Below are positions 1 through 35,625 of a stretch of DNA of 35,625 bases, one piece after another. The position numbers were made by a program, and so were the translations under genes. The stretch's first letter is position 1. Every line of letters starts with the position of its first letter. The notes beneath the pieces were generated by a model. It worked only from the letters and a program-made list of their open reading frames with translations. It was not told the DNA's origin and searched no databases. This DNA is from Candidatus Bipolaricaulota bacterium. Its GTDB lineage: Bacteria; Bipolaricaulota; Bipolaricaulia; RBG-16-55-9; DRXL01. The stretch spans positions 1 to 35,625 of the forward strand of contig JAUQPG010000015.1 of assembly GCA_030550495.1 (NCBI GenBank), written 5' to 3'.

Positions 1-852
1 CAGATCGCTTTCAGTATGCGCCCCAAGGTCGCGCTCATGCGTTTAAGTGGGCCGATCAGCGAGTCTCTCGACGCTGGGCTTTTTGGTGGTGGCGGGATCA
101 CTCCGTCCCAAGTTGAGGGCTTTCTCAAGAAAGCCGAGCGCGATCCGTCCGTGAAAGCTCTCGTCTTAAGGGTAGACAGCCCCGGCGGCACCGTCGCCGC
201 CTCGCAAGCGATCGCTGAAAGAATTAAAAAGTTCAAAGAGAAGACGAAGAAGCCCGTGATCGTTTCGATGGGCGACGTCGCCGCGTCGGGGGGATACTAT
301 ATCTCGCTCTTCGCGGATAAGATCATTGCCCATCCGGGGACGACCACAGGGAGCATCGGGGTCATCGCGCTGCTCTTCTCCGTCGAAGAGCTTTTACAGA
401 ATCTGGGCATTCAGCCCGAAATCTTTAAGTCGGGAAAGTACAAAGACATCTTTCGTGGGCTGCGCCCGCTCACCGATGAAGAGCGCGTGCTGCTCCAACA
501 ATATGTGGACGAGTTCTACGAGCAGTTCGTCAACGCTGTTGCCGAGGGGCGCAAGCTCCCTATTGAAAAAGTGCGGGAGCTGGCGACAGGTCAGCCGTAT
601 ACGGGCACACAAGCGCTGCAGCTTGGGTTGATCGATCAGTTAGGGGGTCTCGAAGACGCTGTGCAGCTGGCGCGGGACTTAGCTGGGGTCCCAGAAGCTG
701 AAGTGATTGAGTATCGTCTCCCGGCGCCGGGGCTGCTCGAGTTGCTTTTTGGGCGGGGGAGTGCTACAAATACGGTGCTGAGCGAGCTCAAGCCGGAGGT
801 GCTCTATCTCTTGCGGGCGCTGGAGGGCTGGCACGCCGTGCCACGGTATTGA
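1..852 (+). CDS. sppA: Signal peptide peptidase SppA (S49 serine protease), 5' end cut by window edge
   Basis: Membrane-bound serine protease that degrades leftover signal peptides and membrane protein fragments. The reading frame is open to base 1; the first ATG in the window is at 16, but the usual N-terminal membrane anchor is missing, so the true start probably lies upstream. Counted from that ATG, the S49 hallmarks are SPGG (about 55-58), the nucleophile Ser91 in AASGGYY, the TTTGSIGVI stretch (109-117) and the general-base Lys143 in SGKYKD. The 52-residue Ser-Lys spacing matches the short Bacillus-type SppA, so this is the single-domain form rather than the long E. coli form. It heads a co-directional run of envelope genes with gaps of 15 bp or less, which suggests a membrane-maintenance role. 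Family assignment is firm; the partners are inference. Confidence 0.93.
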   Translation, partial: QIAFSMRPKVALMRLSGPISESLDAGLFGGGGITPSQVEGFLKKAERDPSVKALVLRVDSPGGTVAASQAIAERIKKFKEKTKKPVIVSMGDVAASGGYYISLFADKIIAHPGTTTGSIGVIALLFSVEELLQNLGIQPEIFKSGKYKDIFRGLRPLTDEERVLLQQYVDEFYEQFVNAVAEGRKLPIEKVRELATGQPYTGTQALQLGLIDQLGGLEDAVQLARDLAGVPEAEVIEYRLPAPGLLELLFGRGSATNTVLSELKPEVLYLLRALEGWHAVPRY

Positions 853-865
853 GGAGGTGAAGACG

Positions 866-1519
866 ATGGAAGAGTCCCAAGCTCAAACTCAGCCAAGCCT
901 GCGTTTAGGGGAAATGCTCATAGGGGTGTTCATCTCTCCTTCAGATACCCTCTCTCAGATTGCACAGCAACGCCCTGTGGGAGCAGCTCTCGGGTTTATC
1001 ATCTCCTTAGAGATCATCGGCTATTTATTAAGTGTCTTACTCCCTAATAAGGATATACTGGAGTTAGGTAGCGCTGCTCGGAAAGAATTCTCCATAACTT
1101 CAATGATTTTGAGCGCTGCTCAAGACCTGTTTAAATTTATAGTATTTGTGATTTTGGTGCATGGTATTATTCGTATATTCAAGGAAGAGGGGAACTATCT
1201 AGGGGCTTTTTGTGCTCTCGCTTTTGCACGGGCCCCGATTATCTTATTAGACCTGATAAGCATTCTAGCAAGTTTCTCGTATCAGCCGCTAGAGCCGCTA
1301 GGGCCTTGGCCAGACAGATTAACTCATCTTGCTAGTGCTGAGATCTTCCTCATCCTTTTGTGTGTCTTTTTTATCGGCTGGATAGTCACATTAGGAGTAA
1401 TGGCTATTCGTGCCCATTACAGGATTACCATTATGGGTGCAATTGTCGCGTATATTCTTGCTGCTATCGCCAATGGCTTGCTCTTTAGAGCAATCAAGGG
1501 GCTTTGGATTTTTCATTGA
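866..1519 (+). CDS. Yip1-family integral membrane protein (first copy)
   Basis: Polytopic membrane protein of about 217 residues. A short polar N-terminus is followed by the amphipathic stretch FISPSDTLSQIAQQRPVG, typical of the entry to a Yip1 domain (PF04893), and then about five hydrophobic segments. The ATG at 866 is preferred over the in-frame GTG at 857 because GAGGAGGT at 851-857 would serve as its ribosome site at proper spacing, whereas the GTG lies inside that site. It starts 13 bp after sppA and is followed after 15 bp by a second Yip1 gene. Bacterial Yip1 proteins have no settled function. The coding sequence is visibly more AT-rich than its neighbours (for example around 1140-1200), which may reflect hydrophobic codons or a different history. 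Confidence 0.8.
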   Translation: MEESQAQTQPSLRLGEMLIGVFISPSDTLSQIAQQRPVGAALGFIISLEIIGYLLSVLLPNKDILELGSAARKEFSITSMILSAAQDLFKFIVFVILVHGIIRIFKEEGNYLGAFCALAFARAPIILLDLISILASFSYQPLEPLGPWPDRLTHLASAEIFLILLCVFFIGWIVTLGVMAIRAHYRITIMGAIVAYILAAIANGLLFRAIKGLWIFH

Positions 1520-1534
1520 TGGAGGAGCTAGATT

Positions 1535-2209
1535 ATGCAAACGCTCAGACCAACAGCAGCTCGCCCTCTTTCAGTAGCACACCTGATTTGGCAGGTCTTT
1601 CTCTATCCTGCTGAGGGCTTGCAAAGAGCAGCTCGCCAACAACCTGTAAGCTGGGCCATCGCACTGACTGCCAGCGTGACTTTTGTGTATGCCTTGGTGT
1701 CATGGACTGATCAGACGGCCTATAATGTGGGGTATCCCTTGAGGTTCTTCTTCGACACCCCATGGAAGGCTGCCCTGACGTCCGCAGCGATAGCAGTTCT
1801 GGTACTCCTCTGGCTATCGTCTGCAGCTTTGCATTGGATCAGTTGGCTCTTTGGGGGGCGAGGGAGCTATACGGAAACGCTGAGCGCCTTGGGATTCGCA
1901 AGCGTGCCACCAGGAGCCGTCGGAATCATCCTGACAGCGCTGACAAAAGACATGGGCGATCTTGGCGAGACCCTTAAGACCGTGAGCGATATTGGGGTAT
2001 TACTGTGGGGCTTAGGGCTGATTGTGATTGCCGTAAGGGAAGCGCACGGCCTTTCGACTCTACAAGCCGTCGGAGCGTGCGTGGTGTTTGTGGGAATCGT
2101 TATTGTTCTTACCCTTCTCTGGGCTATTGTGCCCCTTCTAGCGCTCGTGGGAGTCTTGATGACCTTCATGACGATTGTGCTGTGGCCTACAGCATCAAGA
2201 AGGAGATGA
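1535..2209 (+). CDS. Yip1-family integral membrane protein (second copy)
   Basis: A 224-residue paralogue of the preceding gene. The shared entry motif reads FLYPAEGLQRAARQQPVS, compared with FISPSDTLSQIAQQRPVG in the first copy, so the pair looks like an old tandem duplication. About five membrane segments follow (roughly residues 45-60, 85-105, 120-135, 150-170 and 180-215). The ATG at 1535 is preceded by GGAGGAG at 1520-1526. Sequence divergence between the copies is high outside the entry motif, which argues for separate roles, perhaps a heteromeric membrane complex with the small proteins downstream; this is inference. Confidence 0.78.
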   Translation: MQTLRPTAARPLSVAHLIWQVFLYPAEGLQRAARQQPVSWAIALTASVTFVYALVSWTDQTAYNVGYPLRFFFDTPWKAALTSAAIAVLVLLWLSSAALHWISWLFGGRGSYTETLSALGFASVPPGAVGIILTALTKDMGDLGETLKTVSDIGVLLWGLGLIVIAVREAHGLSTLQAVGACVVFVGIVIVLTLLWAIVPLLALVGVLMTFMTIVLWPTASRRR

Positions 2210-2213
2210 TATC

Positions 2214-2612
2214 ATGAACCCTGAGCAATCCAGATCTCCGTTGCAGTTCCTCGCCGAGCTAGGGGATCTCATCGCTAAGTATGCAGTCAATCCCGAATTT
2301 GCTATCGGGATGGTGATCGTGAGCTGGGTCTTCTGGCCCATCGGCGCACTTATTGCGAGTTTGCTGATCGCCAAGCTCTACGCGCAAGCGCAGACGACTT
2401 CTCAGCCCAGCTCCCCTCCACCAACTCTTGCATCCCCGCGCTCTGAAGATTGGCTCATCTTTAGTGGGCTCTTGTTGATTGGTATCGGCGTCTACTTGCT
2501 TGTGCGACAGTATCTTCCGGAACTGCCCTGGGGAGCAGTCTTGCTCATCGCCGTCGGGGTGCTTCTGGTCAGCTTGGCCTACGCGCGCCGCGGAGGTGAT
2601 CAGCGTGTCTGA
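2214..2612 (+). CDS. Small membrane protein, about three transmembrane helices, unknown function
   Basis: 132 residues. I do not recognise a named family. A short N-terminal region (about 1-30) leads into a hydrophobic segment (about 30-55, FAIGMVIVSWVFWPIGAL), then a Ser/Pro-rich linker, then two closely spaced helices (about 85-103 and 107-125) and a basic end, ARRGGDQRV. The helix pair resembles the DUF5668/LiaI-type hydrophobic hairpin. The ATG at 2214 is chosen because AAGGAGATGAT lies just before it (about 2199-2209); an upstream in-frame GTG at 2175 lies inside the previous gene. The 3' end overlaps the next gene by 8 bp, so translation is probably coupled. Confidence 0.7.
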   Translation: MNPEQSRSPLQFLAELGDLIAKYAVNPEFAIGMVIVSWVFWPIGALIASLLIAKLYAQAQTTSQPSSPPPTLASPRSEDWLIFSGLLLIGIGVYLLVRQYLPELPWGAVLLIAVGVLLVSLAYARRGGDQRV

Positions 2613-2838
2613 GAAGATTCACAGCCCGTATAAGTATCTCTTCTGGGGCGTTGTTTTAATCTTGGGCGGGGTGGCATGGCGATTATCGCTGATGGGCTGG
2701 TTTGAGCTCTCGTGGCGATTGGTGCTGCCGGGGATTTTGATTATCCTAGGGGTAGGGCTGCTCATCTCAGGCCTGGCGCGGTGGTATCGTCCGGCGCGTT
2801 CGTCTGAGACAGACTCTCAGCAAGGAGGCCAGCCATGA
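2605..2838 (+). CDS. Small two-helix membrane protein, DUF5668/LiaI-like
   Basis: 77 residues starting from GTG at 2605, with GGAGGTGAT at 2592-2600 as ribosome site inside the 3' end of the preceding gene. Two hydrophobic helices (about residues 11-28 and 36-56, YLFWGVVLILGGVAW and LVLPGILIILGVGLLISGL) are followed by a polar tail ending in QQGGQP. The helix-Gly-rich-turn-helix pattern is like the N-terminal part of LiaF/LiaI-type envelope-stress proteins. The stop overlaps the next start as ATGA. Function is not known; context suggests a subunit or partner of the DUF4097 protein encoded next. Confidence 0.68.
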   Translation: MSEKIHSPYKYLFWGVVLILGGVAWRLSLMGWFELSWRLVLPGILIILGVGLLISGLARWYRPARSSETDSQQGGQP

Positions 2839-3899
2839 GATCAGGCGCCGTGCGCTTGGGAGAATCTTTGATCTTTATCGGGGTCTTTGTGCTCGCGTTA
2901 CAGTATATAGACTGGGATACATTCACGCCCATCGAACGAACTGATCTGGTGATCGCTGGCGGAGTAGTCTTGCTCATCTGTTTCGTGTTGGCGCTCTGGT
3001 CTCGTTCGGTGCTCGTGGATGAGATCATTCACTTAATCGCACTTATCGTCGGTGCAGTCGTGCTGGGCTTGCTCGTCTCCAGCTCAGAGGCAGCAACGTG
3101 GGTGAACATCGTTGCTCCCGTGCGCGCCGAGAAGACCCTCTCGTTCGATGGCGCGTTCGATCCTTCTGCAGAGACGCTCACCGTCACGCTTGACTTACAA
3201 AATGGCAGCGCGATCGTGCGGACCTGGGAGAACGAGACGTTTCAGATCACGATCACCGCACGAACACGGGGATGGAACCGCTGGGAAGCTCAACGACTCA
3301 TGACTACCGTATCTCTCGAGCCCCAGATCGCTTCAACAGGGATCAGCTTCCGCGCTCCAAGAATCACCTTTGGTCGGTTCAGCTCGCTTGAGACAGATAT
3401 ACAGCTCTTGGTACCACGAAGACGCGTCTATGAGCTAAAGCTCAGCTCCTACAACGGCGCGATCACCGTCCAAGAGATCAACGCCGCGACAGCAGATCTG
3501 AGCACAACGAATGGGCAGATTACATTAAACACGCTTACAGCCCAGCGCCTGACCGCCCACACCATGAACGGGGAGATCACCGGCGAGCTCGCCACCACCG
3601 AAGCTACTCTCTCAACAACCAACGGTGAGATCGATCTCACCATGCGGGCTATGACGGGCCGCTACCAGCTGAGCACAGTCAACGGCTCGATTGAGCTCGA
3701 CGTGCCCGATGACCCTCAGATTGGGTATGCGATCTCGGCGCAGAGCGTGACCAGCCGAGTCCGCGTGCAGATTCCAGACTTTGTCTTCCAACGCCAAGAG
3801 CGCCGGCACGTCGAGGGCGAGACGAGTAATTTTCAGACAGCTCCAACGAAGATCACGATCACCGCCAGCACGACCAACGGGAGCATCGAGATCCGCTAG
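2835..3899 (+). CDS. Membrane-anchored DUF4097-type beta-repeat surface protein
   Basis: 354 residues. About four hydrophobic segments lie in the first 85 residues. The remainder is an extracytoplasmic beta-solenoid-like domain with repeated turns of the form NG-x-I about every 20 residues: SYNGAI, TTNGQI, TMNGEI, TTNGEI, TVNGSI and TTNGSI. That repeat is the signature of DUF4097/DUF4098 'putative adhesin' domains, often encoded with LiaF/PspC-type stress proteins. The ATG overlaps the previous stop (ATGA) and AAGGAGG at about 2822 is the ribosome site. It is the last gene of the operon, and its stop TAG at 3897-3899 sits in the palindrome CTAG, which also gives the stop of phnE on the other strand. 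Confidence 0.78.
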   Translation: MRSGAVRLGESLIFIGVFVLALQYIDWDTFTPIERTDLVIAGGVVLLICFVLALWSRSVLVDEIIHLIALIVGAVVLGLLVSSSEAATWVNIVAPVRAEKTLSFDGAFDPSAETLTVTLDLQNGSAIVRTWENETFQITITARTRGWNRWEAQRLMTTVSLEPQIASTGISFRAPRITFGRFSSLETDIQLLVPRRRVYELKLSSYNGAITVQEINAATADLSTTNGQITLNTLTAQRLTAHTMNGEITGELATTEATLSTTNGEIDLTMRAMTGRYQLSTVNGSIELDVPDDPQIGYAISAQSVTSRVRVQIPDFVFQRQERRHVEGETSNFQTAPTKITITASTTNGSIEIR

Positions 3900-5473
3900 C
3901 CTTCGATCAGCTTCTTACGAATACGCGCACTGAGAAAGTCAATGGCCATGACCGTGGGGATAATCACGACAAGACAGATCCCCACGATATCCCAAGCCCG
4001 ATACGATTGCGCTTCGTTGATGAGCGACCCAATCCCCCCAGCCCCGACAATCCCCAGAACCGAAGCGGCGCGTACGTTGATCTCGAATCGGTAGATAAAG
4101 AGCGCCAAGAATTCCGGGAGCACCTGGGGCAAGACCGCATAGCGAAAGACTTGCAACCGCGAGGCCCCAGATGATTGCAATGCTTCTACAGGCTCCTTGC
4201 GAATCTTCTCGACGATCTCAGCGTTAAATTTCCCCAACATCCCAATCGAGTGAATCGCGATCGCTAAGACCCCAGGGAGCGGCCCTGGCCCAAACGTCGC
4301 AATGAAGAAGATCGCCAAGATCAACTCGGGAAACGCACGAATGATATTGGGAATCTGCTTCATGCTTACAGCTAAGGCTACGGGAATCCCCACATAGCGC
4401 CGCGAGGCCAAAAAACCCAAGGGGAACGATAAGAGAAAGCTCAATGTCGTTCCCACTAATGCGATCTGCAAGGACTGCACCATGCGTTGTATCGCAAGCC
4501 CGAGGTACTCGGTAGCGGGTTCAGTAGTGATCGCCCAGACGAGATTGCTAAAATACCCAAAGCCTCTGCGCAACCGAGTGAGGTCGACCTCCAATGAAAT
4601 AAACGACCACACGATCAGGCCGGCAAGGATCCCCCATTCCAGCCAGCGCACCACAGGATGGAGCTTTATCCCCTGCACAAACGCATCGCGAATGCGGTTG
4701 GCTATCATATCGATGATGATGACGAGCGCAAAGATGAGGAGAGCGATCGTCAGCACTTGCGGGTAGTTACGCCATTCCATGGCCGTGGTCAGCTGCATCC
4801 CCATGCCCCCGGCGCCAACGTAGCCCATCACCGCGGAGACACGCACGTTGAGCTCAAAGACGTAAATGACGTGATCGATAAACGACGGGATGAGCTGGGG
4901 CAACACCGCGTACCGAATGACCTGAAGCTTGTTCGCGCCGACGGCTTCCACAGCCTCGATGGGTTTGGGATTGATATTGTCTGCCGACTCCGACGTGAGC
5001 TTAGCGATGATCGCGCAGGCGAAGAACGAGAGCGCCCCTACTCCAGCAGCTGGCCCAAATCCCATCGCCGCGACGAACAAGACGGCGTACAGCAAATCCG
5101 GGATGGTGCGCAAGATATTCATAAACGCGCGCACCGGCCAGTAAATGAGCGCGCTGCGCACAACCAGTTGTGACCCGAAGACGACCAGAGGCAGGGCCAT
5201 CAGCGCCCCAAGGAACGTCCCTAACGTAGCCATCTGGATGGTCTGCAGCAAGGGGCGCACAAGCTGAGGCAGCGCGGAGAAATCCGGGGGGTACATCCGC
5301 CCGAGAAGCTCAAAGAATTTCCCGCCGTATTTGAAAATAGAAGAGAGATCGAACTCGACGCCTCGCAGCGCCCACCCGTAGAGAGCAAGGAGCAAGAGCA
5401 GCCCCAGCGAAAATCCGAAGCGCCTGAGCCAGACCTCCCCGGAGAGCCTAGCCCTCTCCGTCCACTGTGCCAT
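3896..5473 (-). CDS. phnE: Phosphonate-type ABC importer permease, two PhnE domains fused in one chain
   Basis: About 525 residues, roughly twice the usual PhnE length of about 260-280. Two complete permease domains follow each other. The first spans about 75-265 and has the EAA loop EAVGANKLQVIRYAVLPQLI (about 176-195). The second spans about 325-520 and has ALQSSGASRLQVFRYAVLPQ (about 431-450). Both contain the VGAGG(M/I)G motif near the domain end. The fused chain should form the whole transmembrane channel alone instead of a PhnE dimer. The ATG at 5473 overlaps the end of phnC by 26 bp; an in-frame TTG at 5488 is an alternative. It is the last gene of a phnDCE operon. Substrate class follows the family; actual substrate (phosphonate, phosphite or phosphate ester) cannot be read from the sequence. 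Confidence 0.9.
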   Translation of the reverse strand: MAQWTERARLSGEVWLRRFGFSLGLLLLLALYGWALRGVEFDLSSIFKYGGKFFELLGRMYPPDFSALPQLVRPLLQTIQMATLGTFLGALMALPLVVFGSQLVVRSALIYWPVRAFMNILRTIPDLLYAVLFVAAMGFGPAAGVGALSFFACAIIAKLTSESADNINPKPIEAVEAVGANKLQVIRYAVLPQLIPSFIDHVIYVFELNVRVSAVMGYVGAGGMGMQLTTAMEWRNYPQVLTIALLIFALVIIIDMIANRIRDAFVQGIKLHPVVRWLEWGILAGLIVWSFISLEVDLTRLRRGFGYFSNLVWAITTEPATEYLGLAIQRMVQSLQIALVGTTLSFLLSFPLGFLASRRYVGIPVALAVSMKQIPNIIRAFPELILAIFFIATFGPGPLPGVLAIAIHSIGMLGKFNAEIVEKIRKEPVEALQSSGASRLQVFRYAVLPQVLPEFLALFIYRFEINVRAASVLGIVGAGGIGSLINEAQSYRAWDIVGICLVVIIPTVMAIDFLSARIRKKLIEG

Positions 5474-6233
5474 AGATATCTTCTTCAAAGGTCTCTCGAT
5501 TGATCGCAGAGATGGGCTTGTCGTAGATGATGCGTCCGCCCTTGAGCCCGATGATCCTCTTGCCGTACTTGAACGTCAGCACAGGATCGTGCAAATTCAC
5601 TATTGTCGTAATTCCCTCGTCTTCGTTGATCTTTTTGAAGATGTTCATGACGACGTTGGCCGTGATAGGGTCGAGCGAAGCCACGGGTTCGTCAGCGAGG
5701 ATGAGCTTGGGCCTCTGTAAGAGGGCTCGGGCGATCCCGACGCGCTGCTTCTGCCCGCCTGAGAGACGAGCAGCGCGATCGCCGTGGCGGTGCTGAGGAA
5801 TCCCTACGCGCACGAGCGCCCGATGCGCACGCTCGATCTGCTCCTTGGGAAACCGTCCGAGCAATGAGCGCAGGAACCCGACCTGTGCTAGCGAGCCCAC
5901 CAGGGTGTTAGTCAGCACCGGCAGGCGCTCGACTACGTTATACTCTTGAAAGATAAACCCAATATGGGAGCGGATCTCGCGCAGCTGCCGCCGCGAAGCT
6001 TTTAAGACGTTGATCCCGTCGAAGTAGATCTCCCCCTCGATGCGAGCGTGATCGTTCTCTGCTAAGCGATTGATCGCGCGCAAGAGCGTCGACTTCCCTG
6101 AGCCAGAGACCCCGGCGACAACGACAAATTCCCCTGGGTAGATCTCCAAGTTCACGTTATCGAGGGCCTTCACAGGATGCACCCCGGGATAGATCACGGT
6201 GAGGTTGTGCACGCGCAAGATAGGGGTAGCCAT
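5448..6233 (-). CDS. phnC: Phosphonate-type ABC importer ATPase PhnC
   Basis: 261 residues, normal for PhnC. Walker A is GVSGSGKS (41-48), the Q-loop is Q96, the signature is LSGGQKQR (157-164), Walker B is LILADE (177-182) and the switch His is H215. The family-typical PVASLDPITANVVM follows Walker B. The ATG at 6233 has AAGGTGAC directly upstream. It is separated from phnD by an 86-bp gap that contains a perfect 12-bp hairpin and overlaps phnE at its 3' end. It would power the fused PhnE channel with PhnD as receptor. Confidence 0.93.
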   Translation of the reverse strand: MATPILRVHNLTVIYPGVHPVKALDNVNLEIYPGEFVVVAGVSGSGKSTLLRAINRLAENDHARIEGEIYFDGINVLKASRRQLREIRSHIGFIFQEYNVVERLPVLTNTLVGSLAQVGFLRSLLGRFPKEQIERAHRALVRVGIPQHRHGDRAARLSGGQKQRVGIARALLQRPKLILADEPVASLDPITANVVMNIFKKINEDEGITTIVNLHDPVLTFKYGKRIIGLKGGRIIYDKPISAINRETFEEDIYGTVDGEG

Positions 6234-6273
6234 GTCACCTTAATTTTAAACAAACAAGAGGAGAAGACGCAAA

Positions 6274-6306
6274 GGAGGGAGCAGGGCGACGCTACCTGCT
6301 CCCTCC
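6274..6306 (-). terminator. Intercistronic GC-rich stem-loop between phnD and phnC
   Basis: GGAGGGAGCAGG (6274-6285) pairs perfectly with CCTGCTCCCTCC (6295-6306) across a 9-nt loop. On the transcribed (-) strand it follows the phnD stop by 13 bp. Only a short, broken T stretch follows, so it is more likely a 3'-end stabiliser or partial attenuator of the receptor mRNA than a full terminator. Confidence 0.65.
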
Positions 6307-6319
6307 TCGTCCCTATGTA

Positions 6320-7360
6320 TTACTGATTCTCACACTTGGCGAGATTGGGCTGGATCTCCTTGGCCACAACGCGCACGGCTTCGAGGGCCTTCGCCATGTC
6401 ATAGCCCTCGGGCACGGGGACGAAATCTGTAGCATCGAGCGCGTCCTTTGCGTACTTCTTGCCCTCCTCGGTCTTCATGATCTCGACAAACGCCTGCTTG
6501 ATCGTCTCGCGCAGCTTGGCGTCTAATGCTTTAATGGCAATGATCCCATCGTTGGGGATATCGTCGCTGTAGCCGATGACGTTCACCTTGGTGCTGGGTT
6601 CGGGATCACCGGGCTTCCAGCCAAGTTCCTTCTTGGCCTGCTCGGTGTTGAGGCTCTGGCGCACGTCGTCAAACCCAACCCCAACGTCGACGTCCTTCTT
6701 GTAGACGGCAATAGCGGAAGCTAGGTGATTGGCTGCGCGGATCGTCTTGAAGTTCTTATAGTCACCTGGCAGAATCCCCAAGTCCTTGAGGGTCTTGCAG
6801 GGGAACAAGAATCCCGACGTCGACGTGGAGCTGCCACCGTAGCTAAAGCGCACCGTCGCCCCGGACTTCACCAAGCTCACGAGATCGTTCTTGGGGTCTT
6901 GATCGTCGTCCTTGAGCGCCTTAAGGGTGCTGTCTACGTGGACCATAAACTGCGAGCGATAGGTGAGGTTAGCGCCGCGCTTGGCGACGTTAATCGGGAT
7001 CGCTCCGTAGCTATCCATGACCTGGACGATCTGGAACGGCCCGAGTAACCCAATATGAATCTTCTCCGCCCCGATCGCTTCGACCGTCGCCGTGTAAGAT
7101 TCGGGGATGACCGCGCGCACGCGCTTGACCTGCGGGAAGCCGTTCTTCTGGACATAGTCTAAGACGAGCTTGGCCATCCCTTCGACTGGGGGCTGCAAGA
7201 TCGTCGCAGCGCGCGAGGGCACCATACCCACAACGAGCTCCTCAGGGATGAACCCCTGCTGCGACGCCCCGGGGAAGCCCACGACCAAGCTCCCCAACAC
7301 CCCCACGATCACCAGCAACCCCATAAGGCCAACCAGACGACGCTCACGCCACAACCGCAT
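6320..7360 (-). CDS. phnD: Phosphonate-type ABC importer substrate-binding protein PhnD
   Basis: 346 residues from the ATG at 7360, chosen because GAGGAGGT lies just upstream (about 7370-7377) and a basic N-region plus hydrophobic segment (VGLMGLLVIVGVLGSLVVGF, about 10-29) then gives a proper export signal or anchor. An in-frame start at 7456 would lie upstream of the -10 box and is rejected. Family motifs include VGMVPSR near the N-terminus, IGLLGPFQIVQV, the STSGFLFP segment (typical of ligand-binding loops in PhnD/PtxB/HtxB receptors) and GVGFDDVRQSL. No C-P lyase, phosphonatase or phosphite dehydrogenase gene is in the window, so the ligand is open. The promoter and CTATATA-type element upstream put it with the pst genes. 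Confidence 0.9.
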   Translation of the reverse strand: MRLWRERRLVGLMGLLVIVGVLGSLVVGFPGASQQGFIPEELVVGMVPSRAATILQPPVEGMAKLVLDYVQKNGFPQVKRVRAVIPESYTATVEAIGAEKIHIGLLGPFQIVQVMDSYGAIPINVAKRGANLTYRSQFMVHVDSTLKALKDDDQDPKNDLVSLVKSGATVRFSYGGSSTSTSGFLFPCKTLKDLGILPGDYKNFKTIRAANHLASAIAVYKKDVDVGVGFDDVRQSLNTEQAKKELGWKPGDPEPSTKVNVIGYSDDIPNDGIIAIKALDAKLRETIKQAFVEIMKTEEGKKYAKDALDATDFVPVPEGYDMAKALEAVRVVAKEIQPNLAKCENQ

Positions 7361-7390
7361 GATCCCTACCTCCTCGTGAAGTCTATAGTT

Positions 7391-7417
7391 GTGCGCATTT
7401 CTATATATAAAGCGCAC
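7391..7417 (-). promoter_or_regulatory. Inverted repeat in the phnD leader holding a TATATATAG phosphate-type element
   Basis: GTGCGC (7391-7396) and GCGCAC (7412-7417) form a 6-bp inverted repeat around an AT-rich centre. On the (-) strand the centre reads TATATATAGAAATG, sharing the 12-mer TATATAGAAATG with the pstC leader at 15506-15517. The element lies roughly +11 to +20 from the predicted phnD start site, a position suited to a repressor. Confidence 0.5.
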
Positions 7418-7426
7418 TTTCATTAT

Positions 7427-7456
7427 ATTATACTGCAGAGGGCACGGGGTTGTCAA
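7427..7456 (-). promoter_or_regulatory. phnD promoter, consensus -35 and -10
   Basis: On the (-) strand TTGACA (7456-7451), an 18-bp spacer and TATAAT (7432-7427). Both hexamers match consensus. Predicted transcription start is near 7420, leaving about 60 nt of leader before phnD. Confidence 0.8.
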
Positions 7457-7554
7457 ATGGGGGTTATAGCTAAGAATGTCATGTCCTGTTCAGTAAAAAT
7501 GGCCATTCGCGCCCGTAATTGTAATGCTGATCATAGTCTGAGCCCTCTCTTGTT

Positions 7555-7563
7555 TGGTATACT
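7555..7563 (+). promoter_or_regulatory. Extended -10 promoter of the amidase gene
   Basis: TGGTATACT has the TGn extension plus the -10 hexamer TATACT (7558-7563); no -35 is visible. The predicted start site is at about 7570, next to the ATG at 7571, and no ribosome site is seen, so the mRNA may be leaderless. The upstream stretch 7457-7550 shows nothing else I can name. Confidence 0.5.
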
Positions 7564-7570
7564 GTGGCCT

Positions 7571-8227
7571 ATGAAGGTCCTGACAGCAAGAGCGGTCGTC
7601 TTTTTGCTCGTTCTGGTCTGCATCTGCGGATGGGGCCAGCTCGGCCAAAGCCAAGCCAAGCGTTTCTTAGTCGTCATTGACCCTGGGCACGGCGGCTGGG
7701 ACCCCGGCGCCATCGGCTACTACGGCACCCAAGAGAAAGATATTAATCTCAATATCGCGCGCTTTCTCCGACTCCTAGGGCTGTATGACGAGGAGATCTC
7801 TATCGTGCTAACGCGTTCGGAAGACGTCTACGTCCCGCACCGCGAGCGCACGGGCTTGGCCAATCGCCTCAAAGCCGATCTCTTCGTCTCCATTCACGCC
7901 AACGCCCACCCCAAAAGCCCCGCAGCCAACGGCATCGAAGTCTTAGTCCATGAGGATACGGACTTGCCCACCTATCCCCAAAGTCGTGCGCTCGCGCTGC
8001 TATTGCAAAAGCGGCTCACACGCGCCTTGGGCGTCACCGACCGAGGGATCAAACACCAACGGCTGTTTATTCGCTGGGCCCAGATGCCCGCGGTGCTCGT
8101 CGAGACCGGGTTTCTCACCAATCCCGCGGAAGAACTAAAGCTCCGGAGCTTCCTCTACCAATGGACCGTCGCCCAAATCCTCTTCGATACGATCAAAGAG
8201 TACCTACGCCACGCGAAAGCGCGCTGA
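7571..8227 (+). CDS. N-acetylmuramoyl-L-alanine amidase (Amidase_3, AmiC/CwlM type)
   Basis: 218 residues. A signal peptide or anchor (about 5-24, ARAVVFLLVLVCICGWG) precedes an Amidase_3 domain that fills the protein. Zinc ligands are His40 in IDPGHGG, Glu55 in QEKDINLN and His109 in SIHAN; the catalytic Glu178 lies in VLVETGFLTNP. It would cleave the bond between N-acetylmuramic acid and L-alanine in the periplasm. There is no SPOR, LysM or AMIN domain. The ATG at 7571 is chosen because the hydrophobic signal follows at once and an extended -10 box ends 7 bp before it; a longer frame from 7376 lacks both. The 3' end overlaps znuB on the other strand by 24 bp. Confidence 0.9.
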   Translation: MKVLTARAVVFLLVLVCICGWGQLGQSQAKRFLVVIDPGHGGWDPGAIGYYGTQEKDINLNIARFLRLLGLYDEEISIVLTRSEDVYVPHRERTGLANRLKADLFVSIHANAHPKSPAANGIEVLVHEDTDLPTYPQSRALALLLQKRLTRALGVTDRGIKHQRLFIRWAQMPAVLVETGFLTNPAEELKLRSFLYQWTVAQILFDTIKEYLRHAKAR

Positions 8228-9022
8228 CCGCCCGAGATTCACGAGCACAAAGAGCACTAAAGCCGCCAAGACGATCGTCGGCCCCGGCTGCGTATCCAGA
8301 TAGTACGAACCGATCAGTCCCCCGTAGACCGAAAGGAGACTGCTCCCAACGGCCAAAGAGAGCGCTTGGCGAAAACTCCGTGCCAGCTGGAGCGCTGCTG
8401 CTACCGGCAGGACCAGGAGCGCCGAGATCAGTAATAACCCTACAATCTGGATCGCTGAGACCACGGTGAGCGCCGCGAGCATGACTAACAAGATATTATA
8501 GGCTCCTACGCGAATTCCCGAAGCCCGCGCCGTCTCTTCATCAAAGGTGACAAAGAAGAGTTCGCGGCGCACGACGAAGAGCACCCCTAGGACGAGCGCG
8601 GCAATGAGCGCGAGCTGCAGAATATCACGGGGCTGGAGCATGATCACGCTGCCAAAGAGATAGTTCCATAACTGATCTGTGGACCGTCGCGCCAACCGCG
8701 CCAGCACCAACCCTAATGCCAACCCCGATGAGAGAAAGATCGCAATCGCGACATCGCCCCCCAGACGCCCCCTCACGCGCAACTGTTCGATCCCGAGGGC
8801 TGCTGCTACCGAGTACGCAATCGCCATCACGATCGGGTCAACCTTGACAAGCTGCCCAAATGCCACGCCCCCAAACGCAATGTGTCCCAATCCGTCCCCA
8901 ATAAGCCCATAGCGCCGCAGGACTAAAAAGATCCCAATTGTTGGGGCTAGTACCCCGATAATTGTGCCCCCAACAAACGCTAATCTCATGAATTCGAACT
9001 CGAAGATCTCAAACATACTCAT
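8204..9022 (-). CDS. znuB: Zinc-type (Mn/Zn/Fe) ABC importer permease ZnuB
   Basis: 272 residues in the ABC-3 permease family. The N-terminal region EFEFMRLAFVGGTIIGVLAPTIGIFLVLRRYGLIGDGLGHIAFGGVAFG is typical, and about eight membrane segments follow. The ATG at 9022 is chosen because it overlaps the znuC stop as ATGA; a GTG at 9028 and an ATG at 9016 are in frame. It forms the zinc channel with ZnuC as ATPase and ZnuA as receptor. It is the last gene of the zinc operon, and its tail overlaps the amidase gene, leaving no room for a terminator. Confidence 0.9.
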   Translation of the reverse strand: MSMFEIFEFEFMRLAFVGGTIIGVLAPTIGIFLVLRRYGLIGDGLGHIAFGGVAFGQLVKVDPIVMAIAYSVAAALGIEQLRVRGRLGGDVAIAIFLSSGLALGLVLARLARRSTDQLWNYLFGSVIMLQPRDILQLALIAALVLGVLFVVRRELFFVTFDEETARASGIRVGAYNILLVMLAALTVVSAIQIVGLLLISALLVLPVAAALQLARSFRQALSLAVGSSLLSVYGGLIGSYYLDTQPGPTIVLAALVLFVLVNLGRSARFRVA

Positions 9023-9771
9023 CCCCACGAATGCTGGTGCCGCACCAGCTTCTTCCCCGCATAGACTCTTTCCAAGAGATCACTGGCTAAGCACTCTTGC
9101 GGCGTCCCGCAGAAGAGCAGCTTTCTGTTCAGACACGCGATCTTCGTCACCTGCGTCACGATCGCTTCGATGTCGTGCGAGACCAGGACGATCGTCAAGC
9201 CCTGCTCGCGATTGAGCCTCCCCAAGAGCTCATAGAACTCGGCTTCGACCTTGGGGTCGACGGCCGCTGTGGGCTCATCAAGCAGGAGAATCTCCGGCTC
9301 TTGGGCCAAGACGCGCGCGAGAAAGACGCGCTGCTGCTGCCCACCCGATAGCTCGCTGATGGGTCGGGCGCGCAGCTCCGCCACGTGTACGGCGCGCATA
9401 GCCCTCTCAACGGCTTCGGTATCGGCGCGGCTCCAGCGCCCCCAGCGCAGGCGCGGCACCCGCCCCATCCGCACGATCTCCTCGACGGACGCCGGGAAAT
9501 TGCGTTCAAAATCCCAGCTGCGCTGGCGCACATAGCCAAGTCGCGCGCGCTCACGAAAGCGCCTCAGCTCCTGGCCGAAGAGCCGGATCGTCCCCTGCTG
9601 CAGAGGAAGGAGCCCAACGATGAGCTTCAGCAGCGTCGTCTTGCCGGAGCCGTTGGGGCCAATGAGCCCGAGGACATCCCCCCGCTCAACCCGCAGGGAG
9701 ATGCCCTCGAGCACCGGCTCAACGCCATAGCTGAACCAGAGATCTTCGACCTCAATGACAGGCTCGCTCAT
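9019..9771 (-). CDS. znuC: Zinc-type ABC importer ATPase ZnuC
   Basis: 250 residues. Walker A GPNGSGKT (38-45), signature LSGGQQQR (141-148), Walker B ILLLDEPTAAVDP (from 161) and a switch His in VLVSHDI. The sequence between Walker A and the signature (VRQRSWDFERNFPASVEEIVRMGR) is typical of the Zn/Mn importer ATPases. The ATG at 9771 overlaps the znuA stop as ATGA; a GTG at 9777 is the alternative. It energises ZnuB. Confidence 0.92.
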   Translation of the reverse strand: MSEPVIEVEDLWFSYGVEPVLEGISLRVERGDVLGLIGPNGSGKTTLLKLIVGLLPLQQGTIRLFGQELRRFRERARLGYVRQRSWDFERNFPASVEEIVRMGRVPRLRWGRWSRADTEAVERAMRAVHVAELRARPISELSGGQQQRVFLARVLAQEPEILLLDEPTAAVDPKVEAEFYELLGRLNREQGLTIVLVSHDIEAIVTQVTKIACLNRKLLFCGTPQECLASDLLERVYAGKKLVRHQHSWG

Positions 9772-10652
9772 GGGCACTCCAGCCCAATTCGTAGATTTTT
9801 CAGGTTCTCTTCCATGAGCACGAGATAGTTCTTGCCGGCACGCTCTTCTTCTTCGGTGACGCTGTGCCCGGTGTTGAGCGTCAGGATCTGCGCCCCGAGC
9901 TCGCGCGCTAGGACCTCCAACGCCCTGATCTCATCGCCCTCCTCGGTGAAGATATACTTGATGCCCTTCTCCTTGCCTAGGCGAATCAGCTCGACCAGGC
10001 GCTGGGGCGTCGGCTCAGCGGGCTCCAGCCCAGAGACTGAGTGCGCGACGAGATTATAGCGCGCCGCGAAGTAATCCATAAACCGATGCGAGACGATAAA
10101 GTCTCGTAAGCGACACGCCTTCAAGCCCTCACGGATCTTGGCATCCAGGGCGTCAAGCTGAGCGTGATACTTTTGGGCGTTTGCGGTATAGATCGATCTG
10201 CCGGTGCCGTCAGCCGTTGTCAAGCCATCCTGGATGTTGCTCACCATTCCCTTGGCGAGGATCGGGTCTATCCAGACGTGAGGGTCGAACTCGAACTCTT
10301 CTTCTTCGGCCTTGCGCACGGGCAGGCCCTTCGTCGCCTCGATGACGACGAGCGTATTGCGATTCTTGACGACAGCGAGCACGCGTTCGACCCACGATTC
10401 CATCGACGCCCCGTTATATACAAAGACCTGAGCTTCTTCAATCGCCCGAATATCCGCGGGGGAAGGCTCGAAATCGTGAGGCTCCGCGCCCGCTGGCACT
10501 AAATTCTTGACTTCAACGCGATCCCCGCCGACGTTCTTGGTGAACTCATAGGGGATATAGAAGCTCGCTACAACCTTGAGCTTTGGCTGCGCCACACCCG
10601 CTGTGGACGCACCAAGCACGAGAACTGTCACGATGAGCAACCATCTCTTCAT
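9768..10652 (-). CDS. znuA: Zinc-type ABC importer receptor ZnuA (cluster A-I)
   Basis: 294 residues with an N-terminal signal peptide (about 1-21). Metal ligands visible are His59 in AEPHDFEPSP, His125 in DPHVWIDP and His189 in VSHRFMDYF. An acidic loop, AEEEEFEFD (115-123), replaces the His-rich loop of many ZnuA proteins and lies just before the second ligand. ZnuA against MntA/PsaA is chosen from the adjacent zur gene. AAGGAGGAG at about 10660 precedes the ATG. The gene follows zur after 58 bp, in which a candidate Zur box overlaps a TTGAAT/TATTTT promoter. Confidence 0.88.
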   Translation of the reverse strand: MKRWLLIVTVLVLGASTAGVAQPKLKVVASFYIPYEFTKNVGGDRVEVKNLVPAGAEPHDFEPSPADIRAIEEAQVFVYNGASMESWVERVLAVVKNRNTLVVIEATKGLPVRKAEEEEFEFDPHVWIDPILAKGMVSNIQDGLTTADGTGRSIYTANAQKYHAQLDALDAKIREGLKACRLRDFIVSHRFMDYFAARYNLVAHSVSGLEPAEPTPQRLVELIRLGKEKGIKYIFTEEGDEIRALEVLARELGAQILTLNTGHSVTEEEERAGKNYLVLMEENLKNLRIGLECP

Positions 10653-10673
10653 GGTGATCTCCTCCTTTGTTAT

Positions 10674-10703
10674 TGAAAATAGATTTCATTTAGCGGGATT
10701 CAA
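10674..10703 (-). promoter_or_regulatory. znuA promoter with candidate Zur box
   Basis: TGAAAATAGATTTCA (10674-10688, plus strand) is a 7-1-7 near-palindrome with 6 of 7 arm pairs, the layout used by Fur-family proteins. It covers a possible -10, TATTTT (10681-10676), which lies 16 bp from TTGAAT (10703-10698) on the (-) strand. A matching box lies before zur. Confidence 0.6.
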
Positions 10704-10710
10704 AAATTTT

Positions 10711-11142
10711 TTATTGGCACTTTGGGCATTGGCCGACCACCTCCAGATGATGGGATTCGATGGCAAACCCCGTGCGCGCTTGGAGCTTGCGCAGTGTGCG
10801 GTCCAGAGCACAGTCTGGAAACTCTTCGACATGGCCGCAGGTGCGGCAGATCAACTGGTGATGATGCCCTTTCTCTAAACGCACTGCAGCAAAGCTATGA
10901 CAGCGCATCTTCCCCTGATGCACCCGTTGGACTAGGTTCAGCCTCTCTAGCAAGGCCAAGGTCCGATAGACCGTGACCAAGCCCAATTTACGGTATCGCC
11001 ACCGCGCCTGACGGTGGATCTCCTCCGGCGTCCTGTGCCCCGTCTCCGAAGCCATCGTCTCCAGCACAGCACGCCGTGCCTTGGTCAATCTATATCCCCT
11101 GGCTCTTAGGTGATCTTCCCAGATCTTTGCGAGAGTACTCAT
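10711..11142 (-). CDS. zur: Fur-family regulator, probably zinc-responsive Zur
   Basis: 143 residues. A winged helix (about 1-85, with the recognition region GLVTVYRTLALLERLNL) is followed by a dimerisation domain with KGHHHQLICRTCG. Two CxxC pairs, C99/C102 and C139/C142, form the structural zinc site of Zur and PerR-type proteins; the histidines at 93-95 belong to the regulatory metal site. The ATG at 11142 is preceded by AAGAAGG; an in-frame start at 11202 lies beyond the promoter and is rejected. Zur is chosen over Fur or PerR because the gene is followed directly by znuACB. A TGAAA-N5-TTTCA box over its own start site suggests autoregulation. Confidence 0.85.
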   Translation of the reverse strand: MSTLAKIWEDHLRARGYRLTKARRAVLETMASETGHRTPEEIHRQARWRYRKLGLVTVYRTLALLERLNLVQRVHQGKMRCHSFAAVRLEKGHHHQLICRTCGHVEEFPDCALDRTLRKLQARTGFAIESHHLEVVGQCPKCQ

Positions 11143-11156
11143 GCCTTCTTTCTTAC

Positions 11157-11171
11157 TGAAAAATCTTTTCA
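11157..11171 (-). promoter_or_regulatory. Candidate Zur box at the zur start site
   Basis: TGAAAAATCTTTTCA (plus strand) is a 7-1-7 near-palindrome. It shares the TGAAA-N5-TTTCA frame with the box before znuA and covers the predicted zur start site near 11167. Confidence 0.6.
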
Positions 11172-11173
11172 TT

Positions 11174-11202
11174 ATTATAATCGCCCGCCCTGGCGCTGTC
11201 AA
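11174..11202 (-). promoter_or_regulatory. zur promoter, perfect -35 and -10 consensus
   Basis: On the (-) strand TTGACA (11202-11197), a 17-bp spacer and TATAAT (11179-11174). Its -35 box lies 3 bp from the -35 box of the divergent AbrB-PhoU promoter. Confidence 0.85.
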
Positions 11203-11205
11203 GCC

Positions 11206-11234
11206 TTGACATCTATATAGCTATATATTACAAT
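11206..11234 (+). promoter_or_regulatory. Promoter of the AbrB-PhoU gene with CTATATAG element inside the spacer
   Basis: TTGACA (11206-11211), 17-bp spacer, TACAAT (11229-11234). The spacer holds CTATATAG (11213-11220) directly followed by CTATATAT (11221-11228), a doubled copy of the element found at pstS and pstC. A protein bound there would block RNA polymerase, which suggests negative autoregulation. Confidence 0.75.
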
Positions 11235-11264
11235 ACCCACCAATCACAATAGACGGGAGGGATT

Positions 11265-12254
11265 ATGGAGATCCGGAGAGTGCAGATCACTGGCGGGGCG
11301 ACCTTCATGGTCACTCTGCCCAAAGACTGGGCCGAAGCGCAAAAGCTCTATGCCGGTGCCGAGATCGAACTCCACCCCCATAGTCCCGATCTGCTGATTC
11401 TGCGCCCACACCGCGATTCCCACTTGACCCGCGGCGTCCTCAAGCTCAACGCCCAAACCGGCGATACCCTCATGCGCGCCTTCATCTCCATGTACGTCGC
11501 AGGATTTGACATCATTGAAGTCCAAGGGGAGCGCATCACCCCCGACCAGCGCCAGACGATCCGCAAGATTACCCAAGCCCTCATCGGCCCGGAGATCATG
11601 GAAGAATCACGAGACTCTATCGTCATTCATAATTTGCTCAATCTCTCTGAGCTCTCCGCCCCCAAAACGCTCCAACGCATCTTCTTGATGGTGCACGACA
11701 TGTTCACCGATGCCGTCCGCGCCCTCGTTGACCACGACGCTGAACTTGCCAACGATATCGCCGCGCGCGACGAGGACGTCGATCGCCTCTATTTGATGCT
11801 CTACAGGCAGTTCCGCATCGCACTGCGTGATCCCTTGGCCGAAGAGGCCTTGGGCATCAGCCGCGTCAAGCTCTTCGATACCCACACCGTGGCGCGGCAG
11901 CTAGAGCGTATCGCGGACCATGCGGTCAAGATTGCTTATGTGACTACGGTGATCAAAGTCCCTGCTCCCTCTAAGGTCGTCGATGCCCTGCATAAGGGCG
12001 GGGAACACGTGGCAAATTTGCTCCAAGAGTCTATGGATGCGTTCCGCTTGCCCGACCCAGATCTCGCCAGCCAGGTGATCGACAAGGCCTTAGGGGTGGA
12101 GGCACGCCTCATGAAGGCCGTCAAACTCTTGTGGGATCTTGCCCCGCAAGAAGCTCAGCTCATCGGCATTGCGTTTGATAGCATCGGGCGCGTGAAAGAC
12201 TATTCGATCAACATCGCCGAGACGGCCCTCAACACCGCCGTTCCTATGCCCTAG
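11265..12254 (+). CDS. AbrB-PhoU fusion, putative DNA-binding phosphate uptake regulator
   Basis: 329 residues. The N-terminus (about 1-48: RRVQITGG near the start, TLPKDW, then a Gly-Ala-Glu-Ile turn and LLILRP) is a SpoVT-AbrB swapped-hairpin DNA-binding domain. A linker region (50-125) is followed by two PhoU helical bundles with the metal-site motifs ARDEDVD (167-173) plus RQLERIADHAVKIA (211-224), and FDSIGRVKDYSINIAE (304-319). This architecture is best known from archaeal 'phosphate uptake regulators'. GGGAGGG at about 11255-11261 precedes the ATG. PhoU proteins sense the state of the Pst transporter; the AbrB domain would let this one act on DNA directly. Its doubled CTATATA element and the same element before pstS, pstC and phnD make it the best candidate for the binding protein. 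A separate plain PhoU is encoded at 18732. Confidence 0.85.
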   Translation: MEIRRVQITGGATFMVTLPKDWAEAQKLYAGAEIELHPHSPDLLILRPHRDSHLTRGVLKLNAQTGDTLMRAFISMYVAGFDIIEVQGERITPDQRQTIRKITQALIGPEIMEESRDSIVIHNLLNLSELSAPKTLQRIFLMVHDMFTDAVRALVDHDAELANDIAARDEDVDRLYLMLYRQFRIALRDPLAEEALGISRVKLFDTHTVARQLERIADHAVKIAYVTTVIKVPAPSKVVDALHKGGEHVANLLQESMDAFRLPDPDLASQVIDKALGVEARLMKAVKLLWDLAPQEAQLIGIAFDSIGRVKDYSINIAETALNTAVPMP

Positions 12255-12338
12255 CGAGCTGGCTCGTAGAGATTTTGCAAAGACCCCTGGCTTGAGCAAG
12301 GTCCACGCGATGACGCCAGAGTTTGACCCCATCGAGCA

Positions 12339-13313
12339 CTACGACGGGGATGTCATACAGTTTTCATCGACGATCTGGAAGCGATACGGCTCGACTTGGC
12401 GGACGTGCCCTTGGCTCTCCAGAACTTCAAGATGGGCATACACTTCGCCGGCTCCCAGCAGCACATGATAGTCTTTCAGCCTGCCAAAGAGCTTTTGAGC
12501 GATCTCAAACGCCGTAAGCGCCTGGCCATCGCTCAAGATCTTGAGGATCCGCTCAGCCCGCTCGCGATGGTGCTTAAGGATCTTGGTGATGCGCGCACGC
12601 GGATCGGTCCAGGGCTGACCATGCCCCGGATAGATCTCTAAGCGTTCGGCGTTGGGCAGCTCAAGAATCTTTTGGAGCGAAGTGAGAAATTTTTCGAGAT
12701 GGCCGCCAGTCGTGACGTCGGTGGCCCCGACGTTCGAGGTGTACGTCGGCAAGAGATGATCCCCTGTGAAGAGCCTCTGCCCCACCAGAAAACAGGCGGA
12801 CCCTTGGGTATGGCCAGGGGTGTGTAGGACGCGAACCTCCAAGTCGCCAAAGCGCAACACCTGGCCGTCACTGAGCTTCTTAGCAGTGGGGACGGAACGC
12901 CCCAGCCCAGCAAACTGCGCGCGAAAGTGTCCTACTTGTAAGATAACTTCTTCCGGGATGCCCCAGCGGCGCATCGCATCTAGATAGAGCTCGGAGACTT
13001 CCTCGTGACGCTCTTCAAAGAGAGCGACGTCTACCCAATCGTCGCTGTGCACATAGACTCTTGCTCCAGACTCCTCCTGGATAGCGCGCGCCAGCCCACT
13101 ATGATCGACATGCTTATGAGTCAATAGCACGCCAGCGATATCTTGGAGGGAGCAGCCGTACTGATTCAATGTGCGCTGCAAGAGACTGAGAGCCTCAGCG
13201 GTGCCGATCCCCGTGTCGATCAGTAGAGGGGGGCTGTGCGAGCCATGGATGAGGAACGCATTGGTTGGGCTCTCAAAATACGGATTCGGGATGGCAATCT
13301 GATGTACCTCCAT
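12339..13313 (-). CDS. Metallo-beta-lactamase-fold hydrolase with C-terminal winged helix (LACTB2/glyoxalase II-like)
   Basis: 324 residues. The binuclear metal site THKHVDH gives His66, His68, Asp70 and His71, followed by HTPGHTQGS, FTGDHLLP and the final YPGHGQPW. Residues from about 255 on (RAERILKILSDGQALTAFEIAQKLFG and the rest) form a winged-helix-like tail typical of the LACTB2 group. The substrate is unknown; thioesters and nucleic-acid ends are both precedented in the family. No ribosome site precedes the ATG at 13313, and a -10 box ends about 9 bp upstream, so the transcript may be leaderless. The 84 bp between its stop and the AbrB-PhoU stop hold no clear terminator. Confidence 0.85.
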   Translation of the reverse strand: MEVHQIAIPNPYFESPTNAFLIHGSHSPPLLIDTGIGTAEALSLLQRTLNQYGCSLQDIAGVLLTHKHVDHSGLARAIQEESGARVYVHSDDWVDVALFEERHEEVSELYLDAMRRWGIPEEVILQVGHFRAQFAGLGRSVPTAKKLSDGQVLRFGDLEVRVLHTPGHTQGSACFLVGQRLFTGDHLLPTYTSNVGATDVTTGGHLEKFLTSLQKILELPNAERLEIYPGHGQPWTDPRARITKILKHHRERAERILKILSDGQALTAFEIAQKLFGRLKDYHVLLGAGEVYAHLEVLESQGHVRQVEPYRFQIVDENCMTSPS

Positions 13314-13322
13314 AGTGGGCTT

Positions 13323-13351
13323 ATCTTAGCCCAGGGCTCTAGAGCGTGCAA
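13323..13351 (-). promoter_or_regulatory. Promoter of the metallo-hydrolase gene
   Basis: On the (-) strand TTGCAC (13351-13346), 17-bp spacer, TAAGAT (13328-13323). The predicted start is almost at the ATG. A TTGACG hexamer facing the other way (13356-13361), 17 bp before TACGAT (13379-13384), could be the -35 of the HAD gene. Confidence 0.5.
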
Positions 13352-13373
13352 GCTCTTGACGGGAGGTGTTCTA

Positions 13374-14135
13374 TTGCGTACGATACACCCTGTGCGCGTG
13401 AGAGTGATCTTTTTCGATATGGATGGCACGCTGGTATGGGTGCCTGGGGGCAGCCAAGCTGATTGGTTTGCGCAGCGCCTCGAACAGCTCGGGCTGGCCA
13501 TAGATCGCGAGCGGCTTCCCCAGGCGTACCAGACAGCTCAAGAGCGCTGGCAGCGCGAGATCCGTCCGCGCTTGGGATTCAGCACCGAATCGTTTGTAGA
13601 ATGGAACAAGCTGATATTGACGGAGCTGGGGCTCAACGGCGAGCTCACCCAGCTCGCTGCGGAGATCCAAAGTTATTGGGAGACTCCTACAGATGAGCTC
13701 TTCCCTGATGTGCCGGAAGTGCTAGAAAAGCTGCGTCGGCGCGGGATCGAACTGGGGATCGTTTCGCATCGCCCCCTTGTGGGGATCGAGCGCTCGTTAG
13801 AAAAACACAGACTAAAAAAATTCTTTCGTTGGCTTGCCAGCCCAGACTCGACGGGGATCGCGCATGGGAAGCTTGACCGAGCTTTTTGGGCTTCTCTGCT
13901 AAAGCAAGCGGGCGTGTCCCCTCACGAAGCGCTGCACGTCGGCGATGATTTTGAGACGGACATTCGCGGAGCGCGGCGCGCGGGGTTGCACGCGGTCTGG
14001 ATCGAGCGCCCACAACTACAAGATCGGCTCTTTCCCGGACGACTTGGGGTTGGAGCCCCTCAAGACGCGCCTCCGAAAGAACGCCCGTGCGCGCGGGTGA
14101 GAGATCTGCACGAACTTACTGAACTGATCGAGTAA
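13374..14135 (+). CDS. HAD-superfamily hydrolase (phosphoglycolate phosphatase-like)
   Basis: About 253 residues. HAD motif I is FFDMDGTL with the nucleophile Asp15 and Asp17, motif II is the Ser in GIVSHRP, the conserved Lys lies near LKKFF or GKLDRAF, and motif IV is HVGDDFETDIRGARRAG. An alpha-helical cap follows motif I, as in subfamily I phosphatases. The start is uncertain: TTG at 13374 has GGGAGG at good spacing, while GTG at 13392 or 13398 would give the most usual HAD N-terminus and would be leaderless from TTGACG-17-TACGAT. A longer frame from 13236 would overlap the divergent gene and is rejected. The substrate is not known. Confidence 0.82.
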   Translation: MRTIHPVRVRVIFFDMDGTLVWVPGGSQADWFAQRLEQLGLAIDRERLPQAYQTAQERWQREIRPRLGFSTESFVEWNKLILTELGLNGELTQLAAEIQSYWETPTDELFPDVPEVLEKLRRRGIELGIVSHRPLVGIERSLEKHRLKKFFRWLASPDSTGIAHGKLDRAFWASLLKQAGVSPHEALHVGDDFETDIRGARRAGLHAVWIERPQLQDRLFPGRLGVGAPQDAPPKERPCARVRDLHELTELIE

Positions 14136-14158
14136 TTTTCACTCCCAAGGCCCCCGAC

Positions 14159-14187
14159 TTGACAAACCTTCCCCGGATCTGTATACT
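14159..14187 (+). promoter_or_regulatory. pstS promoter
   Basis: TTGACA (14159-14164), 17-bp spacer, TATACT (14182-14187). The predicted start is near 14194, two bases before the palindromic CTATATAG element. Confidence 0.82.
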
Positions 14188-14195
14188 TATGGTGC

Positions 14196-14209
14196 GATCT
14201 ATATAGATC
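14196..14209. promoter_or_regulatory. Perfect 14-bp palindrome with CTATATAG core at the pstS start site
   Basis: GATCTATATAGATC is a perfect palindrome at about +2 to +15 of the predicted pstS transcript. The core recurs before the AbrB-PhoU gene and pstC, and as a variant before phnD. Position and symmetry suit an operator for a dimeric repressor. Confidence 0.65.
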
Positions 14210-14240
14210 GTGATCAAACTATACTGAGAGGAGGAATAGT

Positions 14241-15389
14241 ATGAATTTTAGTGCGTCTCTTCTAAGACGCGTCGCGTTCGTCGCTCTGCTGGCCGTCGGG
14301 TCGGTCGTCTTGTCGTCGTTCGCTCAACCAGGGGCTCCGAAGGACTCTAAGAATATCTTGGCAGACGGCTCCAGCACCGTCGCCCCTATCACCAAGGCGA
14401 TGGCTGAGGAGTTTAAGAAGGTCCGCCCTGACGTCAACGTGACCGTCGCGGTGAGCGGCACCTCTGGAGGCTTTCGGCGCTTCGTCACCGGCGAGACCGA
14501 CATCAGCAACGCCTCGCGCGCTATCAAACAATCCGAGATCGAGGCCGCGCCCAAAAACGGCGTCGAATATATTGAGCTATTAATCGCCCTGGACGGCCTG
14601 ACCGTCGCCGTCAGTAATAAGACCCAGATCTTCGGCACTGCGCCAGTATGCTTGACCGTCGGGGAGCTAGAGCTGCTGTGGGCTAAAGAAGCCGAAAAAT
14701 TCATCACGAAGTGGAATCAAGTCCGCAGCACCTTCCCCAATGCCAATATCACGCTCTCCGGTGCGGCCGAAACTTCGGGGACATTTGACTTCTTCACGTC
14801 AGCGATCAATGGGAAAGAGGGCGACTCCCGACAAGATTATTTCGGCACCGAGGAAGATCAGCTCTTAGCGCAACAGACGGGCGCCGATCCCTTCGCACTG
14901 ACGTACTTTGGGTATAACTTCTTCGTGCATAATACGCAATTCGTGCAGGCCGTCGCGATTGACCCGCGCCGCGAGCTGATCAGCGCCCCTGAAGACGTGC
15001 TGAAAGAGATCAACGCGCGGCGTGCCAAGAGCGGCAAGAAGCCCTTGGAGAACAAGGGCGGCGAATGCAAGGGCATCCTGCCCACTGTCGATACGATCTT
15101 GGGGTTCGTCTATCAGCCCTTGAGCCGCCCGCTTTTTATCTACGTCAATAAGAAGAGCGGCGAGCGCCCCGCCGTTGAAGAGTTCATCAACTTCTATCTC
15201 GACGAGAGCCGCCTAGGCAATCAGCAGTTTATGCTCAATAAAGCTGGGTATCTGCCCGCTCCCCGCGAGGTGCGCGAAGAAGCGCGCACTTGTTGGAAGA
15301 AGCGCATCACCGGCACGGCTTTCGGCGGCAACTACTCCGGGCTGTCGCTCCAAGATATCCGCAAGAAGTACGGCGAACACTGCAAGTGA
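14241..15389 (+). CDS. pstS: Phosphate ABC importer receptor PstS
   Basis: 382 residues with a signal peptide (about 1-28). Phosphate-binding motifs are DGSSTVAP (42-49), SGTSGGFRRF (72-81) and SRAI (92-95), plus AAETSGTFDFF further on. The ending KKYGEHCK and the insertion PLENKGGECKG add a few Cys residues that could form disulphides in the periplasm. GAGGAGG (about 14228-14234) precedes the ATG. It is transcribed from its own promoter carrying the palindromic CTATATAG element, and is separated from pstC by a strong stem-loop and a second promoter, so it is probably made in excess over the membrane subunits. Confidence 0.95.
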   Translation: MNFSASLLRRVAFVALLAVGSVVLSSFAQPGAPKDSKNILADGSSTVAPITKAMAEEFKKVRPDVNVTVAVSGTSGGFRRFVTGETDISNASRAIKQSEIEAAPKNGVEYIELLIALDGLTVAVSNKTQIFGTAPVCLTVGELELLWAKEAEKFITKWNQVRSTFPNANITLSGAAETSGTFDFFTSAINGKEGDSRQDYFGTEEDQLLAQQTGADPFALTYFGYNFFVHNTQFVQAVAIDPRRELISAPEDVLKEINARRAKSGKKPLENKGGECKGILPTVDTILGFVYQPLSRPLFIYVNKKSGERPAVEEFINFYLDESRLGNQQFMLNKAGYLPAPREVREEARTCWKKRITGTAFGGNYSGLSLQDIRKKYGEHCK

Positions 15390-15403
15390 GCCAGCCCCTC
15401 CCA

Positions 15404-15442
15404 CCGAGCCTCTCAGGGGAACCCCGACCCTGGGAGGCTCGG
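15404..15442 (+). terminator. Strong intercistronic stem-loop after pstS
   Basis: CCGAGCCTCTCAGGG (15404-15418) pairs with CCCTGGGAGGCTCGG (15428-15442): 15 pairs with one wobble and a 9-nt loop. No T-run follows. As in the phnD-phnC gap, a GC-rich hairpin closes the receptor gene; it may protect the pstS mRNA 3' end or partly terminate. Confidence 0.7.
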
Positions 15443-15461
15443 GGCCCCTCCCTGGACTCAT

Positions 15462-15491
15462 TTGACTTCCCGTGCCCCATGGTGCTATAAT
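15462..15491 (+). promoter_or_regulatory. pstC promoter
   Basis: TTGACT (15462-15467), 18-bp spacer, TATAAT (15486-15491). The predicted start is near 15498, giving the pstCAB-phoU-arsC unit its own transcript. Confidence 0.75.
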
Positions 15492-15504
15492 TTCATGCGA
15501 AAAA

Positions 15505-15517
15505 CTATATAGAAATG
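15505..15517 (+). promoter_or_regulatory. CTATATAG element in the pstC leader
   Basis: CTATATAG (15505-15512) followed by AAATG, at about +7 to +15 of the predicted transcript. The string TATATAGAAATG is shared exactly with the phnD leader on the other strand. Confidence 0.6.
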
Positions 15518-16453
15518 ATTAGAACCATGAAGAAGTCGACGGCATCCCAGCCCGCCTTACACGCCCCCCCGGGACGGTATCTCAAGGAACGGCTCATTCA
15601 AGGTGTGCTCTTCGCCTGTGCGTTTCTCGCCGTTGTCGTCACGGCAATCACTATTTGGATCTTTCTCTCTGGCTCCGGAATCTTCTTTGCTAAAGTCTCG
15701 CTGTGGGAGTTTTTGGGAGGTACACGCTGGGCACCAACTGATATCTCGACCCCATCCTACGGCGCTTTGCCCTTAATCATGGGCACGTTGATCATCACCG
15801 GGATCGCTCTCTTGGTCGCCCTGCCCATCGGGCTGCTCAGCGCGATCTATCTGAGTGAATTTGCGTCGGAGCGCGTGCGCAAGATAGCGAAACCCATCTT
15901 GGAGATTCTCGCAGGGATTCCCACGGTCGTCTACGGGTATTTCGCGCTGCTCTTTGTGACGCCGCTGTTGCGCTCGGTGCTCCCCGATATTCAGTTCTGG
16001 AACGCGCTCAGCGCGGGGATTGTCTTGGGGATCGCGATCATCCCCTTGGTCTCGTCGTTGAGTGAGGATGTGATCTACGCGGTGCCTCGGTCGTTGCGCG
16101 AGGGCGCCTATGCCCTCGGAGCGACGCAATACGAGACGATCCGTCACGTGGTGCTGCCCGCGGCGCTGTCGGGCATCGCTGCAGCGTTCATCTTAGCCAT
16201 GTCGCGGGCCATCGGCGAGACGATGATCGTCGCTATTGCCGCTGGGCGCGTGCCGACCTGGCCCCCAGATCTGCTCAAGCCCTTAGAGACTCTCACCGTG
16301 CACATCGTCAACGTCGCCACAGGAGACGCTGAAGCCGGTGCGTTCATCTGGGCCACGATCTTCGCCATCGGCGCGCTGCTCTTCGCGATCACCCTGCTCT
16401 TAAATATTCTCAGTTATTGGATCGTGCGTCGCTTCCGGGAGCAATACGAATGA
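15515..16453 (+). CDS. pstC: Phosphate ABC importer permease PstC
   Basis: 312 residues, normal length. Six membrane segments, starting at about 28-52; the EAA loop reads EGAYALGATQYETIRHVVLPAALSGI, and SRAIGETMIVAIAAG follows, both typical of PstC. Two in-frame starts exist, ATG 15515 and ATG 15527, neither with a good ribosome site; the first lies within the CTATATAG element region and only about 17 nt from the predicted start site. The stop overlaps the pstA start as ATGA. It forms the channel with PstA. Confidence 0.92.
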   Translation: MIRTMKKSTASQPALHAPPGRYLKERLIQGVLFACAFLAVVVTAITIWIFLSGSGIFFAKVSLWEFLGGTRWAPTDISTPSYGALPLIMGTLIITGIALLVALPIGLLSAIYLSEFASERVRKIAKPILEILAGIPTVVYGYFALLFVTPLLRSVLPDIQFWNALSAGIVLGIAIIPLVSSLSEDVIYAVPRSLREGAYALGATQYETIRHVVLPAALSGIAAAFILAMSRAIGETMIVAIAAGRVPTWPPDLLKPLETLTVHIVNVATGDAEAGAFIWATIFAIGALLFAITLLLNILSYWIVRRFREQYE

Positions 16454-17892
16454 GCGCTCAGACTCTCCACATAGAACGACGTCAATTAGTGTGGCGTAAG
16501 ACGAAGAGCACGTTTTTCGGCTCGATCACTTTTAGCACGATCCTCATCAGCCTAGCCCTGTTGGTCGCCCTGATCGTCTATATTCTCATCAATGCGCGCC
16601 CGCTGATGGCGATGCGCGCGGCTTCTCGAGCGGGCTTAGTGCTCTCAACGATGGTCATCCAATGGGATGCCAAGAACCTTCCCTATGTCATCATCACGGA
16701 TTTTATCCCCGAGAGCGCCGCGGCCCGTGCAGGCATTAGCGAATTCGATGCGATCATTCACATTGGCCCTGAGAGCGTCTACCGCTCGGCGCAGGTCTGG
16801 GAGGCTATAGCAAGATTGCCCAGCGATGCACTGCCCATCGGCTGGATCTCCGGTGATCCCTCAAAAATATTCGGCGATCTTCTTCCCCAGATGGACCCGC
16901 AGACGGGCGCGCTGCGCGTCGTCATAGACTATCTGCCTGAAGAGAGTCTTGGTTTTCAAGCTGGGCTGCGCCCCGGCGATATTGTAACGCACATCGAAGA
17001 TATCCCCGTTACAGGGGCGCGCCAAGCGTGGGAAGCGCTCATCGTCGCCGCGCAGAGAAGAGCGCAGCCTGGCCCGCTCACAGTGCAGATCGAGCGCGAC
17101 GGGGAGCTTTTCACTATCGCGCTTCCTGCAGAGCAGACAGCACAAATCCCCATCCAGCGCAGTTGGTGGCGCGCCATCTGGGACTTCCTGACGAGCTATG
17201 ACTCCAATTCCCCAGAGAAAGCTGGCCTAGCGAGCGCCATCGTCGGCTCGCTCTATTTAGTCGGCCTGACGGCGCTCTTCGCGCTGCCTTTGGGAGTTGG
17301 CGCCGCTATATACTTAGAAGAGTACGCTCGAAGAAATTGGCTCACCGAGCTGATTCAGCTCTTGATCGCCAATCTTGCCGGAGTCCCCTCCGTCATTTAC
17401 GGGATTATCGGGTTAGAGATCTTGGCGCGGGCGCTCAAGATGGACCGCGTGCTCATTACGGGATCACTGACGATGACGCTCTTGATCTTGCCCATGGTGA
17501 TCATTGCTGCTCGCGAAGCGCTGCGCACTATTCCCGATTCGATCCGACACGCTGCTTATGCTGTGGGGGCGACGCGCTGGCAGGTGGTGCGCTCCCACGT
17601 GCTGCCCTATGCCCTGCCGGGGATCTTGACGGGCTTGATCATCTCGCTTTCGCGGGCGATGGGCGAGGCAGCCTTGCTTATCTTACTGGGGGCCTTTCAG
17701 TATCTGACGTTTCTGCCCACCTTGGGCAGCTACTTCACAGTCGTTCCCATTCAGATTTTTACGTGGATCGGAGAAGCAAAGGATGGCTTTGCTAACATTG
17801 CTGCCGCAGCAATCATAGTGCTCCTGACGATCCTCTTAGCGATGAACGCCCTCGCGATCTTCTTGCGCATGAAATTCCAGAGGAGGTGGTAG
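16450..17892 (+). CDS. pstA: Phosphate ABC importer permease PstA with a large PDZ-like insertion
   Basis: 480 residues against about 280-300 for usual PstA. After the first helix (about 25-48) a stretch of about 190 residues intervenes before the permease core. Within it, residues about 78-130 (DFIPESAAARAGISEFDAII) and 157-228 (DYLPEESLGFQAGLRPGDIV, then IERDGELFTIALPA) both have the PDZ pattern: S-A/G-A-x-x-A-G-[IL]-x-x-x-D-x-I. The core then follows from about 258, with the EAA loop RHAAYAVGATRWQVVRSHVLPYALPGI (366-392) and SRAMGEAALLILLGA. By topology the insert lies outside the cytoplasmic membrane. The ATG at 16450 overlaps pstC. The permease identity is firm; the PDZ reading is strong by motif; its role (docking PstS, proteolysis control or sensing) is speculation. 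Confidence 0.88.
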   Translation: MSAQTLHIERRQLVWRKTKSTFFGSITFSTILISLALLVALIVYILINARPLMAMRAASRAGLVLSTMVIQWDAKNLPYVIITDFIPESAAARAGISEFDAIIHIGPESVYRSAQVWEAIARLPSDALPIGWISGDPSKIFGDLLPQMDPQTGALRVVIDYLPEESLGFQAGLRPGDIVTHIEDIPVTGARQAWEALIVAAQRRAQPGPLTVQIERDGELFTIALPAEQTAQIPIQRSWWRAIWDFLTSYDSNSPEKAGLASAIVGSLYLVGLTALFALPLGVGAAIYLEEYARRNWLTELIQLLIANLAGVPSVIYGIIGLEILARALKMDRVLITGSLTMTLLILPMVIIAAREALRTIPDSIRHAAYAVGATRWQVVRSHVLPYALPGILTGLIISLSRAMGEAALLILLGAFQYLTFLPTLGSYFTVVPIQIFTWIGEAKDGFANIAAAAIIVLLTILLAMNALAIFLRMKFQRRW

Positions 17893-17898
17893 ACCCCT

Positions 17899-18717
17899 AT
17901 GGAGACAACTGTCATACAAGCTCGCCCTGCAGTCCGCCTCCCTCAGGACAACTTCGCCCCTTTAGGGGAACCCATCTTGCAGACACGCGGACTCAGCTTA
18001 TGGTATGGCAAACAGCAAGCGCTGGACAATATCACTATTGATATCCCCAAGAATAAAATTACGGCGATCATCGGGCCGTCGGGCTGCGGCAAGAGCACGC
18101 TCATTCGGTGTTTCAATCGCATGAACGATCTCATCCCTGGCGTGCGCCTCAGCGGAGAGATCCTCTATCATGGCAAGAACATCTACGACCCCGACGTCGA
18201 TCCCGTCGCAGTCCGCAGGAGGATCGGGATGGTCTTCCAAAAGCCCAACCCCTTCCCCAAATCTATCTATGAGAATGTGGCGTTTGGATTGCGCATCAAC
18301 GGTTTTACAGGGAACTTGGACGAGCTTGTGGAGCGCGCGCTGCGCCGCGCCGCCCTCTGGGACGAAGTGAAAGACTATCTCCATAAAAAGAGCGGGTATG
18401 ATCTCTCCGGGGGCCAACAGCAACGATTGTGCATCGCACGCACCTTAGCTATCGAACCCGAAGTGATCCTCATGGACGAGCCGTGCTCTGCTCTCGATCC
18501 CATCGCCACAGCGAAGATCGAGGACTTAATGCTGGAACTCAAGAAGGACTACACGGTCGTGATCGTCACGCACAATATGCAGCAAGCGGCGCGCGTCTCG
18601 GATTTCACAGCGTTTCTCTATCTAGGGCGCTTGATCGAGTACGGGCCAACGAAAAAGATCTTCGAGAACCCCGACAAGAAAGAGACCGAAGATTACATCA
18701 CGGGGAAATTTGGGTAA
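17899..18717 (+). CDS. pstB: Phosphate ABC importer ATPase PstB
   Basis: 272 residues. Walker A is GPSGCGKST (59-67), with the PstB-typical [10 protein letters not shown] following. The signature is [14 protein letters not shown] and Walker B is [13 protein letters not shown], with Cys in the position usual for PstB. The switch His lies in [13 protein letters not shown]. An N-terminal extension of about 25 residues precedes the fold. GGAGGTGG at about 17881-17888 is the ribosome site, inside the end of pstA. It drives PstCA. Confidence 0.95.
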
Positions 18718-18731
18718 AATATCTCTCAACT

Positions 18732-19433
18732 ATGGTGCGCGAAAGCTACAAACAACAGTTAGAGCGTCTCACGCACTCGGTGCGCGAGATGGGAGCTAAA
18801 GTGCTCGAGGGGCTCGATCTGGGCCTCAAAGCCCTGCGCGAGCACGATCGCGCCCTGGCAGAAAGCTTGGATGCCTGGGATGACCAAGTCGACGAGCTGA
18901 ATCTCGCTATTGAGAGAGAGTGTCTCGATCTATTGGCCCTGCAACAGCCTGTAGCTATAGACCTACGGCTTATCACGAGCGTCTTCAAGATCATCACGGA
19001 CTTGGAACGCGCCGCAGATTTGGCGGTCAACGTGGGGCAGTACGGCATGGACGTCGGGGTCTTCATGCTCCTGCCGAAAGAAGAGCTGACCGCGCTGGGG
19101 GAGTTTGCGCGGGAGATGCTGCGCGATGCCGTGGACGCTTTTGTCAGTCGGGACACCAAGCGCGCCGAAGAGATCATCCAGCGCGACGAGCAGATGGACG
19201 CCCGGTGCTGGGAGCTGCGCCGCAAGGTCTTGGCAAAGCTCTTGGAGCTGGCACGTGAAGCCCATTCCCCCCACGAAGCGAAAGAGTTCGTTGACGACAT
19301 CATCCCCGTCTTATGGTCTATTCGGGACTTAGAGCGTGTGGGCGATCACGCTGTAAATATCTCTGAGCGCACCATCTATATGGTCACGGGGCGGAAGGAG
19401 CGCAAGAAGCGCAGTCTCCCCGATGAAGCATGA
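18732..19433 (+). CDS. phoU: Phosphate transport regulator PhoU
   Basis: 233 residues, normal for PhoU. Two helical bundles carry the metal-binding motifs DAWDDQVDELN (about 47-57) with ITDLERAADLAVNVG (88-102), and QRDEQMDARCW (150-160) with IRDLERVGDHAVNISE (197-212). The ATG at 18732 is the natural domain start; a longer frame running back to 18429 is the shadow of pstB. No clear ribosome site is seen. PhoU proteins restrain Pst uptake. This one has no DNA-binding domain, so it may act on the transporter while the AbrB-PhoU protein at 11265 acts on transcription. Confidence 0.92.
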   Translation: MVRESYKQQLERLTHSVREMGAKVLEGLDLGLKALREHDRALAESLDAWDDQVDELNLAIERECLDLLALQQPVAIDLRLITSVFKIITDLERAADLAVNVGQYGMDVGVFMLLPKEELTALGEFAREMLRDAVDAFVSRDTKRAEEIIQRDEQMDARCWELRRKVLAKLLELAREAHSPHEAKEFVDDIIPVLWSIRDLERVGDHAVNISERTIYMVTGRKERKKRSLPDEA

Positions 19434-19876
19434 GTAAGAAGATTATCTTTATCTGTGTAGGCAACTCGTGTCGGAGCCAGATGGCCGAGGGCTTCGCCCG
19501 TCACTACGCCCAACAGATGGGGATAGATATCGAGATTCGCAGTGCAGGGACGCAGCCAGCAGGCTACGTGCACGCCGACGCTATTGCAGTGATGCGCGAG
19601 AAGGGCATTGACATCTCTAAACAGTATTCCAAAGGCTTTGATCCCAAAGAACTCAAAAACTATGATTACGTGATCGCTATGGGATGTCTCGACTCAGATA
19701 TCTGTCCCGCAGGCTTTCGCGGGGTAAGCGAGAACTGGGGAATCCCTGATCCCATCGGGCGTGGCTTAGAATTTTACAGAAGAGTTCGCGATATGATCGA
19801 AGAGAAGGTGCTCAGACTCTTAGAACTCATAGCGGACTCCCAGAACGAAGACACCGGGCAGGGGACGCCCCGCTAG
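19430..19876 (+). CDS. arsC: Arsenate reductase, low-molecular-weight phosphatase (thioredoxin-coupled) type
   Basis: 148 residues. The P-loop CVGNSCRSQMAEG gives Cys9, Cys14 and Arg15. A second Cys pair, Cys86 and Cys92 in GCLDSDIC, matches the disulphide relay of thioredoxin-linked ArsC, where the pair is usually spaced by seven rather than six. DPIGRG (about 107-112) supplies the general-acid Asp. The start overlaps phoU as ATGA, so it is translationally coupled to the pst operon. Since Pst carries arsenate along with phosphate, an arsenate reductase here makes sense. A tyrosine-phosphatase role is the alternative, but the extra Cys pair favours ArsC. Confidence 0.87.
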   Translation: MSKKIIFICVGNSCRSQMAEGFARHYAQQMGIDIEIRSAGTQPAGYVHADAIAVMREKGIDISKQYSKGFDPKELKNYDYVIAMGCLDSDICPAGFRGVSENWGIPDPIGRGLEFYRRVRDMIEEKVLRLLELIADSQNEDTGQGTPR

Positions 19877-20253
19877 TAACCATACTTTGGCACAGGCAAA
19901 GAGATTGGTCTGCGCGACGGGAACTTCTACCCCCACAATCCCTTGAAATGTCGCTTCGATAATGAGCAACTCCCCTGAGAGCGCACCCCAGCGGACGCCC
20001 CCGCCCCTACAAACGGCTTCCATACAAGATCGATAATCTCATACGCGCTCAAGAAGAGCTTGAGGTCGGCGACGGCAGCTAATCCTCCTACGCTTAACCC
20101 GATGGGCAGGCCGACTTCTATAGCAAAGCGCTCTGTCAGCCCCACAAAGACAAACGCTTGCAATGGGACTTTGATGCCCACCCCTAAGGGCTGTGCCAGG
20201 CTTGGCTTGGCTAGCAGCGCCAGCGCAGCTAACACGATCAAAAGATTTTTCAT
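19820..20253 (-). pseudogene. Small exported beta-strand-rich protein, interrupted by a one-base frameshift
   Basis: From the ATG at 20253 the frame begins with a signal peptide (MKNLLIVLAALALLAKPSLA) and reads to about 20000, then leaves the family pattern and stops at 19927. A second frame continues from about 20005 to a stop at 19820. Adding one G to the G5 run at 19998-20002 (minus strand) restores FVGAGGVRWGALSG, which aligns with FFIGVGGYR in the neighbouring paralogue at 20263. The restored protein ends in VRYEF, a terminal Phe as in outer-membrane barrels. The restored tail overlaps the end of arsC by 57 bp. A true mutation, a sequencing error and programmed slippage are all possible. 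Confidence 0.6.
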
Positions 20254-20262
20254 AGAGCTCTC

Positions 20263-20754
20263 TTACGGCGATAAGCGGGGCCAGTCCCACCGCACCCCAA
20301 CGCTCACAAACGCTCCTCCCACCCCCGCTAACGGAATCTCTACCGATGACTGCCAGCCCGCTTCCAGAACAGCTCGCACGGGGATATCAGAAAAAGCCCA
20401 CTCTAAACCAACTTTGGCGTCAAACCCCGTGAACGTCTCCGAGCCAATGAAGATCCGATACCCCCCAACCCCAATAAAAAAGAGAGATTGATCCGTCACG
20501 TCAGAGACGACCCACGTGGCATGGGCGCTCACGACCAACGGCACGGTGGGAAAGAAGACCCCAATCTCCAGCGCGAATGCCCCTACACCGAGCCGGCCAA
20601 AGACCTCCCAGTTATCAGTCACACTCGCTGCCGTGAAAGAGGCTACCTCCACGGGGATCTTCACGCCCACGCCCACCGTCTGCGCTTGAGTCCCCCAGGC
20701 CACCCCAAGAACGAGCCCCACAGCTACCACCCAAACCAAGCGCCGCATCACCAT
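20263..20754 (-). CDS. Small exported protein, probable outer-membrane-barrel-like, paralogue of the next gene
   Basis: 163 residues from the ATG at 20754, which follows AGGGGGAAC; an ATG at 20748 is also possible. A signal peptide (about 1-24, ending AQT) precedes alternating hydrophobic/polar strands with many Gly residues, as in small beta-barrels. The mature start VGVGVKIPVE matches VGVGIKVPLQ of the downstream paralogue, showing a tandem duplication. No named family is recognised. It has its own promoter just after yebC. Confidence 0.62.
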   Translation of the reverse strand: MVMRRLVWVVAVGLVLGVAWGTQAQTVGVGVKIPVEVASFTAASVTDNWEVFGRLGVGAFALEIGVFFPTVPLVVSAHATWVVSDVTDQSLFFIGVGGYRIFIGSETFTGFDAKVGLEWAFSDIPVRAVLEAGWQSSVEIPLAGVGGAFVSVGVRWDWPRLSP

Positions 20755-20783
20755 CGTTCCCCCTATTCCCAAAGAGATAGCAT

Positions 20784-20813
20784 ATTATAGAGCGCCCCTC
20801 TAGGGTGCGTGAA
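20784..20813 (-). promoter_or_regulatory. Promoter of the small exported protein pair
   Basis: On the (-) strand TATAAT (20789-20784), with TTCACG (20813-20808) 18 bp upstream as a weak -35. The -35 abuts the yebC stop codon. Confidence 0.55.
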
Positions 20814-20814
20814 A

Positions 20815-21564
20815 TCACGAGCTGACACTCTCTAAAATCGCGTCGGGAATATCAAAATTCGCGTAGGCCTCTTGCACGTCCTCTTGCTCGTCGAGCGCTT
20901 CCATAAATTTGAGCACCTTCTCTGCCTCACGACCCTCCAGATGCACCGTGTTCTTAGGCACGAGCGAGACTTCTGCCCGCTCCACCGGCACCCCGAGCTT
21001 CTGTAAGCCCTCCCGCACGGCTTTCAACGCCGAGGGGTCACAATAGATCTCAATCTCGTTATCTTTCTCCTGGATATCTTCAGCCCCTAGATCAATCACG
21101 TTCATTAACAGCTCATCTTTATCGCAGGGGATCTTGGACTTGTCCAGAGCAATGATCCCGCGACGATCAAAGATCCATGCGACCGAGCCCCCTAAGTTCC
21201 CGCCGTATTCTTCAAAGATCCGTCGGATCTCCGAGACGGCACGGTTCTTATTGTCCGTGACCACGCGCACGAGCACCGCGACCCCGTGAGGGCCATAGCC
21301 TTCATAAAAGACCTCTTCATACTGCATGCCGGGCAGCTCTCCGGTGGCGCGTTTGATCGCTCGCTCAATGTTCTCTTTAGGGACGTTGGCCTCCCGGGCG
21401 CGCTCAATCGCATTGGCCAAGGCTATATTCTTCTGAGGATCCGGCCCACCGGCCTTGGCTGCCAGCGTGATCTCCTTGGAGAGCTTGGAGAAGATCTTCA
21501 TCTTAAGTGCGTCCTGCTTCTCCTTGCGATATTTGATATTCGCCCACTTGGAATGTCCAGCCAC
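20815..21564 (-). CDS. yebC: YebC/PmpR family protein (TACO1 family)
   Basis: 249 residues, full length. The family opening AGHSKWANIKYRKEKQD is present, as are GGPDPQKN, EARE-type helices and YEGYGPHGVAVLVRVVTDN, and the EYGGNLG motif. Start is GTG at 21564 with AGGAGGTGAT upstream. YebC proteins have been described as transcription regulators and, more recently, as translation factors helping ribosomes through proline stretches. It is divergent from dcd; both promoters appear to use the same TTGCAA hexamer. Confidence 0.95.
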   Translation of the reverse strand: MAGHSKWANIKYRKEKQDALKMKIFSKLSKEITLAAKAGGPDPQKNIALANAIERAREANVPKENIERAIKRATGELPGMQYEEVFYEGYGPHGVAVLVRVVTDNKNRAVSEIRRIFEEYGGNLGGSVAWIFDRRGIIALDKSKIPCDKDELLMNVIDLGAEDIQEKDNEIEIYCDPSALKAVREGLQKLGVPVERAEVSLVPKNTVHLEGREAEKVLKFMEALDEQEDVQEAYANFDIPDAILESVSS

Positions 21565-21597
21565 GGGAGTATCACCTCCTGTGTTCAGCTTCGATTT

Positions 21598-21649
21598 ACT
21601 GTAGCTAATTTATCTGGAATTTGCAAGCCCACAAGCAAGATGCGATAAT
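21598..21649. promoter_or_regulatory. Divergent yebC and dcd promoters sharing a palindromic -35 hexamer
   Basis: TTGCAA at 21621-21626 is its own reverse complement. Toward dcd it is 17 bp from GATAAT (21644-21649), which also has a TGn extension. Toward yebC it is 17 bp from TACAGT (21603-21598). Confidence 0.5.
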
Positions 21650-21684
21650 TTTGATATTCTCTGGAGGAGTGTGATGGTTCTCCT

Positions 21685-22263
21685 ATGGTGAAGAACGACC
21701 GATGGATTCGCGAGATGGCCACTAAACACAAGATGATCGAGCCCTTCGTCGAGCGCCAGATGAGCAAGGGCGTGATCTCCTATGGGCTTTCGAGCTATGG
21801 CTACGATATTCGTATTGCTGACGAATTCAAGATCTTCACGAGCGTCAACCCCGAGCTCTTCGCCACGGGTCAACCCGTCATCGTCGATCCAAAGAATTTT
21901 AATGAGCACTCCTTTGTCGACTACCGTGGGGAAGTTTGTGTCATTCCGCCCAATTCGTTTGCGCTGGGGCGCTCTGTAGAATACTTCCGCATCCCACGGA
22001 ATATCTTAGCTCTGTGTCTGGGGAAGAGCACCTACGCACGCTGCGGCATTATCGTGAACATAACCCCTGCCGAGCCCGAATGGGAAGGGCAGCTCGTCAT
22101 CGAGATCTCGAATACTTCCCCCCTGCCAGCCAAGATCTACGCCAACGAGGGCATCGCACAAATGATCTTCCTCGAAGCAGACGAAGTCTGCGAGATCTCC
22201 TACGCTGACCGGAAGGGCAAGTACCAAAAGCAAATAGGGATCGTCACTTCTAAGGTGCAGTAG
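21685..22263 (+). CDS. dcd: dCTP deaminase (Dcd)
   Basis: 192 residues, the usual length. It converts dCTP to dUTP (or to dUMP in bifunctional forms) for thymidylate synthesis. The trimer-type motifs are [14 protein letters not shown] near the N-terminus, [14 protein letters not shown] (112-125) with the phosphate-contacting Ser-Arg, and the catalytic Glu140 in QLVIEISN. The ending GKYQKQIGI is typical. Whether it also has dUTPase activity cannot be settled by eye. The ribosome site GGAGGAG (about 21663-21669) is rather far from the ATG at 21685. Base calls show no oddities. Confidence 0.94.
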
Positions 22264-22280
22264 CATCGACAGCTCGTCTA

Positions 22281-22289
22281 TGATATAAT
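22281..22289 (+). promoter_or_regulatory. Extended -10 promoter of the yajC-secDF operon
   Basis: TGATATAAT has the TGn extension and the full TATAAT (22284-22289). No -35 at the right distance is seen. The predicted start is near 22296, which argues against translation starting at the ATG at 22291. Confidence 0.55.
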
Positions 22290-22305
22290 AATGGAAATCC
22301 AAGCT

Positions 22306-22635
22306 ATGGATTTGTTATCTCGTATGAGCATTTTGTGGGCACAAGCGCAACCACAGCCTTCCGCCGGCGAGAGCTGGATCACCTTGATCATCATGCTGGC
22401 GCTCATGATGGTCTTCTTTTATTTCTTTTTGGTGCGCCCACACCGCAAGCGCCAGCAAGAACATCAAGCGCTTCTGGAGAGCCTGCGCCGCGGGGATGAG
22501 GTCATCACCATCGGAGGGATCTATGGCAAGATCGTCAAGATTGAGAAAGACTACGTCACCCTACAAGTCAACGACGAAGGAACAACCGTGCGCGTGCTGA
22601 AAGAGAGCATCACGCAGAAGGAGAAATCCGCATGA
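22306..22635 (+). CDS. yajC: Preprotein translocase accessory subunit YajC
   Basis: About 109 residues. One membrane helix (about 25-43, ITLIIMLALMMVFFYFFLVRP) with the family motif FFLVRPHRKRQQEHQ is followed by a small cytoplasmic beta domain, RRGDEVITIGGIYGKIVKI. The start is uncertain: ATGs at 22291, 22306 and 22324 are in frame and none has a clear ribosome site; 22291 lies upstream of the predicted transcript start. The stop overlaps secD as ATGA, giving the classic yajC-secD-secF operon. Confidence 0.93.
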   Translation: MDLLSRMSILWAQAQPQPSAGESWITLIIMLALMMVFFYFFLVRPHRKRQQEHQALLESLRRGDEVITIGGIYGKIVKIEKDYVTLQVNDEGTTVRVLKESITQKEKSA

Positions 22636-24026
22636 GACCCGAAGCGCTGCTCAACTGGGGACGATTCGCGCTCGTCATCGGTGCTATTGTCGTGTCGTTA
22701 TTATTGATATTTGCCCCGTGGCAGCCTCCGCAGGAGCGCCCCTGCACAGTCAGGGAGATCCGTCTTGGGTTGGATCTGTGCGGGGGCGTCACCTTGACGC
22801 TCGAAGCCCAAATCCCCGAAGGGACTTCCCTCGATGATCGCCAGAAGATCATGGATCGGTCTATCAGCGTCTTGGAGACGCGCGTCAACGTGCTGGGCGT
22901 GACCGAGCCGATCATCACCCAAGCCGGGGATACCCGCATCGTCGTCCAGCTTCCAGGCACGACCGATCCAGATCAAGCGCGCCAGCTCGTGGGCAGCACA
23001 GCACTGCTAGAGTTTCGCAAGGTTGTCAAATCCGGCCCGCCGGGAGAAACGTTCACCGAGGAGATCGACGAAGAGGTCTTGATGGGCTATGAGTGCGCCA
23101 AGCCTGAGCTCAAAGAAAAGTGCCAAGCGTATGTCGTCAAGAAAGAGCCGTTGATGACTGGGTCAGTGCTCAGCAAAGCCGAGGTGCGTTTCAACCCTCA
23201 ACCGGGAAGCGGGCTCACCCCGATTTATATTGGACTCACGTTCAATGACGCCGGCGCCCATCAATGGCGTGACGTCATCTTGCAGCTCAAGCCCGAATCG
23301 GATCGCATCGCGGCGGTGCTTGATCGCGTCGTCTATAGCGCCCCGACTATTGCCAAAAGTCTTTACGAAACGGCGCGGCGCCAACCCAAAGTCGATCAGT
23401 CCGTAATCACAGGAAGCTTTACTGCTGACGAAGCTCGGCTGCTTGCAGCGATCTTGAGCGCCGGTGCTCTACCTACAGAACTGAAAATTATCCAAGAGAG
23501 TATCGTGGGGCCGTCGCTAGGACGTGACTCCATCGAGAAGGGCATCACCGCGAGCTGGATTGCGGGGATCGTCGTCTTGGTCTTCATGGTGCTCTATTAT
23601 CGCCTCAGTGGGTTCATCGCGGTCTTCACGCAACTGCTCAATTTGTTGGTAGTGATTGGGGCATTGGCGGGCCTGAAAGCGACGCTGACCCTGCCAGGCA
23701 TCGCCGGCTTGATTCTATTAATTGGCGTTGGCGTCGACTCGAATGTCTTAATATTCGAGCGCATGCGCGAAGAGCTGCGTCTTGGCAAGGTCGCTCGCGC
23801 CGCTATTGACGCTGGATACCATCGAGCGTTGGCGACTATTTGGGACTCGCACGTCACCACGCTGATCACCGCGCTCTTTCTCTTCATCTTCGGGACCGGC
23901 CCAATCCGTGGGTTCGCTACGACCCTCAGCTTGGGCATCATCATCAATCTCTTTACGGTGCTCGTTGGAACTCGCCTGGTCTTCGAGTTCGTCAAACTGC
24001 GCAAGGTCGAACGACTCAGCATCTAG
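22632..24026 (+). CDS. secD: Protein translocase subunit SecD
   Basis: 464 residues, shorter than the about 615 of E. coli, because the periplasmic P1 domain is reduced. Helix 1 (about 11-28) is followed by the signature GLDLCGGVTLTLEAQ, the periplasmic head (about 60-285), and the five-helix RND-type bundle (about 290-460), including GVGVDSNVLIFERMREELRLG, the conserved D-x-N proton-relay motif of SecD. It uses the proton motive force to pull preproteins out of SecYEG on the periplasmic side. It overlaps yajC and precedes secF by 12 bp. Confidence 0.95.
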   Translation: MRPEALLNWGRFALVIGAIVVSLLLIFAPWQPPQERPCTVREIRLGLDLCGGVTLTLEAQIPEGTSLDDRQKIMDRSISVLETRVNVLGVTEPIITQAGDTRIVVQLPGTTDPDQARQLVGSTALLEFRKVVKSGPPGETFTEEIDEEVLMGYECAKPELKEKCQAYVVKKEPLMTGSVLSKAEVRFNPQPGSGLTPIYIGLTFNDAGAHQWRDVILQLKPESDRIAAVLDRVVYSAPTIAKSLYETARRQPKVDQSVITGSFTADEARLLAAILSAGALPTELKIIQESIVGPSLGRDSIEKGITASWIAGIVVLVFMVLYYRLSGFIAVFTQLLNLLVVIGALAGLKATLTLPGIAGLILLIGVGVDSNVLIFERMREELRLGKVARAAIDAGYHRALATIWDSHVTTLITALFLFIFGTGPIRGFATTLSLGIIINLFTVLVGTRLVFEFVKLRKVERLSI

Positions 24027-24038
24027 GAGAGATCTTCT

Positions 24039-25010
24039 ATGAAAAACAACGCCAAGAGCGTTTCTGCATCGTTGGCACAGCCGGCTGTGCGATTCTTCTC
24101 TGTACTGCCCCAGGAGACCCATGTTGATTTTATGGGCAAGCGCTACATAGCGTTCGTGCTCTCCACGGTGCTCGTGCTTCTGGGAATCTTCGCGTTTGTC
24201 CAGATCTGGACAGGAAAGGCTAAGATGGGGCTTGAATTTACCGGGGGCACAGCATTGACGATAGATTTTGAACGAGCCGTTCCCATCGATCAAGCCCGCG
24301 CGCTCTTGGCGCAAAACGGCTTCCCCGATGCCCAAATTCAAGATATCAAGGGCACCAATCAGCTCTATATCCGTATGAAGCTTTCTGAAGAGGGTGAGCA
24401 AGTTGCTGCTCGTGTGCAAGCCCTCCTTGCCCAGTCTTTTTCGGACAGCAAGCCCACAATCGTCAGCACAGAGTACATCGGCCCCATTATCGGGCGAGAG
24501 CTACGCGATAAAGCCATCTGGGCTGTGATCTTCTCGACGCTCGGGTTCTTAGTCTACATCGCGTTTCGCTTCGACTTTAAATTTGGGGTCGCCGCGGCGA
24601 TCGCGACGTTCCATGACGTCTTCTCTGTGCTGGGGTTGTCATGGGCTTTGGGGATGGAGTTCACGCTGCTCATCATCACTGCGCTTCTGACCATCGCCGG
24701 GTATTCGCTGACAGACACGGTCGTCGTCTTCGACCGGATTCGCGAGAATCTGAGAAAGCATCAGCGTGACCCGCTCATCAAGATTATTAACGACGCGCTC
24801 AACCAAGTGTTGAGCCGGACGATCTTGACGTCGTTGACGACCTTATTAGCCGTGCTCGTCTTGTATCTGCTGGGCGGGCCGGTGCTGCGCGACTTCGCGC
24901 TAGTGCTGATTATCGGAGTGATCATCGGCACTTATTCGTCGATCTTCATCGCCAGCCCTATTCTGTTAATATGGCGGCGGCGCGGGCTGACCGCTCAAGT
25001 CAAGGGCTGA
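24039..25010 (+). CDS. secF: Protein translocase subunit SecF
   Basis: 323 residues, normal length. The SecF signature MGLEFTGGTALTI follows helix 1, and the bundle contains GYSLTDTVVVFDRIRENLR with the conserved Asp of the proton path, then SRTILTSLTTLLAVLVLYLLGG. GGAGAG just before the ATG is the ribosome site. It works with SecD as one machine. Its last 16 bp overlap the end of holA on the opposite strand. Confidence 0.96.
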   Translation: MKNNAKSVSASLAQPAVRFFSVLPQETHVDFMGKRYIAFVLSTVLVLLGIFAFVQIWTGKAKMGLEFTGGTALTIDFERAVPIDQARALLAQNGFPDAQIQDIKGTNQLYIRMKLSEEGEQVAARVQALLAQSFSDSKPTIVSTEYIGPIIGRELRDKAIWAVIFSTLGFLVYIAFRFDFKFGVAAAIATFHDVFSVLGLSWALGMEFTLLIITALLTIAGYSLTDTVVVFDRIRENLRKHQRDPLIKIINDALNQVLSRTILTSLTTLLAVLVLYLLGGPVLRDFALVLIIGVIIGTYSSIFIASPILLIWRRRGLTAQVKG

Positions 25011-25945
25011 GCTATTTCTAGAGTGAGATCAAAGAGCGCCTCTTCGGGGGTACGTTCTCCCGTCTTGATGGTGACGTCCTCTTCATGAAGCCGGTGTAAA
25101 AACCCGATGAGCTCTTGCTCAGAGAAGTGCTGCGCCATCGCTTTGTGTTTGCCTACTAGCCATGAGGGCTTCCCAAGCTCTTTGGCGATCTCTTCGCTAG
25201 ATTTTTTTTGAGCTGCTAAAGATTTCACGGCAAGGAGGCCACGGATCTGCATCGCCAGCATGAAGAAGATCTTATTGGGGTCCTCTCCGCTACGCAGAAG
25301 CTCCCGTAAGTATTTGAGGCTCTGGGGGCTGCGCTCACCAAGAAGATCTAAGAATTTCAAGACACTTTCGCTGTGATCGCCAAAGAGCAATTCGCGTAGC
25401 TCTGCGACGTCGAGCTCTTTTTCTGTGCTGTAGCACGCGAGCTTCTCGATCTCCTTGGCGATCCGTGCCGGCTCCGGCTCCACCGTTGCTAGAAGATACT
25501 TCACGGCCTCAGAGGTCAACTGGACCTTGTGCTCGGCCAGCAGCTCTCGCACAAGAGTTGGCAAGCTTCGTCGATCTGGGGTGGGGAGCTCTTCGATGAA
25601 GCCGTGCTGCTCCAGAGCTTTATAGAGCTTCGAGCGTTTGTCGAGCTTCTCCGCGTCTAGGATAAGCACGAGGTGAGCGGGGATCCCTCGTGTAATACGG
25701 TCGGCGAGCTCTTCTGGCTCGGGCAGTTCATCGGCGCGGCGGACATAGAGAATCTTCGCGTCATCAAAGAGCGATATCCCCCTGAAGTGCTCCACTATTT
25801 GAGAGCTCGTCAGCTCGCGCCCCTCTAGGGGAATCAGAGCACGCTTTTGATCCTGCTGGAGCTGCGCGATCAGGCTCTTGGCGGCACGCTCGCGCAGGTA
25901 CGCGTCGCCTAAGAACGCATAGACGTTCTGAAGCTTTTTCTTCAT
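24995..25945 (-). CDS. holA: DNA polymerase III delta subunit (clamp loader) HolA
   Basis: 316 residues. The N-terminal domain YAFLGDAYLRERAAKSLI, then LFDDAKILYVRRADEL and HLVLILDAEKLDKRSKLYKAL, follow the HolA pattern; the C-terminal collar domain has KIFFMLAMQIRGLLAVKSLA. The delta subunit opens the sliding clamp. Its ATG shares the A of the upstream gene's TGA stop (TGATG), so it is translated after the PEGA-domain gene, an unusual neighbour for a replication gene. Confidence 0.9.
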   Translation of the reverse strand: MKKKLQNVYAFLGDAYLRERAAKSLIAQLQQDQKRALIPLEGRELTSSQIVEHFRGISLFDDAKILYVRRADELPEPEELADRITRGIPAHLVLILDAEKLDKRSKLYKALEQHGFIEELPTPDRRSLPTLVRELLAEHKVQLTSEAVKYLLATVEPEPARIAKEIEKLACYSTEKELDVAELRELLFGDHSESVLKFLDLLGERSPQSLKYLRELLRSGEDPNKIFFMLAMQIRGLLAVKSLAAQKKSSEEIAKELGKPSWLVGKHKAMAQHFSEQELIGFLHRLHEEDVTIKTGERTPEEALFDLTLEIAQPLT

Positions 25946-27498
25946 CAGAAGACAACCCCCACGCCGATCACCCAGCCGCGGCGATTATGCATCCCCACAC
26001 TGAGCACAAGATTCTCCGAGCGCAGGCTGAGCCCGACCAGCCACGTCAGATAGTATCTCTCAGTCTGATAGCCGTTGGGCTTGACGATCACGTCAAGAGC
26101 GCGCATCGGCACCAAGGGCAGCGCAATGTGCGCTTCTTTCTGGATCGCAAGCCCGCCCGCAAGATCAACCCCAAGCCCACCAAGCAACGCCAGAGAGAGC
26201 TTTCCGTAAAATTCTGTCTCCGGGCCCTCACGATACGTCATCGTTGGGCCAAGATCTATAGGGCTTCCGACGTCTTCGTAGTCTGGGACGTCTTCGCCCG
26301 TCATCGCGAACGAGAAGCCCAAGCCCACTAGGTTGGCTATTCGAGAGATCATGAACCCGAACTCAAACCCCACGCTGGGGATCTGCGCCGCGCTCAGCCC
26401 CCCGTTAAAACCTATCAACACTGTTGGGCGCGGCGGCGCTACGACGATGGGCTCACGAGGAATTGACGGCGGAGTCGGAGGCGCGGGCGTCGGTGGCGTT
26501 GGCGTCGTGACTAACGGCCGTAGGACTGCTTCGAGCGTGATATCCGAATCACTCTTAAGCTCAAGCGTTTGAACCCAGCTCTCATAATTTGTTTTAGTGA
26601 CGACGACGCGGTAGCGTCCCGGAGCAATCTCTATACTCAGCGGGGTTCTCCCCGCATAAGCGTTGTTGATGAAGACATCGGCGTCTTCAGGGTCAGAGAC
26701 GATGCGCAGGCGCGCCGTGCGCCCCAATGGTCTAAAAAATGGGCTCAGCGCTAACTGAGCTTCTAAGGTGATCTCGGAGCCCTGCTTCAGCTCGACGGTC
26801 TGAGCCCATTCGTCGTAGCCAAAGCGCGAGAGCACCACGCGATAGCGTCCTGGAGCAAGGGTAAGTTCCAGGGGGGTCTGGCCCATCACGATGCCGTTGA
26901 TGGAGACCAACGCTCCAGATGGATTGGAGACGACTCTCAAGCGCGCCTGAGGCGCAGCGACTTGAAAGCACGTCCAGGCCGCAGCCCAGCCCGTCGTGCT
27001 CACCGCCCCGACGATCAAGCTCTGCATGAAAGCTTTGAACTCCTGAGGCTTTTGGCTGAGCAAGGGAAACGGGTTTTGCGGGGAGAACTTCCCCCCAGGG
27101 ATGAGCTGTTCTAGGGGCAAGGGCGCAGCTAGGGCTAGGACTTGAATGCACTCAAAGCCCGTGGGCGGCGAGATCACCAGACTATAGCGCTGATTCGGGA
27201 TCGTGTGTACGCCAGCTTTTAGGAGATTGATGGGCTGATACGCATTGGGAAAGAGCAGATTAACTCGACGATCCGGCGTGATGTTATAGATATAAACATA
27301 AGCGTCCTGATTGAGGGCGATACTCAAGCGTAGTTTTTCGCCAGGAGCGTAGAGGGCTTTCTCTAGTCCGAGCTGGACTGCTAATGGGGTCTGAGCGGGC
27401 TGAACGATGATCCCCTCAGGGATCGGCTGCTCTGACTGCTGGGCCACTCCTCCGAAGCTCATGAGCGCTATCGCGATGAACGTAACGAGTCGGCGCAT
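25945..27498 (-). CDS. Exported DUF4384-PEGA-PEGA protein with C-terminal barrel-like domain
   Basis: 517 residues from the ATG at 27498, which follows AAGGTGAT and opens a signal peptide (about 1-19). Residues about 43-125 (GLEKALYAPGEKLRLSIALN, YVYIYNITPD, LLFPN) form a DUF4384 domain. Two PEGA repeats follow, at about 185-250 and 262-328, each with the P-x-G-A/D-x-V-x-I-N core, TPL and APGRYRVV. A Thr/Pro linker (330-350) leads to a Gly-rich beta-strand domain ending in GVVF, a terminal Phe as in outer-membrane barrels. PEGA repeats resemble S-layer and cell-envelope modules. A longer frame from 27750 crosses the promoter and is rejected. Confidence 0.82.
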   Translation of the reverse strand: MRRLVTFIAIALMSFGGVAQQSEQPIPEGIIVQPAQTPLAVQLGLEKALYAPGEKLRLSIALNQDAYVYIYNITPDRRVNLLFPNAYQPINLLKAGVHTIPNQRYSLVISPPTGFECIQVLALAAPLPLEQLIPGGKFSPQNPFPLLSQKPQEFKAFMQSLIVGAVSTTGWAAAWTCFQVAAPQARLRVVSNPSGALVSINGIVMGQTPLELTLAPGRYRVVLSRFGYDEWAQTVELKQGSEITLEAQLALSPFFRPLGRTARLRIVSDPEDADVFINNAYAGRTPLSIEIAPGRYRVVVTKTNYESWVQTLELKSDSDITLEAVLRPLVTTPTPPTPAPPTPPSIPREPIVVAPPRPTVLIGFNGGLSAAQIPSVGFEFGFMISRIANLVGLGFSFAMTGEDVPDYEDVGSPIDLGPTMTYREGPETEFYGKLSLALLGGLGVDLAGGLAIQKEAHIALPLVPMRALDVIVKPNGYQTERYYLTWLVGLSLRSENLVLSVGMHNRRGWVIGVGVVF

Positions 27499-27514
27499 AG
27501 ATATCACCTTCGAT

Positions 27515-27567
27515 AGTATAAGCGAAGACAGGGCACTTTGAAAAGTAAGGAGGCTTTCGTCTAAAAT
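27515..27567. promoter_or_regulatory. Divergent promoters with overlapping -35 boxes (PEGA gene and M28 peptidase)
   Basis: Toward the peptidase: TTGAAA (27538-27543), 18-bp spacer, TAAAAT (27562-27567). Toward the PEGA gene: TTTTCA (27544-27539), 18-bp spacer, TATACT (27520-27515). The two -35 hexamers share five base pairs. Confidence 0.5.
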
Positions 27568-27597
27568 GAGCCAACTGAATAGCAGAGGAGCTGCTTT

Positions 27598-28563
27598 ATG
27601 AAACGGTTCATTGTTGCTGCGCTGTTGCTTGGCGGTCTTCCGTCGTGGGGATTTCAGGCAGTCTCTTGGGGGACTGTGGGCGATGTCATCGCGGAGATCA
27701 TCGGGCAAGTGCAGGAGGAGCATCTGCGTGAACACATCTGTCAGCTCCAATCTCGCGAGGGCGGCGAGTACTGCAACGAGCAGGGCTCGCGGTGGTCTTG
27801 TGATGGCCTAGCGATCGACCGCGCTCTCGAGTACGCGCGACAATACTTTGAAGCTCTGGGCTTGAAGACCCGACTCGATCCCTACTCCTTGGGCTGCCGA
27901 CCGGGGTTATCGCACAATATCGAAGCTGAGCTTCCTGGAACCGCGAGCTCCCAGCTCGTTCTGCTCGTAGCCCACTTAGACAGCTATGTAACAGGGGTGA
28001 GCACAGCAAGTCCCGCTCCCGGCGCTGACGACGACGCCAGCGGCAGTGCCGCGGTCTTCGAAGCCGCAAGAATTTTCAGTCAGTATAAATTCAAGCACAC
28101 CGTGCGCTTCGTGCTCTTCACTGGGGAGGAGCAATGGATGGTAGGAAGCTCAGCATATGCGAAGAAGCTCGCCAGTGAAGGCGCTCAGGTTCTCGGCGTC
28201 TTCAATATGGACATGATCGGTTATGACGGCGATGGCAATGGGCTTTTCGAGATGTGGGTCAGGCCTGGGGAGTCAGAGAAGCTTGCTGATCTCATTATTA
28301 GGACAATCGAGACGCACGGTATAGCTCTAGCTCCGGACGTGCTTGCTGACCCTCGCAGAGGAGGAGATCACGAATCCTTCTGGCGCCGAGGCTATCCAGC
28401 TCTAATGATTATCGAAGATACAGAATTCGGCGAGACAGAAGATTTCAATCCGTGTTATCACACGCTCTGCGACGTGCTGCGAATGCTCAATCTCTCCTAC
28501 GCCAAGCGCATCGCCCAAGCGGTCATCGGCGCGGCAGCACAGCTCGCCGAGCCAATACAGTGA
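27598..28563 (+). CDS. Exported M28-family zinc aminopeptidase
   Basis: 321 residues with a signal peptide (about 1-18). The co-catalytic zinc site is complete: His126 in AHLDSY, the bridging Asp cluster in GADDDASG (142-149), Glu177-Glu178 in FTGEEQ (general base and ligand), Asp205 in NMDMIGYD and His288 in CYHTLCD. Four Cys residues in the N-terminal part (48, 59, 68, 100) may form disulphides. It resembles secreted leucyl aminopeptidases. GAGGAG (27585-27590) is the ribosome site. A peptide importer is encoded directly downstream on the same strand, so together they suggest extracytoplasmic peptide digestion and uptake. Confidence 0.9.
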   Translation: MKRFIVAALLLGGLPSWGFQAVSWGTVGDVIAEIIGQVQEEHLREHICQLQSREGGEYCNEQGSRWSCDGLAIDRALEYARQYFEALGLKTRLDPYSLGCRPGLSHNIEAELPGTASSQLVLLVAHLDSYVTGVSTASPAPGADDDASGSAAVFEAARIFSQYKFKHTVRFVLFTGEEQWMVGSSAYAKKLASEGAQVLGVFNMDMIGYDGDGNGLFEMWVRPGESEKLADLIIRTIETHGIALAPDVLADPRRGGDHESFWRRGYPALMIIEDTEFGETEDFNPCYHTLCDVLRMLNLSYAKRIAQAVIGAAAQLAEPIQ

Positions 28564-28630
28564 AATGCAAGAGCTCATTCTATGCAGTACAATATCGGGC
28601 GACTAGGCTGACTAGCTAGGGAGGAACTTT

Positions 28631-30682
28631 ATGAAAAGATCATGGCCAATACTAGGGGTGATGCTCACCCTTGCTACGCTCACGTTGCTCATGACCAGCT
28701 GTGGACAGAAATCGTCTCCACCTCCACCGCCAGAGACGGCTACGCAGCTTCCAGAAACAGCTCCAAAACCACAAGAGCCACAACAGCCTCCGGAGACTAT
28801 TCCCCCAGCAGTCACTCACCCTGAGGAGCCTCAACCTCCCCCCGTGCCACCGAAGCCTAGGCCCGAAGTCAAAAACCCCGACACGTACGTGGTCGTAGGC
28901 ATTGGGGATTTTATCGACACGCTCGACCCCGCAGCAGCCTACGATACGGGATCGGGAAGCATTATCTTCAATATCTACGAGACGCTGATCTTCTTTGACG
29001 GTCCGCACCCGGATAAGTTCGTCCCCTGGCTGGCTACGGCTGTGCCCAGCTTAGAGAACGGACTCATCAGAGACGATGGGCGCACGTATGTCTTCCCCAT
29101 CCGTCAAGGCGTGAAATTCCACTACGGCCCGGTCAAAGACGCCAACGGCAACGAGATCCCTGGCAGCGGGGTTCTCACCCCCGAAGACGTCGAGTACTCA
29201 TTCGAGCGCGGGATGCTCCAAGACCGCGCCGGCGGCCCCCAGTGGCTCCTGCTCGAACCCTTACTGGGCGTCTCGTCGATCTTGGATTTAGCAAAACAAG
29301 TCGAGAGCGAGCTCCACGGCACAGACCCCAGTCAAATCAAATCTATAGACGATGTCAGCCCCGAAGGACTTCAAGAAGTCTGCCGTCGCGTGAAGGCGAC
29401 CGTCGAGGTCGAGGACGGCAGCGCCGTCTTTCACTTGAAGGAGCCGTTCGCGCCGTTCTTGCAGATCCTCGTGGGCACGTGGGGCTCGATCGTAGACAAA
29501 GAGTGGGTCATGACCGAGATCAAAGAGATCAACAAAAAAGCGGGCTGGGACGGTAGCTGCGATACTTGGCGAAAGTTCTATGACCCTCCGACTGAAGAGA
29601 GCGAGCTCTTTAATATCACCAACGGCACCGGGCCGTATATCCTAGAGCGCTGGCGCCGCGAAGAAGAGATCTCTCTGAAGATCTATAAAGACTACTGGCG
29701 CGAGCGCCCTGCGTATCTCAACGTCAATATCAAATTCAATCGTGAATGGGCTACGCGATTGCTCATGCTCCAAAACGGCGACGCCGATGCCGTCTCAATC
29801 TTACCCCGCAACCGCGATCAAGTCTATCCGTTAGTAGAGCAAGGGCTAGTGACGATGTACAAAGATCTCCCCGATCAGTGCATGTCGTTCTGGATGCCCA
29901 ATCAAAAAGTCAATCCGGAGAATAACCCATATATTGGTTCGGGCAAACTCGATGGCGACGGCATTCCCCCAGACTTCTTCAGCGATGAAGACGTGCGCAA
30001 GGGGTTTGCCTATGCGTTCGATTGGGACACGTATATCACCGAAGCCCTTGAAGGCGACTCTGTCCAAGCCAAGACCATTATGATCAAAGAAGTCTTCGGC
30101 TACAATCCCGACGTGCCCTATTACTCTCTTGACCTAGAGAAAGCGACGGAGCACTTCAAGAGAGCATGGGGTGGCCAAGTCTGGGAGAAGGGCTTTAAGT
30201 TGTTTATGCCCCACGTCCCTGGCGGGAGCCGCGTCGCCCTCGATATTCTCAAAGCGAATCTAGAGAAGATCAACCCCAAGTTCAAGCTCGAAGCCCTCGA
30301 GTTCCAAGGGACGCAGATCACTCAAGATTTTAATAACGATAAAATCCCGTTCGACAGCAGCGGCTGGTGCCAGGACTATCACGACCCGCACAACTGGGCG
30401 TACCCGTTACTGGGGAGTACTGGGTACTTTGGGCGCTTCTTGGATATCGAGCCGGAGCTCCAAAAACAGCTCGACGATTTGATATTACAAGCCCGTCGCG
30501 AGCTCGATCCCGAAAAGCGCAAAGCACTCTATTATCAGATCGAACAGATCAACTACGATCACGCGCTGCTCATCCCCATCGAGCAAGGGGTCTTTAAGCG
30601 CTTTACGCGCAGTTGGGTCAAGGGATTCTTCTGGAACATGGCCTACGTCGGCACGTACTATTGGTACTTATGGAAGGAATAG
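28631..30682 (+). CDS. Peptide-type ABC importer receptor lipoprotein (SBP family 5)
   Basis: 683 residues, long for the family. A lipobox (MTSC, Cys24) is followed by a Pro/Glu-rich linker of about 55 residues (PPPPPETATQLPETAPKPQE and on to about 78) that would hold the binding domain away from the membrane. The SBP_bac_5 domain begins near VVVGIGDFIDTLDPAAAYDT and includes GRTYVFPIRQGVKFHYG, TGPYILERW and the typical late motif DPHNWAYPL. GGGAGGAA (28619-28626) is the ribosome site; a TACAAT at 28588-28593 is a weak possible -10. The oppB- and oppC-like genes follow at 8 and 2 bp. The ligand (oligopeptide, sugar or other) cannot be told by eye. Confidence 0.88.
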   Translation: MKRSWPILGVMLTLATLTLLMTSCGQKSSPPPPPETATQLPETAPKPQEPQQPPETIPPAVTHPEEPQPPPVPPKPRPEVKNPDTYVVVGIGDFIDTLDPAAAYDTGSGSIIFNIYETLIFFDGPHPDKFVPWLATAVPSLENGLIRDDGRTYVFPIRQGVKFHYGPVKDANGNEIPGSGVLTPEDVEYSFERGMLQDRAGGPQWLLLEPLLGVSSILDLAKQVESELHGTDPSQIKSIDDVSPEGLQEVCRRVKATVEVEDGSAVFHLKEPFAPFLQILVGTWGSIVDKEWVMTEIKEINKKAGWDGSCDTWRKFYDPPTEESELFNITNGTGPYILERWRREEEISLKIYKDYWRERPAYLNVNIKFNREWATRLLMLQNGDADAVSILPRNRDQVYPLVEQGLVTMYKDLPDQCMSFWMPNQKVNPENNPYIGSGKLDGDGIPPDFFSDEDVRKGFAYAFDWDTYITEALEGDSVQAKTIMIKEVFGYNPDVPYYSLDLEKATEHFKRAWGGQVWEKGFKLFMPHVPGGSRVALDILKANLEKINPKFKLEALEFQGTQITQDFNNDKIPFDSSGWCQDYHDPHNWAYPLLGSTGYFGRFLDIEPELQKQLDDLILQARRELDPEKRKALYYQIEQINYDHALLIPIEQGVFKRFTRSWVKGFFWNMAYVGTYYWYLWKE

Positions 30683-30690
30683 CATAATCA

Positions 30691-31746
30691 ATGCTCGGCT
30701 TTATCGTCAGGAGGCTGCTCTTTCTGCCCTTCTTGTGGTTTGCGATTACGTTCTTGACGTTCTTGTTGTTAGAGCCTTTGGGGCCATACCAGCGCGTGGC
30801 GCTCTTCATGAACGTCAACCCCGAACAAGCCTTTGGGGGTAAACTCACAAAAGAGCAGCTTCAGCGATTGATTGAGAAATACGGGCTCGACCAGCCCGCG
30901 ATCACTCAGTACATTCGTTGGATCAAACAAGTCTTTCAGGGAAACTTCGGTTGGTCCAAGGTCGCGCAGAAGCCCGTCTTTGAAGCGATTCGCGAGCGCT
31001 TGCCCGCGACGTTCGAACTAGGACTCTATGCTGTGCTCCCTGTCGTGCTTATAGCTATTTGGCTTGGGGTGCTCTCCGCTGTTCATCATAACAAGCCCAT
31101 CGATCACTCTCTGCGATTTTTCTCGATTACAGGGTATTCGCTGCCCACGTTCGTCTTTGGGATTTTTGCGCTCATGATCTTTTACGGAATATTAGGATGG
31201 TTCCCGCCGGGGCGGCTGAGTTTTTGGGCCGAGCGCATCGTCTACGATCCAACGCAGTTCACACGCTACACCGGGCTCAATACAATCGACGCTCTCCTGA
31301 ACCATCGCTGGGATATCTTCGTCGATGCGTTGCGTCACTTAGTCTTGCCTGTCTTGACGCTCTCGTATCTGAGCTGGGCCGGGCTGCAGAGAGTAACGCG
31401 CTCGAGTATGCTCGAGACGCTCAGACAAGACTATATCACGACGGCACGCGCCAAGGGCCTGACAGAGAGAGTCGTTATTTTAAAGCATGGCCTGCGCAAC
31501 GCGCTCATCCCCGTTACGACGATCGCCGTGCCCACGGTGATCGGATTGATGCTTTCGGGTGTTGTGATCACCGAGACGGTCTTTAACTACAAGGGCTTGG
31601 GCTTGCTCTCAGTAGACGCGACGCTACAATTCGACGTCCCGATGGTGCTGGGGTTCACGCTGATAGGGACGTCGCTGATCGTCCTAACGAATCTCTTAGT
31701 AGATATTCTGTACGTCTTCATTGACCCACGGGTGCGGTACGATTAG
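30691..31746 (+). CDS. Peptide-type ABC importer permease, OppB/DppB family
   Basis: 351 residues. The N-terminal motif MLGFIVRRLLFLPFLWFAITFLTFLLLE is typical of DppB/OppB, as are the YGLDQPAITQYIRWIKQVFQGNFGWS segment and the EAA loop RQDYITTARAKGLTERVVILKHGLRNALIPV. The internal region at about 165-205 is somewhat longer than in E. coli DppB. AAGGA at about 30674 serves as ribosome site inside the end of the receptor gene. It pairs with the next gene's product to form the channel. Confidence 0.92.
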   Translation: MLGFIVRRLLFLPFLWFAITFLTFLLLEPLGPYQRVALFMNVNPEQAFGGKLTKEQLQRLIEKYGLDQPAITQYIRWIKQVFQGNFGWSKVAQKPVFEAIRERLPATFELGLYAVLPVVLIAIWLGVLSAVHHNKPIDHSLRFFSITGYSLPTFVFGIFALMIFYGILGWFPPGRLSFWAERIVYDPTQFTRYTGLNTIDALLNHRWDIFVDALRHLVLPVLTLSYLSWAGLQRVTRSSMLETLRQDYITTARAKGLTERVVILKHGLRNALIPVTTIAVPTVIGLMLSGVVITETVFNYKGLGLLSVDATLQFDVPMVLGFTLIGTSLIVLTNLLVDILYVFIDPRVRYD

Positions 31747-31748
31747 CT

Positions 31749-32738
31749 ATGCTGAAGCGTTTACTGAAAAACCCGCTCTCGCTGACGGGTATCGTCTTAT
31801 TAGCGATCTTCTTCTTTGTGGCGCTGGCCGCGCCGTGGCTGGCTCCGCCCGCCAAGCCTTGTCCGTCGTTTGTCTACTATATTGTCCCAGACTGGATCTT
31901 GCGCCCATTTATGAAAGAGCTGCCCTGCGAGCCCTTCAGAATCCCGCGCGACGGCTTCCGCGCGACGCCCCTGCCCCCAGACCTTCAGGCTTGGACGACC
32001 TTCCCACCTAGACTCAAAGACGAATCGGGCAAGATGCTCCACCCGCTGGGGACAACGGAGAACCGCTACGATATTTGGTACGGGCTTGTCTGGGGGACGC
32101 GCACCGCGCTCATTGCGGGAATCTTGATCGTCGGGTGCACGCTACTCATTGGGATTATTCTCGGTTCAATCTCGGGGTACTTTGGCGGCTGGGTCGACTC
32201 TGTGTTGATGCGCGGGGTAGATTTCGTCTTGGCCCTCCCAACTTTTTTGATGACGTTAGTGATTCTCTCGATTTGGGGTCGTGGGCTGGACAAGATCGTC
32301 TTAGTCGATATTCTCTTCGGGTGGGCGGGCTATGCGCGCTTTGTGCGTGGGATTATTCTCTCAGTGCGCGAGCGCGAGTTCGTCTCCGGGGCGAAAGCCT
32401 TAGGAGCCAGCCATTGGCATATAATCTTTCGGCACGTCCTGCCCAACTCGATCTACCCTGTCTTGATCTTAGCGTCGCTCGATATTGGCTCGATTGTGTT
32501 GGGGCTTTCGGGGCTGAGTTTTCTGGGGCTCGGGCAAGGGGAAGACTACGCCGACTGGGGGCAGATGATCGCGTTTGCGCGAAACAGAATTGTCGGGGTC
32601 GCTGGTGGCGACGTGATGCAGTATTGGTACACCTGGGTCTTTCCGGGGATGACCATCACGCTCTTTGTGCTCGCCTGGAATCTCTTAGGCGACGCAGTGC
32701 GAGATATTCTCGACCCGCGCCTGCGCGGGACGCACTAG
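31749..32738 (+). CDS. Peptide-type ABC importer permease, OppC/DppC family
   Basis: 329 residues. The OppC N-terminal motif KNPLSLTGIVLLAIFFFVALAAPWLAP is followed by an external segment of about 70 residues (CPSFVYYIVPDW to GKMLHPLGTTENRYDIWYGLVWG), with the family PLGT-D motif. The EAA loop is EFVSGAKALGASHWHIIFRHVLPN and the end GDAVRDILDPRLRG is typical. It starts 2 bp after oppB. No OppD/OppF ATPase genes follow; the next gene is on the other strand 35 bp away, so the ATPases must be encoded elsewhere. Confidence 0.92.
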   Translation: MLKRLLKNPLSLTGIVLLAIFFFVALAAPWLAPPAKPCPSFVYYIVPDWILRPFMKELPCEPFRIPRDGFRATPLPPDLQAWTTFPPRLKDESGKMLHPLGTTENRYDIWYGLVWGTRTALIAGILIVGCTLLIGIILGSISGYFGGWVDSVLMRGVDFVLALPTFLMTLVILSIWGRGLDKIVLVDILFGWAGYARFVRGIILSVREREFVSGAKALGASHWHIIFRHVLPNSIYPVLILASLDIGSIVLGLSGLSFLGLGQGEDYADWGQMIAFARNRIVGVAGGDVMQYWYTWVFPGMTITLFVLAWNLLGDAVRDILDPRLRGTH

Positions 32739-32773
32739 ACAGCTACTTCCTGAACCCCGGCGGCCAGGGTATA

Positions 32774-33847
32774 CTATGGGTACTGCCCACCTTCAGGAGT
32801 CTTGAGGAACTCCAAGGCTGACGGGCAGACATCGCCTAACTCCTTTGCGCCAGTGATCTCGTTCTGCCTTCCAGTGACAAATCCTTCAAATGTTTGAGGA
32901 GAAGGATCGGCGGTTGGCGGTAGCCTAACACCGCAAGGTTCGATTACCAGACTAACACCCCAACCAGCAATAGCTGCTACGTGACTGGCTTCCATACGCA
33001 AACGAGCCTTACTCCCGATGAGTATCCCATGATTGGTGCTAAAGACAGTGACGCGCTGTAAGATGAGATCACTCTCCCCATGCGCTACTACTATACCTGC
33101 CGGACCTTCGCGGCTGCCAGGCGGCGTAGAAATCTCGATTTGAGTATCTGACAACCATACTCTAGCCCTAGGAGCAACCCAAAGCCCATCTCCGAGAAAG
33201 AAACCTTGCCGCTTAATCAAGGAGCGGGAGATTGTCAGTTGAGCATTCTCCATGACGAGGACAACACCGCTCTCGGAGCTGGCAAGTTCACTGTTGCTGA
33301 CTATGGCCTCAGCAGCCGGGCCAATAATCAGGGCTGCATTCGTCCGATTGCCAAGAAGATGAACGTTTATTAGAGTAAGTTGACTAGGTTTTGGATGTTC
33401 TGTTTCTGTTTCGATAACATTTATGCCAATGCTGCCCGTGATGTCGACATTTGCAAGAGTGACTTTGGCCTCGTATACTCTGAGGGTTCCGTAGGGGATC
33501 AAGCCTTGGATAGCTAAGCCACTTATTACGACTTGAGCATACCCTGTGACATTGACTCGGCCTGTGATCAATCGGACGGATCGCGGCTCGGAGCCAAGCA
33601 GGTTTATGCTTTTTGAGATTACCAATTCCTCTGGCTCTATATACAGGCCAGGCCAGATCAATATAGTCGCTCCATCGGCAGCAGTGTTGATCGCTTCTCG
33701 AATCTTGCTAAACTGACAAGTTGGTGGTCCTTGGAGGCAGACAGTGATGAGTTGCTCCTCCATCAGTTGATTTGTCCCTGTGATGGTTGTTGTTGCCATA
33801 AGCCCAACTGCTGTTGTTACTCCTAACAATTTTGCAAAAACTCTCAT
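32774..33847 (-). CDS. Exported right-handed beta-helix (pectin-lyase-like) repeat protein
   Basis: 357 residues with a signal peptide (about 1-24). The region CLQGPPTCQFSKIREAINTA and ATILIWPGLYIEPEELVISKSINLLG is the usual opening of DUF1565/NosD-like parallel beta-helices, and the following turns (INVIETE, LTLINVHLLGN, AIVSNSELASSESGVVLV, LTISRSLI, LILQRVTVFSTNHGILIG) repeat about every 22 residues. No catalytic residues are evident, so a binding or structural surface role is likely. AAGGAGG precedes the ATG, and TATACT lies about 20 bp upstream of it with a weak -35. Codon use is more AT-rich than in the opp genes. Confidence 0.78.
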   Translation of the reverse strand: MRVFAKLLGVTTAVGLMATTTITGTNQLMEEQLITVCLQGPPTCQFSKIREAINTAADGATILIWPGLYIEPEELVISKSINLLGSEPRSVRLITGRVNVTGYAQVVISGLAIQGLIPYGTLRVYEAKVTLANVDITGSIGINVIETETEHPKPSQLTLINVHLLGNRTNAALIIGPAAEAIVSNSELASSESGVVLVMENAQLTISRSLIKRQGFFLGDGLWVAPRARVWLSDTQIEISTPPGSREGPAGIVVAHGESDLILQRVTVFSTNHGILIGSKARLRMEASHVAAIAGWGVSLVIEPCGVRLPPTADPSPQTFEGFVTGRQNEITGAKELGDVCPSALEFLKTPEGGQYP

Positions 33848-33900
33848 AGAGCCTCCTTGTCACACAAGTATAACGACATCCCGGTCATCAGGTCCACTCA

Positions 33901-35625
33901 TTACGGAAGCCCTTTCGGCTTACGGGTTGGTGGAACACATTCGCGGCCTATGATAGAACACGATAGTGCTATAAGGAGCTTAGAGGAGACCGGGTTACCG
34001 TTTTGATCTTTGCAGTCGTTAGTGCAATCATAGTAAACCGCGCATTCGCTTGTAGTACAACTCCTCCATATGAAGAATATGGGTAGGCCAGTTAGGGCTA
34101 ATACCTGATCCGAAATGACCTTCAAAAGAGAGTTATAATAAGTCGATTGCACTAGCGATTCCAGCAATCTTTCCACATTGTTTGTGCTTCGTGTGAACGC
34201 TAGCACAACCACTCTTTGATCACCCATTTGGGCACCGACACTCTCAGGGGTTGTATTTATGAGAAAGTTAACGACATCTACGAGCCAAGACATTATATCT
34301 TGTCGATTTTGCTCTGTATCGCAGCGAGTGCAGGCGTCCCCTCGCACAATTGCTAAGATGTTTTTCTGTACCCCGCGTTCGGTTTCAACTGGTTCAGGGC
34401 TTCGAATTAACAGAAACGCATTTGCATTTCCAGGGCGTAGTAGCCTTCCCTCGTTATTGACAGGGCCTAAAACAATCCATCCCGCCGCACCAGCATTGAT
34501 CGCCACTTGGAGCGTTCCAAAACTGACTTCAGCAGGATCACCGTTTCCCGGGACCCAGCTAAAGAAAGCCTGAAAGCGTTTAAGTATTAGCTGCTTATTC
34601 CCCACCCTCGGATTCATTATAATATTGTGCATGAGTTCGTAAATTTGCTTATAAGCATTGTCTATAGGATTAGCTTCTGGGGCGGCACAAGTTGCACCAT
34701 TACATAATGTGGGAAGTAGGGGGGACCAGAATGACAAAGCGTTATCGAGCTCTCCCATCCAAGATTCTCCATTGACATATATGCTTACGAGAGCCTTCAA
34801 TAGGTCTCTCCAGCCACCTCCTGGCTGTTGCTGTTCACTTTGAACTAGCTGAAGGAAAAAGCCTCGCACCTCACTTCCATTGCTGGTTCCTAACAATACC
34901 ATGAATGCTTGCTCAACTTGGCTGAAGCCCTGTGTGAGCAGATTGTCATACACTTCATCGAAATGATTCTCTTGAACTGCTTGGGCTAACTGGCTCAACC
35001 ATCCTACGATCGTTTCAGCCCCGATAGAATCAAGTACAAGTAAGGCTTCCACGAGTTGCGGATCCGGCATTGCTCCTGAATCTGCAAGGCTAGGAGCTGA
35101 GTTCAGCCAATTATTAAGATCCTCCTCCGTGAGCCGGGCAAACCCAGCCAAGATCATATCTAGTTGATACCCTGCATTCTCCACATAGAGCATGGAATAG
35201 TAATTGCCGACGGACGACATGGGATCGTTCAGATTCGAGAGCATCTGCAGAAACTCTGCAACAGTGCGCGACGTTGCTGCAATTGGTACTACCGTGGTCG
35301 CTGCCCCAACTGACAGCCGAAGGCTCCCCGTGAAATCCCCTGACCTTGTTGGACTAAACTGTACTGTTATCTGGCGACTCTCACTAGGAGCTAGAGCAAA
35401 GGAGTTGCCACCAATGATACTAAATGGGCCGTCGGTGCTCGCAGTCAGTGCGACTGAGGTCACGCCTTGGTTCTTCACTGTGAATGGCAAAGTTCCTGCG
35501 CGACCGGTGAAAATGAGGCGGAAGTTCAATACTGCCGGATCAATCTCGACCTTATGCGCCACACCCACAAGGGGAGGAGACGTCACGCTCCCCTGCCCGC
35601 CATTGATCCCCACCTGCACAGCCCC
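33901..35625 (-). CDS. Large exported or surface protein with Ig-like 'choice-of-anchor D' domain, 5' end cut by window edge
   Basis: The frame is open to the window edge; the first start codon in the window, GTG 35619, is unlikely to be the true start. Counted from there, residues about 20-115 form an ASH/Hydin-like beta-sandwich: LPFTVKNQGVTSVALTAS, FALAPSESRQITVQFSPT, GDFTGSLRLSVGA. Residues about 120-500 are mainly helical, without a family I recognise, with Gln/Asn-rich stretches. The last about 60 residues contain seven Cys (from RSCTTSECAVYYDC onward), suggesting a disulphide-held tail. The coding sequence is clearly AT-richer than the centre of the window. No function is proposed. Confidence 0.7.
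   Translation of the reverse strand, partial: GAVQVGINGGQGSVTSPPLVGVAHKVEIDPAVLNFRLIFTGRAGTLPFTVKNQGVTSVALTASTDGPFSIIGGNSFALAPSESRQITVQFSPTRSGDFTGSLRLSVGAATTVVPIAATSRTVAEFLQMLSNLNDPMSSVGNYYSMLYVENAGYQLDMILAGFARLTEEDLNNWLNSAPSLADSGAMPDPQLVEALLVLDSIGAETIVGWLSQLAQAVQENHFDEVYDNLLTQGFSQVEQAFMVLLGTSNGSEVRGFFLQLVQSEQQQPGGGWRDLLKALVSIYVNGESWMGELDNALSFWSPLLPTLCNGATCAAPEANPIDNAYKQIYELMHNIIMNPRVGNKQLILKRFQAFFSWVPGNGDPAEVSFGTLQVAINAGAAGWIVLGPVNNEGRLLRPGNANAFLLIRSPEPVETERGVQKNILAIVRGDACTRCDTEQNRQDIMSWLVDVVNFLINTTPESVGAQMGDQRVVVLAFTRSTNNVERLLESLVQSTYYNSLLKVISDQVLALTGLPIFFIWRSCTTSECAVYYDCTNDCKDQNGNPVSSKLLIALSCSIIGRECVPPTRKPKGLP

Follow-up and report, generated by a model that had tools for sequence, protein, structure and literature searches.

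An AbrB-PhoU fusion protein with a palindromic operator as a likely one-component repressor of the phosphate regulon in Bipolaricaulota

A protein that joins an AbrB-type DNA-binding domain to PhoU likely represses the phosphate regulon (pst and phn) in Candidatus Bipolaricaulota as a one-component regulator that also controls its own gene, without the usual PhoB/PhoR relay; there are no binding or expression data for it. Its gene, abrB-phoU (11265-12254, plus strand, 329 aa, Pfam PF04014 and PF01895), lies in a stretch of 35,625 nucleotides, referred to as the window, among genes for phosphate uptake. Also on the plus strand are pstS for the phosphate-binding protein (14241-15389, NCBIfam TIGR02136 above cut-off), pstC for a phosphate permease (15515-16453, TIGR02138 above cut-off), pstA for a permease with an N-terminal extension (16450-17892, assigned by gene order and cross-hits), pstB for the ATPase (17899-18717, orthologues 63-95% identical), and a gene for a stand-alone PhoU (18723-19433, TIGR02135 above cut-off). 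The minus strand carries phnD, encoding a phosphonate/phosphite/phosphate-binding protein (6320-7360, TIGR01098 above cut-off), phnC for an ATPase (5448-6233, TIGR02315 above cut-off), and phnE for a tandem double permease (3896-5488, TIGR01097 in 2 stretches).

The window contains exactly three copies of the 8-letter site CTATATAG (at 11213, 14199, and 15505), compared with 0.33 copies expected from shuffles, none of which (0/100) reached three. These exact copies are at the promoters of abrB-phoU, pstS, and pstC, and phnD has a copy with one mismatch. At abrB-phoU, the site (11213-11220, plus strand) falls within the -35/-10 spacer of the promoter TTGACA-17-TACAAT (11206-11234, plus strand) and is directly followed by a near copy, CTATATAT (11221-11228), which results in a doubled site. 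At pstS, CTATATAG (14199-14206, about +6) is the center of a 16-bp perfect palindrome, CGATCTATATAGATCG (14195-14210, plus strand), which spans about +2 to +17 relative to the promoter TTGACA-17-TATACT (14159-14187, plus strand). The pstC copy (15505-15512, plus strand, about +8) is directly downstream of TTGACT-18-TATAAT (15462-15491, plus strand). On the minus strand, the phnD leader carries TTTATATATAG with the variant ATATATAG at 7408-7401 (7/8 letters, about +13), flanked by the dyad arms GTGCGC/GCGCAC and preceded by the promoter TTGACA-18-TATAAT (7427-7456); TATATAGAAATG is common to the phnD and pstC leaders. Thus, all four sites are shown to lie at near-consensus promoters, either inside them (the abrB-phoU spacer) or just downstream (pstS, pstC, phnD). 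The preliminary description of this DNA had reported the three copies and no others in the window, the following CTATATAT, the phnD variant, a 12-mer shared by phnD and pstC, and sites in the footprints of near-consensus promoters (spacer for abrB-phoU, about +2 to +20 for the others), all of which held; its 14-bp perfect palindrome at 14199 held in part, the palindrome being longer.

These positions also bear on the possibility that AbrB-PhoU, bound to CTATATAG, activates transcription or responds to phosphate in the opposite sense. No expression data exclude this, and AbrB-family proteins can act both ways. However, a protein bound at these sites, within the spacer or between about +6 and +20, would block the promoter, and near-consensus promoters are not expected to need one, so that we consider this alternative unlikely.

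Within its own genome, which is about 92% complete, CTATATAG by itself is not specific: it has 21 copies in 1.63 Mb compared with 15 for the reversed control. Besides the three in the window there are 18 copies, most of them inside genes. Three others are intergenic and common to species of the genus, two at hdrC-like genes and one in a cooC/hypF region, showing that in this genus the site is not confined to phosphate genes. The binomial chance of the sites falling at the locus is nevertheless about 8e-8 (target 3 x 215 bp). The counts of 21 and 15 could be taken to mean that an AT-rich 8-mer happens to occur near promoters by chance. Because they make specificity in this genome unconvincing, we turned to comparative tests across genomes; these tests, together with conservation in other families, refute the chance explanation and all but exclude it.

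In the closed genome G005, from another family of the phylum, CTATATAG occurs three times in 1.70 Mb, and all three copies are at abrB-phoU/pstS; the binomial chance of this placement is about 5e-11, and the AbrB-PhoU protein of this genome is 36% identical to that of the window. Likewise, G009 and G014 have 3/3 copies at the abrB-phoU/pst locus and G006 has 3/4, and in eight further genomes (G008, G011, G013, G015, G021, G022, G030, and G059) the sole copy sits there. When all 256 palindromic 8-mers were ranked across 80 genomes, CTATATAG came first upstream of abrB-phoU, pstS, and pstC, each taken separately, and with the own genus left out it still ranked first for abrB-phoU and pstS. The three promoter sets contain 48 copies compared with 0.32 expected, whereas palindromes of the same composition have 1-4. 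Only 2 of 376 control upstream windows have the site; both are apparently unrecognized pstS leaders, leaving 0 of 374 clear controls. Related genomes are non-independent samples, a caveat that applies to all cross-genome counts. The preliminary description had made its reading depend on a genome-wide association with phosphate genes and on conservation before pst and phn. The former holds in distant relatives (G005, G009, G014), whereas the own genome shows it only in part; the latter held in several families.

The position of the site is conserved as well. At pstS it starts exactly 11 bp past the -10 box in families f1, f4, f5, and f6, and the same spacing is found in G053, G051, G056, G048, G058 (a one-mismatch site), G061, and G005. 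The spacer site of abrB-phoU is at the equivalent place in five genomes (G049, G050, G051, G053, G054), and CTATATAG is found at pstC in seven others besides our own (G053, G049, G051, G052, G054, G056, G057). In the phnD leader, TTTATATATAGAA is kept in G053 and G050, with arms that differ and are still largely paired. Relatives do not share the whole 12-mer of the phnD and pstC leaders, but they do keep its TATATAG core. An exact CTATATAG is present in only 21 of 75 abrB-phoU upstream regions; 46 have a site with at most one mismatch, compared with 3.9 expected. Several genera that have AbrB-PhoU do not have the exact 8-mer. It is absent from family f7 and from part of the genera in f6 and f9. 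Two sequences from these families, CTATATTGATATAC (f7) and TCTATAGA (f9), resemble CTATATAG and are possibly drifted forms of it; TCTATAGA is the second palindrome in the 8-mer ranking.

AbrB-PhoU consists of an AbrB/MazE DNA-binding domain (residues about 1-50), a small alpha/beta middle domain (about 56-123), and two three-helix PhoU repeats (132-229 and 236-325). The N-terminal domain passes PF04014 with 25.8 bits (cut-off 24.7; orthologues reach up to 40.4 bits), and the protein passes PF01895 (PhoU) with 83.3 bits (cut-off 23.5). It remains under the full-length cut-off of the classical stand-alone PhoU family TIGR02135 (80.7 vs 130.25 bits). In the AlphaFold model (monomer only, mean pLDDT 92.4), helices 132-155/159-188/200-229 and 236-261/265-291/294-325 pack into two bundles of three helices each, the arrangement known from PhoU structures (Foldseek against 4q25: E 7.8e-7, TMt 0.78). 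The monomer model matches MazE (1ub4_C) weakly (E 0.6, probability 1.00). Across 54 sequences, G11, P19, K20, and W22 of the AbrB part and R168/D169/D173 and E214/R215/D218/H219 of the PhoU part are invariant. The latter include the E/DxxxD metal motifs D169xxxD173 and E214xxxD218, from which metal binding is inferred.

The co-occurrence of AbrB-PhoU with pst is also shown. Of the 51 genomes with PstC above cut-off, 49 encode the protein, compared with 29 of the 49 without, and in many genomes its gene adjoins pst, either divergently or in line; the same is seen in methanogens. However, CTATATAG could be the operator of a different protein, such as a stand-alone AbrB/MazE-type regulator or the neighboring Fur-family regulator, with AbrB-PhoU merely a target. 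In favor of this, further PF04014 proteins exist (4 matches in G000 and 3 in G005, AbrB-PhoU included), and in genus g1 the doubled site sits between divergent fur and abrB-phoU. Because the same genomes encode other AbrB/MazE proteins, we assigned the binder by linkage and co-occurrence: apart from AbrB-PhoU, no protein of this type is linked to pst. As for Fur, its gene adjoins abrB-phoU in family f1 only, whereas the site tracks abrB-phoU and pst across families. A different binder therefore appears unlikely to us. Three genomes of genus g13 (G004, G007, G012) have neither AbrB-PhoU nor PstC over cut-off and contain 0, 0, and 1 copies of CTATATAG, which fits either binder.

A Pho regulon controlled by PhoR/PhoB was considered and given little weight, with no orthologue over the cut-offs in a 92% complete genome. 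None of 100 genomes passes the PhoB cut-off and none of 4 the PhoR cut-off, both strict (only 2/12 matching control genomes pass for PhoB and only 1 control for PhoR). OmpR-type regulators and histidine kinases are present, some of them partnered, and they could be taken to favor a PhoB/PhoR-like system with CTATATAG as a core-promoter or start-site element. Yet they best match the MtrA/BaeR and BaeS types, and in the own genome none adjoins pst; the single kinase there that matches PhoR over its full length has a single-domain receiver and a CRP-like regulator as neighbors. In the window, matches to Pho boxes of the E. coli and Bacillus types are no more frequent than expected by chance; the pst and abrB-phoU promoters have none, and one 3-mismatch Bacillus-type match overlaps the phnD -35 region. 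Furthermore, a core element would recur at many promoters, which the clear controls contradict. We regard this alternative as very unlikely. The proposal in the preliminary description that AbrB-PhoU replaces a two-component system is thus supported by sequence, while binding and the responses to phosphate and to the Pst state remain inferences.

In the mechanism we propose for AbrB-PhoU, its role as binder, repression, the phosphate signal, and the reading of the Pst state by the PhoU part are all inferred. When phosphate is plentiful, an AbrB-PhoU dimer with paired AbrB-type domains would occupy CTATATAG at abrB-phoU, pstS, and pstC as well as the weaker phnD site. Bound protein would block RNA polymerase because the sites lie in the promoter spacer or no more than 20 bases into the transcribed region. 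Under phosphate shortage, the PhoU part would change state, directly or via Pst/PhoU, and the repressor would release the DNA. Because the window also encodes a PhoU that stands alone, the signal from Pst may take an indirect route to AbrB-PhoU.

AbrB-PhoU would thus be a one-protein phosphate switch. It has long been asked how PhoU relays the phosphate state, since its action in model bacteria goes through PhoR and membrane proteins. In the present case PhoU is apparently connected directly to a DNA-binding domain whose 16-bp site is defined, so that DNA binding in vitro could report the effects of ligand, metal, and Pst on PhoU. Bipolaricaulota, a little-studied phylum with no well-studied cultured model, would gain a phosphate-control circuit. 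In methanogens, abrB-phoU/pstS intergenic regions have related CTATA/TATAG repeats, e.g., CTATATAAACTATAG. A bolder reading, which we offer only as a possibility, is that Bipolaricaulota and methanogenic archaea share an ancient alternative to PhoBR, in which a single DNA-binding PhoU controls the phosphate regulon through a CTATATAG-type operator, and that in one bacterial genus this control was extended to genes of energy metabolism (hdrC, cooC).

As in the E. coli PhoR/PhoB regulon, the targets are PstSCAB, PhoU, and phn genes and a PhoU domain is tied to the phosphate state. In contrast to E. coli, no PhoB/PhoR passes the cut-offs in Bipolaricaulota, the window has no Pho boxes beyond chance level, and the site positions are repressor-like rather than activator-like. 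With the AbrB/MazE/SpoVT swapped-hairpin family, AbrB-PhoU shares the PF04014 domain, the weak match to MazE, and a palindromic AT-rich site, from which a DNA-binding dimer is inferred; unlike that family, it has a middle domain and PhoU in the same chain and is neither part of a toxin-antitoxin pair nor a global transition-state regulator. It resembles the PhoU family (TIGR02135, PF01895) in its two three-helix repeats and close fold match to 4q25, 1t72, and 2i0m, but has 130 extra N-terminal residues compared with classical PhoU. In the literature searched, no paper joins an AbrB-PhoU-type fusion with an operator; the primary haloarchaeal pho-box paper was outside the search. Halobacterium salinarum depends on pho-boxes in its pst promoters to upregulate pst (Furtwangler et al., 2010, as cited in PMC6560208); their sequences have not been compared with ours. 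DNA-binding PhoU proteins have already been predicted in haloarchaea (PhoU2-type, Haloferax volcanii HVO_2374), and AbrB-PhoU of Bipolaricaulota is a variant of these, likewise with an N-terminal DNA-binding domain, PhoU, and synteny with pst. It differs in its bacterial, sigma-70-type promoters, as opposed to archaeal ones, and in its defined 8-bp palindrome with a fixed position and genome-wide specificity.

The preliminary description had placed the 8-bp palindrome CTATATAG at phosphate promoters only, and this held: the window contains three copies, at 11213 (abrB-phoU), 14199 (pstS) and 15505 (pstC), each at such a promoter. The variant it had reported in the phnD leader was also confirmed, as a copy matching seven of eight letters on the minus strand (7401-7408). 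The pstS copy is enclosed by the 16-bp perfect palindrome CGATCTATATAGATCG. The promoters of phnD, abrB-phoU, pstS, and pstC are four of the region's five best sigma-70-like promoters, the remaining one being that of a divergent fur-family gene. In the window, the site lies within the promoter spacer at abrB-phoU and at about +6 at pstS, +8 at pstC, and +13 at phnD. In the phnD leader (7385-7425, minus strand), the operator core is bordered by the arms GTGCGC/GCGCAC, which are altered yet still largely complementary in two relatives (G053 and G050); core and arms could therefore be an extended palindromic operator or a hairpin in the mRNA. The phnE gene (3896-5488) encodes a single long protein with two PhnE permease domains in tandem. 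The Fur-family regulator (10714-11202), located beside znuABC and divergent from abrB-phoU across a common intergenic region, is probably a zinc regulator; its own box-like sequences, TGAAAAATCTTTTCA and GAAAATAGATTTCATTT, lie in the 10660-10700 area.

Comparison with relatives settles the specificity of CTATATAG for the phosphate locus. Of 100 genomes from the phylum Bipolaricaulota, 78 encode an AbrB-PhoU orthologue. The closed 1.70-Mb genome G005, from a different family, has only three copies of CTATATAG, of which abrB-phoU has one upstream and pstS two. Three further genomes carry 3/3 (G009), 3/3 (G014), and 3/4 (G006) of their copies at this locus, and in eight more the sole copy falls there. 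In an unbiased count of all 256 palindromic 8-mers in the 200 bp upstream of abrB-phoU, pstS, and pstC from 80 genomes, CTATATAG ranked first in each set, with 48 occurrences in total against an expectation of 0.32; palindromes of the same composition reached 1 to 4. With our organism's genus excluded, it remained top for abrB-phoU and pstS and merely tied with others at pstC. Only 2 of 376 control upstream windows contained the site; the ORFs of both precede pstC or overlap pstS and resemble pstS genes that fell below the cut-off. The genomes are kin, so the counts are non-independent events. More than half of the genera with AbrB-PhoU lack an exact site upstream of its gene and may carry drifted forms. 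In family f7 (loci L068-L073), another conserved block, roughly TATATTRGTATAATTYTTCTATATTGATATACAT, occupies this region instead.

Within our organism's genus, CTATATAG is near background overall, because its metagenome-assembled genome (1.63 Mb, ~92% complete) contains 21 copies versus 15 of the reversed control, the majority of the other copies are intragenic, and three intergenic non-phosphate copies (before two hdrC-like genes and in the cooC/hypF region) are common to close relatives. The chance of three copies in the 3 x 215 bp target of this genome is ~8e-8. The genome belongs to Bipolaricaulota, since its named relatives, with 79-93% protein identity, are without exception Candidatus Bipolaricaulota. 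Before the hdrC-like genes (contigs C14 and C57; L004:1501, L013:1501), the site is kept 20-40 bp upstream within the genus (relatives' loci L215, L216, L223-L226), as GACTYTATAGARCTATATAGRAA in three genomes and TCTATATAGNNGATTGTAGA in about five. These sites suggest non-phosphate targets or a second regulator using the identical site. The cooC-like/hypF intergenic copy is present in both our genome and G053 (L015:1501, L191:1508). Locus L013 also contains a REP-like dispersed repeat of ~45 bp (915-965), with up to 38 matches in both orientations in one related genome.

The distance from the -10 box to the start of the pstS site is 11 bp in families f1 (G000, G053, G051, G056, G048), f5 (G061), and f6 (G005, read directly from the sequence as the automated scan misplaced the site). 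A one-mismatch site in G058 (f4) also follows the pstS -10 box by 11 bp, and the f4 abrB-phoU site has the same distance. At abrB-phoU, the site lies in the spacer in f1 and overlaps the -10 region in G005. Since these fixed positions fall inside the polymerase footprint, the site is likely a repressor-type operator; repression itself is a prediction.

OmpR-type regulators do exist. For the two nearest PhoB, the best matches are MtrA and BaeR; for their kinases the best match is BaeS, and for the remaining kinases it is TorS. No regulator or kinase exceeded the cut-off for PhoB or PhoR. Because these cut-offs were strict, absence of PhoBR is likely, not proved. Pho box matches were no better than chance.

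In AbrB-PhoU, a middle domain of alpha/beta type lies between an N-terminal AbrB/MazE domain and two C-terminal PhoU repeats. In the confident structure model (pLDDT 92.4), the C-terminal part matches solved PhoU structures and the N-terminal part weakly matches MazE. Across 54 sequences, archaeal ones among them, there is no variation in the AbrB signature (G11, P19, K20, W22) or in the two PhoU motifs, D169xxxD173 and E214xxxD218. The middle domain (residues 56-123; window 11430-11633), with the order beta-alpha-beta-alpha-beta-beta, is not recognized by Pfam; conceivably it dimerises or holds a ligand. The abrB-phoU promoter itself bears the site, in some genomes as the only copy. AbrB-PhoU is present in 49/51 genomes with PstC above cut-off versus 29/49 others; completeness is 58% and 61% in the two PstC-bearing genomes that lack it. 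The gene adjoins pst in many families, and of five archaeal loci inspected, four have it divergent from pst. Alternatively, another AbrB/MazE protein could bind CTATATAG; such proteins do exist in these genomes, so the link to AbrB-PhoU is circumstantial though strong, and we consider this alternative unlikely. AbrB-PhoU is thus the probable binder, with binding and signal remaining predictions.

A search of the open-access literature, which leaves out subscription papers, turned up neither the bacterial system nor its operator, nor the operator's fixed position and genome-wide specificity. The principle is not new: DNA-binding PhoU regulators had already been predicted in haloarchaea, and in the Halobacterium salinarum pst promoters pho-boxes are required for upregulation (Furtwangler et al. 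2010, cited in PMC6560208). In methanogen loci L208-L211, abrB-phoU is divergent from pstSCAB and sequences like CTATATAAACTATAG or TATATAGAGTATATAG lie between pstS and abrB-phoU; these resemble the bacterial site.

Follow-up and report, generated by a model that had tools for sequence, protein, structure and literature searches.

The region between zur and abrB-phoU can, with moderate confidence, be read as two independently autoregulated promoters on a common short spacer, whose competition for RNA polymerase is incidental, and CTATATAG as the operator of AbrB-PhoU. The window, that is, the whole stretch of 35,625 nucleotides that we analyzed, comes from a metagenome-assembled genome of 1.63 Mb (G000) that its nearest relatives assign to the Bipolaricaulota (Acetothermia), and all genome-wide counts of words and boxes given below are the result of pattern searches. 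We regard CTATATAG, as a testable candidate operator of AbrB-PhoU, as the most useful outcome of the analysis, above the promoter pair itself.

Layout of the zur and abrB-phoU promoters

On the left side of the locus lie zur and a znuABC-type transporter, and on the right side the AbrB-PhoU fusion, a metallo-beta-lactamase-fold protein, a HAD hydrolase, pstS, pstC, pstA, pstB and a second PhoU. The genes and promoters around the shared spacer are as follows.

8204–10652, minus strand: znuA-znuC-znuB-type zinc/manganese ABC transporter, downstream of zur
10711–11142, minus strand: zur, Fur-family metalloregulator of 143 aa (Pfam FUR, 3.7e-27)
11202–11174, minus strand: zur promoter TTGACA-17-TATAAT, 12/12 consensus (-35 at 11202–11197, -10 at 11179–11174)
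11206–11234, plus strand: abrB-phoU promoter TTGACA-17-TACAAT, 11/12 consensus (-35 at 11206–11211, -10 at 11229–11234)
11265–12254, plus strand: abrB-phoU, with an N-terminal AbrB/MazE-type DNA-binding domain and a PhoU domain

The two promoters are the top two promoter-like sites in 4 kb, while about 0.0016 exact consensus promoters would be expected by base composition in the whole window. They are divergent, with -35 boxes separated by 3 bp, just as an earlier note on this DNA had described them, and that note was also right about the positions of the Zur-type box and of the CTATATA elements. It had further seen a palindrome, TGTCAAGCCTTGACA, at 11197–11211. The sequence is there (TGTCAAG-C-CTTGACA), and it consists of nothing but the two opposed -35 hexamers and a single flanking base pair. 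As an operator of its own, the palindrome was rejected: relatives keep only the -35 hexamers, with a middle that differs in length and sequence, and the identical 15-mer is also present in G002, where the genes on either side are unrelated.

Start sites were predicted 7 bp past the -10, which places those of zur and abrB-phoU 74 bp apart. Taking a polymerase footprint of -55 to +20, the E. coli values, the predicted footprints at the two promoters overlap by about 37 bp, so that occupation of both at once is unlikely; since the -35 boxes are only 3 bp apart, polymerase would probably sit on one promoter at a time. The two promoters are thus predicted to exclude each other's polymerase, likely by steric hindrance. 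The view of the earlier note that polymerase can hardly occupy both is therefore physically likely, and it has a precedent in E. coli (PMC12825309).

In E. coli, competition for polymerase has been measured at bidirectional promoters, where it appears only with one direction strongly active; these promoters share a -10 and have start sites about 10–23 bp apart (PMC12825309). As at acrR/acrA and soxR/soxS of E. coli, the opposed promoters studied here are too near for joint polymerase binding, and one of the two sides can be the target of a regulator (PMC12825309). In contrast to the E. coli bidirectional promoters, however, it is the -35 boxes that abut, the -10 boxes are separate, the predicted starts are farther apart and both promoters are near consensus, so that the pair falls outside the definition of a bidirectional promoter by a shared -10 and closely spaced starts (PMC12825309).

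A second back-to-back promoter pair, TGTCAAGCCCCGCTTGACA, was found in the source genome between genes for tRNA-Gln and a yicC-type protein (L183, G000:C58:23351-23369), and it is kept in G004. Moreover, opposed -35 boxes at most 10 bp apart number 37 in 21 genomes, versus 11 for a reversed control pattern. Because the back-to-back layout recurs at tRNA-Gln/yicC and is commoner than the control, it is not special to zinc or phosphate genes. The zur/abrB-phoU promoter pair is a pair of ordinary close divergent promoters.

The zur half and its box

The product of zur is the sole Fur-family protein found in the G000 genome. It has the Fur-family fold according to its Pfam match, and its PDB relatives include FurB/Zur of M. 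tuberculosis (2o03). An alignment shows that the structural CxxC...CxxC zinc site is present, with CRTC and CPKC conserved, and that the GCHS and GHHH motifs are conserved too, at a spacing unlike that of M. tuberculosis FurB. The protein scores under the NCBIfam Zur cut-off, and its metal ligands do not decide the matter; its assignment as a putative Zur relies on the gene neighbourhood and on a box that fits a published Zur consensus (PMC2823685). Two boxes of this type lie at the locus.

11153–11175, unstranded: Zur-type box TTACTGAAAAATCTTTTCATTAT at the zur promoter, about +14 to -8 of zur
10670–10692, unstranded: Zur-type box TTATTGAAAATAGATTTCATTTA before znuA, with at most 2 mismatches

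The first of these has as its core the 15-mer (11157–11171) that the earlier note had picked out. Allowing up to 2 mismatches, the box occurs at two places in the whole G000 genome, zur and znuA, and the two flanking positions are shared by G005, G006 and G008. A wider Zur regulon was accordingly rejected, the genome search having given zur and znuA only. The box fits the published Zur consensus of S. coelicolor, TGAAAATGATTTTCA (PMC2823685), which its core TGAAAAnnnTTTTCA resembles. The placing of a Fur-family regulator beside a ZnuABC-type transporter is likewise that of the actinobacterial Zur/FurB regulon (S. coelicolor, M. tuberculosis and C. glutamicum; PMC2823685), whereas G000 belongs to another phylum, its regulon apparently consists of zur and znu only, and its metal-ligand spacing is unlike that of FurB. 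The transporter matches Pfam ZnuA (9.9e-77), ABC_tran and ABC-3; every NCBIfam match is below cut-off, so that NCBIfam does not fix the metal, and the substrate could be manganese instead of zinc.

Relative to zur the box extends over +14 to -8, whereas relative to abrB-phoU it sits at -66 to -88, so that predicted Zur binding would directly block zur alone. Zinc-loaded Zur on 11153–11175 would lie over the zur start and -10 and turn zur off, and the box of the same type before znuA would place uptake under the control of Zur.

AbrB-PhoU and the CTATATAG element

AbrB-PhoU is a fusion and no standard PhoU. Its residues 8–51 match the AbrB/MazE-type domain (PF04014, 5e-07, 30 bits versus a cut-off of 24.7), a match that reaches 47 bits in the homologue of G008, and its PhoU domain matches PF01895 (1.6e-23). 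In the predicted model, the C-terminal helices have PhoU structures as their best structural matches (4q25 and 1t72), while the full-length PhoU model TIGR02135 gave 80.7 bits versus a cut-off of 130. AbrB-type domains fold as swapped dimers, and the low confidence of residues 1–50 in the monomer model, in which the AbrB domain is not resolved, is therefore expected. AbrB-PhoU proteins of archaea (Methanoregula and Methanolinea, L067–L070) have the same domain layout and are 31–33% identical over the full length. Standard PhoU has no DNA-binding domain and acts through the PhoR kinase. AbrB-PhoU resembles the PhoU of Pst/PhoR-PhoB systems (4q25, 1t72) in its PhoU domain and in its clustering with pstSCAB and a separate PhoU, whereas the AbrB/MazE-type domain at its N-terminus makes it a likely direct binder of DNA. 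The element to which it might bind recurs at three promoters of the phosphate region.

11213–11227, unstranded: CTATATAG in CTATATAGCTATATA, inside the spacer of the abrB-phoU promoter
14159–14187, plus strand: pstS promoter TTGACA-17-TATACT, read from the sequence and kept in G004, G005 and G007
14199–14206, unstranded: CTATATAG just past the predicted pstS start, with palindrome GATCTATATAGATC at 14196–14209
15505–15512, unstranded: CTATATAG just past the predicted pstC promoter (TTGACT at 15462–15467, 18 bp, TATAAT at 15486–15491)

At abrB-phoU, CTATATAG lies between the -35 and the -10, in an element with the 14-bp palindrome TATATAGCTATATA (11214–11227). Relative to abrB-phoU, CTATATAG and its repeat are at -13 to -28, and relative to zur at -46 to -61; a protein bound there would thus be predicted to block abrB-phoU directly. 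In G000, G004 and G005, CTATATAG is the sole 8-mer common to the upstream regions of abrB-phoU, pstS and pstC. The pstS copy is found at the same position in G004, G005 and G007 and is degenerate in G008, and the pstC copy is found at the same position in G002, G003, G004, G005 and G007. The G000 genome has 21 copies, three of which fall between the abrB-phoU promoter and pstC, a stretch of 4.4 kb (P about 2.5e-5 if copies were uniformly distributed); most of the others are inside open reading frames. That the element stands both at the abrB-phoU promoter and at pst leads us to infer binding by AbrB-PhoU, whose operator CTATATAG probably is. Its placement, in the spacer at abrB-phoU and past the start at pstS and pstC, suits a repressor.

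CTATATAG also stands directly before abrB-phoU in G010 and G014, which belong to another family, and in G053, a class member of yet another family; the genomes of G010 and G053 contain no more than three copies each. Many class-level relatives of abrB-phoU are without it upstream. In another family of the class (L012, L013, L015, L016 and L017), a conserved element of about GTATATTRGTATAATTYTTCTATATTGATATACAT is found upstream of abrB-phoU, perhaps that clade's form of the operator. The archaeal upstream regions (L067–L070) have no CTATATAG; the half-sites CTATA/TATAG are mildly enriched there (12 versus 3.6 expected), which is only suggestive because the control word GTATA/TATAC is found 9 times versus 3.9 expected.

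The idea that CTATATAG is exclusive to phosphate genes was rejected, as three other intergenic copies are conserved, being kept between G000 and G005 before two genes for Hdr-like Fe-S proteins and a gene for a CooC-like ATPase (L113, L122 and L124, position 1501 in each). Given these copies, CTATATAG may belong to a broader regulator. It could be the site of another protein, either a stand-alone AbrB-type or a global energy/starvation regulator, over abrB-phoU, pst and Wood-Ljungdahl-type genes, with AbrB-PhoU acting elsewhere or by protein contacts. G000 does hold three further AbrB-domain matches and six matches to OmpR/PhoB-type regulators, any of which could bind the element or control pst. 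However, cross-family conservation of CTATATAG is best precisely at abrB-phoU, and three copies are clustered in the pho region, which makes another regulator an unlikely, if still credible, owner of the site. The Hdr-like and CooC-like copies hint, as a separate observation, at a regulator spanning phosphate uptake and acetyl-CoA-pathway genes.

Proposed circuits and polymerase competition

With AbrB-PhoU as the protein that acts at CTATATAG, plentiful phosphate would lead it to bind in its own promoter spacer and past the pstS and pstC starts, and all three would be repressed. AbrB-PhoU may be a one-component phosphate repressor that reads phosphate status and, with no need of PhoR-PhoB, controls its own gene, pstS and pstC through CTATATAG. 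For Bipolaricaulota, and possibly for the archaea that bear the fusion, this is a tentative proposal with a substantial chance of being right. If true, a PhoU with a DNA-binding domain of its own and a conserved candidate operator to go with it would constitute a simpler phosphate circuit, and a function would be suggested for a fusion of Bipolaricaulota and methanogens on which a search of open-access papers gave no specific study.

The conservation of the locus bears on whether the two circuits are tied to each other. Most genus relatives keep all the elements apart from their exact spacing. The divergent gene pair is kept in G005 (L062), G001 (L063), G004 (L065) and G008 (L071), in agreement with the conservation that the earlier note had proposed as a check, while the palindrome included in the same check is reduced to the -35 hexamers. 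The zur promoter is conserved in these four genomes and the abrB-phoU promoter in five relatives. The gap between the -35 boxes is 3 bp in G000 and G004, 4 bp in G005, 5 bp in G001 and 22 bp in G008. In G004, the Zur box has decayed at the zur promoter and is retained before znuA; in G002 (L064), on a contig that begins about 200 bp upstream, the abrB-phoU promoter is intact without an adjoining zur; and more distant relatives have abrB-phoU without a neighbouring zur. This variable gap, the decayed box and the absence of zur beside abrB-phoU elsewhere indicate that the two halves evolve separately.

The earlier note had proposed that either regulator could shift polymerase to the opposite promoter and so couple zinc and phosphate control. 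A selected switch of this kind, with Zur sending polymerase to abrB-phoU according to zinc status and phosphate status sending it to zur, is in our estimate improbable. It would account for the 37-bp footprint overlap between promoters near consensus, and for the retention of the gene pair with gaps of 3–5 bp in 4/4 genus members in which both promoters are seen, a close packing that may reflect selected coupling inside the genus; competition is also known from bidirectional promoters of E. coli (PMC12825309). Its strongest remaining argument is that near-consensus promoters might reach the activity at which competition appears. Against it, the gap widens in G008, the Zur box has decayed at zur in G004, abrB-phoU stands without an adjoining zur in G002, and the same layout serves the unrelated tRNA-Gln/yicC pair. 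Moreover, G000 has no cross-placed operators, neither a Zur box at pst nor CTATATAG at znu, and in E. coli the loss of one direction gave the other no substantial gain at basal activity (PMC12825309). Each operator marks its own regulon and lies outside the -35/-10 core of the other promoter, which leaves both the shift of polymerase by the regulators and the zinc-phosphate coupling unsupported.

With two independently autoregulated promoters, relief or repression of one would have a modest effect on the other through competition for polymerase, and cross-effects between the zinc and phosphate sides would arise mainly in this way. Such competition is plausible but incidental, a by-product of the short spacer instead of a conserved zinc-phosphate switch. 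Finally, it is very improbable that CTATATAG is mere AT-rich promoter sequence with no dedicated regulator: the 8-mer is AT-rich and the reversed word is nearly as frequent in the G000 genome (15 versus 21 copies), but CTATATAG is exact at three promoters across species despite diverged flanks, and shuffling of the three G000 regions gave any shared 8-mer in only 14/5000 trials.

Two further observations concern the pst genes. In the interval between pstS and pstC (15389–15515), the separate promoter and CTATATAG are preceded by an inverted repeat rich in G+C, GAGCCTCTCAGGGG...CCCTGGGAGGCTCGG, an arrangement that is kept in several relatives and in which the repeat looks like a terminator or attenuator, combined with an internal promoter. 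In addition, PstA (16417–17892) has a PDZ domain match in an N-terminal extension, which is unusual for a phosphate permease.
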